In this document: positions 1-64,000 of the stretch, in pieces
How the letters are laid out: each line of letters starts with the position of its first letter
Numbering within the stretch: position 1 is the first letter of the stretch
DNA from: Terriglobia bacterium
GTDB taxonomy: Bacteria > Acidobacteriota > Terriglobia > Terriglobales > Acidobacteriaceae
Reading direction: 5' to 3'
NCBI GenBank assembly: GCA_020073015.1
Contig: JAIQFZ010000002.1
Location: forward strand, 1 to 64,000
Length of the DNA stretch: 64,000 nucleotides
The notes under the pieces: model-generated
Told to the model about the DNA's origin: nothing
Databases searched by the model: none
What the model saw: only the letters and a program-made list of their open reading frames with translations
Translations under genes and position numbers: made by a program

Positions 1-1
1 G

Positions 2-184
2 CAGGAACACCAGCGGCTGGCGCAACAGAATGCCGATGAAGCAAGAAAGCAGCAGGTAGAGCAGCGGCACCAGCAACAGACGCAGCAATTGGAGGAGAAA
101 CACTCAAAACAGCAGCAGAAGTTGCAGGACAAACAGCAGCCAGCACGCCAGAATCGCTCCAGGCCTCCGAAGGAAAAGCCATAA
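2..184 (+). CDS. C-terminal fragment of a Gln-rich coiled-coil protein (5' truncated by window edge)
   Basis: Open frame from base 2 reads QEHQRLAQQNADEARKQQVEQRHQQQTQQLEEKHSKQQQKLQDKQQPARQNRSRPPKEKP then TAA at 182-184. Confidence 0.6.
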   Translation, partial: QEHQRLAQQNADEARKQQVEQRHQQQTQQLEEKHSKQQQKLQDKQQPARQNRSRPPKEKP

Positions 185-515
185 AGAGTCATTTAGAAAG
201 CGGACCGGGCGGGGTATCTGCTAACTGGCGGATGCCTCGCCGCGCGTATCCGCACCGCCCGTCATGGCTGCTCCAACCCCGGGCCGGGACATTCGTTGGA
301 CCAAACTGTTTCTTTTCCGCACAAGAAAGGTGAGGCAGCGTAATCATCACAGTCACTAACACATGCGTGTGCCAAAAGCACCGCACGAACAGAATCGCCA
401 CGAGAACCTCAGCCCATGATCCCAGCCCATGATTGCTCCGGCTTGTACGTATTTGCAGGTACTTGGCAGTCTCCCGCAAACCAGTAAGTAGTTGTAGGTT
501 CAGGTTGAACTAGGT

Positions 516-560
516 CTGAAAAGGCTGGCGTCGGCGGTTCAACTCCGTCCCTGGCCACCA
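516..560 (+). other. 3' tRNA fragment, tRNA-Phe-like (anticodon loop to CCA), no 5' half
   Basis: ctgaaaaggctggcgtcggcggttcaactccgtccctggccacca: CTGAAAA loop (GAA anticodon), TpsiC arm GGCGG-TTCAACT-CCGTC, acceptor CCTGGCC-A-CCA; no matching GGCCAGG upstream. Confidence 0.6.
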
Positions 561-642
561 TATCTTTCAGTGACTTAGCAGCCCACCCTAAAATTTCACA
601 CCTGTGATTTCACACCTGTGGTCGCTTACGGCCCTAAGCAAC

Positions 643-1821
643 TTAACTTGCTTTGAGCCGTGGCAGCAGAGTCAGCGCATTGTCACGGCCGATACGCTGG
701 AGATCGTCCGCCGAAAAGCCAAGCTGCATAATGCCTTCAGCCGTTTCAGCGAGGGGGACGAAGGGATTGTCGCTGCCGAACAGAATCTGTGTGATTGGGA
801 CGAGATTCGTGAGTGCAGCAATCGCCGGTCGGTAGGCAGTACCAGCGATATCGTAGTAGAGACGTTTGAGTTCGTATTCGATTCCGTTGGGTGCTTTTTC
901 GGCAATGTCCTTGGGCCCGTATTGGTGCATGCGACCGAGCACCATCGGCACGTTTCCGCCCGCGTGGGTAAAGATGAAATGAATGTCTTTAAACCTCGCG
1001 AACGTGCCGGTAAAAAGTAGATTCGCTACTGCCCGAGTGGTGTCTTGCGGAATCTCGACCATTATTGGTGAGACATCGGGCAGCAACGTTCGACAGCACA
1101 AAGGCGTAGTCGGATGCACGAACACGACGGCCTTGCGCCGGTTGAGCTCCTCGAAGACCGGATGGTAAGCAGCATCCCCCAGCCACTTGTCGCTGTAACT
1201 GGTCAGGAGTCCAATCCCATCCGCCTTGAGCACACTGAGCGCGTACTCAATCTCGCGCAGGCTGCCCTCAGTGTCCGGGAGAGGTATTGCAGCGAAGCGA
1301 CCGAAACGCCCCGGGTGATTTCGCGCGAGATCGGCTGCGTATTCGTTCACTCGGCGCGCCGTCTGCGCCGCCGTCTGTGGGTCTCCGAACCAGACGCCCG
1401 GCGCGCTGAGGGAGAGAACAGCCGTCGCGACACCCTGCTTATCCATCGCGGCGATCGCCTGTTCCGGGCTCCAGCTCAGGTACGCGGGATTGATTCGGCC
1501 ACCACCCGCAACGGTGATCCGGTCGCGATTGTCAGCCAAGTAAAAAGGTGGGACGAAGTGATGATGCACATCGATCAGACTCGGCTCGGTGCTGGAAGCA
1601 ACCGTCTGCGCGATCAATTCCCCGACCGGTGCGACTGAGGTTAGACCGAACGCCGCAAGCGATGTAAGAAACTCTCGCCTGGAACGACCGTATGTGTCGG
1701 ATCGACGGCCATTTGCCCGATCACCACCCGCACCGGCGATAGGGCGGTCGACATTTTGGTCTACCATAGGACTTCCTCCAGGAGGATTCCAAGCGGCCAA
1801 GTGTATCAGCGAAATGCTCAA
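643..1821 (-). CDS. Amidohydrolase-family metal-dependent hydrolase with Tat-like signal
   Basis: RSRREFLTSLAAFGL Tat-like motif, IDVHHHFVPP metal-binding motif, FGSDNPF near C-terminus. Confidence 0.85.
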   Translation of the reverse strand: MSISLIHLAAWNPPGGSPMVDQNVDRPIAGAGGDRANGRRSDTYGRSRREFLTSLAAFGLTSVAPVGELIAQTVASSTEPSLIDVHHHFVPPFYLADNRDRITVAGGGRINPAYLSWSPEQAIAAMDKQGVATAVLSLSAPGVWFGDPQTAAQTARRVNEYAADLARNHPGRFGRFAAIPLPDTEGSLREIEYALSVLKADGIGLLTSYSDKWLGDAAYHPVFEELNRRKAVVFVHPTTPLCCRTLLPDVSPIMVEIPQDTTRAVANLLFTGTFARFKDIHFIFTHAGGNVPMVLGRMHQYGPKDIAEKAPNGIEYELKRLYYDIAGTAYRPAIAALTNLVPITQILFGSDNPFVPLAETAEGIMQLGFSADDLQRIGRDNALTLLPRLKAS

Positions 1822-2053
1822 ACAGTCGCTTCAACTCCGTCAAGGTCACTGGACGTATTACGGACAAACCTGAAGTAATCCCAAGGTGAGAGTAGCCGAC
1901 AATACGCTGTCTGGTTGCCAATTCGAGTCTTGCAGTGCCTGGTGGTCTTTCAACAGGTATCTCGATAGGGACTTCTCGCCAGATGGCAGCCCGTGCGCCT
2001 TCCTTGTATTCTTGTTTGGGTTGCGACTTAGTCGAACACACCTGGACAAGAAA

Positions 2054-3505
2054 ATGCTGAAAGCCGTTGCCATCCTGGCGCTATTTGTGCCCCAGCTCTC
2101 CGTAGCGCAGTCTCCCGCCATTAATAGAGCCGATGTCGAGCGGATCGTCGGCGCTTCAATGAGTCGCAACGGTGCAATGGAGTTCCTCGAAGTGCTTTCC
2201 GACCGCATCGGGGGCCGAGTGACGGGAAGCCCTGAATCCGCTGCCACAGCATCTTTGATCCTCAAAACATTAACTGACGCAGGGCTGACGAACGCTCACA
2301 TCGAGCAATATGCGATCGAGAGTGGATGGAAGCGAGGTCAGACAACCGCAAGCGTGATTAGCCCCGTTTCGCGGCCGATCTATGTGGGCTCATATGGCTG
2401 GGCCCCGGGCACGAATGGACCAGTCGAGGCCCGACTCGTCGAGGTGAACATGTCGCCAGATGGACGCCTCGATGTGCCGGTCACGAAGCTTCGCGACGCG
2501 GCTGTGATGGTGAACATTGATTTAGGTGGAAACTCGTACGCGTATTCAAACAATTCTGTAGTTCTACGGGCCAAAGCTATCCACGATCTTGCGAGCGCTG
2601 GCGCGGCAGCAATGCTTATCCCTTCAGACAAGCCGCACCGCATGCTATACACCTCCGCCTATGGTATTTATCCCCGTGCGGGGCTCCCAGTGTTGTCCGT
2701 CGCTAAAGAGGATACTGAGTTCCTGCGCCGTCTCATGAAGAAGGAAGCGGTCCAGTTGCAACTCGAAGTCCATAACGACTTTCCGCCGGTGTCGGGGGGC
2801 GAGCGCAACGTAATTGCCGAAATCCCAGGCTCTGGCAAGGAGATCGTGGTTGTAGGCGCGCACTTCGACTCGTGGGACTGGGCGCAAGGTGCGAACGACA
2901 ATGGTTCCGGCGTAGCCGCAGTGCTTGAAGCCGCGCGTGTTTTACGGTCGATGGACATTAAGCCGAGGGCAACGATTCGCTTTGTCTTTTTCTCTGGAGA
3001 AGAACAGGGATGTCTGGGTTCGCGATCGTACCTCGATGCACATGAAACTGAATTGGACCGCCTTCGGATGTTCATAATGATGGACGGCGGAGCGCAGCAA
3101 CCGTTGGGCATTGGAGTGAAAGGGCGGCACGATCTGCTCCAGCCGCTCGCGACCCTGATCGAACCGTTACGAGCTATCGGCGCGAATCGCCTACTTCCGG
3201 ACAGCGAAGTTGGCTCTGATGACGAGCCGTTCATTGCTCTCGGTATCCCGGCGGTCGAACTGAACACGGAGCCAGGTGATTACGACACCAATCATCACGC
3301 CATCACTGACACCCTGGACAAAGTAGATGCCCGAGCGCTTTCGACCGACACTGCCGGCATGGCTCTGACTGCGCTCGCTATTGCCAATGCTGACTCGGCA
3401 CCGGGTCGCAGGCTGCAGGCGCCGGAAATTCTTGAACTGCTGAAACGCACGGGGTTGCTGGACGAAGCGCGCCTGCTTCGAGGTAATAGCTGGGTGCCGC
3501 AATAG
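2054..3505 (+). CDS. M28-family metallopeptidase, secreted
   Basis: Internal start MLKAVAILALFVPQLSVAQ signal peptide; VVVGAHFDSWDWAQGANDNGSG and FFSGEEQGCLGS motifs. Confidence 0.88.
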   Translation: MLKAVAILALFVPQLSVAQSPAINRADVERIVGASMSRNGAMEFLEVLSDRIGGRVTGSPESAATASLILKTLTDAGLTNAHIEQYAIESGWKRGQTTASVISPVSRPIYVGSYGWAPGTNGPVEARLVEVNMSPDGRLDVPVTKLRDAAVMVNIDLGGNSYAYSNNSVVLRAKAIHDLASAGAAAMLIPSDKPHRMLYTSAYGIYPRAGLPVLSVAKEDTEFLRRLMKKEAVQLQLEVHNDFPPVSGGERNVIAEIPGSGKEIVVVGAHFDSWDWAQGANDNGSGVAAVLEAARVLRSMDIKPRATIRFVFFSGEEQGCLGSRSYLDAHETELDRLRMFIMMDGGAQQPLGIGVKGRHDLLQPLATLIEPLRAIGANRLLPDSEVGSDDEPFIALGIPAVELNTEPGDYDTNHHAITDTLDKVDARALSTDTAGMALTALAIANADSAPGRRLQAPEILELLKRTGLLDEARLLRGNSWVPQ

Positions 3506-3907
3506 AGTCCCGAAGCGTTCCCTCATTGCCAATCGGGTTCCAGGTCATTCATTTCTGCCAGTGCGAGAGGTCTTGACGATGGACAGGAGTACGTTATGTG
3601 TCCCTGATGGACAGAAACGGGACCACATGCAGAAAAGGGAATAGCTACGGCCAATCGTGGAGATTATCACAAGCAATACCAACCTCTGCAGCTTATAGTT
3701 GTGGTGGATTCATCAGCGTTGCACTCTACCGTTGCGGCCAGGAAGGGCGCAAAAAGAGGTCTGTGGGGTAAGCAAGCTAAGCAAGTAAGTTAGAAGGATC
3801 GGACAGAAAATTGCCACGCTGTAGCTCACCACGGATTGAACTCAAACATCACCGCGCTCGACTCTTCCAGGATTATTTTCTTCCCGCTCTAGAGTGGGAA
3901 CACGGAC

Positions 3908-4405
3908 ATGCACTTTACTGAAGGAAAGATGGGAAGCTTCACGCCTGACTCGGCCAGTCGAACGATTTTGCGAACTGGGCCACTGTGCGTGCGCATAGTC
4001 CGTACGCTCCCGAGTCCGCCATTGGTGCTGTTCCGAGCATGGACCAGGCCGTCGATTATGAAGGAGTGGTTTCATACCGGTTCCGAATGGACTACCCCAG
4101 CCGCGGAGATAGACCTCCGCGTAGGTGGACATTACCGGGTCGCCATGCAAGATGCCGCGGGCAAGATTTACTCCTATCGCGGACGCTATCAAGACATCCG
4201 CGAGCCGCGGAGTCTGGCTTTCACCTGGGCGCCCTATGGCGATCCCGCAATCGAGACGCTGGTAGTCCTCCAGTTCCGCCCGGGCCTGGCGGGCTCGAAC
4301 ACCGAACTCAAACTCAGCCATCTGGGATTGCTGCACGAACAGATGCGTGACGACCATGAGGCCATTTGGAACATATGCCTCGACCGGCTTGAGGAGACAC
4401 TATGA
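3908..4405 (+). CDS. SRPBCC/AHSA1-domain protein
   Basis: VRTLPSPPLVLFRAWTRPSIMKEWF...DLRVGGHYRVAMQD...GRYQDIREPRSLAFTW. Confidence 0.75.
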   Translation: MHFTEGKMGSFTPDSASRTILRTGPLCVRIVRTLPSPPLVLFRAWTRPSIMKEWFHTGSEWTTPAAEIDLRVGGHYRVAMQDAAGKIYSYRGRYQDIREPRSLAFTWAPYGDPAIETLVVLQFRPGLAGSNTELKLSHLGLLHEQMRDDHEAIWNICLDRLEETL

Positions 4406-4561
4406 CGCTTTTCCGGCGAGGGATACTCCGCCGCGAGCGGCCAGTTGTTTTCGCGCTGTCGTCCTGGAACATCGGGGGAATTGTATTGTGCTGGCGCCAC
4501 ACTTCGGAAGGGGGCGCAACCGGAACCAAGAATATGCGCGCGTGTGATGGACAGGAAATCG

Positions 4562-5203
4562 ATGAAGCCATTCTCTGAACCCGTCGTTTCCAGCGGCAGG
4601 GTTCTCCTCTGCGTTCCCATCATTCATACGCAAGCCGACATGGGGGCGCTGAACGAGCCCATCCAGCGTTTGAAAGTGAAGAAGCTCGGGAAAAAGGTCT
4701 GGGAACGCAACCTTGAGCTGGTGAACAACTTCTGGACCGAAATCGAACAGGCCACGGAGAACCTGGCGCTGCCCTACGAGCGCGTTCGTCTTTATCAGGA
4801 CGGGTTGCCGGTGTGCGGCCGCGAATCGGAGATCGTCACCCACCTGGCCAAGGCGGGGAGCCGGAACCATCAGCTGCTGCTTAAGTTGAAACAGAAGGGC
4901 GCAGTCCTTATGGGCACCGAGTCCGCCGAACTTTTGGTCGAAGAATATCAACTGGCGAAGCAAGTCTTGGCCGAAGAGATGTCTAGAAACTCCGCCGGGC
5001 AGGCGGCACAGGGGAAAACTTTGCAGGATTCGTTGCTCAAACGACGCGACCAGTTCATCGGCCGCCGCATCAGTCAGACGCTTCTTGCCGGCGAAACCGG
5101 CTTGCTCTTTGTAGGGATGCTCCACTCCGTCGAGCCTTGGCTTGACAAAGATATTCAGGTGCTTCGCCCAGTTGCCCTAAAGGGCGGAGAGAGATCATCG
5201 TGA
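4562..5203 (+). CDS. Conserved hypothetical protein, translationally coupled to sigma-54 regulator
   Basis: ORF from MKPFSEPVV; stop TGA overlaps GTG start of next gene (5200). Confidence 0.7.
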   Translation: MKPFSEPVVSSGRVLLCVPIIHTQADMGALNEPIQRLKVKKLGKKVWERNLELVNNFWTEIEQATENLALPYERVRLYQDGLPVCGRESEIVTHLAKAGSRNHQLLLKLKQKGAVLMGTESAELLVEEYQLAKQVLAEEMSRNSAGQAAQGKTLQDSLLKRRDQFIGRRISQTLLAGETGLLFVGMLHSVEPWLDKDIQVLRPVALKGGERSS

Positions 5204-6639
5204 CCGCCGCAGGAAACAAGATTCTCATCGTCGACAGCCAGGAAGGAATCTGCGCCTTGTTTTCGGAGTACTTGAAGAATGAGGGAATGATTCCGGTCGT
5301 GGCTCACACCGCGGAAGCCGCCCTAGAGAAGGTGCGCACGGAGGCGCCCGACTTGCTGATCGTGGATTTGGAAGTGCCGGAAATGGGCGGTCTTAAGGTC
5401 ATGAAGGCTGCCAAGGCTGTGAGCGAGGATCTCGCCACGATTCTGGTGGCGGGCACCCCCAATATTCGGGAAGCGGTCGCGGCCATACGGGCCGGGGCTC
5501 ACGGCTACCTGGAGAAACCACTCAAGCACCATGAAGTGCTGCGCGTGGTGTTCCGCGTCTTGAATGAGAGCGCGCTCCAACGCAAAGGGCGGCGACTGTC
5601 CTGCCAGGCGGAAGACGCGGCTTCCCTGCGCGAGTCCATGGGACCGAGCCGAGCGGTCACGCGCTTGAGCGCGGAAGTGGCGCGAGTTGCCAAGACCAAT
5701 TTCAGCGTTCTGATTCTGGGAGAAACCGGGGCGGGAAAGGACCTGGTGGCGGGCGCCATCCACAAACTCAGCTCCCGATCGCGGGGTCCGTTCGTCGCGG
5801 TGGATTGCGGAGCGATTCCAGAAACGCTGATCGAGGGCGAATTGTTCGGCCACGAAAAGGGAGCATTCACCGGGGCGGACAAACAGAAGATCGGCAAATT
5901 CGAAATGGCCACGGGCGGAACCTTCTTCCTCGATGAAGTCTCGAACATGCCCTTGGCATCGCAGGCCAAGCTTCTGCGCGTGTTGCAGGATAAGACCATT
6001 CACCGCATTGGCAGCACACGGCCCATCGATGTGGACGTTCGGGTGCTGGCGGCCAGCAATCGGGATATGCACGAGTTGACGGAAGCCGAAGCGGGCTCGT
6101 TCCGCCGCGACGTTTACTTCCGCTTGAACGAATTCACCATCCAGGTTCCACCCTTGCGAGAGCGCCGGGAAGACATTTTGTATCTGGCGAAGCGGTTCGT
6201 GGACCTCACAAATGCCGAATTGCAAAAACAGGTGCGGAGCTTCACTCAGCCGGCGGTGGATCTCCTGCTTGCCTACCACTGGCCCGGCAACGTCCGGCAG
6301 CTTCGTTCCATGATTCGCCGGGCGGTCCTGCTGGCCGAGGACACCATCACCGCGCAGCACCTGGCCTTCGACGACGCCCGTCCGGTGGCGAGTGCGGACC
6401 TGGAGGGGGCCCCGAGTGTCCAGATCCCGCCGCAGCGCGACTGTTCCCTGAAAGAAATCGTGCAGCACAACACGGCGCGCGTGGAGCGGGAGATCCTGGC
6501 CCACGTGCTGCGCCAAACCGGGGGCAACAAAGCCGAAGCCGCCCGCTTGCTGCACATCGACTACAAAACGATTCATCTGAAAATCAAGGTGTACGGCCTG
6601 CAGATAGCCAGACACAGAGTGAGGAAAGGAGACTTCTAA
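5200..6639 (+). CDS. Sigma-54-dependent NtrC-family response regulator
   Basis: Receiver domain (LLIVDLEVPEMGG), Walker A GETGAGKD, GAFTGAD sigma-54 contact motif, C-terminal Fis-type HTH. Confidence 0.95.
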   Translation: MTAAGNKILIVDSQEGICALFSEYLKNEGMIPVVAHTAEAALEKVRTEAPDLLIVDLEVPEMGGLKVMKAAKAVSEDLATILVAGTPNIREAVAAIRAGAHGYLEKPLKHHEVLRVVFRVLNESALQRKGRRLSCQAEDAASLRESMGPSRAVTRLSAEVARVAKTNFSVLILGETGAGKDLVAGAIHKLSSRSRGPFVAVDCGAIPETLIEGELFGHEKGAFTGADKQKIGKFEMATGGTFFLDEVSNMPLASQAKLLRVLQDKTIHRIGSTRPIDVDVRVLAASNRDMHELTEAEAGSFRRDVYFRLNEFTIQVPPLRERREDILYLAKRFVDLTNAELQKQVRSFTQPAVDLLLAYHWPGNVRQLRSMIRRAVLLAEDTITAQHLAFDDARPVASADLEGAPSVQIPPQRDCSLKEIVQHNTARVEREILAHVLRQTGGNKAEAARLLHIDYKTIHLKIKVYGLQIARHRVRKGDF

Positions 6640-7157
6640 TGGAAAAAGGAAAAGAGAAAAACGCGCACTTCGGAGTTGGGGGTGGTCTGGGGGGAATCCT
6701 GAAGGGCTTGGGAGACCTGGTGGAGAAACTCGGCGAACTGGAACAACGCGGAGGGATTTCCGAGACGGGTACGATTCACGGCGAGGGAGACAAAGTCCGA
6801 GGCATCTACGGATTTTCCGTGAAGGTGGGATTGGGAGACCAGGGGCCACGCATCGAGCCCTTTGGTAACATCCGCCGCGATGCCGACTCCGGGCGAACCG
6901 AGGTCCAGGAGGTTCGCGAACCCATGGTGGACGTCTTCGAGGAACAGGACCACGTTCTGGTTTTGGCGGAATTGCCCGGCATCAGCAAAGACGATGTCCA
7001 AGTCGATGTGAAAGACGATGTCCTGACCATCGCCGCCGAACGTGGGGAGAAAAAATATCGCAAGGAAGTTCTGCTGCCTTACTGCGTCTCAAAAGATAAA
7101 ATACAGATTACCTGTAACAACGGAGTGTTGGAACTTAAGTGCCCAAAACAGCCGTAA
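6639..7157 (+). CDS. gvpH: Hsp20/alpha-crystallin family protein, GvpH-like
   Basis: DVFEEQDHVLVLAELPGISKDDVQVDVKDDVLTIAAER alpha-crystallin core; position in gvp cluster. Confidence 0.75.
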   Translation: MEKGKEKNAHFGVGGGLGGILKGLGDLVEKLGELEQRGGISETGTIHGEGDKVRGIYGFSVKVGLGDQGPRIEPFGNIRRDADSGRTEVQEVREPMVDVFEEQDHVLVLAELPGISKDDVQVDVKDDVLTIAAERGEKKYRKEVLLPYCVSKDKIQITCNNGVLELKCPKQP

Positions 7158-7179
7158 GTACAGATTGCGAGAGCCGTTC

Positions 7180-9303
7180 ATGAAAATAGATACGAAGACA
7201 CTCAAGCTCAAAGTCACTGAAGCGCTGAGTAAGGATGTGGGCCGCGCCTACGCTCGCATGGGGCCGGAGGATATGGCCCAGTTAGGGCTCGAGATAGGTG
7301 ACATTGTGGAAGTCGCTGGCAAGGTAAAAGCGGTCTGCAAGGCAATGCCGGCTTACAAGGAGATGCGGGGGCAATCGCGAATCCAACTCGACGGACTCAC
7401 GCGGGAGAATGCCGGAGTCGGACTCGACGAGCATGTCCAAATCCGCCGCATCACTTGTCCAGCCGCGGAGCGGGTGGTGCTGGTTCCGGCCAACGTGGTT
7501 CCGTCCGAGCGGGATATGGAATACATTGGCAGCCGTCTTGACGGCCTGCCGGTTTCGGCCGAGAACCGTATTCGGGCCGTCCTGTTCGGCGCACGTTGGG
7601 CGGATTTCAAAGTCGAAAGCACGGTGCCGAAGGGCCCCGTGTTAATCGGCCCGGGGACCGAGCTTCTGATCTCCAAGCTTAAGTCGCAGCAGGTAGCGGA
7701 GCGGGCGATCTCCTATGAGGACATTGGCGGACTGAAGCCTCATCTCCTCAGAATCCGGGAAATGATTGAGCTTCCTCTCCGCTACCCTGAGGTGTTCGAG
7801 CGGCTGGGAATCGACGCGCCGAAAGGCGTGCTTCTATACGGCCCTCCTGGATGCGGTAAGACACTCATCGCGCGCGCCATCGCGCACGAGACGCAGGCGA
7901 ATTTCTTTTCCGTCAGCGGTCCGGAAGTCATCCATAAGTTTTACGGCGAAAGCGAAGCCCACTTGCGGAAAATTTTCGAAGAGGCCGGACGCAAGGCGCC
8001 GAGCATTATCTTTCTCGACGAACTGGATGCGATCGCACCCCGCCGCGACCAGGTGGTGGGCGAAGTGGAGAAGCGTGTGGTCGCCCAGTTGCTGGCGCTG
8101 ATGGACGGGCTTTCGAAACGGAACAAGGTCATTGTCATTGCGGCCACCAATCTTCCCAACGTCCTCGATCCGGCTCTGCGCCGCCCGGGGCGGTTCGACC
8201 GGGAGATCTCCATCCCGATTCCCGACCGCCACGGGCGCCGGGAGATCTTGGAGATTCACAGCCGCGGCATGCCACTCGAGGAAAGAGTCGATCTGGCGCA
8301 CCTGGGCGATATCACGCACGGCTTTGTCGGGGCGGACCTGGAGGCGCTGTGCCGGGAATCCGCCATGATTTGTCTGCGCCGCATCATGCCCGACGTGGAC
8401 TTTGGCTTGGCGCGCATCCCCTACGACCAACTCGCCAAGCTTGAGGTCACGATGGATGATTTTCTCTCGGCCCTGCAAACCATCGAACCTTCGGCGATGC
8501 GCGAGGTGTTTGTCGAAGTCCCCAACGTCAGTTGGGAAGATGTAGGAGGTTTGGCCGAGATCAAAGCTCGCCTGGTGGAAGCGGTCGAGTGGCCGCTGCA
8601 ATATCCTGGTCTGTTCACCGAGGCCGGGATCCGGCCACCGAAAGGCATCCTGCTGTCGGGCCCTCCCGGCTGCGGGAAGACCCTTCTTGCCAAGGCGATT
8701 GCCAGCGAAACTAACGTCAACTTCATTTCGATCAAAGGGCCGGAATTGCTTTCGAAGTACGTGGGTGAATCCGAGAAAGCGGTGCGCGAAATTTTTCGTA
8801 AGGCGAGGCAGGCCGCGCCTTGCATTATTTTCTTCGACGAAATCGACGCGCTGGTGCCCAGCCGGAGCGCTGGCACCTCCGACTCGCACACCTCGGAGCG
8901 CGTCCTGAGCCAGTTTCTTACCGAACTGGATGGAGTAGAAGAGTTGCGCGGAGTGTTGGTGCTTGGAGCCACCAATCGGGCGGATATGTTGGATCCAGCC
9001 ATCATCCGGCCCGGCCGCTTTGACGAGATCGTGGAAATCCCGTTGCCCGACGAAGCCGGCCGCGCGGAGATCTTCCGCATCCAGTTACGCAACAAACCAC
9101 TGGGCATGGAACTAAATGCTCAGGACCTGGGGTCGCGAACCGAAGGCTGCAGCGGCGCCGACATTAGCGCCGTGTGCCATCAGGCTGCCCTGGGAGCAAT
9201 CCGGCGGGCCGTTCACGCCGGCGAAGAGCCCGTCGGCAGCCACGTCAAGGTAAGTATTGAAGCCACGGACCTGGAAGCGGCGCTGCAGAAGATTCGCCGA
9301 TAA
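7180..9303 (+). CDS. Cdc48/VCP-like double AAA+ ATPase
   Basis: Two AAA modules (GPPGCGKTLIARAIA, GPPGCGKTLLAKAIA), Walker B FLDELDAIAP and FFDEIDALVP, N-domain AYARMGPEDMAQLGLEIGDIVEV. Confidence 0.93.
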   Translation: MKIDTKTLKLKVTEALSKDVGRAYARMGPEDMAQLGLEIGDIVEVAGKVKAVCKAMPAYKEMRGQSRIQLDGLTRENAGVGLDEHVQIRRITCPAAERVVLVPANVVPSERDMEYIGSRLDGLPVSAENRIRAVLFGARWADFKVESTVPKGPVLIGPGTELLISKLKSQQVAERAISYEDIGGLKPHLLRIREMIELPLRYPEVFERLGIDAPKGVLLYGPPGCGKTLIARAIAHETQANFFSVSGPEVIHKFYGESEAHLRKIFEEAGRKAPSIIFLDELDAIAPRRDQVVGEVEKRVVAQLLALMDGLSKRNKVIVIAATNLPNVLDPALRRPGRFDREISIPIPDRHGRREILEIHSRGMPLEERVDLAHLGDITHGFVGADLEALCRESAMICLRRIMPDVDFGLARIPYDQLAKLEVTMDDFLSALQTIEPSAMREVFVEVPNVSWEDVGGLAEIKARLVEAVEWPLQYPGLFTEAGIRPPKGILLSGPPGCGKTLLAKAIASETNVNFISIKGPELLSKYVGESEKAVREIFRKARQAAPCIIFFDEIDALVPSRSAGTSDSHTSERVLSQFLTELDGVEELRGVLVLGATNRADMLDPAIIRPGRFDEIVEIPLPDEAGRAEIFRIQLRNKPLGMELNAQDLGSRTEGCSGADISAVCHQAALGAIRRAVHAGEEPVGSHVKVSIEATDLEAALQKIRR

Positions 9304-9326
9304 ACTTTCGGAATGGGTTTGACTCG

Positions 9327-10144
9327 ATGGAAAACAACGAACCCGCACTCTACTTGTTCTGCTTTGCCCGTTCGGACGCGGTTCGAGAGGTGCCGGAGCC
9401 CGCTGCAGACGGCCACAGCCCGCTTTCGATACTCCGCCATTCTCCCGATCTGTGTTCGGTGATCGGCGAAGTTCGACGCGAGGAGTTCTGTGGTCCGAGG
9501 CAGAACTCCACATGCAGCAACTGTCCTGGATGGCGCCGCGCGCCATGCGTCACGAGGCAGTGATTGAAGAGGTCATGGCGCACTCTCCGGTTCTGCCGGC
9601 GCGTTTCGGCACGCTTTTTTCGTCGGCAGAAGTCCTGACGGAGTTTGTGGATCAACATCGCGAAACGATTACTCTGTTCCTCGAGCGGGTCGCCGATCAC
9701 GGGGAGTGGTCAGTAAAGGGCCGGTTCGACCGGAAGCAATCCCAGCAGGTTCTTATATCCACCAACCTGACCGCACAACAGGAACAGCTCGCCACCTTGC
9801 CGCCCGGGACACGCCACTTCGCCGAACAGCGTCTCCGCCGAGACCTGGAGAGAGAGTTGAGCACATGGCTCGAACAGACCTGCCGTAAAATCGCGACGGA
9901 TCTCACGAGCTATGCTTCCGACTTCCGCGAATGTACTGTAGCGCCAGTCGCGCATTCGGAAGGCGGAAGCGCGGAGGTGCTGAATTGGGCCTTTCTGGTG
10001 CCCAACTCAGCGATCGCTCCGTTTCAGGAGTACGTGGAACGGGCGAACCTGAACCATCGATCGCAGGGATTGCTGCTCGAACTCTCCGGCCCATGGCCGC
10101 CCTTTCGTTTCGTTCCTGATTTATCCGCGATCGGCGCCCCATGA
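9327..10144 (+). pseudogene. GvpL/GvpF family protein interrupted by an apparent frameshift
   Basis: N-terminus (YLFCFARSD...SVIGEVRREEFCG) in ORF 9327-9563; continuation (SEAELHMQQLSWMAPRAMRHEAVIEEVMAHSPVLPARFGTLF...) in another frame of ORF 9452-10144. Confidence 0.8.
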
Positions 10145-10860
10145 GTTACCTGCTCTACTGCGTCTTTCGCAGCCTTCCGCAGCCGGAACCGGAAGTTCTC
10201 CCCGGCGTGGAGGGACAACCGGTGTTGGTCATGGATCACCGCGGCTTAAGCGCCGCTATTTCTGAGCTTCCGGAATCGGACCTGCATCCCGATCTCGCCC
10301 GCGTGCTCGCTTATGAGAGGGTGGTGAAATTTGTTTTTGGCCGCCGCACCATAATTCCCATGCGCTACGGCTGCGCGGTGCGAGACCGGCTGGAGCTCGC
10401 GGCGGTGTTGGATACGCATCGTAACGAGTGCGACGCACTGCTCCACCGGCTCGAAGGGTTGGCGGAGATGGGCGTCCAGGTTCCAGCCGGCGGCTCCGAA
10501 ATTGGATCGGCGGCAGTCCCGCCGGCACGCCTTCACGACTCGAGTTGGTCGGGTGCTTCTTATCTCTTAGCCAAGAAGTTGTATTACCTCGGCGCGGACC
10601 AAAACGTCGAACGGCAGAACGAACTGGTACAGACCCTTTGCCATCCGCTGGCCGGGCTGTTCGTGCACCGCAAAGTGGAATTACCTTCTCGTGGAGCGCC
10701 TCTCCTGTCTCTCCACTTCCTGGTGCCGCGCGCTTCCGTCGAAGCCTTTCGTGAGGCCAGCCGGCACTCTCTTCCGAACGACGCCACCAGACTACTTGTA
10801 AGTGGACCATGGCCACCGTACAACTTCGCTGATTTCTCGAGCGGCCGCGGGATTTCATGA
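10141..10860 (+). CDS. GvpL/GvpF family gas vesicle protein
   Basis: MSYLLYCVF...VLAYERVVKFVFGRRTIIPMRYG...GPWPPYNFADF; ATGA overlap with preceding gene. Confidence 0.85.
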   Translation: MSYLLYCVFRSLPQPEPEVLPGVEGQPVLVMDHRGLSAAISELPESDLHPDLARVLAYERVVKFVFGRRTIIPMRYGCAVRDRLELAAVLDTHRNECDALLHRLEGLAEMGVQVPAGGSEIGSAAVPPARLHDSSWSGASYLLAKKLYYLGADQNVERQNELVQTLCHPLAGLFVHRKVELPSRGAPLLSLHFLVPRASVEAFREASRHSLPNDATRLLVSGPWPPYNFADFSSGRGIS

Positions 10861-11156
10861 CACCCGTGCTCTTTGATTCGGCCGTGGGGTTCACGCACCT
10901 TGAAGTAGAGGTACCCGCGCTATGGAATCAATCCCCTAGTGGCCAACTAAGAGTGGACACTCGCAATTGCAGCGTGACGTTGGTCATCTCTTCAATCGGG
11001 TTGGAACTCGTTCATAAGAATGACGGCCACTCTGGCCGGACTAACTCCGCCCTCAAGAACACGGAAATCCACAGCATTGTTGCTCCGCGGGTCGGTCACG
11101 TGCACTGTTACACGCGGGGAACGCAAGTAAGTTCCTTTTCAGAAAAGGAGAAATAA
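10857..11156 (+). CDS. Hypothetical 99-aa ORF between gvpL/F and gvpA (may be leader/regulatory)
   Basis: ATGA overlap with preceding stop; no recognisable domain. Confidence 0.35.
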
Positions 11157-11158
11157 TT

Positions 11159-11377
11159 ATGGCGAAAGTTCAAAAGTCTACCGACTCTTCCAGCTTAGCG
11201 GAAGTTGTCGATCGGATTCTTGATAAAGGTATCGTGATCGACGTTTGGGCAAAAGTCTCGCTGGTCGGGATCGAGCTACTGTCAGTCGAAGCCCGGGTAG
11301 TGATTGCCTCCGTTGAAACCTACCTGAAGTACGCGGAAGCCATCGGTCTGACGGCCAGCGCGGCAGCTCCTGCTTAG
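11159..11377 (+). CDS. gvpA: Gas vesicle major structural protein GvpA
   Basis: [53 protein letters not shown], canonical GvpA; strong RBS aaggag. Confidence 0.97.
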
Positions 11378-11405
11378 CGCATGGTGCGGTTGATCGTAAC
11401 CAAGT

Positions 11406-11434
11406 GGGGGGGCGAGTTTAGGCCCCCTTCTCTT
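11406..11434 (+). terminator. GC-rich hairpin just downstream of gvpA (possible attenuator/processing site)
   Basis: ggggg(gg)cgagtttaggccccc followed by ttctctt. Confidence 0.5.
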
Positions 11435-11484
11435 GGCGCAGTACGAGAACGGTAAGGGTGCGAGAAAACTGAAGGAGGATACCA

Positions 11485-11778
11485 ATGGGTCCATTGACGA
11501 AAGACATGACTCGGTTGTCGGAGGAAATCCAGACGCTGCGGGCGGGCCGTCACGAACTGAAGAAGCAGCTCGCCGAGAGGACGAAGGCAAGGCGGGTGGA
11601 GGTCGTCGAAACCCGCGCGGCGTTCACGGAGGCCCGAAACTGGAAAGCGGAGAGTGCACACACTACCCGGCAGCATTTTGTGGACAACCTGAAACAAGCG
11701 GTCGCCGAACAGGGCAAGTCCCTCCGGGACGATCTCGCCACGGCTCGGCGCGTCTGGGGCAAGCTGCGGGTTGCATGA
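11485..11778 (+). CDS. Small coiled-coil protein in gvp cluster (copy 1)
   Basis: MGPLTKDMTRLSEEIQTLRAGRHELKKQLAERTKARRVEVVETRAAF...; RBS gaaggagg. Confidence 0.65.
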   Translation: MGPLTKDMTRLSEEIQTLRAGRHELKKQLAERTKARRVEVVETRAAFTEARNWKAESAHTTRQHFVDNLKQAVAEQGKSLRDDLATARRVWGKLRVA

Positions 11779-11835
11779 CGAAGGTGACGGCACCGAATCC
11801 GTATCGGCAGTACCTGTCGGGGACGGAGGGACGCG

Positions 11836-12225
11836 GTGGACGCTCTTTCTAGAGCTCTGACCCGGATTTGCGATGAGATCCTCTCCTTGCGGGAGGAGCG
11901 CGAACGATTTCTCTCCGGCCTGCAGCTGGAGACTACGGATCGCAAGCGTGCCGTGTCCCGGATGTTGGCCCGGTTCGCGAAGGACTTGGCGGAAATCGCC
12001 CGGCGGAGACGAGATGTCCGGAGGTTTTTTCTGCCCGATCTTAAGCGGACGGTTCTCCGGCTCCGGCAGCGCCAAGACCGCCAGGGAGCAACTGAAGCTC
12101 ACGGCGAGGAACACTCGCGATGGAAAACGGACGAAGCGGAACCCGCCCGAGAAGCAATGCATGTCCGTATGAGAATCGAACGCGGACGCCGGCGTAAAAG
12201 CGTTCGTCATCCGCATCGGCCTTGA
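11836..12225 (+). CDS. Small coiled-coil protein in gvp cluster (copy 2; C-terminus possibly frameshifted)
   Basis: MDALSRALTRICDEILSLREERERFLSGLQLETTDRKRAVSRMLARFAKDLAEIARRRRDVRRFFLPDLKRTV resembles copy 1. Confidence 0.5.
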   Translation: MDALSRALTRICDEILSLREERERFLSGLQLETTDRKRAVSRMLARFAKDLAEIARRRRDVRRFFLPDLKRTVLRLRQRQDRQGATEAHGEEHSRWKTDEAEPAREAMHVRMRIERGRRRKSVRHPHRP

Positions 12226-12247
12226 ATCTTGAAAGGAGTTCAAAACC

Positions 12248-13318
12248 GTGTCATCTCCTGAGGTAGCGCGATACCCAGTCGTCGAGCAGACTCCCAGGGA
12301 AGAGCCGCCCGTTCCGAACGATGATTCCGCAACCGTCTTAGATGCCGAGGTGAAGGTCTCGGCGGAGGACGTCGATATTGTCCCGGAAGCCAGTGATTCG
12401 TTCGTCTCGACACCCTACGTCGAAAGTCTCACCGCCCGCGCACTCACTTACATGGATGTCGGATACGCGCTGCACTTTGCGGGCCCGGCAGGAACGGGAA
12501 AAACGACGCTCGCTTTTCACGTTGCCAGCAAGCGCGGCCGGCCCGTCGTTCTGATCCATGGCGACGACGAGTATGCCAGTTCCGACCTGGTAGGGAAGGA
12601 TTCCGGCTATCACAAGTCCAAGCTGGTCGACAATTACATTCACTCCGTGATGAAGACCGAAGAGAGCTTGAGCAGAATCTGGGAAGACCAGAGACTGACC
12701 ACCGCCTGCATCAAGGGCTATACCCTGATCTACGATGAATTCAACCGCTCCCGGCCCGAAGCCAACAATGTTCTCCTCAGTGTGCTGGAGGGCAAGATTC
12801 TCAACTTGCCCAATCTGCGCAGGTCCGGGGAGGGCAATCTGCACGTGCACGAGGACTTCCGCGCGATTCTGACCTCAAACCCGGAAGAGTATGCCGGCGT
12901 GCATAAGACCCAGGACGCGCTGCTCGATCGCCTGATTACGATCAACCTTGGACACTTGGATCGCGAGACGGAGATCGCGATTGCCATGGCGAAGTCGGGA
13001 CTCCCGCGTCCCGATGCGGAAACCATCGTCGATATCATCCGGGAACTCCGTGGAGTGGGTGTCAACAACCATCGTCCCACCATCCGAGCGGGCATCGCCA
13101 TCGCCCGCATCCTCGCCCATCACCAGGGGTCGGCCCAAATTGGCGACTCCACCTTTGAGACGATCTGCCACGACGTGCTCAACACCGACACCGCGAAAAT
13201 TACTCACCAGGGCCAGTCGCTGATGGTCGAAAAGGTGCAAGAAACCATTCGCAATGTGTGTGGCGAACCAGCCGGCCGGAGCAAGGACCGCCGCCGGCGA
13301 GAACGGGAAAGGAAGTAA
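12248..13318 (+). CDS. gvpN: Gas vesicle protein GvpN (MoxR-like AAA+ ATPase)
   Basis: GPAGTGKTTLAFHVA, LIYDEFNRSRPEANNVLLSVLEG, LTSNPEEYAGVHKTQDALLDRL; GTG start with RBS. Confidence 0.95.
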   Translation: MSSPEVARYPVVEQTPREEPPVPNDDSATVLDAEVKVSAEDVDIVPEASDSFVSTPYVESLTARALTYMDVGYALHFAGPAGTGKTTLAFHVASKRGRPVVLIHGDDEYASSDLVGKDSGYHKSKLVDNYIHSVMKTEESLSRIWEDQRLTTACIKGYTLIYDEFNRSRPEANNVLLSVLEGKILNLPNLRRSGEGNLHVHEDFRAILTSNPEEYAGVHKTQDALLDRLITINLGHLDRETEIAIAMAKSGLPRPDAETIVDIIRELRGVGVNNHRPTIRAGIAIARILAHHQGSAQIGDSTFETICHDVLNTDTAKITHQGQSLMVEKVQETIRNVCGEPAGRSKDRRRRERERK

Positions 13319-13320
13319 AC

Positions 13321-13623
13321 ATGCCCATCCCACTTCGAGGTCTGAGAACCATTCGCACCTTGGCAGGGAAAGTGGATCTGGTTGCGGTTCCCCATCGGGC
13401 GCATCTGCAGATCGCTTGCCTGGAACTCGAAAAGGCCCGGCGCACGACCGAGCGAACCAGCGCGCTCCGGCGAGTGGCGGAACTCGATGCCCGGCTCCAG
13501 GAAATCGACGCCGAGCAAGCCCACCTTCTCCAGGCCCTGGCCGACCGCAAGGGGCAAACCGTGGAAGCCGCGGCCGGCCGCCCAACCCGGCGGCGTGCCC
13601 AGCCCTTCAAGATCCGTTACTGA
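13321..13623 (+). CDS. Small hypothetical protein in gvp cluster
   Basis: MPIPLRGLRTIRTLAGKVDLVAVPHRAHLQIACLELEKARRTTERTSALRRVAELDARLQEIDAEQ; located between gvpN and a gvpL/F gene. Confidence 0.6.
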   Translation: MPIPLRGLRTIRTLAGKVDLVAVPHRAHLQIACLELEKARRTTERTSALRRVAELDARLQEIDAEQAHLLQALADRKGQTVEAAAGRPTRRRAQPFKIRY

Positions 13624-13680
13624 GAACCTGTTCCGGGGGGTGCCGGCTTTGACTGCCGCCCCGCTGGGCCCGCCGAAGAG

Positions 13681-14496
13681 ATGGAGGACAACGTGAGTAC
13701 CGCTCGCACCCCAATTGCAAAATCCGCTGAGAAGCGCCCGCCCACGCGGGCAGCAGCGCGAGGGAAGATCTACCTGTACGCCATCATCGCCGGTGGCGAA
13801 GATCGGGCTTACGAAGAGGCCGGCATCGACCAAAGCAATCTGTATTCCATTTCGATGGGACAGATTGCCGCCGTCGTCAGTGATGTCGTGAACGAAAACG
13901 TGCGCCCGGAACGTGCCCGCCTGGCGGCCCATCACCAAGTTCTGAAGAAACTCATGGCCGAGAGCACGCCGCTGCCCATGTCCTTTGGGATCGTTGCCGA
14001 CAGCCCGGCCGCGGTTCGCCGGATGCTCGAGCGCAACCAGGACGTTCTGCTCGATCAACTCCAGCACGTCGCCGGCACGGTCGAAATGGGGCTGCGGATT
14101 ACCTGGGATGTGGAGAACATTTTTGAGTATTTCGTGACCACTCATCCGGAACTCCGGCTAGCCAGAGACAGATTATTGGGTTCCAATTGCCAGCCCACGC
14201 AGGAACAAAAAATTGAAGTTGGCAGGATGTTCGACCGCCTGCTCACGGACGACCGGGAAGCCCACAGCGATCTGGCAATGGGAATCTTCGCGAGCCACAA
14301 GTGTGAAATCAAGCAGCTGAAATGCCGCAACGAGCGCGAAGTGATGAACCTGGCTTGCCTGGTCAAGCGCGAGGCGGTTCCGCTGTTCGAAGCCGCCGTG
14401 TTCGAGATCGCGAAGCAGTTCGATAACAACTTCGCCCTCGACTACAACGGGCCTTGGGCTCCGCATAACTTCGTCAATGTCGATCTCGAACTTTAG
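13681..14496 (+). CDS. GvpL/GvpF family gas vesicle protein
   Basis: IYLYAIIAGG...MGQIAAVVSDV...PLPMSFGIVADS...YNGPWAPHNFVNV. Confidence 0.92.
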   Translation: MEDNVSTARTPIAKSAEKRPPTRAAARGKIYLYAIIAGGEDRAYEEAGIDQSNLYSISMGQIAAVVSDVVNENVRPERARLAAHHQVLKKLMAESTPLPMSFGIVADSPAAVRRMLERNQDVLLDQLQHVAGTVEMGLRITWDVENIFEYFVTTHPELRLARDRLLGSNCQPTQEQKIEVGRMFDRLLTDDREAHSDLAMGIFASHKCEIKQLKCRNEREVMNLACLVKREAVPLFEAAVFEIAKQFDNNFALDYNGPWAPHNFVNVDLEL

Positions 14497-14514
14497 AAAC
14501 CATAGGAGGATCCG

Positions 14515-14757
14515 ATGTTCGTCGTGGATGACCTCCTAATGGCCCCAGCCCACGGGCTGCTCTGGATCTTCCAGGAGATCCACCGCGCGGCTCAGGAGGA
14601 GATGGTGAGTGATGCTGAATCGATTACCGCGGAGCTCAGTGCTCTCTACATGAGACTGGAAACGGGGAAACTTACCGAGGAAGAGTTCGCTGCGGAAGAG
14701 AAAGTCCTGCTCGAGCGGCTGGACAAGATCCACAGGCCCGGCAAACAAATCGGATAG
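14515..14757 (+). CDS. gvpG: Gas vesicle protein GvpG
   Basis: MFVVDDLLMAPAHGLLWIFQEIHRAAQEE...LTEEEFAAEEKVLLERLD. Confidence 0.93.
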   Translation: MFVVDDLLMAPAHGLLWIFQEIHRAAQEEMVSDAESITAELSALYMRLETGKLTEEEFAAEEKVLLERLDKIHRPGKQIG

Positions 14758-14832
14758 CAGCGCCAGGTCGGGAATCAGAAGTCAAACCGCAGCGGTCAGG
14801 CCTCAACGGGCAGACCCAGGAAGAGAGGGGCA

Positions 14833-16809
14833 GTGGAGGGGAACGCGAGACGCGCGAGTGATGCGGGAGTTCCACGTTTTCTGGCCCCCCTCGACTTGCA
14901 GCTCCTGATCTTCGGCGGCAAAGGTGGGGTCGGAAAGACGACCTGCGCGACGGCCGCCGCGCTGCGACTGGCCGCGCGTTCGCCGCAGTCGTCTTTTTTG
15001 CTGGTTTCGACCGACCCAGCTCACTCGCTCGCCGACAGCCTGGAGGACCTCGTTCCTCCACGGAACCTGAAGGTCCTGGAACTCAACCCGCAAGAATACC
15101 TGCTGGATTTCAAGAAGAAGCACAACGATCAATTGCGGGAAATCGCATCCCGGGGAACCTTTCTGGATGACGAAGAAATCAACCGCTTCCTCGATCTCTC
15201 CCTGCCCGGCCTGGACGAACTCATGGCGTTCCTGGAAATATCCGCCTGGGTGGAGAAGCGCGTTTACGACTGCATCATTGTAGATACCGCCCCCAGCGGT
15301 CACACTCTGCGGCTGCTCACCATGCCGCAGTTCCTCCGGAAATGGGTGGCCATGCTGGAGACTCTGCTGGCCAAGCACCGCTACATGAAATGGGCCCTGG
15401 CCCGCTCCCGCGATCGCGATAATCTGGACGCCTTTCTGGATGAACTGACCAGCTCGGTAGAACAGATGGAGGCGGTCCTCCAGGACTCGGCCCGCTGCAG
15501 TTTTGTTCCCGTGATGCTGGCGGAGGTCATGAGCCTGCGCGAGACGGTCGCAATCGTGAGCGAGGCGGACCGCCTCCAGATCCCCATCGACGACATCATC
15601 ATCAATAAGCTGCATCCCGAAAGTCATTGTCCGGTTTGCCGCGGAGAACTCTACCGGCAGGCGTGTGGACTTAGAGATCTTTTTCTCAACACTTCCTTGA
15701 CTCGGTTTGCGCTCTGGGGAATCCCTTTACACGCTGAGGAAGTCCGAGGGCAAATTGCCTTGCAGTCGTTCTGGGAAGAAGCCAGACCAATCCGCGAGCC
15801 TCCTGCGATGGTACCCGCACCGAGGCTGTCTCCGGGAGTCAAGGTGGACGCGGGTGTTCCATCGCCTCCTCCCGGAACGACCCTGCTTATTTTCGCCGGC
15901 AAAGGCGGCGTCGGAAAGACCACGCTCGCGTGCGCGACCGCCCTGCATTTGGCGGAGCGTTCCCCGGGCCGGAACGTGCTGCTCGTTTCCGTGGGATCTG
16001 CCCACTCCCTGTCAAGCTGCCTGGACCTGCCGATCAGTTCGCATCCAGGACGCGTGGCCCCAGGCGTCACCGCCCTCGAGATCGATTCCGAGGCGGAATT
16101 CGAGGCTTTGAAGCATCAGTACGCCGGAGATATCGAGAAGTTTTTGGAATCGGTCTCCCGCAATTTTGATTTGGCATTCGACCGCGAGGTGCTCGAACGA
16201 ACCCTCGACCTTTCTCCTCCGGGGTTAGACGAGGTGATGAGCCTGACCAGGGTTATGGCGCTTCTCGCCTCCGGCGAATTCGACATCTTGGTCCTTGATT
16301 CGGCGGCCACCGGTCACCTGATCCGGCTGTTGGAGCTTCCCGAAATCATCGACCAATGGCTCAAAGCCTTTTTCGCTCTGTTTCTGAAATATCAACAGAT
16401 TTTCCGGCTGACGGGGTTTTCTCAGGAACTGGTTCTCATGTCCAAGAACCTCAAGAAGCTGCGGCAATTGCTGAACAATCCGGCGCAATCCGCGCTTTAT
16501 GCGGTGAGCATTCCTACCGACATGGCTTTTGAGGAAACTCGCGACTTGCTAACCGCCTGCGGCCGTTTGGGTATTAACGTACCCGGCATTTTTCTCAACT
16601 TGGTGACGCCCCCGAGTGATTGCGCCTTGTGTGCGGCGATGAACCGCCGGGAATCGCTGATCCATGGGAAGTTCAAGCAGACTTTTCACGGGGACGTTGG
16701 CGTGATCTACCGACGCGGCGAGATCCGAGGTTTGCACTGGCTGGCAAAACTGGGAGATGCGCTCTATCAATGCAGGCACGTCGGAGCAGGGGCCGTCCAT
16801 GCCGACTGA
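14833..16809 (+). CDS. Tandem ArsA/Get3-family ATPase
   Basis: Two deviant Walker A motifs FGGKGGVGKTTCATAAALRLA and FAGKGGVGKTTLACATALHLA; paired DTAPSGHTLRLL and DSAATGHLIRLL motifs. Confidence 0.92.
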   Translation: MEGNARRASDAGVPRFLAPLDLQLLIFGGKGGVGKTTCATAAALRLAARSPQSSFLLVSTDPAHSLADSLEDLVPPRNLKVLELNPQEYLLDFKKKHNDQLREIASRGTFLDDEEINRFLDLSLPGLDELMAFLEISAWVEKRVYDCIIVDTAPSGHTLRLLTMPQFLRKWVAMLETLLAKHRYMKWALARSRDRDNLDAFLDELTSSVEQMEAVLQDSARCSFVPVMLAEVMSLRETVAIVSEADRLQIPIDDIIINKLHPESHCPVCRGELYRQACGLRDLFLNTSLTRFALWGIPLHAEEVRGQIALQSFWEEARPIREPPAMVPAPRLSPGVKVDAGVPSPPPGTTLLIFAGKGGVGKTTLACATALHLAERSPGRNVLLVSVGSAHSLSSCLDLPISSHPGRVAPGVTALEIDSEAEFEALKHQYAGDIEKFLESVSRNFDLAFDREVLERTLDLSPPGLDEVMSLTRVMALLASGEFDILVLDSAATGHLIRLLELPEIIDQWLKAFFALFLKYQQIFRLTGFSQELVLMSKNLKKLRQLLNNPAQSALYAVSIPTDMAFEETRDLLTACGRLGINVPGIFLNLVTPPSDCALCAAMNRRESLIHGKFKQTFHGDVGVIYRRGEIRGLHWLAKLGDALYQCRHVGAGAVHAD

Positions 16810-17086
16810 TACCAGGATGAGAGCAGGTCTTGCGGCGGCTCCCCGGCTCATGCTCGCTGACTCCCGCCAGCCTTCACTGTGCGAGGTGCTCGACCGGGTA
16901 CTGAACAAAGGGGCTGTGATCGATGGGGAAGCGACCATTTCGGTGGCTGGGATCGACCTGGTCTACCTTGGATTGAAGCTGATGCTGACCTCCATCGAGA
17001 CGGCACGCCGCGAGTCCCGGTTCGGAGTGGCAGAATTCGGTTCGGCAACGAATATTGCGGAGGAGAAGCTCGATGGCGACCTCTGA
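16799..17086 (+). CDS. GvpA-family minor protein (GvpM/GvpS-like)
   Basis: LCEVLDRVLNKGAVIDGEATISVAGIDLVYLGLKLMLTSIETA; start overlaps end of ArsA-like gene. Confidence 0.82.
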   Translation: MPTDTRMRAGLAAAPRLMLADSRQPSLCEVLDRVLNKGAVIDGEATISVAGIDLVYLGLKLMLTSIETARRESRFGVAEFGSATNIAEEKLDGDL

Positions 17087-17453
17087 AATAGCGCGCTCGG
17101 AGTGTGAGAACCTCAATGATTTTTCTCAGGTAATGGATGCCGGGGCTCCTGCGCTCGAGTCTGCACTGCGGGAGAGGTTGAAGAGCCGGTCCGGCCGGTT
17201 GAACTTCGATGTTAACGGCGCCAAGAATGGTCTTGGACAACTGGTGCTGACTCTGGTGAAACTCCTGCACGAATTGCTGGAGCGGCAGGCCATCCGCCGC
17301 GTGGAATCCGGTTCGCTGAGCGATCGGCAGACCGAAGAATTGGGCCTGGTCCTCATGCAGCAGGCCCAGGAAATCGAGCGGCTCCGGAAGGAATTCGGCC
17401 TGGAAGAAGACGACCTCAACCTTGACCTGGGCCCGCTCGGAAGGCTTCTATAA
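17073..17453 (+). CDS. gvpK: Gas vesicle protein GvpK
   Basis: GRLNFDVNGAKNGLGQLVLTLVKLLHELLERQAIRRVESGSLSDRQTEELGLVLMQQAQEI. Confidence 0.95.
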   Translation: MATSEIARSECENLNDFSQVMDAGAPALESALRERLKSRSGRLNFDVNGAKNGLGQLVLTLVKLLHELLERQAIRRVESGSLSDRQTEELGLVLMQQAQEIERLRKEFGLEEDDLNLDLGPLGRLL

Positions 17454-17462
17454 GGAAACATT

Positions 17463-17786
17463 ATGGTGCAACAGCGCAATCTGTCACATTCGGTCGAGTC
17501 TTCCACATTGGCGGACGTGCTCGAGCGCGTTCTGGACAAAGGGATCGTGATCGCCGGTGATATCAGGGTGAAACTGGTTGACATCGAACTGCTCTCGATT
17601 CAGATCCGGCTGGTCATTTGCTCGGTGGACAAGGCCAAGGAGATGGGCATGGACTGGTGGGTGAATAACCCGATCTTTCGTCCCGACAAGCAGCAGGAAA
17701 TCGCGCAGGCTTCTCTTACCAGCCTGGAGGAGAGATTGGCCACCTTGGAAGCTTCTCTGAGCAAAGCCGCGGCGCACGCCAGTTGA
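17463..17786 (+). CDS. gvpJ: GvpA-family protein GvpJ-like
   Basis: [52 protein letters not shown]. Confidence 0.88.
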
Positions 17787-18033
17787 GCTGCCAACATGCA
17801 GCGTATCGAATCATGACATCACCCTGAACAAAGCTGCTGGGATCACTGCTCTGATTGCCGCCGTGAGTTCGCTCACATTCCCTTGTGACCAGTTCCACGC
17901 CGGTTTGCGGCGCTAGAGACGCACACCATGGAGCGGCCCCCAGGGCTGGTGTTCTGCGGAAGAATTCCGTCGCAGGTCACGGACCGAGGTGAGAGCGTTT
18001 TCAGACTGCAAGCAACTACGAGGTTTGATCCGC

Positions 18034-21000
18034 TTACATCACGTTGATGGTGACCTCTTCGGCCTCCCGGACGTCACCGCCGGCACCGGCCGGCGAATGA
18101 GCAGCGAGATCAGTCAGCGGGCATTTGGGCGACAGATATTTCAGTTTGCGCTGAATGATCTCCTGTGAGTACTTGCCAAGATAATGGGCGATGGTCTCGA
18201 CGCGGATCTTGATGCCGCCGGCCGGCTTGGTGGAATCGAGATCGCCGAATTTGAAATACAAGGTGCCGGTCGCCTCGACGATCTTTTGTGCCGGCGTGTA
18301 GGTGGGCTGGTCCATGCCGCACTCGTAACTTGAGAGGCGCACCACACAGGTGATCCACGGGCAGCGGGTGGCGACCTTGGCGCCCCACATGATTTCGTTA
18401 GTGTTGCTGCTGTAGGAGGACGTCCAGACATCGGAGATGTCGAACGGGTTCTTGATCCGGCCGGAGCGCAGGTCCGACTCGAAGAGCCAGTTCATCAGGT
18501 CCAGATCGCCAGGCAGGTATTGCAGCCAGAGGATCGGGTAGCCATGCGCCTGGACTTCAGCCTCGATCTCGTGACCAATGCCGGTGTCCATGTGATAGGG
18601 GCGAGCCAGCACGAGAATGCAGGGCTTCTGGTTCTCAGCGCACCAGGTCAGGATCTCTCGGCCTTGTTGGCGAATGCGAGCGGTGACGTCGTCGAGAGCG
18701 GCGAATCCAGCCTTCACGGCCCGATCCGTTTCCTCTCGGTCGAGGTCGAAAACATCTTTCAACGATGTGTACATCTGTTCTGCCACCATGTGGCGATCGC
18801 CGAGGCTGACGAACGGAGAGGCGTGGACGACATTGTTCTCAGCGAAGATATCCCGCTCTTTGAGGAACCCGGCCTTGATGTTCTCCGGTCCCGCCATGAC
18901 CCGCGTACAGGTGACCGTGTCCACCACGTGGCCGTGCAGAACGGAAGGCAGGGAGTGAATCATCGGGCTGAGCAGGACGTTGATCTTCTTCTTCTGTCCG
19001 AAGATCAGTTCACCGTAGTGACCGCTCATAGCCTTGACGGGATAGCAGCAGTCCACCGTGCCGCGTCCCTTGCCGAACTCGCGTCCTTGCTCTTCGGAGG
19101 TGTCGGAGCTGAACACAATGTTCTCCGAAGCCACGCCGAGTTCCTTCAGGAAGCCCACCCAGAACTGGTGGGTCGACCAGATGTTGAGGACCTTCGGGAT
19201 CCCGACGCGAAGCTGGGAGCGATCCTTGACCCTAGTTTCGGCGGAACCCTTCTTTGCGAACCATGTCTGCAACATTCGGATAGGCATTTTTCGTTTTCTC
19301 GATCCCGGCCTTGATGACCTTCATTTCGTTCAAATCTTCGACCAACCCTTTCGGGCAGGAGTTGTTGACAATCACGCGTTCCCAGCCTGACGCCAGAGGG
19401 ACCTTGCTCCAGGGTCGCCCCTTGCCTTCGAGCAACTCGACATCGATGAAGCTGCGCTGGCAGTTGACGGGGCACCAATGGCAGACGGTGTCTGCCGAAG
19501 TGGCCGTCTTGTAGGAGAGCTTCTCGATCGCATCGAAGCCGCGAAACATCGTGCGCCCGCCGTTGTTCCACGAGCTTCTCGATCGCATCGAAGCCGCGAA
19601 ACATCGTGCGCCCGCCGTTGTTCCACCAGTCAAGAGCGACCAGCGCGGCGCCGATGGCACCGGCCTCGCCGGAGAAGGGATGAACGACGACCTCGGCCTC
19701 GGGAACTTTGCCGAGGATGAAGTCCACCTGCGTCTTCACGACCGCGAGATTGCGATGCGTCCCGCCCTGCAGAATGTATTTGCGGCCGACTTGTTGCAGG
19801 TTGTTCAGCCCGCCGGCGTAGATCCACACGTTCAGCGGGAGGATGGCGCAGAGCCCGGCGAGAATTTCCTCGGCCTGCCATCCCTTGCGCTGCTGGTTGA
19901 CGATGTCGCTCTGCAGGAAAACGCCGCAGCCCATCGAGAGTTGAGGCATGGCCTGCGCGCGAAAAGCGCCGTCGGCCATCTCGCCCATGGGGATGTTAAA
20001 GCGCTCGGCGACTCCCTGCAGGAAGGCGCCGTTGCCCGAAGAGCACTGGGAGTTCAGACGGAAGTCGGTGACCGCGCCGTTGTTGAGGATCATGATCTTC
20101 ACGTCTACACCGCCAACGTCGCAGATGCAGTCGGCATCGGGGAAGAAGTGAAGACCGGCGGAGGCATGGGCGATGGTCTCGACCACCGGACAGTCGGCCC
20201 CCAGGATGTCCCTGAGCAAGTCCTTGCCGTAGCCGGTGATGGCGAGCCCGAGGATGTCGCGGTCGCTGACCACGGAGCGGACTTGGCGGAATAGCGACTT
20301 CGCGTCTTCGATCGGGTTGCCCTTGCTCAACGCGTAGCAGGAGAAGAGAAGTTCCTTCTCCGGCGACATGCACACTGCCTTGGCCGTAGTGGAACCGAAG
20401 TCACAGCCAAGCACGACGCGGCCGACACTACTCTCCGCAACCGCCACGCTGGGTGTCACCGAACGAGCCTGGGATTTTTCGTAGCGCGCTTTGAAGGTGG
20501 CCAGGTCGGCATCGTCTTTGCAGAGTCCGCCGCGGCCCATCTTCTTCTTTTCTTCGTACTGGCCTTCCTCGATCCAGTACTTGAGCTTGTGCGCGCCATT
20601 GTAAAGACCGGTCGCGCCGTTCTCGCGTAACGCAACCTCTACGCAACCGAGAGCCGCGTAGTAGAGCGCGTTGTCAGGAACGCGAATGAGCGAGGACATG
20701 TCGCGATCGTCCGAGACCTGAACCTTGCGCTCCTTCCAGACCTTGCCCAGATGATGGCGCCATGCTTCCTGCAAGCCCTTGAAGAACAGATTCGGGCCAC
20801 CTAGCAGCAGAATCTCAGGCAACGGTGTGTTGCCGCGCGTCAGCGTAGCTAAGTTCTGATACACCACCGCCTCGAACAGCGAGGCGATAATCTCCTCGAC
20901 CGGAACCCCTGCCTTCAGCAGAGTGTTGGCATCGGCCTCCGCGAAGATGCCGCACTTGCTGCTGATTTTGTGCAATGGATATCCGGCATAGCCCATGTTG

Positions 21001-21554
21001 GAGAGCGTTTCCGGCGGGATCTCCAGCTTGCGCGCGGTCTTCTCGATGAAGGTGCCCGTGCCGCCGGAGCAGGCACTCTGCATGAGCACCTGCTTGCTGC
21101 GCGAAATACCTTCGCCCTGGAAGAAGATGGTCTTCATATCCTCGCCGCCGATTTCACTGACAAATCGCACCGAGGGATGAAGCTTTTCCACCGCAGCAGC
21201 AACCGCCGCCACTTCCTGGACAACCTTGCCTCCGATCAACGGCGCAATGATGCCCGCGCCAGAACCGGTGAAGAAGACGCGGTCACGTCCGGGCGTGAGG
21301 CCGTGCTTCGACTCCAGCAGAGTTAGGAACTGCAGGATTTTCTCCGCCTGCCGTGTGTTGTGGCGCTCGTAGGCCTGCGCCACCACATCGCCGCGCGGCG
21401 TCGCCAGCACGTACTTGCAAGTCGTGCTTCCGACGTCGAGCCCACACAACATGCTTTCGCCTTCAAATACCGCAGGCGAAGGTGCGGGAGCCAGCAGCGC
21501 GCCCGGCTCCCCTTCGATCGGTTGAATCTGCACCAATCCGCTTGCCATGAACAT
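18034..21554 (-). pseudogene. BadF/BadG/BcrA/BcrD-type acyl-CoA dehydratase activase with DUF2229-like C-terminus, split into three frames
   Basis: Two ATPase repeats (CGLDVGSTTCKYVL, LGCDFGSTTAKAVC) in ORF 19146-21554; continuation in ORF 19232-19660 (SYKTATSADTVCHWCPVNCQ...), then ORF 18034-19287 (LRVGIPKVLNIWSTHQFW...). Confidence 0.88.
19517..19626. repeat. Exact 55-bp tandem duplication inside activase gene
   Basis: gagcttctcgatcgcatcgaagccgcgaaacatcgtgcgcccgccgttgttccac at 19517-19571 and again at 19572-19626. Confidence 0.98.
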
Positions 21555-21591
21555 TCACCTCTTTCGCTTTCGTGGTTGGTTCATGTTTGGC

Positions 21592-23142
21592 TCAGGCCCG
21601 CGCAAGTCCACGATCCTGGGCAAGGTGGAGCACATAGTTCGCGGAGGTCCCCGAATAACCCTTGTGCGGGATCTTGTAAGTGGCTCGCCGCAGCTCGGGA
21701 TGGTGCTTCTCGTATTCGTGAATGGCCTCGACGGTCAGGCCGGTTTTCTTCAGCACCTCTTCGAACTCGGCGTGGGCGCGCTTCTTGGCCTCGGTCAGGA
21801 TCATCTGGCAGCGCGAGAGCGCATGCACCTCGGCGTCGCCCTTGACTTCAATCGGTGCGTAGAGCAGGTCGGGATATTTGCCGATGACGTTGGCCATCGA
21901 TCCGATCGACATAGTGTTGGGCATACACGAGTACGGAGACAGCTCGCACACCATGTGAGCTTTCTTGTGGTGATAGGCATACAGGGCCTTGCCGATCAGC
22001 ATGTGGCCCTCACCGCCGCGGAGTTCGAAGTGGTAGAACGGTTCGGCGAGGTCCTTCAGTTCCACCTGGTCCGGCAGTTCATTGGGAATGTTCGCCAGCG
22101 CTTTGCGGAACCGGTTGTAGGTGCCGACGTAGATCCGCTCGAGTAGCTTCAGGATCATCTCGTCGCGCTTGTGATGTTTGCTGGTCGAGTGGCGGTGTTC
22201 GAGTCTGCGAATCACGGGATGCATCAGGTAGTGCAACCACACCGCGACCGGAGGAGGCACGACCTCGGAGTCTTCCTGTTCGAGCCAATGCTTGATGTTG
22301 TAGTTGCCGTCGCCTTCGTGGGTCTGCAGCCAGAACTCGCCGGTAATCTTCACGCGAGCTTTCACGCGCGTGCGATCCACTTCAATCGCATCAAACTTCT
22401 TGCGAACCTCGCGCAGCGCATTCGTGAAATAACTCGTGGTCAGGTGCCAGGCCAGCGTACCGAGTTTCTTTCCGTGATCTGGCCGCTCGTTGAACACGGT
22501 GTACATAAACTCGATGCATTCCTTCAGGACTGCATCGGTCTGCCCGGGCTTCACTTCATAGGGACGCGTCGCGTATTCGAGGTCCGTGATGACGTCGCCG
22601 CACAGGATCGACCAGATCAGGCCGAGGCTGAATGACAAGTTGATATCAAGCCCGCCGCCACCGTTCTCCCCCTGATCGAGTTCATCCTGGGCCAACAGGA
22701 ACAAGCGGAAATCGCGCAGGCCGAGACCATCGAGGGCCATGGCATAGGACTCGTGGTACTGGCCAAAGCGGCACGGACCACAGGCGCCAGCGGTGATGTA
22801 GGCGTAGCTTTTGGCCACCTCTTCCTTGCCCTTGAGCGCCCCTTCTTTCTTCAGGAAGTTCACTAGGCTGCCAGTCGTAAAGATAGTTGGGCAGCAGGCC
22901 CCGACATCGATCAACTCCTTGCCCGCGTCCAGGTCGTCACGCGCGATGTTGGGCAGTGGCTCCGCTTTGTATTTCAGGTTGTGCATGGCGCCCTGCATCA
23001 GGCGCTCATGTTTCCAGGTGAGGCCGCCGAACAGGATTGTGACTTTGTCGCGCTCTTCCCGCGTGAACGGCTTGGGACGGTAGGCGGTGTAGTGGTTAAC
23101 GGTTTCTTGGATGTTGGTATCGATGGTCACCAGCGTTCCCAT
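21592..23142 (-). CDS. 2-hydroxyacyl-CoA dehydratase-type component (HgdB/activase-associated)
   Basis: VTILFGGLTWKHERLMQGAMHNLKYKAEPLP...VGACCPTIF...ITAGACGPCRFGQYHESYAMALDGLGL; adjacent to activase. Confidence 0.8.
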   Translation of the reverse strand: MGTLVTIDTNIQETVNHYTAYRPKPFTREERDKVTILFGGLTWKHERLMQGAMHNLKYKAEPLPNIARDDLDAGKELIDVGACCPTIFTTGSLVNFLKKEGALKGKEEVAKSYAYITAGACGPCRFGQYHESYAMALDGLGLRDFRLFLLAQDELDQGENGGGGLDINLSFSLGLIWSILCGDVITDLEYATRPYEVKPGQTDAVLKECIEFMYTVFNERPDHGKKLGTLAWHLTTSYFTNALREVRKKFDAIEVDRTRVKARVKITGEFWLQTHEGDGNYNIKHWLEQEDSEVVPPPVAVWLHYLMHPVIRRLEHRHSTSKHHKRDEMILKLLERIYVGTYNRFRKALANIPNELPDQVELKDLAEPFYHFELRGGEGHMLIGKALYAYHHKKAHMVCELSPYSCMPNTMSIGSMANVIGKYPDLLYAPIEVKGDAEVHALSRCQMILTEAKKRAHAEFEEVLKKTGLTVEAIHEYEKHHPELRRATYKIPHKGYSGTSANYVLHLAQDRGLARA

Positions 23143-23190
23143 ATCATTGCTCCTTCAGGAAATTGTTGGCCCGGGGCGTTACTCGATGTT

Positions 23191-24465
23191 CTAGCTTTCC
23201 GTCTCTACTGCAAACTGAGAAGGCAGGAGCGGTTTTTTCTCCCAATGATGTTCGAAGACCGGATGGTGCAAACCGTGACGGCGAATCAGGAAAACGACGA
23301 GTGCAAAGCATGCACCCCCGATCAACTGCGAAACGATGGGGATGTGTAAGGCATTGATGAGGCCGTAGCGGTCAGCGGCCCACCCAATGATCAGAGGCGC
23401 CAAAGCCATGGCGAACAGATTGACAAAGAGGTAATACAGGCCGAGAGCGGTCGCGTGACCACTAGGCGGCACAAGATCATGGATGGTGGCCGTCAGCGGG
23501 CCGTGGTACCAGCTCATGAAAAATGAGCCCAGGCCAAAGAACACAAGGACGAGCAGCTTGCCGGTGGAATGCAGCGCGACGTAGATCGTCGGCGCGCCCA
23601 GAAGAAAGCCGACAGGGATAATCAGGGCCCGTGCCCAAGTCCATCGGCGAGCGATCCGATCGGACAAGTACGCGCCGACCGCGATGCCGAGCGCGCCACC
23701 CAGAACCACCGTGAGGCCCAATGCCATTCCAGCCTCCCTTGCAGTGAAGCCCTTCTGTTCCTGGATTAGATCCGGCCCCCATGCGACGTAGGCATATCCG
23801 GCGAAACTGGCGAACCAGCCGGCCAGCAACACTGCCAGGTACGCAGGCACCCGCAGCAGGTCCCGCAAGCGCATCCGTTCCTCAGACTGCTCGCGGGGCG
23901 ACTCCGGGAGTCGCATAGCGCTGAGTCCCAACAGCAAACCCGGAATCCCCACCAGGAAGAAAGCCGAACGCCACCCAAAAGATTGGGCCATGATACCACC
24001 AAGCGCAATCCCGGTGGCGCCGCCCGCGAACATTCCGACGTCGCAGGAACCTTGGATGCGTGCCCGGATGTCCTTCGGGAACACGGCGCTAAGAACCGCA
24101 GTGCCAGCCGGTGCATAGGCGGCCTCACCGACTCCAACCATGGCTCGGGCAGTCAGTAGAGTGCGGAACGAACCGGCCAGACCGCTCAGAAATGTGGCCG
24201 CGCTCCAGAACAAGACTCCCGCGCCGATCACCGAGCGCCGTGAAAAACGGTCCGCCAGCATTCCCAGGGGGAACGTGCTCAGGGAGAGCACGACCGTAAA
24301 AGCCGCAGCCAGATAGCCAAGTTGCTCGTAACTCAAGGCAAAATCATGCCGGATGGCAGGGAACAGGGAGAAAATGACCTGGCGGTCCACATAATTGACG
24401 AAGTTGACCAACATCAGGATGATCAGCACCCGCCACTGCTTCCGGCTGAAGTCGGGGAATTGCAT
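23191..24465 (-). CDS. Major facilitator superfamily transporter
   Basis: MLVNFVNYVDRQVIFSLFPAIRHDFALSYEQLGYL...GMLADRFSRRSVIGAGVLFWS; multiple TM segments. Confidence 0.9.
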   Translation of the reverse strand: MQFPDFSRKQWRVLIILMLVNFVNYVDRQVIFSLFPAIRHDFALSYEQLGYLAAAFTVVLSLSTFPLGMLADRFSRRSVIGAGVLFWSAATFLSGLAGSFRTLLTARAMVGVGEAAYAPAGTAVLSAVFPKDIRARIQGSCDVGMFAGGATGIALGGIMAQSFGWRSAFFLVGIPGLLLGLSAMRLPESPREQSEERMRLRDLLRVPAYLAVLLAGWFASFAGYAYVAWGPDLIQEQKGFTAREAGMALGLTVVLGGALGIAVGAYLSDRIARRWTWARALIIPVGFLLGAPTIYVALHSTGKLLVLVFFGLGSFFMSWYHGPLTATIHDLVPPSGHATALGLYYLFVNLFAMALAPLIIGWAADRYGLINALHIPIVSQLIGGACFALVVFLIRRHGLHHPVFEHHWEKKPLLPSQFAVETES

Positions 24466-24640
24466 GGGAGCTATATGAGGATCCCGGCAATGCCGGTCGC
24501 CACCCTCCGGAATCAGGTCATATCGGAGTTTTCGGATACTGCCAAGCGACAACGTGTGACACGTTCGCGAGGAAACGTAATGTCGTACTTTGTCGTTGTA
24601 GAATGACTTTGAACTCCTGCCCGAAGAAGTAGCGTTGGGT

Positions 24641-26395
24641 CTACCTGGGTAAATTTGTCGGAACTTTCAATCCGAGCCGTTCGATCAGTCGAGGGAAGCG
24701 CGGGTCGTGCCGTAGAGGGTCTGCCAGGGGTTCCGTGGGGAGGTAGACCAGATACTCACAATGCTCCTCGTAGGCCCGGTCCAGCCATTCGAAAGCCTTG
24801 TCTTTGTCTCCCAGTCCCACATACACCAGAGCGATGTAGACGGCCGGGACGTACCTCTTCGTGCGCATCTGCTCGAGGTGGGCGACGGTGGAACGTGCTA
24901 GTGCAGGCTTTCCCGATACCGCATGAACATGCGCTGCCAGCGCCAGAAGACCAGGATCATCCGGAGCTACCGCCAGGATTGTCTGGTACGCGGCAAGTGC
25001 CTCCGCAAACATGCCCTTCTGCTCGTATGCCCGCCCCAGATTGATCAGGCCAACCGGCCAGCTGCGGTCGTGCACGAGGGATAGCTTGTTATAAGTAATG
25101 GTGTTGTCGAACTGTCTGGCCTGGTAGTACGCTTCCCCCAGCGCAGAATCCATCAGGGGCGAATCGGGCTCCAGTTGCTGGGCTGTCTTTCTCTCCTCAA
25201 TCGCGTCGTCCAACCTGCCCATGGCCGTAAGGTAGTAACCATAGTATTGGTGCGCGGTTGCAGAATTGGGACGCAAGAGCATCGCTCGTCGAAACTCCCT
25301 CTCCGCTTCGGAATAGTCCCGATCGTAAACCAGTTCGGCATAGCCCAGAGAGATGTGGGCCTCGGCCAGGGAATCGTCGAGCTGAATCGCTTTTTGAGCA
25401 GCTGCCTTCGCTTGCGGGAAGGCCTGTTTGGGCGGCAAGCCGGTGTAGGGCGCCGACCCCAATAGCGAATAACTGTCCGCCAACCCGGCGTAGGCCGGAG
25501 CAAATTGGGGATCGGTGCTGATTGCCCGCTGGAAAAAACCAATCGCGTCGTGCAAGTTTTCGGCGGAACGCTTGCTCCAAAGAGCTCGTCCCATCAAGTA
25601 CGCCTCGTAAGTGTCCTGGGCGGGAGGATGCGACGCGTGACTGCTAAGCGACAAAGCCCGCAGCACTTCGTCGACGATCCCGTTAGCGATTTCGATCTCT
25701 TTGGGAATGAGGTCTCCGCGCTCGAATTCCCAGCTATTCCCCCACACGACATGGGTTTGCGGCTTGGAAGCAACCAACCTCGCAGTAATCGCGACGCGAT
25801 TGCCTTCCGTCCGCACGCTACCCGCCAGGTTGTAGTCTGCCGAGCGGTCTTCGATAACTGAAACTGATCCGGGATTAAGATGGCCGAGCCGGCTGATCAA
25901 CTCATCGGTGAGTCCGCGCGCGATTCGCGAGCCGTCGGCGTCGCCTTTCGAGGTATCGAACGGCAGTACCCCGAGCGTCGGGCTAAGTTTGACTTTCGGC
26001 CGGAAGTAATAAGCGCCGGCCGCTGCGAGCAGCAGAGCGAACACCAGGGCAAACCGCAAGGCCCAAGTCCTCGGCCTTGGAAGTGAGGCTTCCTCGGTTG
26101 CCGTCCCGCGCGGGCCGGTGTCAGCTTTTGCTGGCGGCTCAACCTCTGGCTCTAAGGTTAGATCTGTGTGGCGATTCCACCAAGCATCCAGTTCGCTCTT
26201 GTAAGCGTAGACTCGCCCCTGCTCCTCGGCTGGATCGGTGCGGAGACGTCGAACCGGGAGTCCTTTGTTCTTCTCCCAGCGTTGCACCGTACGTTCGGTC
26301 TTGCGAAGGTGGTCCGCGATCGCTTTCCAGCCCTCGAGGAGATCGTCCGCCCGAAGTTCGTCTGGCTCTGCCCACGGCCGCGGATTCCCCCCCAT
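24641..26395 (-). CDS. HTH + TM + TPR-repeat protein
   Basis: LLEGWKAIADHLRKTERTVQRWEKNKGLPVRRL; TM helix; LGVLPFDTSKGDADGSRIARGLTDELISRL; C-terminal TPRs. Confidence 0.82.
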   Translation of the reverse strand: MGGNPRPWAEPDELRADDLLEGWKAIADHLRKTERTVQRWEKNKGLPVRRLRTDPAEEQGRVYAYKSELDAWWNRHTDLTLEPEVEPPAKADTGPRGTATEEASLPRPRTWALRFALVFALLLAAAGAYYFRPKVKLSPTLGVLPFDTSKGDADGSRIARGLTDELISRLGHLNPGSVSVIEDRSADYNLAGSVRTEGNRVAITARLVASKPQTHVVWGNSWEFERGDLIPKEIEIANGIVDEVLRALSLSSHASHPPAQDTYEAYLMGRALWSKRSAENLHDAIGFFQRAISTDPQFAPAYAGLADSYSLLGSAPYTGLPPKQAFPQAKAAAQKAIQLDDSLAEAHISLGYAELVYDRDYSEAEREFRRAMLLRPNSATAHQYYGYYLTAMGRLDDAIEERKTAQQLEPDSPLMDSALGEAYYQARQFDNTITYNKLSLVHDRSWPVGLINLGRAYEQKGMFAEALAAYQTILAVAPDDPGLLALAAHVHAVSGKPALARSTVAHLEQMRTKRYVPAVYIALVYVGLGDKDKAFEWLDRAYEEHCEYLVYLPTEPLADPLRHDPRFPRLIERLGLKVPTNLPR

Positions 26396-26735
26396 TTATT
26401 CGGACCCCCACGCAAAAAATGACGCCGAAAGTGTACGCTGGGCAGTCTTGTAACACAAATCTTTGCTGGACTTGGCCTGACCTCGCATCAGCTGAACCAT
26501 CACGCGAGTTCTTTTAGTCTACGTGTTCTCCCTCTTTGATGAAACCGAGTTCTGGTGGAGGCAGCTTGTCGTCGGGACGGGCCCAGAGACGTAAAGAGTT
26601 GGCAGCAGGACCAGGCTGACGACCAGGAAAATGGGCCGGATTTCTAAAGGATAGACTCAGACGGGTTGTTACTTGCGTTGTTGGACCCGCAAAAAGATGG
26701 TTTGGCGGATCGCTCCCGGAATGGGACAATAGGCC

Positions 26736-27638
26736 ATGCAAAGATCTCTCACCGCGGCGGTAAACCTATTGGCGGCCGGGATGATGCTGGTTGGCAGTGG
26801 GTATGCCCACGCACAGCAAACTCCGGCGGCGAAAACCAAAACGGCTCCAGCAGCCACCACTCCGAAAGCTCCGGCGAAGAAGGCACCCGGGGCGGCGGCA
26901 GCGAAGAGCGCTGCTCCCGCAGTTCTCAAGACGCGCGAAGAAAAGTTCAGCTATGCCCTTGGAATGAGTTACGGTACCGGGCTCGGGACAAACCTGAAGA
27001 AACAGTCCGTAGAAATAGACCCGAAGCTCGTGATTCAGGGATTCAAGGATGGATTGACTGGCGCCAAGGCCCAACTCACCGAACAGGAAGCGCAAGCGGT
27101 GATGCAGGAAGTTGGCACCGAGGTCCGCAAGGCGCAACAGGAGAAAGCGCAAAAAGCTGGTCAGGCCAACAAGACCGAAGGCGCAGCCTTTCTGGCCGCC
27201 AACAAAGCAAAGGAAGGCGTAGTTACACTGCCCAGCGGTTTGCAATACAAGATTCTGACCGAGGGTACCGGACCGAAACCGGCAGCGACCGACACGGTTG
27301 TCTGTAACTATCGGGGCACGCTGATCAGCGGTACCGAGTTTGACAGCTCCTACAAACGCGGCCAGCCGGCAACCTTTCCCGTCAGTGGGGTGATCAAGGG
27401 CTGGACGGAAGCGCTCCAGTTGATGCCGGTGGGATCGAAGTGGCAGCTCTTCATTCCCTCCAACCTCGCGTACGGCGAACGCGGTGCAGGGGCTGACATC
27501 GGACCGGACGCCACGCTCATTTTTGAGGTGGAGTTATTGTCGATCCAAGAGAAAGCCAAGGAACCAGCCAAGGAACCGGCTAAGGAACCAGCGAAGGATC
27601 CCGCCAAGGATCCCGCCAAGGATCAGGAAAAGAAGTAA
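26736..27638 (+). CDS. FKBP-type peptidyl-prolyl isomerase with KEPA/KDPA repeat tail
   Basis: SGLQYKILTEGTGPKPAATDTVVCNYRGTLISGTEFDSSYKRGQPATFPVSGVIKGWTEALQLMPVGSKWQLFIP. Confidence 0.93.
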   Translation: MQRSLTAAVNLLAAGMMLVGSGYAHAQQTPAAKTKTAPAATTPKAPAKKAPGAAAAKSAAPAVLKTREEKFSYALGMSYGTGLGTNLKKQSVEIDPKLVIQGFKDGLTGAKAQLTEQEAQAVMQEVGTEVRKAQQEKAQKAGQANKTEGAAFLAANKAKEGVVTLPSGLQYKILTEGTGPKPAATDTVVCNYRGTLISGTEFDSSYKRGQPATFPVSGVIKGWTEALQLMPVGSKWQLFIPSNLAYGERGAGADIGPDATLIFEVELLSIQEKAKEPAKEPAKEPAKDPAKDPAKDQEKK

Positions 27639-27667
27639 CGGCGCAGTCGTGCGCAACCGCAACCCTC

Positions 27668-27715
27668 AAAATCCCCGCTTTCTCTCGTAAGAAGAGAAAG
27701 GCGGGGATTTCTTCT
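27668..27715 (+). terminator. Rho-independent-type hairpin downstream of FKBP gene
   Basis: aaatccccgctttctct-cgtaag-aagagaaaggcggggattt-cttct. Confidence 0.75.
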
Positions 27716-27764
27716 ATCAGAGGTGATCGATCAGTCCCCGCGATATACTTCCGCCTGCATCCCG

Positions 27765-28823
27765 ATGACAAACATTCTGTACGGAGTGAACGGTGAAGGC
27801 GCGGGCCACTCGACCCGCGCCAAGGAAGTGATTTCTCATCTTCAGGAACGCGGAAACGCCATCCACGTAGTGTCCTTCGACCGCGGACTGGCCAACCTCC
27901 GCAAGGATTTTGAAGTCACGGAGATCTTCGGATGGCGGCTCGCCTATGTGAATAATCAGGTGCGTTATCGGCGCACCGTTGCCCGGAATCTGCTGACGGC
28001 GCGCCGGACCGCGGCCAGCGTCTCGCGGCTGAAGACACTGATCGATGAGAGAAGGATCGATCTCGTGGTCACGGATTTTGAGCCGCTTTCCTGTCATGCT
28101 GGCCAGCGCAAGCGTCTGCCCGTGATCTCGATCGATAATCAGCACTGCCTGACGAACGCCGATGTTTCGTATCCCAGGCAGTACCGGCGCGATGCATCCG
28201 CTGCGAAGATCGTGACCCGGCTGATGGTTCCGCGCGCGAATGCATATCTGGTGACGTCGTTCTTTGCCGCCCAAGTTACGCGACCGAATACGTTTCTGTT
28301 TCCGCCGATCCTGCGCGACTGCATTCTGCAGGCAAAGCCTCGGGTCGGAGAACACGTCCTGGTGTATGTGACTTCGCCCGCGCCGGTTTTGGAGAAGCTT
28401 CTGGCTTCCGTGCGCTGCTCCTTTGTTGCGTATGGATTCGGGCGCGAAGGGCAGGCAGGGAACATCGTGTACAAGAAGCCGAGTCTCGATGGATTTCTTG
28501 CCGACCTGATTGCGGCGAAAGCAGTCATCGCGAACGCGGGCTTCTCGCTGGTGACGGAAGCGCTGCATCTCGGCAAGCCCTATCTTGCGGTTCCCGTGGC
28601 GCACCAGTTTGAGCAGATCTTCAACGCCTACTGGCTGGAGAAGGCCGGCTACGGCGCTTACTGGGAAGGGCTCAACAAGGAACGGGTGGAATCGTTTCTC
28701 TTCAACCTGCCGCATTTCCGTGAAAAATTGGCCAGCTATCCCCGGCAAGGGAATGACGCGCTTTTCGCCAAACTCGACGCTCTGATCGCAGAGCTTACGA
28801 ATTCAACGCGAGGGCGAAATTGA
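27765..28823 (+). CDS. Glycosyltransferase, MJ1255/VC2487-like family
   Basis: MTNILYGVNGEGAGHSTRAKEVISHLQERGN...AKAVIANAGFSLVTEALHLGKPYLAVPV. Confidence 0.85.
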   Translation: MTNILYGVNGEGAGHSTRAKEVISHLQERGNAIHVVSFDRGLANLRKDFEVTEIFGWRLAYVNNQVRYRRTVARNLLTARRTAASVSRLKTLIDERRIDLVVTDFEPLSCHAGQRKRLPVISIDNQHCLTNADVSYPRQYRRDASAAKIVTRLMVPRANAYLVTSFFAAQVTRPNTFLFPPILRDCILQAKPRVGEHVLVYVTSPAPVLEKLLASVRCSFVAYGFGREGQAGNIVYKKPSLDGFLADLIAAKAVIANAGFSLVTEALHLGKPYLAVPVAHQFEQIFNAYWLEKAGYGAYWEGLNKERVESFLFNLPHFREKLASYPRQGNDALFAKLDALIAELTNSTRGRN

Positions 28824-29512
28824 CCACGCCCGACGATCATCCCCTGCCCGGACCCGAGAACGCTCCGGAGGCCGCGGTCTTGGTTGAAGGGCCTCTGGTC
28901 AGCCTGGTCATGGCGGTGTTGGCCATCTTTCTTTTTGCATGGCTGGCCGAGAATGTCGTTGAGCAACACACCGCCAACTTCGATTCCTCGGTGCGGGCTG
29001 CCGTTCACTCTTTCGCCTTTCCTGTCCTCACTCGGCTCATGTTTGCGATTTCATTCATGGGATCGGGTGGGTTGATTGCCGCCGCCCTCGTTGCGTTTGC
29101 TCTCTTTCGGTATTTTCAGTGGCGTCGCGCTGCCATCTGGCTGGTGGTAACTTTGGCGGGCGCTTTGGTGCTCGACCTTATCTTGAAGTTTGCATTTCAT
29201 CGCCCGCGGCCAATTCCTTTCTTTGGCCCGATTCCACGCACTTACAGCTTTCCGAGCGGGCACTCTCTGTTTTCTTTTTGTTTCTATGGTGTGCTGGCCG
29301 GGTTGCTGGCGGGACGGGTGCGGTCCATGCCTGCGCGGGTCTTGATCTGGCTGGTCGCCGCTTTGCTGGTGCTGGCTATCGGGCTGTCGCGGATTTATCT
29401 GGGCGTGCACTATCCGAGCGACGTCATCGCGGGATACCTGGCGGGGACCATCTGGGCCGCGAGCATGGTTGCGCTCGATCGCTGGCGGCGGCAGCGGAAG
29501 AACCGCTTGTAG
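28820..29512 (+). CDS. PAP2-family phosphatase
   Basis: KFAFHRPRPIPFF...YSFPSGHSLFSF...LSRIYLGVHYPSDVIAGY catalytic motifs. Confidence 0.92.
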   Translation: MTTPDDHPLPGPENAPEAAVLVEGPLVSLVMAVLAIFLFAWLAENVVEQHTANFDSSVRAAVHSFAFPVLTRLMFAISFMGSGGLIAAALVAFALFRYFQWRRAAIWLVVTLAGALVLDLILKFAFHRPRPIPFFGPIPRTYSFPSGHSLFSFCFYGVLAGLLAGRVRSMPARVLIWLVAALLVLAIGLSRIYLGVHYPSDVIAGYLAGTIWAASMVALDRWRRQRKNRL

Positions 29513-29593
29513 TCCCCGAATTGGAGTGAACCTACTCCACCCTACAGAAGAGGGGGAGACAAAGGTAGGGTTTCTGTCCGGATAGGAATCGTC

Positions 29594-30835
29594 TCACTCG
29601 TAGCGCAGCGCTTCGATGGGGTCGAGGCGGGAGGCTCGGATGGCGGGGACCATGCCGCTGACGAGGCCGACGGCGATCAGGATCAGGACGGCGACGAACA
29701 GCGTGCCGGGGTTGATCATGAGGCGGATGTCGCCGGCTTCCGCGTGTTTGGCCATGGCGCTGTAGAGGGTGAGGCGGCCGACGGAGAACGAAACTGCGTA
29801 GGCGAGGATGATCCCGCAGAGTCCGCCGAGAAATGTGATGGTGAGAGCCTCGGCGAGGAATTGGAAGAAGATGTGACGGCGGCGGGCTCCGAGCGCTTTT
29901 TCTACGCCGATCTCGCGCGTGCGCTGGGTGACGGAGACGAGCATGATGTTCATCAGGCCTACGCCTCCGATGCCGAGCGTGAGGGTGCCGATGAAGCCGA
30001 GCAGGATCTTGAGGCCCAGCGTGATGACCTCAAACTGGTGGAGTTGCACCATGAGGTTGAACACCAGCAACGCTCGGCGGTCGGCGGGATTGAACTTGTG
30101 CTGCTCCGCCAGTACGTTGCGGACGGACTGCTCGATCCGTTCGTAGTCGTTGGTCTCATAGTTGAACCAGACGGTGTCGAGATAGTGGGTGTCTTTAAGG
30201 TCGCTCATGGTGGTGAAGGGGATGTAGATCACGCGGTTGATGTTGTCGTCCCCGGCCTGCATCTTGGCACTTAGAATTCCTACGACCTCGAAGCTGAGAC
30301 CGTCGATGCGAATACGCTCGCCCAGGGCATTGCGTCCGGAGAATAGTTTTTCTTTCGTCTCAGAACCAATCACCGCGACGCGGGCGCGCTGCATCTGGTC
30401 TTCAGCGTTGAAGAATCGTCCCTTGTCGAGCGTGAGGGCCCGGATGGCAAACGTGTTGGGATACTCGCCGTTGACGCCCATGGGGAAGGAACGGTTGTCG
30501 TACTGGAGCGTCGCTTGCTTGTGGCAACTCGGAGTGAGGTGGCCGATCTGGGGAATGTTGGTGGTGAGCCTCTCGACGTCGTCGAGCGTGATGCGGAGGG
30601 GAACGCCGGCTTTCTGGCCGCCCGCCTGCATGGAGGAGGTTCCGGGAACGACGATGATGAGCTTGGTGCCGAAATTTTTGAAGATGTTGGCGATGGCTCG
30701 GCCGAAGCCGTCTCCGTAGGCGAGCAGCATAACTACCGTCGCAATGCCCCAGGCCATGCCCAGCATGGTGAGGGTGGTGCGGCGCCGGTTGTGGCGCATC
30801 GCGGTGTAGGCTTCCTGGAGCAAGTCGCGCATCAT
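29594..30835 (-). CDS. MacB/FtsX-type ABC transporter permease
   Basis: N-terminal TM, periplasmic domain, RTREIGVEKALGARRRHIFFQFLAEA motif. Confidence 0.9.
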   Translation of the reverse strand: MMRDLLQEAYTAMRHNRRRTTLTMLGMAWGIATVVMLLAYGDGFGRAIANIFKNFGTKLIIVVPGTSSMQAGGQKAGVPLRITLDDVERLTTNIPQIGHLTPSCHKQATLQYDNRSFPMGVNGEYPNTFAIRALTLDKGRFFNAEDQMQRARVAVIGSETKEKLFSGRNALGERIRIDGLSFEVVGILSAKMQAGDDNINRVIYIPFTTMSDLKDTHYLDTVWFNYETNDYERIEQSVRNVLAEQHKFNPADRRALLVFNLMVQLHQFEVITLGLKILLGFIGTLTLGIGGVGLMNIMLVSVTQRTREIGVEKALGARRRHIFFQFLAEALTITFLGGLCGIILAYAVSFSVGRLTLYSAMAKHAEAGDIRLMINPGTLFVAVLILIAVGLVSGMVPAIRASRLDPIEALRYE

Positions 30836-30839
30836 GGCG

Positions 30840-32087
30840 TCACTCCTGCCTCAAGGCTTCGACGGGTTCGAGTCTTGCCGCCTTGCGCGCAGGATAGAGA
30901 CCCGCTGCGACCCCTGCGAGGGTGAGGCTGACGATGGCGAGGATGGCGGTTTTCGGAACCAAACGCGGGGGATCAAAGCCCTCCGGCCCATTGACATTGC
31001 CGAGCAGAGCCATCAGACCGCCGGCGAAGGCGATTCCGATCAGGCCGCTGACCAGGGTCAGCAGAACACCCTCAATAAAAAACTGCAGCAGAATGCTGCG
31101 GCTGGTTGCACCCAGAGCCTTGCGGAGTCCGATCTCCCGGGTACGCTCGGTGACTGCGACCAGCATGATGTTGATGACACCGATCGCGCCCAAGGCGAGG
31201 GTGACTAGTCCTACGGTGCCCAGAAATTCGTTCATGGCATCGAAAATGGTACCCATCATTTCGGCTTGTTTGACCGTGTCCCAGCCTTCAAACGCGTCCT
31301 CGTCGTGATAATCAAAACCGTGGTTGCGGGCGACGATGCGGCGGACCTCATCCTGGGCCAGGACGTGCTCGGCCGCGACCCGAGGTTGATAGTTAATCAT
31401 GGAAATTGCGTCATACGCCTCTTCGCCCTTGAGAGGGAAATAAGTATTCATCACCTGGAAGGGGATGTAGGAGCGCATGTTGGTGGAGTTGTCGTCGCCC
31501 CGGCCGACGCGCTTCAAAGTGCCGACGACTTCAAAGCGATGTCCATTGAGCAGAATGGCGGAGCCGACGGCGGGGCGGCCGGGGAACAGGTTGTGGGCCA
31601 TCTCGTCGCCGAGGACGACTACGTTGCGCTTCTGAATTTCGTCGAGGTCGTTGAGCCAGCGTCCCTGCTTGACCGGCAGGAAGCGGATTCCGCTGAACTG
31701 GGGCTCGGCTCCGGTGATCTGTCCACTGGCGCTGGCAAACTCGCTGACGGCGCGCACGTCCATGCTGGTCAAAACGGGCGTGGCCGTCAGCACATGGGGA
31801 GCCTCCTTGCGAATGTCGAGATAGTCGCGGTAGGTGAGGCGGTAGGTTCGGGCGGAGTTCATGCTGCCGGCGACCACGGGCGCGCGGCCGGGGAAGATCA
31901 TCATGATGTTCTCGCCGTACTCGGAGAGACCGCGCTTGTTGCCGGAGCGGAAACCTTCTCCCAAGCCGACCAGCAGAAGCAGGGAACCGACGCCCCAGGC
32001 GATCCCAAACATGGTCAGGAAGGAGCGGAGCTTGTGCGCCCAGAGGGTGCGGAAGATCTGCCCGAAGACGTCGATCATGATTCGCAT
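30840..32087 (-). CDS. MacB/FtsX-type ABC transporter permease
   Basis: LRSFLTMFGIAWGVGSLLLLVGLGEG; ERTREIGLRKALGATSRSILLQFFIEG. Confidence 0.9.
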   Translation of the reverse strand: MRIMIDVFGQIFRTLWAHKLRSFLTMFGIAWGVGSLLLLVGLGEGFRSGNKRGLSEYGENIMMIFPGRAPVVAGSMNSARTYRLTYRDYLDIRKEAPHVLTATPVLTSMDVRAVSEFASASGQITGAEPQFSGIRFLPVKQGRWLNDLDEIQKRNVVVLGDEMAHNLFPGRPAVGSAILLNGHRFEVVGTLKRVGRGDDNSTNMRSYIPFQVMNTYFPLKGEEAYDAISMINYQPRVAAEHVLAQDEVRRIVARNHGFDYHDEDAFEGWDTVKQAEMMGTIFDAMNEFLGTVGLVTLALGAIGVINIMLVAVTERTREIGLRKALGATSRSILLQFFIEGVLLTLVSGLIGIAFAGGLMALLGNVNGPEGFDPPRLVPKTAILAIVSLTLAGVAAGLYPARKAARLEPVEALRQE

Positions 32088-32178
32088 AAGGGCAGCAACT
32101 CCCTGTCTATTGATTCTACTAAAGGAGAGCGCGGACCCATGTGAGCTGCGGCAACCCGGAGAATCTGCGCCAGACAGT

Positions 32179-34404
32179 CTACGGTAGCGCCTTGCGGCTG
32201 GGTGCGGGCGGGTGGAGTCCGCGGAAGCCGAGGCCAGCCAGCGAATACAAGACAGCGGCCACCAGCAAGAGGGCCTTCATCCCAATGATGAGGGACAGGT
32301 TCTCGAGCAGGCCACCGACAACCGCTCCCAACATGTTCGCTCCCAGTGCGGCGGCGGGAGATTCGACCGCGCGGAATTCGGAAGCAAACAACAATCCGGC
32401 GAAGAAGACCGGAACGGCAAAAACCACGGCTGCGATCAGGCCCACCGATGCGGCCGGGAGTGGAATGCGGCTGAAGGGAAACCAGTAGGCGCAGGCGATG
32501 CCCAGGAGGAGGAGAGCGAGCGTCCAGGGTCGCGGCCACGGGCTGCGCCGCTGTTCGGTCACGTAGTTGGCGACCAGGAGAGCGGCGAGAATGGCAGCGA
32601 TGACGATGCCGTTCACTTGCCAGGTCGTCCCAAAATAGAGGGCAAGGCGGCTGACGACCTGGGTTTCGAGCAGCAGAAACCCCGCGCCCATGCTGAAGAA
32701 AAACAGCGAGGGCACGCGCGTGCGCGCCTCCGGAATTTGCAGATAAAACGCAGCGGCCAGCAGCACCACGAGAAAGCTGAGATGAAAGAATATGCTGGGG
32801 ATCCAGTGGCCCTGATGGTAGAGGTAGGGCCAGTCGTCGGTCGTGACTGCCACGTCAGACAAGTTCACGAAGTTGGAGCGGTTTTCGGCGACAAAGTGCC
32901 CCAAACGCGGATCCGATGCCAGTTGGTGCTCCACCACCTGGTCCGAGTTCGAGATCACGAAACAGGCGGCACTGAGGGTATAGCTGGATCGCGCCAGGAA
33001 CACGATCGGAGGTTTCCCGAAGGCGTGGGTCATGATCTCCACAATGCGCCGGCCCAGCCAGGGATAATTCACCATGAACTTGACGAACAAGACGCCGTTG
33101 GGAGCGAGCAGCGCCCGAGCTTCGCGAAAGGATTCCTCGGTGTAAACGAAGTTGTCCAGGCGCACGTTGGAATAGTCGGAGAGCTGGGTATGGGAATCGA
33201 GCAGGCCGAAAAGGATGAGGTCGTAGCGCGCGTTGGTCCGTTTCATGAAGGCGCGGGCATCGTTGAGATGGGCGAAAACGCGCGGGTCGTCATACGGGTG
33301 CTCAGGGTGGCGGCGTCCCAGCGCAAGGATTTTCGGATCGATCTCGACGGCATCGACCGCCCGGCTCTGACCACGCAAGGCGGCCGCCACGTCGTCTCCC
33401 GTACCCGAGCCGACAATCAGGACCTTGGGGTTCGGCGCCGTGAAGCGGAAGGGAAGATTGTAGGGATTCTCATCGGGCGGCTCAGCCATGAGATGGGGAT
33501 GGCGCTTAAGAAACTCGGGTGAGAGGTTCACAATATCCTGATAGCTGTGATGGTTCACGCGAATCTGTGTCTTAACAAGTTCACCGTTCGGCAGGACTTG
33601 GTCCTCGACCTCAAGCATTTGATACGGCGTCCAAAGCTTGAAGTAATGCAGGGTGGAGGGGTCGAAGAGCAGCAGCGCAACGGGGACCGCAGCCGCTGCC
33701 AGCAGGATCTGTTCTCGCCGGGTGGATTGCAGAAGTGCGATACCAGCGAGGACAGTTACGAACCACACGGAGGGCGGAAGAGCCATCCAGGACACTGCGA
33801 AGAAGGTTACGATGCCGACCAGACTTCCCGCTAGATTCCACGAGTATCCGAGGAGCGGTCGCGGAGCCAGTTCGATCTGGCGGCTGACCGTTTGTCCCAA
33901 GGGGATGAAGATATAGGTGATTAAGAGGAGCAAAACGGTGGTGACGGCCGAAGCCAGCAGAAAGCCAGTCCAGTCGCTGCTGGCTTTTGCGGTCCAAAGT
34001 TCCAGGTCCCGCCCCGCCCCGAGCGTTTGCGAAAGGTGCTCCATGACCCGCTCGCTGTACCAGGGAAGGCGCACCACGACAATGAGTCCGACTAGCGCTT
34101 TGGTGGCGGTCAGCCAGCGCGCATTCTGGCGGGCCAGCGCACAGCCCAGACCAAAGCCCAGGAAGCAGAGCAGCAACGCCAGGTTCTTCACGTACGCGAA
34201 TACCCGAACCTCGGTGGCCACCCAGCGGATAAGGGCCAGTTCCGCAAACAACGTCAGGGCGCTGGCCAGAAACAGCGTCGCGAGATGCCACTTTTCGGAA
34301 GCCGGCGATAGCGTAGTGCGGGGCTTGAACAGCCGCCGGTATCCCAGGAGAAGTGCTGCAGCCAGAACGAAACCGACGATGCGCCAGAGCAGTGAAGAGT
34401 TCAT
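32179..34404 (-). CDS. Spermidine-synthase-like multi-TM protein
   Basis: Multiple TM segments flanking KVLIVGSGTGDDVAAALRGQSRAVDAVEIDPKILALGRRHPEHPY...NDARAFM methyltransferase-like fold. Confidence 0.8.
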   Translation of the reverse strand: MNSSLLWRIVGFVLAAALLLGYRRLFKPRTTLSPASEKWHLATLFLASALTLFAELALIRWVATEVRVFAYVKNLALLLCFLGFGLGCALARQNARWLTATKALVGLIVVVRLPWYSERVMEHLSQTLGAGRDLELWTAKASSDWTGFLLASAVTTVLLLLITYIFIPLGQTVSRQIELAPRPLLGYSWNLAGSLVGIVTFFAVSWMALPPSVWFVTVLAGIALLQSTRREQILLAAAAVPVALLLFDPSTLHYFKLWTPYQMLEVEDQVLPNGELVKTQIRVNHHSYQDIVNLSPEFLKRHPHLMAEPPDENPYNLPFRFTAPNPKVLIVGSGTGDDVAAALRGQSRAVDAVEIDPKILALGRRHPEHPYDDPRVFAHLNDARAFMKRTNARYDLILFGLLDSHTQLSDYSNVRLDNFVYTEESFREARALLAPNGVLFVKFMVNYPWLGRRIVEIMTHAFGKPPIVFLARSSYTLSAACFVISNSDQVVEHQLASDPRLGHFVAENRSNFVNLSDVAVTTDDWPYLYHQGHWIPSIFFHLSFLVVLLAAAFYLQIPEARTRVPSLFFFSMGAGFLLLETQVVSRLALYFGTTWQVNGIVIAAILAALLVANYVTEQRRSPWPRPWTLALLLLGIACAYWFPFSRIPLPAASVGLIAAVVFAVPVFFAGLLFASEFRAVESPAAALGANMLGAVVGGLLENLSLIIGMKALLLVAAVLYSLAGLGFRGLHPPAPSRKALP

Positions 34405-34502
34405 CAGGAAATTGAATCGTGCAGATTAACACGAGCGGCGATCGGAGAGGGGGAATCTTCCGCGGCTGCTGTGCCGGATCGGGGGCCCGGGCTCCGCACA
34501 CA

Positions 34503-34524
34503 GCGCGGACAGGAGTGTCCGCGC
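34503..34524. repeat. REP-like palindrome
   Basis: gcgcggacaggagtgtccgcgc, followed by tacacg. Confidence 0.8.
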
Positions 34525-34535
34525 TACACGAGCGC

Positions 34536-35813
34536 TTAGCAGGCTAACTGGTCGCGCGTCAGTTTCAAACCCGTCAAGTTGCCGAGGATGGTGACTGCGA
34601 TCTGGTCGGTACTGAAGAACTCGTTGGCGGCTTGCTGGAGGTCTTCGGTGGTGACGGCTTCGATGCGTTCGATGAGTTCGTCGAGGGAATAGAAACGGTC
34701 GAAGTACATTTCCTGACGGGCCAGGTTCGACATACGCGCGGTCGAGGATTCGAGCGAGAGCATGAGGCTGCCCTTGAGCTGATCCTTCGAGCGGCGCAGC
34801 TCTTCTTCCGGCACTGGGGTTGATTTCAGGTTACGGAACTCGGCGACTACGCACTCGATGACCTTGATGGCGGACTCGCGCGAGGTGCCGGCGTAGACAC
34901 ACATGGAGCCGGTATCGCGGTAGGGATTCAGATCGCTGTAGATCGAATAAGCCAATCCCTGGCGCTCGCGTACGTTCTGGAACAGGCGCGAACTCATGCC
35001 GCCGCCGAGCAGCGTGTTCAAGATGTAGGAGGCGTGGCGGTGTTCATGGGCGACGGGATGGGAAGGTACGCCGATGCAGATCTGCACTTGCTCAAGCGCC
35101 TTCTTGTTGCGCAGGTTGATGCGCGAGAAGGTTTTCGGCGCGGGCGAGTGCAAGCCATTTTCTCCCGGTTTCACGTGCTGGAAGTGTTGGGCCACCAACT
35201 CGACGAAATTGTTGTGGTCGAGGTTCCCAGCAGCGGCGACAATGAGATTGCCGGGGGCGAAGTGGTGTCCGTAGAATCGGGAGACCACGGAGCGCTCGAA
35301 TTTTTTCACCGTCTCTCGCGTTCCCAAAATGGGGCGGCCGAGAGCGTGATCCTTCCAGAAACTTTGCGTGAAGATTTCATGGACCAGATAGTCGGGATTG
35401 TCCTGGTCCATCTTGATTTCTTCCAGGATGACGCCGCGTTCGCGGGCAATATCACCGGCATCAAAGGTGGGATGAAGGACGAGGTCGCTCAGCACTTCCA
35501 TGGCGATCGGGAGGTGCTCATCGAGGACCTTAATGTTGAAACAGATGCATTCTTTGGCAGTGAAGGCGTCCATGTTGCCGCCGATCGAATCGACCTGGCG
35601 GGCGATGGCCTCGGCGGAGCGCGTCTCCGTGCCCTTGAACACCATGTGTTCGATGAAGTGGGAGATGCCGTTCCACTCGGAATCCTCATCGCGCGAGCCC
35701 GACTTGAGCCAGATGCCGATCGCGACCGAGCGGAGATGAGACATCTGCTCGGTGATGACCGTGAGGCCATTGGGCAATACTTGACGACGAATGTTGCGGG
35801 TCTCCTTCACCAT
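34536..35813 (-). CDS. M16 (insulinase/processing-peptidase) family zinc peptidase
   Basis: NGISHFIEHMVFKGTETRSAEAIARQVDSIGG (HxxEH); ARERGVILEEIKMDQDNP. Confidence 0.95.
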   Translation of the reverse strand: MVKETRNIRRQVLPNGLTVITEQMSHLRSVAIGIWLKSGSRDEDSEWNGISHFIEHMVFKGTETRSAEAIARQVDSIGGNMDAFTAKECICFNIKVLDEHLPIAMEVLSDLVLHPTFDAGDIARERGVILEEIKMDQDNPDYLVHEIFTQSFWKDHALGRPILGTRETVKKFERSVVSRFYGHHFAPGNLIVAAAGNLDHNNFVELVAQHFQHVKPGENGLHSPAPKTFSRINLRNKKALEQVQICIGVPSHPVAHEHRHASYILNTLLGGGMSSRLFQNVRERQGLAYSIYSDLNPYRDTGSMCVYAGTSRESAIKVIECVVAEFRNLKSTPVPEEELRRSKDQLKGSLMLSLESSTARMSNLARQEMYFDRFYSLDELIERIEAVTTEDLQQAANEFFSTDQIAVTILGNLTGLKLTRDQLAC

Positions 35814-35937
35814 CTGATTCCGATCCTGCGCGACTGGAGTGGCGGGTTGCTTTCCCTATTCTCCCACAATGCGGGCGATGTTGCCGGTGGTTGATCCTAG
35901 TGCTTAATTTTGTTTAACTTACAACCGTGCGATGGAG

Positions 35938-35980
35938 GAACGGGCGTCTCGCCCGTTCAGCCGGGCGGGGATGCCCGGCT
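35938..35980. repeat. Two adjacent short hairpins upstream of rlmN
   Basis: gaacgggcg-tct-cgcccgttc and agccgggc-ggggat-gcccggct. Confidence 0.65.
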
Positions 35981-36004
35981 CTCCACCGGCAAGGCAACCC
36001 CATC

Positions 36005-37153
36005 ATGCCAAGCTCGACCCACAATTCGCTCCTCGGTCTTACGCTTCAGGAACTTACGAACCTGGTTCTGGAGTCGAACCAGCCTGCCTATCGGGCCCAG
36101 CAGCTGTTTGATGCCCTGTACCGGCAAAGGACGGAAGACCTCGATCAGATTTCTACGCTGCCGCGCGAATACCGCACGCGCTTGGGTGAACAGGGCTGGG
36201 GAGTCGGGATGCCGAAGATTACACAAAAGTTCGAGTCGCGCGATGGCACGGTGCGGTACCTGGTGGAAATGGTGGACGGGGAGACGGTTGAAACCGTCTG
36301 GATGCCGGAGGGTGACGACGGAGAGAGCGGAGATGGAAGCGAGGCGGGCGACGAGATCGAGTCCGGGACGGCAGCAGCTACGTGGCGGCGGGCAACGATC
36401 TGCGTTTCAAGCCAGGTGGGATGCGCGGTGAATTGCCGCTTCTGCCTTACCGCACTGCTTGGGGTCAAACGGAATCTCGAAGCGGGAGAGATTGTAGGAC
36501 AAGTGGCGGCGGTGCTGCGGGAGCAAGGAGTGGAGCCGCCGACGCAGCGCGTCAACCTGGTGTTCATGGGCATGGGAGAACCTTTTCTGAATTACGAGAA
36601 TTTCATGAAGGCGGTGCGGCTGCTGGTGGAAGGCGTAGGGATACCGGAGTCGCGGATGACGGTTTCGACAGCGGGGATCGTACCCCGCATCCACGATTTC
36701 GGCAGGGAATCAGTGCGGCCCAAGCTTGCGATCTCGCTGAATGGATCGAATGATGAGTTGCGAAGCGCAGTCATGCCTCTGAACCGGAAGTGGAATCTGC
36801 GCGACCTGATGAAAGCGGCGCGGGAGTTCCCGCTGCGGACGCGGGAGCGTCTCACCTTCGAATATGTGCTGCTGGCGGGCGTGAATGATGCGCCGGACCA
36901 GGCGCGCGAGGTGGCAGAACTGGTGCGCGGCGTGCGCGCGAAGATCAATCTGATCGCGTTGAATCCGGGGCCCGAATTGCCGTACCGGACGCCCGAGCAG
37001 GAACGCGTGTTCGAGTTCCAACGGATTCTGGTGGCGTCGGGTATTCCGGCGTTTATCCGGCGGCCACGGGGGCGCGATATTTTTGCGGCCTGCGGGCAAC
37101 TAAAGAGAACGGTAGAAGTTGGACCCGCAGAGCAGGGCGAGCCGCGAGGTTAG
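36005..37153 (+). CDS. rlmN: 23S rRNA (adenine-2503-C2)-methyltransferase RlmN-like radical SAM enzyme
   Basis: CVSSQVGCAVNCRFCLT radical SAM motif, NLVFMGMGEPFLNYENFMKAVRLL, STAGIVPRI. Confidence 0.94.
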   Translation: MPSSTHNSLLGLTLQELTNLVLESNQPAYRAQQLFDALYRQRTEDLDQISTLPREYRTRLGEQGWGVGMPKITQKFESRDGTVRYLVEMVDGETVETVWMPEGDDGESGDGSEAGDEIESGTAAATWRRATICVSSQVGCAVNCRFCLTALLGVKRNLEAGEIVGQVAAVLREQGVEPPTQRVNLVFMGMGEPFLNYENFMKAVRLLVEGVGIPESRMTVSTAGIVPRIHDFGRESVRPKLAISLNGSNDELRSAVMPLNRKWNLRDLMKAAREFPLRTRERLTFEYVLLAGVNDAPDQAREVAELVRGVRAKINLIALNPGPELPYRTPEQERVFEFQRILVASGIPAFIRRPRGRDIFAACGQLKRTVEVGPAEQGEPRG

Positions 37154-38916
37154 GAGCCGACTGCAGCACGGGTGGGGCCGACGGGGTGGGAAGGCGAAGA
37201 CCCACTCGATGTCTTCGAGGCAACGGGCAGTTCGAGCCGGAACGCCGAGTATCCCTCGCGAGAAGGCCGCGATAGGATGTGTCCACCGTGTTCCTCCACG
37301 ATTCGGCAACAGGCGTTCAGCGAGAGGGTCGAAGGTTTGTTTCCGCCCTCCGAGGCGCCAAGAAGCTGGTACGCCTCACTGGAGGCAGCGTTGCTTCTGA
37401 AATCGAGCACCACGAAGTTGTGGTCCTGGCGCGTTTGCACATAAAGCCCGGGGTGCGCTTCTGAATTGAGGTGGCTGGTGATCTGTCCCGCAAGATGCAG
37501 ACAAACGTGGAGGAGTTGGTTGGAGTCGGCGACCACGGGCGGCAGGGATGGGCCCAGCACGAGGTGAAGGGAGATGTGCTGCGCTTCCAGTTGGGGCGTG
37601 ATCAAGCGCATGGCCGTCTGCAAAACAGAGTTCGCGTCCACGGGTGTCATGCGCGCGGGAGTCTCACGGGCAAAGGTGAGCAGGTTGGCGACCAGCGTTT
37701 TGGTACGACGCACCTGCTCGGCAATGCGGTCTGCCAGTCGTTGTTCCTGGGGTGGCAAGCCGGATTCGACCAGAATGTCGGAGTATCCAAGCATGGCGGT
37801 AAGAGGGTTGTTGATCTCGTGAGCGGCGCCACCGACCAGTTGGCCGAGCGATGCGAGCCTTTCCGATTGAATGAGCTGGACCTGCAGGGTTTGCAGGTCG
37901 TCAAAGGAGCGGCGAGATTGTTCGAGAAACCGGGTGAGTTCTTTGCCCAGCAGACTCTGCCGCCAGAACACCATGGCGCCCATTACAACCGTCGTCAGCA
38001 GGGCGAGAATGATGCGGAATCGTCTGACCGGCGAGGGTGCCGCAGCGTCGAGCAGGGCGAGCAGGGCGAATCCGGGAAGGCTGAAGATCGCGAGCATCCC
38101 GAGTCGGCTGATCCATACCCCCAATACGGGCTGGGAAGGTTTCGACTCCGAAAGATCCCAGCGCGAAGCGAAAAGGGCGACGATTGCTAACCACGCGATG
38201 GAAATGGTCAGGGGGATATCGTAGATGCTTCCGCTGAAATATCTCTGGTGCACGATGGCCCAGTTCGCCACATAGGAACTGGAGGCATAGAGGGCGCTGG
38301 CTCCGAGCAGTTGCCCGTAAAGATGGCGCCAGCCGCCCTGCGCGGTGTAGGCCAGAATCGCGAGGGAGACCAGCAGAACCAGTTTTTCGGTCAGGTAAAC
38401 GAAGTTGAAGTTGGCTCCGTAGGTGGCCTCGTCGACCTGCACGGTTTGCCATGGGATCACCGCGTACACATAGAGGAAGACCCACCAGGTGATCAGGAGC
38501 GAGAGATCGAGCATGCGGATGCGGGAATCCCGCTCGTCGTCGCGAAGATGGGGAAGTACCGCCAGGGCCGCCATCATGGGGACCAGGTGCAGGAACAGGA
38601 CAACGTCGCCGCCAAACGGATCCGGCACGTCTTGCCGTTTGACCACCTCGAAGTAATTCCACATGGCCTGATAGGCGAGCCAAAACAACATGCTGCCGCT
38701 CATGAGGATCCAGAAGGCCCGGGCGCGTGGCCTGGGGCTGCGCGAAGGCAAAATGTTGGGGAGAAAGGCGGCGGTAGCGACCAAGAGCAGCGCGCCCTGG
38801 ATGAGGTCGCTGGTCACGGTCAGGGTCCCGCCTCGGGTCAAGCGCAGTGAGACCGCAATCTGGGCCAGAACCAGAGCGGCGAGCAGGCAACTCCAGAGTT
38901 TGACCCGGGGGGACAA
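37150..38916 (-). CDS. Membrane histidine-kinase-like protein (degenerate ATPase domain)
   Basis: Multiple TMs; GGAAHEINNPLTAMLGYSDIL H-box; C-terminal RIVEEHGGHI. Confidence 0.85.
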   Translation of the reverse strand: MSPRVKLWSCLLAALVLAQIAVSLRLTRGGTLTVTSDLIQGALLLVATAAFLPNILPSRSPRPRARAFWILMSGSMLFWLAYQAMWNYFEVVKRQDVPDPFGGDVVLFLHLVPMMAALAVLPHLRDDERDSRIRMLDLSLLITWWVFLYVYAVIPWQTVQVDEATYGANFNFVYLTEKLVLLVSLAILAYTAQGGWRHLYGQLLGASALYASSSYVANWAIVHQRYFSGSIYDIPLTISIAWLAIVALFASRWDLSESKPSQPVLGVWISRLGMLAIFSLPGFALLALLDAAAPSPVRRFRIILALLTTVVMGAMVFWRQSLLGKELTRFLEQSRRSFDDLQTLQVQLIQSERLASLGQLVGGAAHEINNPLTAMLGYSDILVESGLPPQEQRLADRIAEQVRRTKTLVANLLTFARETPARMTPVDANSVLQTAMRLITPQLEAQHISLHLVLGPSLPPVVADSNQLLHVCLHLAGQITSHLNSEAHPGLYVQTRQDHNFVVLDFRSNAASSEAYQLLGASEGGNKPSTLSLNACCRIVEEHGGHILSRPSREGYSAFRLELPVASKTSSGSSPSHPVGPTRAAVGS

Positions 38917-39011
38917 GGCACGAGACTCCGACCCCTATTGTAGAGCGGGAGGCAGCGCGGAGGGGATTACTTGTGTAATCCCGCTCCGTTCAGCGTCTCT
39001 GCCGTGGAACA

Positions 39012-39032
39012 GCGCGGACCGGAGGTCCGCGC
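39012..39032. repeat. REP-like palindrome
   Basis: gcgcggaccggaggtccgcgc, followed by tacatg. Confidence 0.75.
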
Positions 39033-39087
39033 TACATGGGGTGTGGAGTTCTAGGGCGATTGACCGTAGAATTAGGCCCTTAACACC

Positions 39088-40920
39088 GTGATTCCCTTGT
39101 CTTGGATAGTTCCGCGGTTCCGCAATCTCTGGCGCTTCCGGGCCCCCCTGAGTTCGGGTGAGATTCGGCGCACCGAGCGCTGGCTGGCGACGGCACGGGT
39201 GGCGCTTTCCATTGCGGCGGTCTTCGCGGTGTGGTGGGAGCCGGCCAGCGGCGCAGCGTATTCGCCGTGGATGTACCTGCTGCTGGCGCTCTACCTTGTG
39301 CATGGGGTGGTGGTGATGTTGCTGTTGCGTTTCCGTCCCCAGTCCACGCCGGCCTTTCGCCTGGTGGTGCACAGCGTCGACATTGTGTGGCCGGTGCTGA
39401 TTTCGATGTTCACGACCGCCCAGCGCGGGCCATTTTTCCTGTTTTTTGTTTTTGTGATGGTGGCAGCGGCGTACCGGTGGGGGCTCTGGGAGACGGTGGG
39501 CACCGCGGCAGCTGCGGTTGCGTTGCTTTGGACAGAAGCGCTCGCCGTGCGCGCGGGCTTGGAGCAGGCAGGCAATGCCTGGTTGCGCGTTGTCCATTTG
39601 CCGCCACTCAAGGTCAGCATGCGGCAGCTGGAGCCGCAGCAGTTGTTCATGAGTTCGGTGTACCTGATGGTGCTGGGTGGGCTGCTGGCATACATGGCGG
39701 AAAACCAGAAGAAGATGCGCGCCGAGCGTGCCGTGATCATTCGCGTTCTCAGTTCTACGCGGGTCGAGGCGGGACTGAGCGGGACCATGCAGCAGATTCT
39801 GGGGGAGATCCTGAACCTCTATGGTGCCCGCCGGGTCGTCAGTGCCTCACAGGAAACGAACAGCTACCGGGTTTTCCTGGCGGAGGTGAATCGCAGTGCG
39901 GAAGGCGCCGGTGCATTGCGCTGGCGTGAAGCGCTACCGGAGACGGAGGCAAAATATCTATTCGAATCACCGGCCGATGTGCTCTACGCGGTCCGAAATT
40001 CGAAGAGTTTCCAAACGGTCGCACTGGATCGCGCTGGGAACAGGCTGCGGGATGTGGACACCGGATTCCTGGACGCCTTCGCGGGACTTGAGAAGTTTGA
40101 CACGATGGTTTCGGTCGCATTCAGCTTTGGGCGCGAGTGGTCGAGCCGTGTATTTCTGTTTGATCCGGAGATGATGGGAGAGCCCGAGGAAGAACTGCAC
40201 TTTCTGCAGGAGTTCGGGCAGCAGGTGGGACCGGCGGTTTACAACGTGTACCTGATGCGGCGGCTGCGAGAACGGGCTGGCGCGCTGGAGCGGGCGCGGT
40301 TCGCGCGCGAGTTGCATGATGGCGCCATTCAGTCGCTGATTGCGGTCGAAATGCAATTGGATGTGCTGCGCCGGCAGTCGGGAACGCAATCGCCGGTTGT
40401 GAACAGCGAACTGGGGCGAATCCAGAAACTGCTGCGGGAAGAAGTTCTCAAACTGCGCGAGCTGATGCAGGCGATGAAGTCGTTTGAGGTCAACGCGGAA
40501 CGGCTTCTCAGCTTCATTTCCGACACGGTCGAGCGATTCCGGCGCGAGACGGGGATTTCAGCGGAGTTTGCCAGCGAGCTGGCGCGTGTGGAGCTGCCAC
40601 AAAAGGTATGCCGGGAACTGGCGCGCATTGTGCAGGAAAGCCTCGTCAATGTGCGGAAGCACAGCGGCGCGCACCATGTGCTGGTGCGGCTGGCGCAAAG
40701 AGCCGGCAACCTGCAGTTGACGGTGGAGGACGATGGCCAGGGGTTTGCCTTTGCCGGCAGGCTGTCGGGGGAGGAATTGGAGACCATGGGCAAAGGGCCG
40801 GCGATCATCCGGGAAAGAGTCCGCTTGCTTGCCGGCGAACTCACGATAGAATCGAACCCTGGACATGGCGCTCGGCTGGAGGTCCGCATCCCGCCGATGC
40901 GAAAAACAAATCATGGATAG
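39088..40920 (+). CDS. Sensor histidine kinase (HisKA_3/NarX-LiaS type)
   Basis: RFARELHDGAIQSLIAVEMQLDVL; IVQESLVNVRKHSGAHHV; EDDGQGF. Confidence 0.92.
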   Translation: MIPLSWIVPRFRNLWRFRAPLSSGEIRRTERWLATARVALSIAAVFAVWWEPASGAAYSPWMYLLLALYLVHGVVVMLLLRFRPQSTPAFRLVVHSVDIVWPVLISMFTTAQRGPFFLFFVFVMVAAAYRWGLWETVGTAAAAVALLWTEALAVRAGLEQAGNAWLRVVHLPPLKVSMRQLEPQQLFMSSVYLMVLGGLLAYMAENQKKMRAERAVIIRVLSSTRVEAGLSGTMQQILGEILNLYGARRVVSASQETNSYRVFLAEVNRSAEGAGALRWREALPETEAKYLFESPADVLYAVRNSKSFQTVALDRAGNRLRDVDTGFLDAFAGLEKFDTMVSVAFSFGREWSSRVFLFDPEMMGEPEEELHFLQEFGQQVGPAVYNVYLMRRLRERAGALERARFARELHDGAIQSLIAVEMQLDVLRRQSGTQSPVVNSELGRIQKLLREEVLKLRELMQAMKSFEVNAERLLSFISDTVERFRRETGISAEFASELARVELPQKVCRELARIVQESLVNVRKHSGAHHVLVRLAQRAGNLQLTVEDDGQGFAFAGRLSGEELETMGKGPAIIRERVRLLAGELTIESNPGHGARLEVRIPPMRKTNHG

Positions 40921-41602
40921 AAACACCCATCCGATTCGCATTGTGATTGCCGACGATCATCCGATCTTCCGCGACGGCCTCCGGCGCCTGCTGGAGTCCG
41001 AACTCGACATGAAAGTTGTCGGGGAAGCCTGTGACGGCCTGGAGGCCGTCAAACTGGCGACCGAGCTCAAGCCCGACATTCTTCTGCTCGACCTGGCCAT
41101 GCCGCATCACACCGGTCTCGATGCCCTGCGCGACCTGAGCACCAGCCCCGGAGCTGCCGGGATGGTGCGCATCATTCTGCTGACGGCAGCAGCCGAAAAG
41201 AAGCAGGTGGTCGAGGCCCTACAGTTGGGGGCGCGCGGGGTCGTGCTGAAAGATTCCGCGACGCAGTTGTTGCTCAAGAGTATTCACGCGGTGATGTCAG
41301 GGGAGTACTGGGTGGGACGCGACAGCGTCTCGAACCTGGTGCAGTACCTGCGCAACTTGATGCAGAGTTCGACCGAGGAGTCGAAGCAGAAGAAATTCGG
41401 ATTGACGCCCCGCGAACTGGAGATTGTGTCGGCGGTGGTCGCGGGCTACGCCAACCGGGAAATCGCGGAATACTTCAAAATCAGCGAAGACACCGTGAAG
41501 CACCACCTCAGCAATATTTTCGACAAACTGGGCGTCTCGACCCGTCTGGAGCTGGCGTTGTTTGCTGTAAACCAGGGTCTACCGCTCAAAACTATATTGT
41601 AA
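40913..41602 (+). CDS. NarL/LuxR-family response regulator
   Basis: IRIVIADDHPIFRDGLRRLLESE; LTPRELEIVSAVVAGYANREIAEYFKISEDTVKHHLSNIFDKLGVSTRLELALFA; start overlaps kinase stop. Confidence 0.95.
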   Translation: MDRNTHPIRIVIADDHPIFRDGLRRLLESELDMKVVGEACDGLEAVKLATELKPDILLLDLAMPHHTGLDALRDLSTSPGAAGMVRIILLTAAAEKKQVVEALQLGARGVVLKDSATQLLLKSIHAVMSGEYWVGRDSVSNLVQYLRNLMQSSTEESKQKKFGLTPRELEIVSAVVAGYANREIAEYFKISEDTVKHHLSNIFDKLGVSTRLELALFAVNQGLPLKTIL

Positions 41603-41768
41603 TCAGTAAGTTACCGGTTGTGGCACGAAAGTGCCATAGGTTGTCACGGCTGTGCCATTGGGTTCGATCACTGGTTAGCGATAGCCTAGCAGTACAACGA
41701 CGAAGTCTGTGCCGGTTCAGGAAAACATAGCGTCTGGACATCGTCGGATGGGAGCAACTGTGATCAAG

Positions 41769-41927
41769 ATGATCCGTCAACTTTGGGCAGAAGAGCAGGG
41801 GCAGGACGTCGCCGAATATGCGGTGATGCTGGCTGTCATCCTAGTAATTGTGATTGGTACCGTCCGACTGATCGGCGGCAACGCCAACAACGTGTTCTCG
41901 CAAGTGAATAGCCAGATGTCGCAGTAG
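41769..41927 (+). CDS. Flp/Fap-type IVb pilin
   Basis: MIRQLWAEEQGQDVAEYAVMLAVILVIVIGTVRLIGGNANNVFSQVNSQM. Confidence 0.88.
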   Translation: MIRQLWAEEQGQDVAEYAVMLAVILVIVIGTVRLIGGNANNVFSQVNSQMSQ

Positions 41928-41983
41928 CCTAGGCGCCCGCCTACCGTCCCGTCAGTGAATTCGCTGCAATTCTTTTGCTCCAG

Positions 41984-42012
41984 CGGCTCATGCTACGGCA
42001 TGAGCCGTTTTC
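41984..42012 (+). terminator. Rho-independent terminator downstream of pilin
   Basis: cggctcatgc-tacg-gcatgagccg-ttttc. Confidence 0.85.
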
Positions 42013-42156
42013 GTTGCGGGGTTGTCGTTCCCCCAGAAAAGTCTTCGTGGTGAATGAACGGCGCATTCGAGGGCAGGTTTTTCCGTTTGCACCCGTGACG
42101 CACGCAGCCCCGAGTCTGTAGCCAAGCCCCGCCATTTTCCGAGCCGGAAGCCTCTT

Positions 42157-43893
42157 CTACTGCCCGGTGGGAGCTTGAGCCGTCTTTTCCGGAGCCGTTT
42201 TGTCCGGTGCGGGAGGAGCCAGTCTCGTCAGGAACGGGAAGAAGGGCGTGACTTCGAAGGGCATCTTGTCAGCCGCCGAAGTGAGCGCCACCGGCTTGGT
42301 CTTGATCAAGGCAAGCTGGTTGTTCCAGGGATCGACCTTGACACGTCCGCCCAGGGGAAGCGCGGCGACCTGGTCGGTTTTCTTCGGGTCGAACTGCGGA
42401 GACGAGGTCATCAAGGACGACATCTTGGTCGCGTCTCCATTCAAGAGGCTGTCGCCAAGATGAGGCCGGATCAGACTCTTGAGCGCCGGCGCGCGCGACT
42501 GCACCGCTTTGAGGAACAGGCCGGCGTTCGCGAGTTTGTCTTTGTAGGGAGAGCCGTTGAGCAGCTCAATGGCTTTCTTGTCGGCGTTTTCCTCCTCGAT
42601 GCGGTCGCGGCCAAAGTCCATGCGTTCGAAGGTGCGTTCATCGGGGAAAAACATGCGGTCGTTGAAGGCCATCTTGGTATCGAGCCGGTGTCCGAGCACG
42701 ATGTGCGCCAGTTCGTGCGTCAGGATCATGGCGAGCGATGCTTCGTCGGGCAGCACGTCAATCATGCCGCGGCTCATGACGATGGTGTGGCCGATGGTGA
42801 AGGATTCGAGCGGCGTGGTCAGAAGCACACGGCACTTCACTTCGGGTTGAATGTCGAGGTTATTCGTGACCATCACGTTGTTGACGACGGTCTGAAGAAC
42901 TTTGTCGATCTCGCCTTCGGGAGCGAGCAGGCCAATCTGCTGCAGGCGATCAATGACGTTGATTTCGGCCTGATGCTCCCAGGCGCGCTGGGCTTCGATG
43001 GGCGAAGCATCCTGGGCCTTCTGGCTCTGATCCTGTACGGACTGGGGGGCATCCACGGTGATCTCGGTGAACTCGGAGTTGCGCCGCAGATCCTTCAGGT
43101 TGTAGCCCCACAGTCGAGTCTGTGCTTTGTAGTGCAGAGTCTGTCCCAGACGGGCCTTAAGGTCGGACTCTTCCGAATAGATGAGTGAGGGCAGCCAGAT
43201 GCCGGGGCGAAGATTCTGCCGCCAGCTGTCAAAGTGCAGGTAGTAGCTGGCTCGCGGATGAGGATAGTACGTGCCGTTGAAGCGGACAATGTTGTAGTCC
43301 TGATCTTCGATCCAGATCCGGCCCAGGAAGCGTCCTTTGCCGGCGTCTTTCTTGGGCGCGACATCCATCACAATGCAGCGAAGTTCCCCCAGGAACTCCC
43401 GTCGCACGAAGGTGAAGTCGTAATACCGGCGTTGAAAATCTTCGTCGAGAACCACCATCTGGGCAAACCCTAGGGGCAGGAACTTCATGGTGTAGACATT
43501 GCTTAACTTGCTGAGCATGCGCTTGCCCAGACCGGCCGTGGTGGGCGAGACGAAGGTGCGGTCATCCGTTCCGCTGCTCATGTCCAAACGGCCCAGGAAG
43601 TACACGTCACTGACGGGGACGGGAGCGCCCAGATCTTTGTCGTCCTTGAGATTCTGGAGATAGGTTTCCACCAGGGGATGGAGTTGCCTCATCTGGGCTA
43701 TGAAGAAATGTTCGCGCTCGATTGCGCGATCAACCACCTGGTCGAAGCTACTGGCGGCTGTGGTGGTTTGCTGGGTGGCCGCATCTCGAGTTGCCAGCTG
43801 TGGCGTGGGCGGAGTCTGGGCAAACAATGCTGCGGCGCAGACCAGGAGGAGCGTCAAAGCCAAGAGGGAGCGCAACATATTTTTGTGTTTCAT
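42157..43893 (-). CDS. M48-family metalloprotease
   Basis: LAMILTHELAHIVLGHRLD (HExxH); signal peptide MLRSLLALTLLLVCAAALFAQ. Confidence 0.9.
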   Translation of the reverse strand: MKHKNMLRSLLALTLLLVCAAALFAQTPPTPQLATRDAATQQTTTAASSFDQVVDRAIEREHFFIAQMRQLHPLVETYLQNLKDDKDLGAPVPVSDVYFLGRLDMSSGTDDRTFVSPTTAGLGKRMLSKLSNVYTMKFLPLGFAQMVVLDEDFQRRYYDFTFVRREFLGELRCIVMDVAPKKDAGKGRFLGRIWIEDQDYNIVRFNGTYYPHPRASYYLHFDSWRQNLRPGIWLPSLIYSEESDLKARLGQTLHYKAQTRLWGYNLKDLRRNSEFTEITVDAPQSVQDQSQKAQDASPIEAQRAWEHQAEINVIDRLQQIGLLAPEGEIDKVLQTVVNNVMVTNNLDIQPEVKCRVLLTTPLESFTIGHTIVMSRGMIDVLPDEASLAMILTHELAHIVLGHRLDTKMAFNDRMFFPDERTFERMDFGRDRIEEENADKKAIELLNGSPYKDKLANAGLFLKAVQSRAPALKSLIRPHLGDSLLNGDATKMSSLMTSSPQFDPKKTDQVAALPLGGRVKVDPWNNQLALIKTKPVALTSAADKMPFEVTPFFPFLTRLAPPAPDKTAPEKTAQAPTGQ

Positions 43894-43898
43894 TGTAC

Positions 43899-44951
43899 CT
43901 ATGAAGCGAGTTGGAAGACGATATGAAGGACAGCCTCAAAATCCGCGGGCTGGCCGTTCTTCAGCGCCGGCTTAAACTGAATTTTTTCCGCAGCGCGAAT
44001 CGCAGATTCGTCCAACCCATGGCCGAGACCCTGCACGACCCGCCCGATGCGGATCTGCCCGGTCGCGGTGAACACGACTTGGAGCAGAACCTCACCTTCA
44101 ATCTTAAGCTGGCGTCCCTCATCAGTGTAAACCGGACGGGGCTTATAGGTGATCTCCGCAGGTACGGTTCTTACGACCGGCTCGGCTGTTTTGGCCTTGG
44201 GCTGGGCAGTGGCAACAACGTCGGCGTCTCCGAACCCGCCTTGGCGCACGGTGCCGCGCGAGGCAGAGACTCTACCGGAACCATCTCCGGTGGCAACGCC
44301 GCTGCCGAACCCGGAACTGGCAACTACGCCGCGTGCGCCCTTTGCGCCCCCAGTACCGTTGCCATACCCTGGGCCTCTCGGCATATCAAAGCTGCCGGCT
44401 TGGGCAATCGTAATGGGGCGGCCGTGATTCTCGGACGCTGGCACACCGTTGGGATCGCCGAAGCCTCCGGTTTGCACTTTCTGAGGGGCCGCTGCCATGG
44501 TCGGAGTGGCCGAACTGCCGGTGGAGAAAACGTTGGTCTTGACGAGTTGCTTGGGAATCACCGGACCCGTGTCTGGCAGAATTACCTGCTTGTTCGCCGC
44601 CAGATTTACCTTCGGCGCTTGTACTTCGGGTAGGTCGGGTTTCTTGGGTGCAATCAGCTCAGTTGGAACGCGCAACGCCTCCGGCCGTGGTGTGACCAGT
44701 TGCGCCGTTTTTGGCACTGGGAAGTTCTTGACCGGAGCTGGCTTCTGCGGCACGGGTGGCGGCGTGTTGACCAGACTGATGAAGTGATAGTCGTGCACCG
44801 GCATCACAAGAACTTCCGGATAAAGGAGCGCAGTGAGTACAAAGAACGCCACCACCAGGGACTGGACGCCGTAACTGAAAACGAACTTCTCCCACGGAGT
44901 ACGACGTTCAGGGAGAAGACCTAGGGTCAATTGTGAAGCCTGGGAGTCCAT
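43899..44951 (-). CDS. TonB-family energy transducer
   Basis: N-terminal TM; Pro-rich segment; KPRPVYTDEGRQLKIEGEVLLQVVFTATGQIRIGRVVQGLGHGLDESAIRAAEKIQFKPA. Confidence 0.92.
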   Translation of the reverse strand: MDSQASQLTLGLLPERRTPWEKFVFSYGVQSLVVAFFVLTALLYPEVLVMPVHDYHFISLVNTPPPVPQKPAPVKNFPVPKTAQLVTPRPEALRVPTELIAPKKPDLPEVQAPKVNLAANKQVILPDTGPVIPKQLVKTNVFSTGSSATPTMAAAPQKVQTGGFGDPNGVPASENHGRPITIAQAGSFDMPRGPGYGNGTGGAKGARGVVASSGFGSGVATGDGSGRVSASRGTVRQGGFGDADVVATAQPKAKTAEPVVRTVPAEITYKPRPVYTDEGRQLKIEGEVLLQVVFTATGQIRIGRVVQGLGHGLDESAIRAAEKIQFKPALKNGQPADFEAVLHIVFQLAS

Positions 44952-45308
44952 ATTGAGTCCCCTTGAGCAGCCTGCCGGAGCGCGTCTGCCAGATGAAATT
45001 CCCAGCTCTTAAGCGACAACTCCAAAGCAGGCTTCGGTACCCACAGGAGAGGGGTCGAGAAGAGCCAGTACATGACTCAGAATTGCACGCCGAAGGCCAC
45101 TTCCAACGGCGGTTCTTGGCAGTAAGATGCTGACAGGCAGCCACTTACCGTGGAAAAAATCTATCCTATCAGATCAAAAGGGCTTACCTGCAATTTTTTT
45201 CCCACTCTTTAGGGCAAATCCTCGAAGGGACTTGGGAGATTTTTCCGCCCACCCTGAGTCCGGAGTGGACAGCCCCTGAGTCGTGTCGTAGGCCAATTGA
45301 TCACGTCT

Positions 45309-46277
45309 TCAATGGAAAGCCGCACCTAGCATATCCACCATCAGGCGGATTGCTGTCTGGGCGGTACGCCCGCTCGAGTCGCGCAGCGGGTTGACTTCCA
45401 TGATGTCCAGGCCAATGAGCTTGCCCTTGGACGGGATCCCCATCATGAGATCGTCAATCTCGGCGAAGCTCAGGCCTCCGGGTTCGAGCGTACCTGTTCC
45501 CGGCGCTAGAGTGGGGTCCATGGAATCGACATCAAAAGAGACGTAGACACTTTCGGCCGGCTCGATTTGCGACAGAACCCAGGCAACGCCGCGGCGGTGA
45601 AGTTCTTCGGCCGTGATGACCTGGGTGTGAATCTTGCGGGCATTGCCGACCGCTTCGGGATCGTTGGCCAGACCACGCATCCCGATCTGCACGATCTTCT
45701 TCACGTTAGGCAGCTGCGCCGCGCGCAGCACCCAGGAGGCGTGATCCAGATTGCCGGGTGCGCCGTTCCATGTGTCGAGATGCGCGTCGATGTGGATCAG
45801 GGTGAGCGGCTGGTCGAAGGCGCGCAGTGACGGATAGCTGATGCTGTGGTCGCCGCCGATCACGATGGGGAAGGCCTTGTGGGCGAGGATCGTCTTCACA
45901 GCAGCCGTGACTTTGTCGTTCGTTTGAGCGGGCACGGTGGGCCAGATTTCGACATCGCCAACATCGGCCCAGCGCTTGCCTCTTAACACGGTGCGATCGC
46001 CATCGATGTAGTAGAAGCCCTCGGTCAGATCGTGGTTGTACTCCTGTGAAGCTTCGCGCATCTCGCGCGGACCGTAGCGCTCGCCGGGCTGTCCCCACGT
46101 GCCTTCGTCAAAGGGAACGCCCAGCACCGCGAAGTCGGCGTCGAGTTTCTCGAGGTTGGTGACGTGGGGCGCGCCGAGAAAGGTGCGCACGCCGACGAAG
46201 GTGGGCACGGCTTGGGCAGAGAGCAAGGTGGAGCAGAGCAGGACAGTGAGGACGGTCCGGAGAAAATAGGGTTTCAT
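45309..46277 (-). CDS. Arginase/agmatinase-family ureohydrolase with predicted signal peptide
   Basis: IGGDHSISYPSLRAF, HIDAHLDTWNG, VSFDVDSMDPTLAPGTGTLEPGGLSFAE; MKPYFLRTVLTVLLCSTLLSAQA. Confidence 0.92.
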   Translation of the reverse strand: MKPYFLRTVLTVLLCSTLLSAQAVPTFVGVRTFLGAPHVTNLEKLDADFAVLGVPFDEGTWGQPGERYGPREMREASQEYNHDLTEGFYYIDGDRTVLRGKRWADVGDVEIWPTVPAQTNDKVTAAVKTILAHKAFPIVIGGDHSISYPSLRAFDQPLTLIHIDAHLDTWNGAPGNLDHASWVLRAAQLPNVKKIVQIGMRGLANDPEAVGNARKIHTQVITAEELHRRGVAWVLSQIEPAESVYVSFDVDSMDPTLAPGTGTLEPGGLSFAEIDDLMMGIPSKGKLIGLDIMEVNPLRDSSGRTAQTAIRLMVDMLGAAFH

Positions 46278-46367
46278 GGCAATCGGGCAGAATCGTAGCA
46301 CACGAGCGAGGATATCCAAGTCGACGTCTTACCCTGCGGGAAACAGATCGTTGCGGATCAGACAGTA

Positions 46368-46387
46368 CGCGGGCAGGAATGCCCGCG
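46368..46387. repeat. REP-like palindrome variant
   Basis: cgcgggcaggaatgcccgcg, followed by tcacac. Confidence 0.6.
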
Positions 46388-46395
46388 TCACACTA

Positions 46396-46689
46396 CTACT
46401 CTTCTTCTTCTTCCTCGTCGAGCTTGATGCGGAGAGACCGGAGGAACTTCAAATCCTGATCGCTGATCTTGAGTTCAGGATTCGTGCTGAGGGTCGATAC
46501 CAGGGAGGTCTTATCGCTGGGGTGTTCGCCCTGCTTACTGACGCCGATGGTGGCCTCGAGGACGAGGAAAATGTCGTAGCCGCCTTCTTTGATGCGGGAA
46601 ACGACTTCGGCGATCTGGTCGGAGTCCGACAGCGACTCGTTGATGGCTTCTCCCAGTTCCTTCATCAGTTGCTTCAACTGCTGGTCCAC
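46396..46689 (-). CDS. Small acidic hypothetical protein with poly-Glu C-terminus
   Basis: MDQQLKQLMKELGEAINESLSDSDQIAEVVSRIKEGGYDIFLVLEATIGV...EEEEEE. Confidence 0.65.
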   Translation of the reverse strand: MDQQLKQLMKELGEAINESLSDSDQIAEVVSRIKEGGYDIFLVLEATIGVSKQGEHPSDKTSLVSTLSTNPELKISDQDLKFLRSLRIKLDEEEEEE

Positions 46690-46792
46690 GAGTCTCCCCT
46701 CTCACGCGCGAACGCGGCTGGCGACAAACATCACAGGCTGCTGTGACATCGACCACCGTTATTGTACGCTCCGTGGCTGCTAAAATCGACCC

Positions 46793-47128
46793 ATGATGCA
46801 GGTCTCGATGCTGAGGAAGCTTGGGATCGTTGCCCGAGTAGCGGCCCAGCAGGCCGGACGCAGCCGGACGGGATCGGCCGTGCTGAAGGGCATCCGGGCG
46901 ACGGTCGGGTCGTTCGGGCGAGTGCTGCGCCAACTCTGGTTGGAAGTGACCGGATTCACTTTTCTAGTGCTGGCTGGAATTGGCGGACTCGCTGGCTTTC
47001 GCGAGTATGGGAAGTACACGGCCGGACATGCTGCCGGCCCGGGAAGGCTGATCCTGGCGATCTGCTTTACGGTGTCGTTCGCATGGTTTGGGCTGAGTTC
47101 GTTCTGGCGGGTGAGGAGAAAGGGCTAA
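46793..47128 (+). CDS. Hypothetical small membrane protein
   Basis: ORF with two hydrophobic segments (VTGFTFLVLAGIGGLAGF, LILAICFTVSFAWFGLSSFW). Confidence 0.6.
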   Translation: MMQVSMLRKLGIVARVAAQQAGRSRTGSAVLKGIRATVGSFGRVLRQLWLEVTGFTFLVLAGIGGLAGFREYGKYTAGHAAGPGRLILAICFTVSFAWFGLSSFWRVRRKG

Positions 47129-47194
47129 GAGCTACGAGCTACGAGTTAAACCTAGACCGAAACTGCCGAGACGCCGAAACGTGCCGAGAAAGGC

Positions 47195-48835
47195 GTGAGA
47201 AAAATGGCCAATTCGAAAACCGCCAGCCCTAAGGCCGATTCGAAGCGTGAACTTGCGGAGCAACAAACCTCTTCGCACATTCCAGTGCGACCGCTCTACC
47301 AGCCCGATGACTTGGCCGGCTGGGACTATGATCACGCAGTCGGCTATCCCGGGCAGTTCCCGTTTACGCGCGGCGTGCAGGCCACCATGTACCGTGGCCG
47401 GCTCTGGACCATGCGCCAGTACGCGGGCATGGGTGACGCCGAAGAGTCGAACAAACGCTACAAATATCTGCTCGCCAACGGCACCACGGGACTCTCCGTC
47501 GCCTTCGACCTTCCTACCCAGATCGGCCTCGATTCCGATAGCCCGCTCTCCATGGGAGAAGTCGGCAAGGTCGGGGTGGCGATTGATTCGATCGAAGACA
47601 TGCAGCGGCTGTTCGATGGCATTGATCTGACCGCCATCTCGACCTCGATGACCATCAACGCGACGGCCTCGATCCTTCTGGCTTTGTACGTGGCCGTGGC
47701 GAAACGGCAGGGCGGCGACATCCGCAAGCTCTCCGGCACCGTGCAGAACGATGTGCTGAAGGAATACATCGCGCGCGGGACGTATATCTATCCGCCGCAG
47801 CAGGCGATGCGCATCATTACGGACTTATTTGCCTGGACGAACGAGAACGTACCCGAGTGGAACACGATTTCGATTTCCGGCTACCACATGCGCGAAGCGG
47901 GGTCGACGGCGGTGCAGGAAGTGGCCTTCACGCTGGGGAATGGGATCGCGTATGTCGAGGCGGCGATTCGAGCGGGACTCGACGTGGACAAATTCGCGCC
48001 CCGGCTTTCGTTCTTCTTCAACGCGCACAGCAATTTTCTGGAAGAAGTAGCCAAGTTCCGCGCGGCCCGGCGCATGTGGGCGAAAATTATGCGCGACCAG
48101 TTCAAGGCGAAGAGCCCGAAATCCTGGATGCTGCGCTTCCATACGCAGACCGCGGGTTCCACGCTAACCGCGCAGCAGCCCGAGAACAACATCGTACGAA
48201 CCGCGATCCAAGCCATGGCGGCCGTGCTGGGCGGAACGCAATCCCTGCACACGAACTCGTTTGACGAGGCACTGGCCCTTCCCACCGAACAGTCCGCGCG
48301 GATTGCGCTGCGCACCCAGCAAGTCATCGCCTTCGAATCCGGAGCGCCGCAGACTATCGATCCGCTGGCTGGGTCCTATTATGTCGAGTCGCTGACCGGC
48401 GAAATCGAGAAGCGCGCCTCCGATTATCTGGAAAAGATCGAAGCCATGGGGGGGATGCTTAAAGCCATCGAGCGCGGCTATGTGCAACAGGAAATTCAGA
48501 ACGCGGCGTACGAATACCAGCAGGCCGTCGACCGGCAGGAGGCGGTGGTGGTGGGCGTGAACCGTTTCCAGGTAGAAGAAGAAAAGGCGGTGCCGATCCA
48601 GCGCATTGATCCGGCTCTGGAGGCGAAGCAGGTGGAGCGGGTGCGCGCCGCGCGAGCGAAGCGGGATCCAAAGACCTGGCAAGCCGCGATCAAGGCGGTC
48701 GAAGACACGGCGCGCACGGGCGAGAACCTGATGCCGCGCATTCTGGCGGCGGTCGAAGCGAATGGGACGGTCGGCGAGATCTCCGATGCGCTGCGGAAGG
48801 TGTACGGGGAGTACAAGGAAGCGGTGGTGATCTGA
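47195..48835 (+). CDS. Acyl-CoA (methylmalonyl-CoA-type) mutase large subunit
   Basis: [113 protein letters not shown]. Confidence 0.96.
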
Positions 48836-48854
48836 GTCACTGTGAAGTTGTGTG

Positions 48855-48926
48855 GCGCGGACACTCCTGTCCGCGCGGACTGCGGATTCGCTGCTAACAC
48901 GCGGGCGGGAGTGTCCGCGCTACACG
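48855..48926. repeat. REP-like palindrome cluster
   Basis: gcgcggacactcctgtccgcgc (48855-48876) and acacgcgggcgggagtgtccgcgctacacg (48897-48926). Confidence 0.8.
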
Positions 48927-48949
48927 AATCAAAGCGGGGACGACCAGAT

Positions 48950-49132
48950 TCAGTCCGCCGTTTTGTACTCGCAGGCCGTGCGGCATGCCTCGCAGTACAT
49001 CAGGCCGTCGGTGCAGAGCCGCACGTCGGTCTGTGACTGGCAGAAGACGCAAAACTTTTCGCACCAGCACTTGGCTTCGGGCTGTTCGCACTGGGCACAA
49101 ACGATCCGGCTTAGGCCCGGCTTGGACGACAT
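48950..49132 (-). CDS. Small Cys-rich putative metal-binding protein
   Basis: MSSKPGLSRIVCAQCEQPEAKCWCEKFCVFCQSQTDVRLCTDGLMYCEACRTACEYKTAD. Confidence 0.65.
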   Translation of the reverse strand: MSSKPGLSRIVCAQCEQPEAKCWCEKFCVFCQSQTDVRLCTDGLMYCEACRTACEYKTAD

Positions 49133-49328
49133 GATTGAAGTGTAGTGCGGCGCGCGCGGCCGGCAAACATGACGGAAGTCACCATCTTCCAGCAAGTCTA
49201 GCCACCGGAAGCCCAGAGCCTAGCGCCCAATGCCCAAATCCCCATTTGCTGCCTTTCCGCGCGGGTGATAACGTAGTCAGTTCCATAAATCCGGCGGCCC
49301 AGCCACTGTCGGGACTGGGGTTGACCCT

Positions 49329-50480
49329 TTGTCCACTCTCGAAACCACTGCACCGGTCGCGCGTAAGACTGCACTGAATGCCGTCCATCGGCACATGGGC
49401 GCGAAGATGGTGGAGTTTAACGGCTGGGATATGCCGGTCGAATACCCCGCATCCATTGGGGGCGGCATCATCGCCGAGCATACGGCCGTGCGCACCGGCG
49501 TGGGCATTTTCGACGTCAGCCACATGGGTGACATTCGTCTTTCCGGGCCAGAGGCGCTCGCCGCCGTCCAGCACATCTCCATGAACGACGCCTCGCGGCT
49601 CGCTGCCGGGCAGGCGCAGTATTCGGCGCTGCTCTATCCGCAGGGGACGTTCGTGGACGATGTGATCGTCCACCGGCTTGGCGAAGAGGATTACCTGCTC
49701 GTGATCAATGCGGGCACGCGCGAGAAGGATTTCAACTGGGTGCGCGACAACACGCGGCAGTTCGGCTGCAAGGTCGAGCACCTCTCCGACGACTTCACCC
49801 AGATCGCCATCCAGGGACCGAAAGCCGTCAACCTTCTGCAGAAATTGACGGACGCCGATCTGAGCGGCGTGAAGTTTTACTGGATCACGCGTGGGACACT
49901 CTGCGGGCTGAAGGATATTCTAATCGGGCGCACCGGTTACACCGCCGAGGACGGATTCGAGATCTACATTCCCGCCGACGAAGCGATCAGTGCCCGGGTG
50001 TGGAACGAAATCCTGGCAGCGGGAAAAGAGTTTGGCGTCGTGCCCTGCGGCTTGGGTGCGCGCAATACGCTACGACTGGAAGGTAAGCTGCCGCTCTACG
50101 GGCACGAGATTTCCGATACGATCAACGTCTGGGAAGCGGGGCTTGATCGCTTCTGCAAGATGGAGAAGCGCGAGTTCATCGGGCGCGAGGCGTTGGAGAA
50201 AGCGCACGCTGGTGACTTAAGGAAGACGCTGATCGGCTTGGAGATGATCGATCGCGGCATCGCCCGCGACGGGTACAAAATTCTCGATTCAGCCGGACGC
50301 GAGATCGGATACGTCACCAGCGGTTCGCCGGCGCCGTTCCTGAAGAAAAACATTGCGCTCGCCTACGTTCCGCCCCAGCATGCCGCCATCGGGACCACGT
50401 TGCTGGTGGAAATTCGCGGGCAGGGTGTGAAAGCGCAGGTGGTCCCCACGCCGTTCTATAAGCGTCCGAAGAAACCTTAA
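49329..50480 (+). CDS. gcvT: Glycine cleavage system T protein (aminomethyltransferase)
   Basis: HMGAKMVEFNGWDMPVEYPASI...VGIFDVSHMGDIRLSGPEAL...GRTGYTAEDGFEIYIP. Confidence 0.97.
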   Translation: MSTLETTAPVARKTALNAVHRHMGAKMVEFNGWDMPVEYPASIGGGIIAEHTAVRTGVGIFDVSHMGDIRLSGPEALAAVQHISMNDASRLAAGQAQYSALLYPQGTFVDDVIVHRLGEEDYLLVINAGTREKDFNWVRDNTRQFGCKVEHLSDDFTQIAIQGPKAVNLLQKLTDADLSGVKFYWITRGTLCGLKDILIGRTGYTAEDGFEIYIPADEAISARVWNEILAAGKEFGVVPCGLGARNTLRLEGKLPLYGHEISDTINVWEAGLDRFCKMEKREFIGREALEKAHAGDLRKTLIGLEMIDRGIARDGYKILDSAGREIGYVTSGSPAPFLKKNIALAYVPPQHAAIGTTLLVEIRGQGVKAQVVPTPFYKRPKKP

Positions 50481-50519
50481 CCCCAGAGGTCACAGAGGAT
50501 CACAGAGGAAGACGGTCAA

Positions 50520-51065
50520 CCACCAAGGACACGAAGGTTCACGAAGGATCGGGTTGCCAGAAGCTAGTAGCTAGAAGCCAGGAGCTAGAACTAATGTCTT
50601 ACCCAACCGACCGCAGATATACAAAAGAACATGAATGGATCACGCCGGACGGCACCATCGGCATCACGCACCATGCGCAGGAGGCGCTCGGCGACATCGT
50701 CTTCGTGGACCTGCCCAAGGTGGGCACCGAAATCACCGCAGGCAAAACCTTGGGCACGGTCGAGTCGGTGAAGGCTGTCTCCGATATCTACGCCCCGGTC
50801 TCGGGTACAGTGACAAGCGTGAACGGAGAACTGGCGACCGCTCCTGAAAAGGTCAACAAAGACGCCCATGGCGCCTGGATGCTGAAGATTACGGTGAAGA
50901 ACCCGGCCGAGATGAACGCGCTGCTTTCCTCGGCCGACTACGAAAAATTCGTGAGCGAAGAGGCGGGCCATTAGAAAACCAGTAACCACCAAGGACACGA
51001 AGGAGCACCGACGGAGCCCTGCACTGAAATTGATTTTCCTTTGTGTACCTTCGTGTCCTTGGTGG
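50520..51065. repeat. Intergenic 18-nt repeat ccaccaaggacacgaagg (two direct, one inverted) around gcvH
   Basis: 50520-50537 (+), 50986-51003 (+), 51048-51065 inverted (ccttcgtgtccttggtgg). Confidence 0.9.
50594..50974 (+). CDS. gcvH: Glycine cleavage system H protein
   Basis: YTKEHEWITPDGTIGITHHAQEALGDIVFVDLP...LGTVESVKAVSDIYAPVSG with lipoyl Lys motif. Confidence 0.97.
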   Translation: MSYPTDRRYTKEHEWITPDGTIGITHHAQEALGDIVFVDLPKVGTEITAGKTLGTVESVKAVSDIYAPVSGTVTSVNGELATAPEKVNKDAHGAWMLKITVKNPAEMNALLSSADYEKFVSEEAGH

Positions 51066-51145
51066 TTTCAGGCCTTAGGTCCTCAAACAGCTTCCGGCAC
51101 GCCCCAATTAAATCGACTGCCGGTTACATCTAAAGTGAGTTCCCT

Positions 51146-52522
51146 ATGAGATATCTGCCGAAGTCTCCTGCGGATCGCGAAGCCATGCTCAAAGCAATTG
51201 GCGTCCGCTCCGTCGACGATCTCTTTGCGCCCGTTCCCCCTGAGTTCCGGCTGAAGCGCGACCTCAATATCCCGCGCCAGATGGCCGAGTCCGAGATCGT
51301 GGACTGGTTCAAGCTGCGCTCCAAGGAAAACGGCGACGGTTACACCAGTTTTCTCGGCGCCGGGGCCTACTTTCACTATCGTCCGGTTGTCATCGACGCG
51401 CTCGTGCAGCGCGGCGAATTTCTGACGTCCTACACGCCCTACCAGCCGGAATTCGCGCAAGGTACACTCCAGGCCATTTTCGAATTCCAAACCATGGTTG
51501 CCGAACTCACCGGCATGGAGGTGGCCAACGCCTCGATGTATGACGGCTCTACGGGCGCGGCGGAAGCGGTGATGATGGCGGTTCGCATCACGGGAAAGAG
51601 CGGAGCAGTTGTCGCCCGCAGCCTGCACCCGGAATATCGCGAGGTGCTGGGGACTTACGCGACGCATCAGGGCATCCCGCTGAAGACGGTTGGGTTTGCC
51701 GAATCGGGGCCCGTGGATCTCAAAGAATTACAGCAGGCGGTCAGCGACGATACGGCCTGCATCCTGATTCAGTCGCCGAATTTCTTTGGCACGATTGAAG
51801 ATGTGGAAGCCATTGCCGAGATTGCGCACCAGCACGGCGCGCTGCTGATTGTTTCAATCGCGGAAGCCGTCTCGCTGGGAATTGTGGAGCCGCCGCGGGC
51901 CGCCGACATCGTGGCCATGGAAGCGCAGTCGTTCGGCGTGCCTCTCGGATTCGGCGGGCCCTACTGTGGTGTGCTGGCCACGAAAGACAAGTTTGTCCGC
52001 CAGATGCCGGGCCGTCTGGCCGGTCAGACCGTCGACAAGAAAGGCAAGCGCGGGTTTGTGCTCACGCTGGCCACCCGCGAACAGCACATCCGGCGCGAGA
52101 AGGCGACCTCGAACATCTGCACCAACCAGGCGCTGGTCGCGCTCATGGTCAACATCTTTATGACGGTGTACGGCAAGGTCGGGCTAAGAGAACTGGCAAA
52201 GCAAAACTTGGCAAAAACTGCATACGCAGCCGATCAGTTCGCCAGGCATGCGAAAGTTCGTTTCACGGGTGCGCCGCGTTTCAACGAATTCGTGGTCGAG
52301 ACCAGTGAAGATCCCTACGCTATTAACTCCCGGCTACTCGGGCACAAAATTGTCGGCGGCCTGCCGCTGAAGAAGTTTTATCCCGAACTGGGCCATGCGG
52401 CGCTCTGGTGTTGCACGGAACTTACGACTCGCTCGATGATCGATACCGCCGTCGGTCTGGTAGCCGATAGCGAGCGTGCCGTGCGAAGTATGAAGGAAGT
52501 CGAGCAGGAGGTGGCGCGATGA
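51146..52522 (+). CDS. gcvPA: Glycine dehydrogenase (decarboxylating) subunit 1
   Basis: [44 protein letters not shown]; split P protein with next gene. Confidence 0.96.
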
Positions 52523-54015
52523 AACACATGACTCGCAAAGCCACGCGTCACATCAGCCAGAACGAAGGATTGATCTTCGAGAAGTCGTCGCCGGGGAAGG
52601 CGGCCTGGAAACTGCCGCCGCTCGACGTTCCGGAAGTCGACACTGCGAAGCTGCTGGGCAAGCAAGAGCGACAAGACCTGGGCAACATGCCCGAAGTGAG
52701 CGAGATCGAAATCATCCGCCACTTCACGCGGCTCTCGACCTGGAACTACGCGATCGATCTCGGGATGTTCCCGCTCGGTTCCTGCACCATGAAGTACAAC
52801 CCGCGGGTGAACGAGTTTGTATCGCGCGTGGAAGGGCTTGCCAATGGCCATCCCTACCAGCCGGAGAAAATTTCCCAGGGCGCGCTGCGCATCATCAAGA
52901 CGCTGAGCGACTGCCTGCTCGAGATCACCGGCATGGACGCGATCACGCTGCAGCCGGCCGCCGGCGCGCACGGCGAACTGACCGGAATACTGCTGGTGCG
53001 GGCGTATCACCAGTCCAAAGGGAACGCGCGCAAGAAAATTCTGATTCCGGATTCCGCGCACGGGACCAATCCGGCGACGGCGGCGACGGCGGGCTACGCG
53101 GTGGAGAATCTGAAGTCGAACGAGCGTGGCATGGTGGATGTGGCGGCGCTGGCGGCGCAGATGAACGAAGACGTGGCCGCGCTCATGTTGACCAATCCCA
53201 ACACCCTAGGCGTGTTCGAGCAGGACATCCACGAGATTGCCGAACTCCTGCATGCCAAGGGCGGCCTGCTCTACATGGACGGCGCCAACATGAACGCGCT
53301 GGTCGCCAAGGCGCGCCCGGGCGACTTTGGCGTCGACGTGATGCACCTCAACCTGCACAAGACGTTCTCCACGCCGCACGGCGGCGGCGGCCCGGGATCG
53401 GGCCCGGTTGCGGTGAAGAAAATCCTCGAGCCCTTCCTGCCCAAGCCGGTCGTGATCACGAAACCCGACGGCACGCTCGCCTTCGAATACAACCGTCCAC
53501 AGTCGGTCGGCCGCGTGCGCGCCTTCTACGGCAACTTCGGCATGTTCATCCGCGCCCTCGCCTACATCCTCGCCAACGGGCCCGACGGTTTGCGCCAAAC
53601 CACCGAAGACGCCGTTCTCAATGCGAACTACATCCGCAAGGGCCTCGAAGGCGTGTACGATCTGCCCTACTCGACGCCCTCGATGCACGAGGTCGTCTTC
53701 AGCGACAAGCTGCAGTCGCAGAAGGGCGTAAAAACGTTGGACCTTGCCAAGCGCCTGATTGATTACGGATTCCATCCCTTCACGATGGCGTTCCCGCTGA
53801 TCGTGCATGGGGCGCTGATGATCGAACCGACCGAAAGCGAGCCGAAAGAAGAACTGGATCTTTTCATCGAAGCGATGAAGTCGATCGCCGCAGAGGTGGA
53901 AGAGGATCCCCAGTTCGTCCTCGATGCTCCGCACAACACGCGCATTTCGCGTCTGGATGAGACGCAGGCGGCGAGGAAGCCCGTGCTGCGGTGGAAGCCA
54001 GAGAACGCGCAATAG
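52519..54015 (+). CDS. gcvPB: Glycine dehydrogenase (decarboxylating) subunit 2
   Basis: [45 protein letters not shown] (PLP lysine); ATGA overlap with gcvPA. Confidence 0.97.
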
Positions 54016-54259
54016 ACCTGCTGGCCTGGTCTGGTGGATGAGGGAGGACTGGCGAGTCGATCGTCCACGGTCATAGCCTAGGCGGAGATTCATGCCCATC
54101 AGTTTTTGGATCCTGGTGCTGGCGTTGATCAGTACGGATAAACCCGATTCAGGATTAGTTCCGAATTAGAACCCTCCGGATTCTGAATATCCCCCGACTT
54201 CAGTAATCTTCTCCGGAATTGTTCGGCCGGCTACACTGGTTCCGAGCAATATCATCGCA

Positions 54260-54631
54260 ATGTCAATTCAAGTTATTGTTCCGCAGCCGAAATACGCCAG
54301 CCAGCGGCGGTGGCCGCGATATAAAGTGGATGTCCCCGTCCGAGTGATCGTTCAGAGTGTGGCCAAAGTCGCCATCGTGCAAGGCCGCGGTTCGGAACTC
54401 AACAATGGCGGGATGGCCATATTTGCCGGGACCGAACTGTCGATCGATGCCCAGGTGATTGTCGAGTTTACGCCGCCATACTCTGGACAGCCGATCCGGG
54501 TTCGATGCTTCGTGAAGAACCGCACGGGCTACCGGTACGGTGTGGAATTCATCACGGAAAGTGATGATGACTACGAGAGCGTAAATCGGATCGAGTCGGT
54601 TCTCAGCAGCATGGGTTCTCCAGTGAAGTAA
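54260..54631 (+). CDS. PilZ-domain protein
   Basis: RRWPRYKVDVPVRVIV...GRGSELNNGGMAIFAGTELSIDAQVIVEF. Confidence 0.85.
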   Translation: MSIQVIVPQPKYASQRRWPRYKVDVPVRVIVQSVAKVAIVQGRGSELNNGGMAIFAGTELSIDAQVIVEFTPPYSGQPIRVRCFVKNRTGYRYGVEFITESDDDYESVNRIESVLSSMGSPVK

Positions 54632-54915
54632 GCACCAGCAATGGTGGTGTGCCGTGTGTGCCGAAGGACAGGTCTCCTGATCGAGACGATGAAGTCGATC
54701 GCCGGTTGAGTCGCAAAAGGCCCGTCGTTCGTTCTGGATGCTTCGCCACATGCGCGGATCGCGCGTTTGGGGCATTCCCAGTCGCCTCCGTTCGGTCTTC
54801 TCACGTGACCAAACTCCAATCCAACCCCTGCACGTCCCGTTCTTTGCCCCACGCCCAAAGGGCGTAGACTTTAGTAAACTCGAGTGATCGTCCGAGTCTC
54901 CTCACGAGGGATGAC

Positions 54916-56493
54916 GTGCACAAATATTTGGCTGTACTGCTTTGTATCGCCGCTTCTCTGTCGACTGCGCAAACGCAAGCTTCCTCTCCGGCGAAACCGG
55001 AGTCCGTGGTCCGCACCACCAAAGCTCTCCACTATCGTCCCGGCGCAACCGCCAAGATTGAGTTTCGGGGCACAGAGTTGATGCAGCGCGGCTCGGGCGA
55101 AACCAAGGTCGAAGGCAAGAAAACTAACATCCAAGTAGACGCCAAGTTCGAAGGCATGGAAGACGCCACCAAGTTCGGCTTGGAGTATCTGACCTACGTG
55201 GCGTGGGCGGTTTCTCCGCAGGGCCGCGCCGTGAACCTGGGCGAACTCGTCTTGGATCATGGCAAAGGCCGCCTGAAGGCCTTCACCGACCTCCAGACCT
55301 TTGGCCTGATCGTGACCGCCGAGCCGTATTCTGCCGTCACCCAGCCGGGCAACATGGTGGTGATGGAAAACGTGTTCCCGGCGGGCTCGGGCGGCGAGGA
55401 TATTACCGCCAGGTACGAACTGCTTCGCAGCGGCACCTATTCTTCCGCCAACACGCATATTCAGGACGCGATCTTCGGCATCGACTCGAAGACTCCGCTC
55501 GCGTTGTTTGAAGCGCGCAACGCCGTCCGCATCGCGCATATCGCGCAGGCGGACCGGTATGCGCCGGCCATCCTCTCAAAAGCAGAGCAGCAACTGCGGC
55601 AGGCGGAGGAAGCCTACCGCCAGAAACAAACCCGCAGCGCGGTCGAAGCGGCGGCGCGGGAAGCGGCCCAGACCGCCGAGGAATCGCGCGTCATGGCCGT
55701 CCAACAGAAGGCCGAAGAAGAAGCCCAAGCTCAGGCCGCCGCAGAAAAGAGAGCAGCTGAAGAGAAAGCCGCGAAAGCTCGTGCGGACGCAGAAGCACAG
55801 GCCCGGGCGCGAGCGGAAGCAGAATCCGCGCGAGCTCAGGCCGAAGCTGCCAAGGCCGAAGCGCAGAAAGCCGCCGCGGAAGCTGCGCGCCAACAGCAGG
55901 AAGCCGAGAAGGCCAAGGCCGAGGCGCTGGCCCAGCAGCAGGTGCTAGCCGCCGAAACCGAGAAAGCACGCCAGGCCGCAGCCGAGTCCGACAAGCTGCG
56001 CGAGCAAGCCGAGAAAGAAAAGCAGGAAATGCGCGCCCGGCTCCTGCAGCAGCTCAATTCCGTGCTGGCCACCCGCGACACGGCGCGCGGTCTGATCGCC
56101 AACATGTCTGACGTGCTCTTCAAGAGTGGCAGCTTCGAGTTGCTGCCCGGCGCGCGGGAGCGGCTCGCCAAAGTTTCGGGCATCGTGCTGGCCTATCAGG
56201 GCCTGCGTCTGGCGGTCGAAGGTCATACCGACAGCATCGGGGGCGACGAATACAACCGGCGGCTTTCGGAGCAACGCGCCGGCGCCGTCCGCGACTACCT
56301 GGTGCAGCAAGGCATCAGCTCTGACGCAATCACGGCCAGCGGCTTCGGAAAGAGCGAGCCCGTAGCGTCGAACGACACGCCCGAAGGCCGCCAGCAGAAC
56401 CGTCGCGTGGAATTGGTCGTGTCGGGGAGTGCGATTGGCAGCGTGGCAGACGCCAGTGCCGAGAGCAGCGCCCCTCCCGCAGTACAAAAATAG
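54916..56493 (+). CDS. OmpA-family protein with long Ala/Glu/Lys coiled-coil segment
   Basis: C-terminal LRLAVEGHTDSIGGDEYNRRLSEQRAGAVRDYLVQQGI...GKSEPVASNDTPEGRQQNRRVELVV; central AEAQARARAEAESARAQAEAAKAEAQKAAAEA. Confidence 0.92.
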   Translation: MHKYLAVLLCIAASLSTAQTQASSPAKPESVVRTTKALHYRPGATAKIEFRGTELMQRGSGETKVEGKKTNIQVDAKFEGMEDATKFGLEYLTYVAWAVSPQGRAVNLGELVLDHGKGRLKAFTDLQTFGLIVTAEPYSAVTQPGNMVVMENVFPAGSGGEDITARYELLRSGTYSSANTHIQDAIFGIDSKTPLALFEARNAVRIAHIAQADRYAPAILSKAEQQLRQAEEAYRQKQTRSAVEAAAREAAQTAEESRVMAVQQKAEEEAQAQAAAEKRAAEEKAAKARADAEAQARARAEAESARAQAEAAKAEAQKAAAEAARQQQEAEKAKAEALAQQQVLAAETEKARQAAAESDKLREQAEKEKQEMRARLLQQLNSVLATRDTARGLIANMSDVLFKSGSFELLPGARERLAKVSGIVLAYQGLRLAVEGHTDSIGGDEYNRRLSEQRAGAVRDYLVQQGISSDAITASGFGKSEPVASNDTPEGRQQNRRVELVVSGSAIGSVADASAESSAPPAVQK

Positions 56494-56592
56494 GGTGGGA
56501 CAGCGCGCCAAGATGAGATGCAGGTATGCCGTAAGGTTTGAAAAGGGAAAGCCGGACATTCGTGGGACGTAGCCTGCGCTGGTGCGCAGATC

Positions 56593-57651
56593 TTATTTCT
56601 GCTTCCGTCCCAGTTCCTTCTGCCTGTACATATCCGTGTCGGCGTGCTCGATGACTTCCTGAATCCTTTCGCCGGGCTGCCATTGTGTCAGGCCCACGGC
56701 CGCGTCCACGTTGACTCTCACTTCTCCCGTGCCCTTGCCGGGCCGGATGGTGTACTCACCGAATACCCATTTCCGCAGGCGTTCGATCTGCGCGTTCGCT
56801 CCGGGCAGATCGCAGTCCATCACCACGATGAATTCGTCTCCACCCCAGCGGCCAACCATGTCCGTCGAACGCAAACTCGATCGCAACTCCTGCGAGAACT
56901 GCTGCAGCAGATTGTCACCGGCCAGATGTCCGTACCGGTCATTGACGTGCTTCAGCCGGTTCAGATCGAGCATCGCCACACAAAACGCCCGCTGCTGGGC
57001 AATGCGCAATTCCAGGTGTTCCTCGACGTAGCGGCGGTTGGCCAGGCCCGTCAGCGCATCCCGTAGCGCAAGCTCTTCGACTTCCTTCAGCTTGGTTTCA
57101 TAGGTGGAGACTTCCGTTTGCAGCTGTGCTACCAGCTTGTGGCTGTCTTGCTCCATCCGGTCAACGTAGGTCTTCAGTTCCGTTGCCTGTTGCACCAGCG
57201 ATGCCCGGACCTGGGTCAAGTCTTCGAGGTTGGAGATGGTCTGCAACCGGCTCGTGAACTGACTGAAGTGGCCGGTGTACCGCTGATCCCGCTCGCCCAC
57301 GGACTCAGCCGTGCGGGCCAGCACGATCAGAAGCTCTTTGACTTCGGTGGTTCTGGCTTTGAAGTACTCTGCGGTGCGGTCTCCCCATAGCTGCACTTGC
57401 TGGGTGACCTGGGTCCCCGTCTCCTTCACGAGCGGAGGTGTGAGATCGCCGGCCAGACGGTTCACAACGTTGGCGAGATTGCTTTGCAGGTCCGAACCCA
57501 CAGTTGGACAGGCCTGAACTCCGCTCTTACCCATAGCCAGCAGCACGGAGCGATAAGACTCCAGGGTCGCTGAAAGCAGGTCAATCGGATCGGCCTCGTT
57601 CGCCTGGGGTTCGCGAACCTGCATCTCCAGATACTTTTTCAGCGAAATCAC
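56593..57651 (-). CDS. GGDEF-domain diguanylate cyclase
   Basis: ALRDALTGLANRRYVEEHLE...VGRWGGDEFIVVM. Confidence 0.93.
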   Translation of the reverse strand: MISLKKYLEMQVREPQANEADPIDLLSATLESYRSVLLAMGKSGVQACPTVGSDLQSNLANVVNRLAGDLTPPLVKETGTQVTQQVQLWGDRTAEYFKARTTEVKELLIVLARTAESVGERDQRYTGHFSQFTSRLQTISNLEDLTQVRASLVQQATELKTYVDRMEQDSHKLVAQLQTEVSTYETKLKEVEELALRDALTGLANRRYVEEHLELRIAQQRAFCVAMLDLNRLKHVNDRYGHLAGDNLLQQFSQELRSSLRSTDMVGRWGGDEFIVVMDCDLPGANAQIERLRKWVFGEYTIRPGKGTGEVRVNVDAAVGLTQWQPGERIQEVIEHADTDMYRQKELGRKQK

Positions 57652-57923
57652 GATTCTGCTCTCCGTGTCGGTCTCTTGCAGTTGAAAGCGCAGGAATGGT
57701 CAAGCTATCTGTGATCGTTCTCGGGAACCGTAGAACCATGCCGAATTCCTGACGACGGCCGCGGGATGCCGGATCGAATGCAACTGGCCATCGCTCACGA
57801 GTTTCGCTAAGTCCCCTTGGACATATCGGCACTTTCCGCCTTTACCTTTAGCAGCTCTTCGCAAAACTCGAATGCTGCCCGGGAGCGTGTTCCCAAGGCG
57901 ATTCCTGGTAGCTTCTACACCAC

Positions 57924-57958
57924 AAAAAAGCCCCGGGGGCGTCCGGCCCCCGGGGGCT
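57924..57958 (-). terminator. Rho-independent terminator for the NrfD operon
   Basis: aaaaaagccccgggggc-gtccg-gcccccgggggct on + strand (T-tract on - strand). Confidence 0.85.
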
Positions 57959-57981
57959 AGTTGGTGAACGTGCGTAGGAGG

Positions 57982-59166
57982 TTACGCTTCGGCCGCCGCG
58001 CCCTTCGCCGTCCACCGTAGCTGCGGCGGGATCTTCTTGGGCAGGATGTCGAGATAAATCACCGCGTAGCGGAACACCAGCACCGCCAACGTCAGCACCA
58101 TCAGAGTGGCCGCAAATTCCGTCCACTTCGGCACGTAGTACACCCCTGAACTGGCTTGCAGCCCGGTGATGGAGACGTTCAGCCGGTTTGCCATAAAGCC
58201 TCCCACTACCGTGGCGCAAGTCCAGTACAGGGATTGCGGGTTGTTGCGCACCTTGGGCAGGTTCAGCAGCACCAGAGGTGCGAGCACGAACAACCCGATC
58301 TCCAGCCAGAACGAAAGGGTTTCTTCGCGCCACATCCAGAGATAGGGCAGCGCTCCGTTCTTCGAAAGATCGACGACGCGAAAGATTCCGTACAGCGCCA
58401 GCAGCGGCGCGATCACCCGCCCCACTTCGCTCAGGATCGCCGGATCCAGCTTCACGTTGAGCGAGCGCACCGAAAGGTACAGCGCCATCACTGTAATCGC
58501 GAGGCCCGCCGGAATCGCCGAGAGAAAGAACAGCGTGGTCAGATAGGGGCTGTACCACAGTGGATCCAGCTTGCCTTTGGTCAGCAGGTAGAGTCCGCCG
58601 AGAAAGGATTGGTGCAGGGAAGAAAGCACCACGCCCGCCATCACCAGGCCGACCAGAATCTCGTGGTGCCACCTCAGATACCAGGTGCGCAGTCCGGCCC
58701 ACGGAATCTTCTCCACCAGCGCGGGCGAAAACTCGAGCGCCAGCACCGTCGAGTACAGCATCACGCACCACGAGACCTCGAACAGCACCGAGGCCCGGTT
58801 CCACATGAAGATGGGATGCCAGATTCGCCACGGCAGCCCAAGCTCATACATCATGCCGGCGATCACACTCGAGTATCCCAGGAACGAGACGAGGACCGCC
58901 GCCCGCAGTACTGGCCGGTAGCGTTCGAAGCCGAGCAGATACACGGCCGCCGCAATGGCGAATCCGCCGGCCGACAAACCGACCCCGCACAGCGTTCCCA
59001 GCCCAACCCACAATCCCCAGGGCTGCGGGTCAGTCAGGTTCGTGGCCTTCGCAAAGCCCAGCGCGAAGCGCGCGTAGGTCGCGTAGAGTCCAGCGGCCAC
59101 AATCAGCGCCACGATAGCGCGCCACAATGTGATGGTGTTCCGAAACTTAGGCATAGTGCGGGTCAT
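57982..59166 (-). CDS. NrfD/HybB-family polytopic membrane subunit
   Basis: ATNLTDPQPWGLWVGLGTLCGVGLSAGGFAIAAAVYLLGFERYRPVLRAAVLVSFLGYSSV; multiple TMs. Confidence 0.9.
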   Translation of the reverse strand: MTRTMPKFRNTITLWRAIVALIVAAGLYATYARFALGFAKATNLTDPQPWGLWVGLGTLCGVGLSAGGFAIAAAVYLLGFERYRPVLRAAVLVSFLGYSSVIAGMMYELGLPWRIWHPIFMWNRASVLFEVSWCVMLYSTVLALEFSPALVEKIPWAGLRTWYLRWHHEILVGLVMAGVVLSSLHQSFLGGLYLLTKGKLDPLWYSPYLTTLFFLSAIPAGLAITVMALYLSVRSLNVKLDPAILSEVGRVIAPLLALYGIFRVVDLSKNGALPYLWMWREETLSFWLEIGLFVLAPLVLLNLPKVRNNPQSLYWTCATVVGGFMANRLNVSITGLQASSGVYYVPKWTEFAATLMVLTLAVLVFRYAVIYLDILPKKIPPQLRWTAKGAAAEA

Positions 59167-59169
59167 GGC

Positions 59170-59931
59170 CTAGCTCCTTTCCTTGTCGGTCGGCCGCGGA
59201 ACGGCAATTTTGCCTTCCGCGAGTGCAACCGACTGTCGCCGTTGCGTGATCCAGTACAGTCCCGAAAGCAGTCCGCCACCGACCAGTACCACGGTCGGCA
59301 CGTCGCCGAGAGCGTTCGCGGTCAGCACCGGCATCGGCTGCTGCGGCGGGGCGGCAAACCCGAGTTGCTCGAACGGCACGTCGGAGATGAAGAACACTGA
59401 CGTCCCGCCCACCTCTTCGCTGCCGTAGATGCGCTTCACGTAGCCGCCCGCCATGATCCGCCGCTGGGCCTCTTCCAGAATTTCGTCGCGCCATCCAACG
59501 GTCGACGCGCCGGTCGGGCAAGCCTCGACGCAGGCCGGCGGTTGTCCGTTGGCCTGCCGCGCCGCGCACATGTCGCACTTCTTCACATACGGCACCAGCT
59601 TCGACCACTCATAACGCGGCACGCTGAACGGGCACGCTACCAGGCAGTAACGGCATCCGATGCATTTGCCGGCGTCGTAAGTTACCGGCCCAGCCGAAGT
59701 TTTCTTCAGCGCGCCCACCAGGCAAGCCGACGCGCATGCCGGTTCCTGGCAGTGCATACACATCTTGCGGACAAACTTTCCATCGTGTTCCTCGATCACC
59801 GTCAGCGCGGTGGGCGAAAGCTTCGCCTCAGTCTCCATCGGGAACCCGTGGACCTGTTTGCACGCCTGCTCGCAGCTCCGGCAGCCGATGCATTTCGTGA
59901 TATCCACCAGGATTGCTTTTGTGCGTTCCAT
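59170..59931 (-). CDS. 4Fe-4S ferredoxin-type subunit (HybA-like)
   Basis: CIGCRSCEQAC, CMHCQEPACASAC, CIGCRYCLVACPF, CDMCAARQANGQPPACVEACP; C-terminal TM. Confidence 0.92.
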   Translation of the reverse strand: MERTKAILVDITKCIGCRSCEQACKQVHGFPMETEAKLSPTALTVIEEHDGKFVRKMCMHCQEPACASACLVGALKKTSAGPVTYDAGKCIGCRYCLVACPFSVPRYEWSKLVPYVKKCDMCAARQANGQPPACVEACPTGASTVGWRDEILEEAQRRIMAGGYVKRIYGSEEVGGTSVFFISDVPFEQLGFAAPPQQPMPVLTANALGDVPTVVLVGGGLLSGLYWITQRRQSVALAEGKIAVPRPTDKERS

Positions 59932-59991
59932 TGTCTTTCTCCTCGTAGCGTCGGCGTCCCGCCGGCATTTACGGCCAATCCCTACTCACTC

Positions 59992-60657
59992 TCAAGCCAG
60001 GAAAAATTCCTGCAACAGGCTCTTCCGTACCTCAGGTTCCACGCGCCGCAGCAGCCCTGCTACCGGCAGACCACCGTCCGCCGCCATCGCGCCCGCCATC
60101 TGCGGCACCATGCTCGCCAGGCGTGTCACGCTGTTCTGCAGCCACGGAGCTACCATCGGCCCCTGCACCAGGTTCTTCTGATTGACCGTCAGGTCGGGCG
60201 ACTTGACCATGGCAATCCATCCCTTTTCGTACGGATCGCGCACAATCGTCTTCGGGTCTGTGATCGCATCGTGGTTGATGGCCGTGATCACGCCTTCGAT
60301 CGGCGAGACCAGATCAATGGCCGTCTCGCCGCAGTGAATCGTCATCACCTTCTGCCCCTGGCGCACCCAACGGTTCTCGCCCACCACGTCGATACGGTCG
60401 ATCTGCCCGATCAGGTTGGCAGCAAAGCCGTCGAGCCCAATGCGCGCATTGTCGAACCCTTCTTTGGAGGCCCAGGTGTGTCCCGGATGAAAGCAATACC
60501 CCTGCGGGATCGCCATTCCCAACGACCGCTCCATCTTGGGAGCGACAATCGGGCCCGGCGAGGGCTGTGTGCGCACGGCCACTTCCTGCGACGGCGAGCG
60601 GAAGTAACTGATCGATATGATCAGCAGAAACATCAACAGGACGAAAAGAATGGACAT
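59992..60657 (-). CDS. GcvH-like (biotinyl/lipoyl-fold) protein in NrfD/FeS operon, membrane anchored
   Basis: N-terminal TM; HPGHTWASKEGFDNARIGLDGFAANLIGQIDRIDVVGENRWVRQGQKVMTIHCGETAIDLVSPIEGVI resembles GcvH fold. Confidence 0.75.
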   Translation of the reverse strand: MSILFVLLMFLLIISISYFRSPSQEVAVRTQPSPGPIVAPKMERSLGMAIPQGYCFHPGHTWASKEGFDNARIGLDGFAANLIGQIDRIDVVGENRWVRQGQKVMTIHCGETAIDLVSPIEGVITAINHDAITDPKTIVRDPYEKGWIAMVKSPDLTVNQKNLVQGPMVAPWLQNSVTRLASMVPQMAGAMAADGGLPVAGLLRRVEPEVRKSLLQEFFLA

Positions 60658-60880
60658 ACGCGCCTCCCAAGGCCCCGCGCCCTCATCTGGCTGCAGGGAC
60701 ATCAACACCGTTCTTAGTGCACGCGTATGCCAAACTCGGACCGGGAAATCGGTCACGCCGAATCAAGGAGTTGGAGGCGATTTCAACAACTTACAAATCC
60801 CAGCAATTCGCTTACCCAAGCATTTTGCTAATGCGTTCTGCGGAGCGAAGGGAGGTACTGCATTTTGCAGTGGTCGTGGG

Positions 60881-60932
60881 GCGCGGACATTCCTGTCCGC
60901 GAAAAGGTGGGGCGCGGACACTTTTGTCCGCG
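60881..60932. repeat. Tandem pair of REP-like palindromes
   Basis: gcgcggacattcctgtccgcg (60881-60901) and gcgcggacacttttgtccgcg (60912-60932), each followed by aaaag. Confidence 0.85.
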
Positions 60933-60966
60933 AAAAGCCGAGTGTTAGACTGACGCCAGCCCAGCA

Positions 60967-61344
60967 ATGATCACGATGCCAGAGAATCCGGCCAGCCCCC
61001 AAGCCCGCCAACGAGCTGAAGACCACTACTACGCCGCCCTCGACCGGGTCGCCGAAGGCAACCACGAACAAGCCGTCGAGGAATACCAAAAGTCCCTAGC
61101 CGCCGACCCCAACTTCACCGACGCCCTCCACGGCCTGAGCCGAGCCCTGCAAGACCTGAACCGACTCGACGAGGCCATCGAAGTCTCCAAGCGAATTTCC
61201 GAAGTCGACCCCGACGACGTCCTCGCCCACACCAGCCTCTCCATCCTCTATCAGAAAAAAGGCATGGTCCCCGAAGCCGAAGCCGAAGCCAACAAGGCTC
61301 GCGTGCTGGGATGGAAGCAGCAACTGAAGAAGAGTGGTGGTTAG
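60967..61344 (+). CDS. Tetratricopeptide-repeat protein
   Basis: ALDRVAEGNHEQAVEEYQKSLAADPNFTDALHGLSRALQDLNRLDEAIEVSKRISEVDPDDVLAHTSLSILYQKKG. Confidence 0.85.
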   Translation: MITMPENPASPQARQRAEDHYYAALDRVAEGNHEQAVEEYQKSLAADPNFTDALHGLSRALQDLNRLDEAIEVSKRISEVDPDDVLAHTSLSILYQKKGMVPEAEAEANKARVLGWKQQLKKSGG

Positions 61345-61508
61345 TAGTTCGTGGACAGCGTCTGTTTCCGAGATACCACCTCGGCCGCACACTTATTCCA
61401 TGTTCTTACTTCGCGATTGTCCTTGACATATTTACAGACAAGGATCAAAATGCCGCCACTTCCCTAAAGTGACGTCCTCTTGCGAGCCAGTCAGCAAGGA
61501 GGTCCCCT

Positions 61509-62321
61509 ATGTGTAGCAAGATTCCTCCGGTTGCTTTTGCATGGTTTGCTTTCTTTGTGCTGGCCGTACGGGCCGACACTGCGGTCAAGTGCAATTACAA
61601 GAGCCTGGCCGCGTGCCCAAAGATCGGATGTTCCAAGCCTGGTTCTCCATTGGCAGTAACCAACTCGCAGAAGCGGACCACCGCCATCAACGGCAGCCCG
61701 ACCGAACTTACCTTCGCGGATCTTGACGAGCTTCAGACCGATGTCGACAAAAAATTCAGCAACGGCCCCGCCGTCGTCAATGGCGAGAAGGTCTCCAGCC
61801 CTCGCAACATGAAAGGGGCTGCCCGCAAGATCCTGCTGTCAGGTCTGAAGGCGGGGAGCGGGCAGTTCAGCGAGGGAGACTACGTCGAGTTGTCCGGCTT
61901 CATCGCATCCAAGAAATTGCCGCCTCATCCCAACACCGGCGAATCGGTCAACTGCAAATTCACGGATGAGCCGAGCAACGACTATCACATCAACATCACT
62001 CCTGCGAAGAACGGGGATGAGACCGAGGGCGTGGTGGTGGAAATGATCCCCCAGGACCCCAATCGCAAGAGCAAGCGTTGGGACCTCGACAAGCTCAAGC
62101 AGATCCAGGCAAAGCAGTTGCCGGTCAAAATCCAGGGCCGGCTGTTCTTTGATAGTGAGCACAAGCCGAACACGCAGAAGAGTGGAAACGCAGGCGGCAA
62201 TCCCAGGCGCTTTTCCGTATGGGAGATTCACCCCGCCTTGAAGTTCTTCGTATGCGAGTCGGGAAGTTGCACGAAGAGCGCTGATTGGAAGGCTTTGGAA
62301 GGTTGGAGCCCTTCCCCGTAA
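61509..62321 (+). CDS. Hypothetical secreted protein
   Basis: Signal-like MCSKIPPVAFAWFAFFVLAVRA; Cys pairs near N-terminus; paired with next gene. Confidence 0.65.
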   Translation: MCSKIPPVAFAWFAFFVLAVRADTAVKCNYKSLAACPKIGCSKPGSPLAVTNSQKRTTAINGSPTELTFADLDELQTDVDKKFSNGPAVVNGEKVSSPRNMKGAARKILLSGLKAGSGQFSEGDYVELSGFIASKKLPPHPNTGESVNCKFTDEPSNDYHINITPAKNGDETEGVVVEMIPQDPNRKSKRWDLDKLKQIQAKQLPVKIQGRLFFDSEHKPNTQKSGNAGGNPRRFSVWEIHPALKFFVCESGSCTKSADWKALEGWSPSP

Positions 62322-62336
62322 GGCGGAGGCCAAATT

Positions 62337-63479
62337 ATGAAGACGAAACACTGGCTGTTGATGTTCTTCCTGGTCGGTTCCTCCTTAGCCGCGGTGGCTC
62401 AGCGAGCCGACGGTATCTATCACATTGCGTGCATGGTCCAGATGAATGATGCCGGCGGGGGCAAGAAGACCGCCGAATGCACGACCCATCCCCGCCAGGA
62501 TAGGGAAATCGGCATCGGGAGTAGGGTCAGCTTTGATGTGACCACAACCCACGAATTGATGGACGAGGAAGGCGCGCCGGAAGTGACGGATCTTATCCTG
62601 TTCGTGGACGGCCAACCTCTGCCGGGCACACATCCGGTGGTTGAGAATCAAACCGACGAACCACTGCCCTCTGGCGCAGGCGATCAGGAAGAAAAGAACC
62701 AGAAGGAAGATTGGGTAGTTACCTTCAGGCTGACCTTTCCTGTAACCCGCGACTTATCGAGCGCGAAGGGCAAGGAGAGCTGGACGAAGCTGTTGGGAGG
62801 ATTGGGTAAAGAGCGCAAAGAAGTGCCGGTCAGCATCGGATTGATCAACGGACCACCTTTGCCGTCCACTTACAAGGCGGAATTTGTCCGTCTCGGCGGC
62901 ATACGCCTCACTATCTTCCTTTTCGTGGCGATACTCCTTGGCCTCGGCTTTTTAGGCGTCGCTTACAAGACCGGGGCTCTGAGAGACAAGGAGCCGCCGC
63001 CGCTGGACGCGGGTGGCAACGAAATCAAGATCGCGCCCACGGAACGGGCTTTCAGTCTATCGCGCACGCAAATCGCAGTCTGGACCCTGCTGGTTGTGTA
63101 TGCCTATCTTTTCATTTGGCTCATCACGGGCGAGTACAACACCGAGATCCCGCGCACGATCTTGGCGATCCTGGGAATTTCCGCGGGCACTTACGCCACC
63201 GCCGCCGCCGTCGACAAGGACAAAGAACGGGGGGCCGGAGGCACGGGAACAACGGTCGCGAAGACAGAAAGCATCTTTCCTGACTTGCTCTCCACCAGCG
63301 GCGGGGCTAGCCTGCACCGCGTGCAGTTCGGCCTTTGGAGCGTCGTGCTGATGATCGTCTTCATCGTGACGGTCTACGACACATTGGCCATGCCGCAGTT
63401 CGACCCCAGTCTGCTCGGCCTGATGGGCATCAGTTCGGCCGCGTACGCCGGGATGAAGATCCCGGAGAAGAAGGTATAA
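62337..63479 (+). CDS. Hypothetical multi-TM protein with duplicated TM module
   Basis: Signal peptide; RTQIAVWTLLVVYAYLFIW...LAILGISAGTYATA and RVQFGLWSVVLMIVFIV...LLGLMGISSAAYAGMK. Confidence 0.7.
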   Translation: MKTKHWLLMFFLVGSSLAAVAQRADGIYHIACMVQMNDAGGGKKTAECTTHPRQDREIGIGSRVSFDVTTTHELMDEEGAPEVTDLILFVDGQPLPGTHPVVENQTDEPLPSGAGDQEEKNQKEDWVVTFRLTFPVTRDLSSAKGKESWTKLLGGLGKERKEVPVSIGLINGPPLPSTYKAEFVRLGGIRLTIFLFVAILLGLGFLGVAYKTGALRDKEPPPLDAGGNEIKIAPTERAFSLSRTQIAVWTLLVVYAYLFIWLITGEYNTEIPRTILAILGISAGTYATAAAVDKDKERGAGGTGTTVAKTESIFPDLLSTSGGASLHRVQFGLWSVVLMIVFIVTVYDTLAMPQFDPSLLGLMGISSAAYAGMKIPEKKV

Positions 63480-63762
63480 CACCCGGGCGCCCCACTCCTC
63501 GCGCTTTTTGCGATGAGTGGGATGCTGCCGGATCTCCGTCCGCGGACGTACCTCCCATTGCCCCAGAAGTCCCACCCCCCAAAAACCGCTTTCACACATT
63601 TTTGACAACTGCGACTTTATTTTTGTCAGGGCGTGGCGCCGTAAGCCACCACCCGCCAATCACTTACAGGCACTAATATTAGCTTGAAGTAATAGTCAAA
63701 TGTTCCACGTGGAACACTTCGCGATCGTGTAATTCTCGCTACAATGGGGCTGGAGTTTTCCT

Positions 63763-64000
63763 ATGCGAGAAGTCGTTCTGGTTTCATCCGTTCGCACCCC
63801 GGTGGGACGCGCGTATAAAGGCACGTTGCGCGCCACGCGTCCTGATGAGTTGGCAGCCATCGCAATTAAAGGCGCGCTCGCGTGCGTGCCGCAGCTTGAT
63901 CCGAAAGAAATTGAAGACGTCATCCTCGGCTGTGCCATGCCTGAGGCGGAGCAGGGAATGAACGTGGCCCGCATCGCATCCCTGCGCGCGGGCTTGCCGG
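63763..64000 (+). CDS. Acetyl-CoA acyltransferase (thiolase), 3' truncated by window edge
   Basis: [39 protein letters not shown]...[30 protein letters not shown]. Confidence 0.92.

Follow-up and report, generated by a model that had tools for sequence, protein, structure and literature searches.

No protein shells other than gas vesicles are known to contain gas. Gas vesicles serve as acoustic reporters, and their shell protein GvpA is very hydrophobic. In Serratia sp. ATCC 39006, the responsible genes are arranged in two operons with the order gvpA1CNVF1GWA2KXA3Y / gvrA gvpH Z F2 F3 gvrB gvrC (PMC9501494). Formation of any vesicle in this organism requires only gvpA1, F1, G, A2, K, A3, F2, F3, gvrA and gvrB, and mutants in gvpN and gvpV form small bicones. 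Upon deletion of gvpH, gvpW and gvpZ, vesicles are kept in the native host while the signal is reduced or abolished in E. coli (PMC10344784). In haloarchaea, GvpH maintains the solubility of GvpM (PMC6107691). A linkage of ArsA and Hsp20 to gvp genes was published by Castillo and Saier in 2010, who proposed that ArsA energises a biogenic step (PMC2963123).

Organization of the gvp cluster

The stretch of DNA analyzed here (the window, 64,000 nucleotides) stems from an Acidobacteriaceae-like genome and carries a full gas-vesicle (gvp) gene cluster at 4562-17786 on the + strand, in which gvpA occurs together with gvpF/L, G, K, N and J/S-type genes. The gene order is U1 - NtrC-type regulator - Hsp20/GvpH - CDC48 - GvpF - GvpF/L // GvpA - two GvpC-like - GvpN - GvpV-like - GvpF - GvpG - tandem Get3/ArsA - GvpS-like - GvpK - GvpJ-like. 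Profile annotation located all canonical genes that an earlier note had named (gvpA, N, G, K, J and three gvpL/F) as well as its Hsp20, Cdc48-like double AAA+ and tandem ArsA-like ATPase. The NtrC-family response regulator at 5200-6639 was missing from the gene list of that note. The features of the cluster are as follows:

4562-5203, +: U1, 213 aa, conserved unclassified family, opens the cluster
5200-6639, +: NtrC-family sigma-54 response regulator (REC, Sigma54_activat and Fis HTH); corresponds in position to Serratia gvrA (PMC4982088)
6639-7157, +: Hsp20/GvpH (PF00011, PF05455; NF041800 slightly below cut-off)
7180-9303, +: CDC48/p97-family double AAA+ ATPase (TIGR01243, CDC48_N); occupies the Serratia gvpZ slot
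9327-10144, +: GvpF (F2 position; GvpL/F match), frame broken by a one-base deletion
10141-10860, +: GvpF/L (F3 position; PF06386)
11089-11104, +: candidate gvpA promoter of the sigma-54 (-24/-12) type, degenerate; orthologous positions near consensus
11159-11377, +: GvpA, main shell protein (PF00741; NF006874 133 bits, cut-off 100)
11485-11778, +: short GvpC-like coiled-coil protein 1 (33-residue repeats in orthologues)
11836-12225, +: short GvpC-like coiled-coil protein 2 (33-residue repeats in orthologues)
12248-13318, +: GvpN AAA+ ATPase (54% identity to annotated GvpN)
13318-13620, +: GvpV-like small protein (N-terminal motif RGL..IRTLAG, coiled coil, C-terminal FKIRY; gvpV position as in PMC4982088)
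13681-14496, +: GvpF (F1 position; PF06386, 211 bits)
14515-14757, +: GvpG (PF05120)
14833-16809, +: tandem Get3/ArsA-type ATPase (two GKGGVGKT Walker A motifs, two CxxC)
16757-17086, +: GvpA2/GvpS-like minor shell protein (PF00741), probable start near 16799
17055-17453, +: GvpK (profile match)
17463-17786, +: GvpA3/GvpJ-like minor shell protein (PF00741)

Three Gas_vesicle (PF00741) proteins (11159-11377, 16757-17086 and 17463-17786) and three GvpL/F genes (9327-10144, 10141-10860 and 13681-14496) are thus present. The internal order of both Serratia operons, regulator-Hsp20-[Z]-F2-F3 and A1-C-N-V-F1-G-[W]-A2-K-A3, is shared with the window, the Z and W slots being matched by position only; by this position, CDC48 and the tandem ArsA would be the counterparts of gvpZ and gvpW, respectively. 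In contrast to Serratia, the second operon is placed first, an arrangement also described for Psychromonas ingrahamii and Desulfomonile tiedjei (PMC4982088), U1 lies ahead of the regulator, gvpC is represented by two short separate genes, and gvpX, gvpY, gvrB and gvrC were not recognized. The chaperone/ATPase load that the earlier note had called atypical is that of an ordinary Serratia/Desulfobacterota-type cluster, and ArsA plus Hsp20 with gvp genes had already been described in the 2010 paper (PMC2963123). Its notion of a non-classical gas-vesicle lineage agrees with the nearest loci, which are found in Acidobacteriaceae MAGs, but acidobacterial gvp clusters appear in that same paper.

Most of what had been listed as unknown small proteins could be placed. 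The proteins encoded at 11485-11778 and 11836-12225 are GvpC-like: 33-residue repeats are clear at offset 33 in their longer relatives (L131, L088 and G296), the two proteins of the window being too short for a test of their own, and no curated GvpC profile matched within 11485-12225. The protein encoded at 13318-13620 is in the GvpV position, and U1 stays unclassified. The 99-aa ORF at 10857-11156 is not conserved and was rejected as a gene; homology of the relatives is lost over much of its length, and it overlaps the upstream/promoter region of gvpA. In many orthologues, sigma-54 sites upstream of gvpA are near consensus (mean best score 18.3 versus 15.3 for shuffles), whereas the site at 11089 in the window is degenerate; a search of the whole window with the sigma-54 consensus found no excess. 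In comparison with four relatives, the F2 gene lacks one base at about 9493-9498 and is thereby interrupted, reflecting either decay or an assembly error. If the frameshift is real, the organism would be expected to form no vesicles, gvpF2 being essential in Serratia.

The same gene order recurs in about nine phyla, as counted from the titles of sequence records, and a chance arrangement is excluded because the whole order is kept in dozens of genomes. Of 24 members of the genus, only 2 have the island, and its flanks differ between genomes of the same genus, homology ending at 3927 and 17810. One relative carries an AHSA1 gene along with the cluster. In other organisms, gvp clusters also occur on plasmids, where they include a histidine kinase (PAS-domain or ATP-binding protein) plus a response regulator. 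A U1-containing, vesicle-producing cluster is that of Desulforhopalus vacuolatus (L121). A sample of 350 gammaproteobacterial genomes yielded four clear GvpK matches, including a new genome arranged as in Serratia (G562), in which CDC48 is located between gvpH and gvpF and no ArsA is present between gvpG and gvpA2.

The CDC48 and tandem Get3/ArsA ATPases

The double AAA+ protein (7180-9303) is a member of the CDC48 family, reaching 894 bits with TIGR01243 (cut-off 803) and containing CDC48_N. Walker A and B motifs are intact in both D1 and D2, and the pore loops, KFYG and KYVG, are aromatic. Its closest solved match is the VCP-like ATPase 5g4f, followed by p97. It differs from the CDC48/p97/VAT unfoldases in being bacterial, in belonging to a gvp-dedicated lineage and in its C-terminus (LEAALQKIRR), which is not HbYX-like and contains no proteasome-docking motif. 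The window genome encodes no further full-length CDC48. In a tree that also included ten CDC48s not linked to gvp genes from this phylum, 68 of the 69 gvp CDC48s fell into one clade (support 0.86 with few outgroups); the gvp CDC48 of Methylosinus was placed outside of it. Twelve of 396 genomes of the phylum contained CDC48 over the cut-off, and nine of these were GvpK-positive (p = 2.7e-10). U1 is lacking in 12 of the 23 GvpK-positive genomes, none of which has CDC48 over the cut-off, indicating that some gas-vesicle types can do without the module. In a literature search for gas vesicles with CDC48, ArsA or Get3, which covered mostly open-access papers, CDC48 was not described as part of a gvp cluster. 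Castillo and Saier (PMC2963123) mention CDC48 zero times, and their relevant passages contain neither U1 nor the regulator. The CDC48 lineage confined to gvp clusters is new here.

The tandem ATPase (14833-16809) has a P-loop and a CxxC motif in each half and was assigned to the Get3/ArsA type with 344.6 bits for TIGR00345 (cut-off 135). Algal tandem ArsA1 is its best solved match (5zme, E 6e-45), with Get3 next; unlike algal ArsA1 and the Get3/TRC40 ATPases targeting tail-anchored proteins, it sits in a gvp cluster. This is also true for ArsA homologue clusters 4 and 6 of PMC2963123, comprising two-domain proteins of about 640 aa, often with Hsp20 and including acidobacteria. A classical arsenical pump-driving ArsA was rejected: TIGR04291 gave 144 bits (cut-off 650), and the cluster holds no other ars gene. 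A second tandem ArsA was not found in the window genome.

U1, the first gene of the cluster

U1 is a new conserved family, with H22, Q79, D80, N102, E120, E128, R162, G185 and H188 as invariant residues. It has no Pfam or NCBIfam match in the profile libraries used and is annotated as 'hypothetical protein' in plasmid records. Its structure was predicted with confidence (AF2 pLDDT 92), and still Foldseek searches of the model against PDB and BFVD gave no match at E <= 0.001; nor did a profile search of PDB sequences return anything convincing. Membership in the TraB/PrgY/GumN family was considered and is unsupported. Matches in 40 of 79 U1 members are weak and sub-threshold (best E 2.3e-4), the profile match is limited to the C-terminal RD..-GxxH motif region, profile-profile comparison (hhalign) with TraB/GumN gave a probability of 4%, barely above the GvpN negative control, and the window protein has neither a PF01963 match nor a PDB fold match.

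Recurrent linkage to gvp genes had been set beforehand as the test for the non-canonical genes, and U1, NtrC, Hsp20 and CDC48 proved to be extremely strongly linked. U1 occurs in 11 of the 396 phylum genomes, all of them among the 23 that are GvpK-positive (p = 1.7e-15), and in none of the 373 GvpK-negative genomes tested. Where the flanks sufficed (58 loci), it was accompanied by gvp genes in 57, NtrC in 56, CDC48 in 54 and Hsp20 in 51 cases. Exactly four plasmid records contain U1, each with GvpN. One locus that seemed free of gvp genes (L135) was rejected, the same genome having a full gvp cluster elsewhere; another (L120) resembles a deleted or degraded cluster. In most loci U1 is directly upstream of the NtrC gene, and in the window its end overlaps the regulator start (4562-5203 / 5200-6639). 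When the regulator is not between them, U1 usually adjoins Hsp20/CDC48 (L132, L142, L144, L145, G120, G555, G074 and Methylosinus, where it is flanked by gvpH and a gene bearing the annotation 'CDC48 family AAA ATPase'); in G093, G170, G296 and G463 it is inside the cluster yet apart from CDC48. Given this almost exclusive occurrence beside gas-vesicle genes, U1 is probably a missing part of gas-vesicle building or clearance.

A candidate proteostasis set for gas vesicles

On balance, we lean towards a sigma-54/NtrC-controlled cluster of the Serratia 39006/Desulfobacterota type with a dedicated proteostasis set for hydrophobic shell proteins, a reading that we rate slightly better than even. 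Here, the shell would be made of GvpA, with nucleation by GvpJ/S/K/G/F, extension by GvpN and GvpV and bracing by GvpC-like proteins. Hsp20/GvpH would hold unassembled GvpA-type proteins, and the single-chain tandem Get3-like ATPase would shield the hydrophobic helices of GvpA/J/S and hand them over. A CDC48 hexamer, supplied by Hsp20 and probably helped by U1, would unfold mis-assembled or collapsed shell protein for reuse or degradation. The assembly/quality-control module suggested by the earlier note is plausible in light of the strong gvp linkage and the single clade of gvp-linked CDC48s; its role, that is, all client relationships, U1 as CDC48 partner and clearance rather than assembly as direction, is what we infer. 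If the positional equivalences hold, the phenotype of the Serratia gvpH, gvpW and gvpZ deletions fits a function in yield or quality control.

Alternatively, U1 with CDC48/Hsp20 might detect Gvp protein that is misfolded or unassembled and tune the NtrC regulator, the operon then being a feedback circuit and not a clearance machine. We regard this as unlikely, even though U1 directly precedes NtrC in most loci (NtrC nearby in 56 of 58), usually with translational coupling, and gvrA, gvrB and gvrC place regulation within the same operon in Serratia (PMC4982088). In Methylosinus and the seven other loci listed with it, however, U1 is located beside Hsp20/CDC48 and not beside the regulator. Moreover, NtrC-type regulators are typically paired with a histidine kinase, and such a kinase is present in the plasmid clusters. 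We are equally doubtful that CDC48 and the tandem ArsA act as assembly factors, loading GvpA into the growing shell alongside GvpN. CDC48 is entirely absent from many GvpK-positive clusters, and gvpZ, gvpW and gvpH, if true counterparts, are dispensable for vesicles in native Serratia; on the other hand, the ATPases share an operon with GvpN, the E. coli signal is lower after the H, W and Z deletions (PMC10344784), and the published proposal for ArsA points in the same direction (PMC2963123). It is very improbable that general stress genes travel by chance on a mobile gvp island without any particular function. In favor of this are the variable flanks, the presence in few genus members, the plasmid-borne clusters and the accompanying AHSA1 gene; against it are the identical order across about nine phyla, the absence of U1 from all GvpK-negative genomes tested, the separate clade of gvp CDC48s and a window genome in which neither a second full-length CDC48 nor a second tandem ArsA is encoded.

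Returning to the dedicated proteostasis set, U1, Hsp20 and the dedicated CDC48/p97 lineage could, as a more tentative extension, form a bacterial disaggregation/disassembly machine with the gas vesicle as its single client and U1 as adaptor or peptidase. If true, this would explain how collapsed or mis-nucleated vesicles are cleared, and to our knowledge no earlier case of a bacterial p97 with an identified organelle as its client would precede it. A p97-type unfoldase, Hsp20, a single-chain Get3-like ATPase and U1 belong to the standard kit of this cluster type in about nine phyla, which provides concrete candidate genes for the solubility, delivery and clearance of the hydrophobic GvpA.

Gene content and probable control of the cluster

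The segment 4562-17786 carries a compact gene set in which every gene lies on the + strand and many overlap by a few bases:

First half (+): U1 (4562-5203; a conserved unclassified 213-aa protein), NtrC-type response regulator, Hsp20/GvpH, CDC48, GvpF (9327-10144, frameshifted), GvpF/L
Gap of ~300 bases between GvpF/L and GvpA
Second half (+): GvpA, two short coiled-coil proteins (11485-12225), GvpN, small protein (13318-13620), GvpF (13681-14496), GvpG
3' end (+): tandem ArsA/Get3 ATPase, GvpS-like protein, GvpK, GvpJ-like protein

The genes listed for this segment in the earlier note, and the sequence observation behind them, were borne out. The list had, however, passed over the NtrC-type regulator, an omission that matters because this gene points to the probable mode of control of the cluster. 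Sigma-54-like sites, several of them perfect, lie upstream of gvpA in many orthologues, mostly at 62-140 bases; the putative site in the window (11089-11104) is degenerate, yet in register with the nearest relatives. In Serratia sp. ATCC 39006 (hereafter Serratia), gvpA1 is controlled by sigma-54 and GvrA (PMC4982088).

Relatives of the coiled-coil proteins in other clusters are clearly periodic at 33 residues (scores of 0.43 and 0.65 at offset 33, versus shuffle maxima of -0.24 and -0.15). Such periodicity is a hallmark of GvpC and, because the relatives carry it, the two proteins are probably, as judged from sequence, short, split GvpC-like proteins. The product of 13318-13620 combines a conserved motif at the N-terminus with a coiled coil and, at the C-terminus, the motif FKIRY; it occupies the same position as Serratia gvpV, which is required for bicones to become cylinders.

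Recurrence of the layout

A genome collection was scanned with the U1 alignment, the best 80 of 254 relatives were retained, and their loci were annotated by profiles made from the window genes. By record title, these best 80 of 254 come from Acidobacteriota, Verrucomicrobia, Desulfobacterota/Deltaproteobacteria, Planctomycetota, Nitrospinia, Rokubacteriota, Omnitrophota, Poribacteria and Pseudomonadota, the closest being MAGs named Acidobacteriaceae (U1 identity 76-84%), and the order U1-NtrC-Hsp20-CDC48-F-F-A-C-N-V-F-G-(ArsA)-A-K-A recurs among them. Among these, 58 loci extend 5 kb or more past U1 on its downstream side; gvp genes are present at 57 of them, NtrC at 56, CDC48 at 54 and Hsp20 at 51, and the sole locus without gvp genes (L135) belongs to a genome that has a full gvp cluster at another site. 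The chaperone and ATPase load had been called atypical, a description that did not hold, since the same gene order is repeated in relatives from many phyla. Variants were also seen: L120 (9900-13211) is down to U1, ArsA, A2, K and A3, apparently through internal deletion; L166 and L167 (genomes G290 and G266) have two diverged U1 copies per cluster, adjoining Hsp20 and CDC48; and DnaJ-like CxxCxGxG zinc-finger proteins, none of which was seen in the window, are extra chaperone-type genes in L124 (19527-20009) and L117 (10710-11205 and 12853-13233).

The Serratia operons, gvpA1-C-N-V-F1-G-W-A2-K-X-A3-Y and gvrA-gvpH-Z-F2-F3-gvrB-gvrC (PMC9501494; PMC4982088), match the window slot by slot in reverse operon order, as reported for Psychromonas and Desulfomonile (PMC4982088). 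CDC48 falls in the gvpZ slot and ArsA in the gvpW slot, an equivalence by position. In a gammaproteobacterial genome, G562, the operons are ordered as in Serratia, and the second of them contains U1-NtrC-Hsp20-CDC48-F. That gvp genes are linked to Hsp20 and to an ArsA of two domains, in acidobacteria too, was published in 2010 (PMC2963123). A second cluster type in the same phylum (G029, G042, G286, G148, G362, G376, G348) reads F-G-ArsA-F-A2-F-K-A3-A1, without CDC48 or U1 and, in the window-derived search, without a GvpN match.

GvpK occurs in 23 of 396 genomes of the phylum. U1 occurs in 11 of the 396, all 11 GvpK-positive (Fisher p 1.7e-15), and CDC48 above the curated cut-off in 12, nine of them GvpK-positive (p 2.7e-10); both p-values are optimistic because the tests count related genomes as independent. 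The cross-phylum pattern of U1 and CDC48 linkage does not rest on these p-values. On plasmids, U1 was found in exactly four records, annotated 'hypothetical protein', and all four also have GvpN. The locus is a further case of a known kind of cluster, and what is worth following is the U1 family, together with the CDC48 lineage dedicated to gvp clusters.

State and probable mobility of this copy

The gvpF at 9327-10144, in the position of the essential Serratia gvpF2, is split by a one-base loss at ~9493-9498 relative to L066-L069, four related loci that are all open there. Either cluster decay or MAG error may account for this. Assembly error is hinted at because the neighbouring CoA-dehydratase-activase gene (BcrAD_BadFG + DUF2229; 18034-21554, -) also looks frame-shifted: it appears as two frames that overlap, which points to a further frameshift on the contig.

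Homology to a same-genus relative runs from 3927 to 17810. Because the flanks are unrelated, the distribution within the genus is patchy and the cluster is plasmid-borne elsewhere, it probably moves as an island-like unit; no tRNA was found in the window. GvpK is present in 2 of 24 genomes of the genus, and the other carrier, identical to L067 (bog_205) wherever compared, is probably the same genome. Directly upstream of U1 lies an AHSA1/SRPBCC-family gene (PF08327; 3908-4405, +), kept as a coding sequence in same-genus L067 and not detected in L066.

U1, CDC48 and the tandem ATPase

Across 79 aligned U1 members, H22, Y78-Q79-D80, N102, E120, E128, R162, G185 and H188 are invariant, a pattern that, as sequence evidence, is enzyme-like. 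The AlphaFold model is confident (pLDDT 91.8, pTM 0.87) and had no significant match among solved and viral structures. TraB/PrgY/GumN gave weak single-member matches for 40 of the 79; profile-profile comparison gave no clear support, and U1 was not assigned to that family.

In the CDC48 tree, 68 of 69 gvp-linked proteins form one clade, apart from same-phylum CDC48s not neighbouring gvp genes. Neither a second full-length CDC48 nor a second tandem ArsA was found in the window's genome. In both CDC48 rings the nucleotide sites are intact and the pore loops aromatic, features shared with threading unfoldases. Two P-loops and two CxxC motifs are present in the tandem ATPase; among solved structures it is closest to the tandem algal ArsA1, with Get3 second, both of them factors that shield hydrophobic helices.

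GvpA, GvpJ and GvpS are hydrophobic. Haloarchaeal GvpH holds GvpM in solution (PMC6107691). Most simply, the work would be divided: Hsp20 and the Get3-like ATPase would act in holding and delivery, and CDC48 together with U1 in removal. In Serratia, vesicles form in the native host without gvpH, gvpW or gvpZ, and in E. coli their deletion reduces or abolishes the signal (PMC10344784), so that, if the equivalences hold, a role in yield or quality control would fit these deletions better than an obligatory assembly step.
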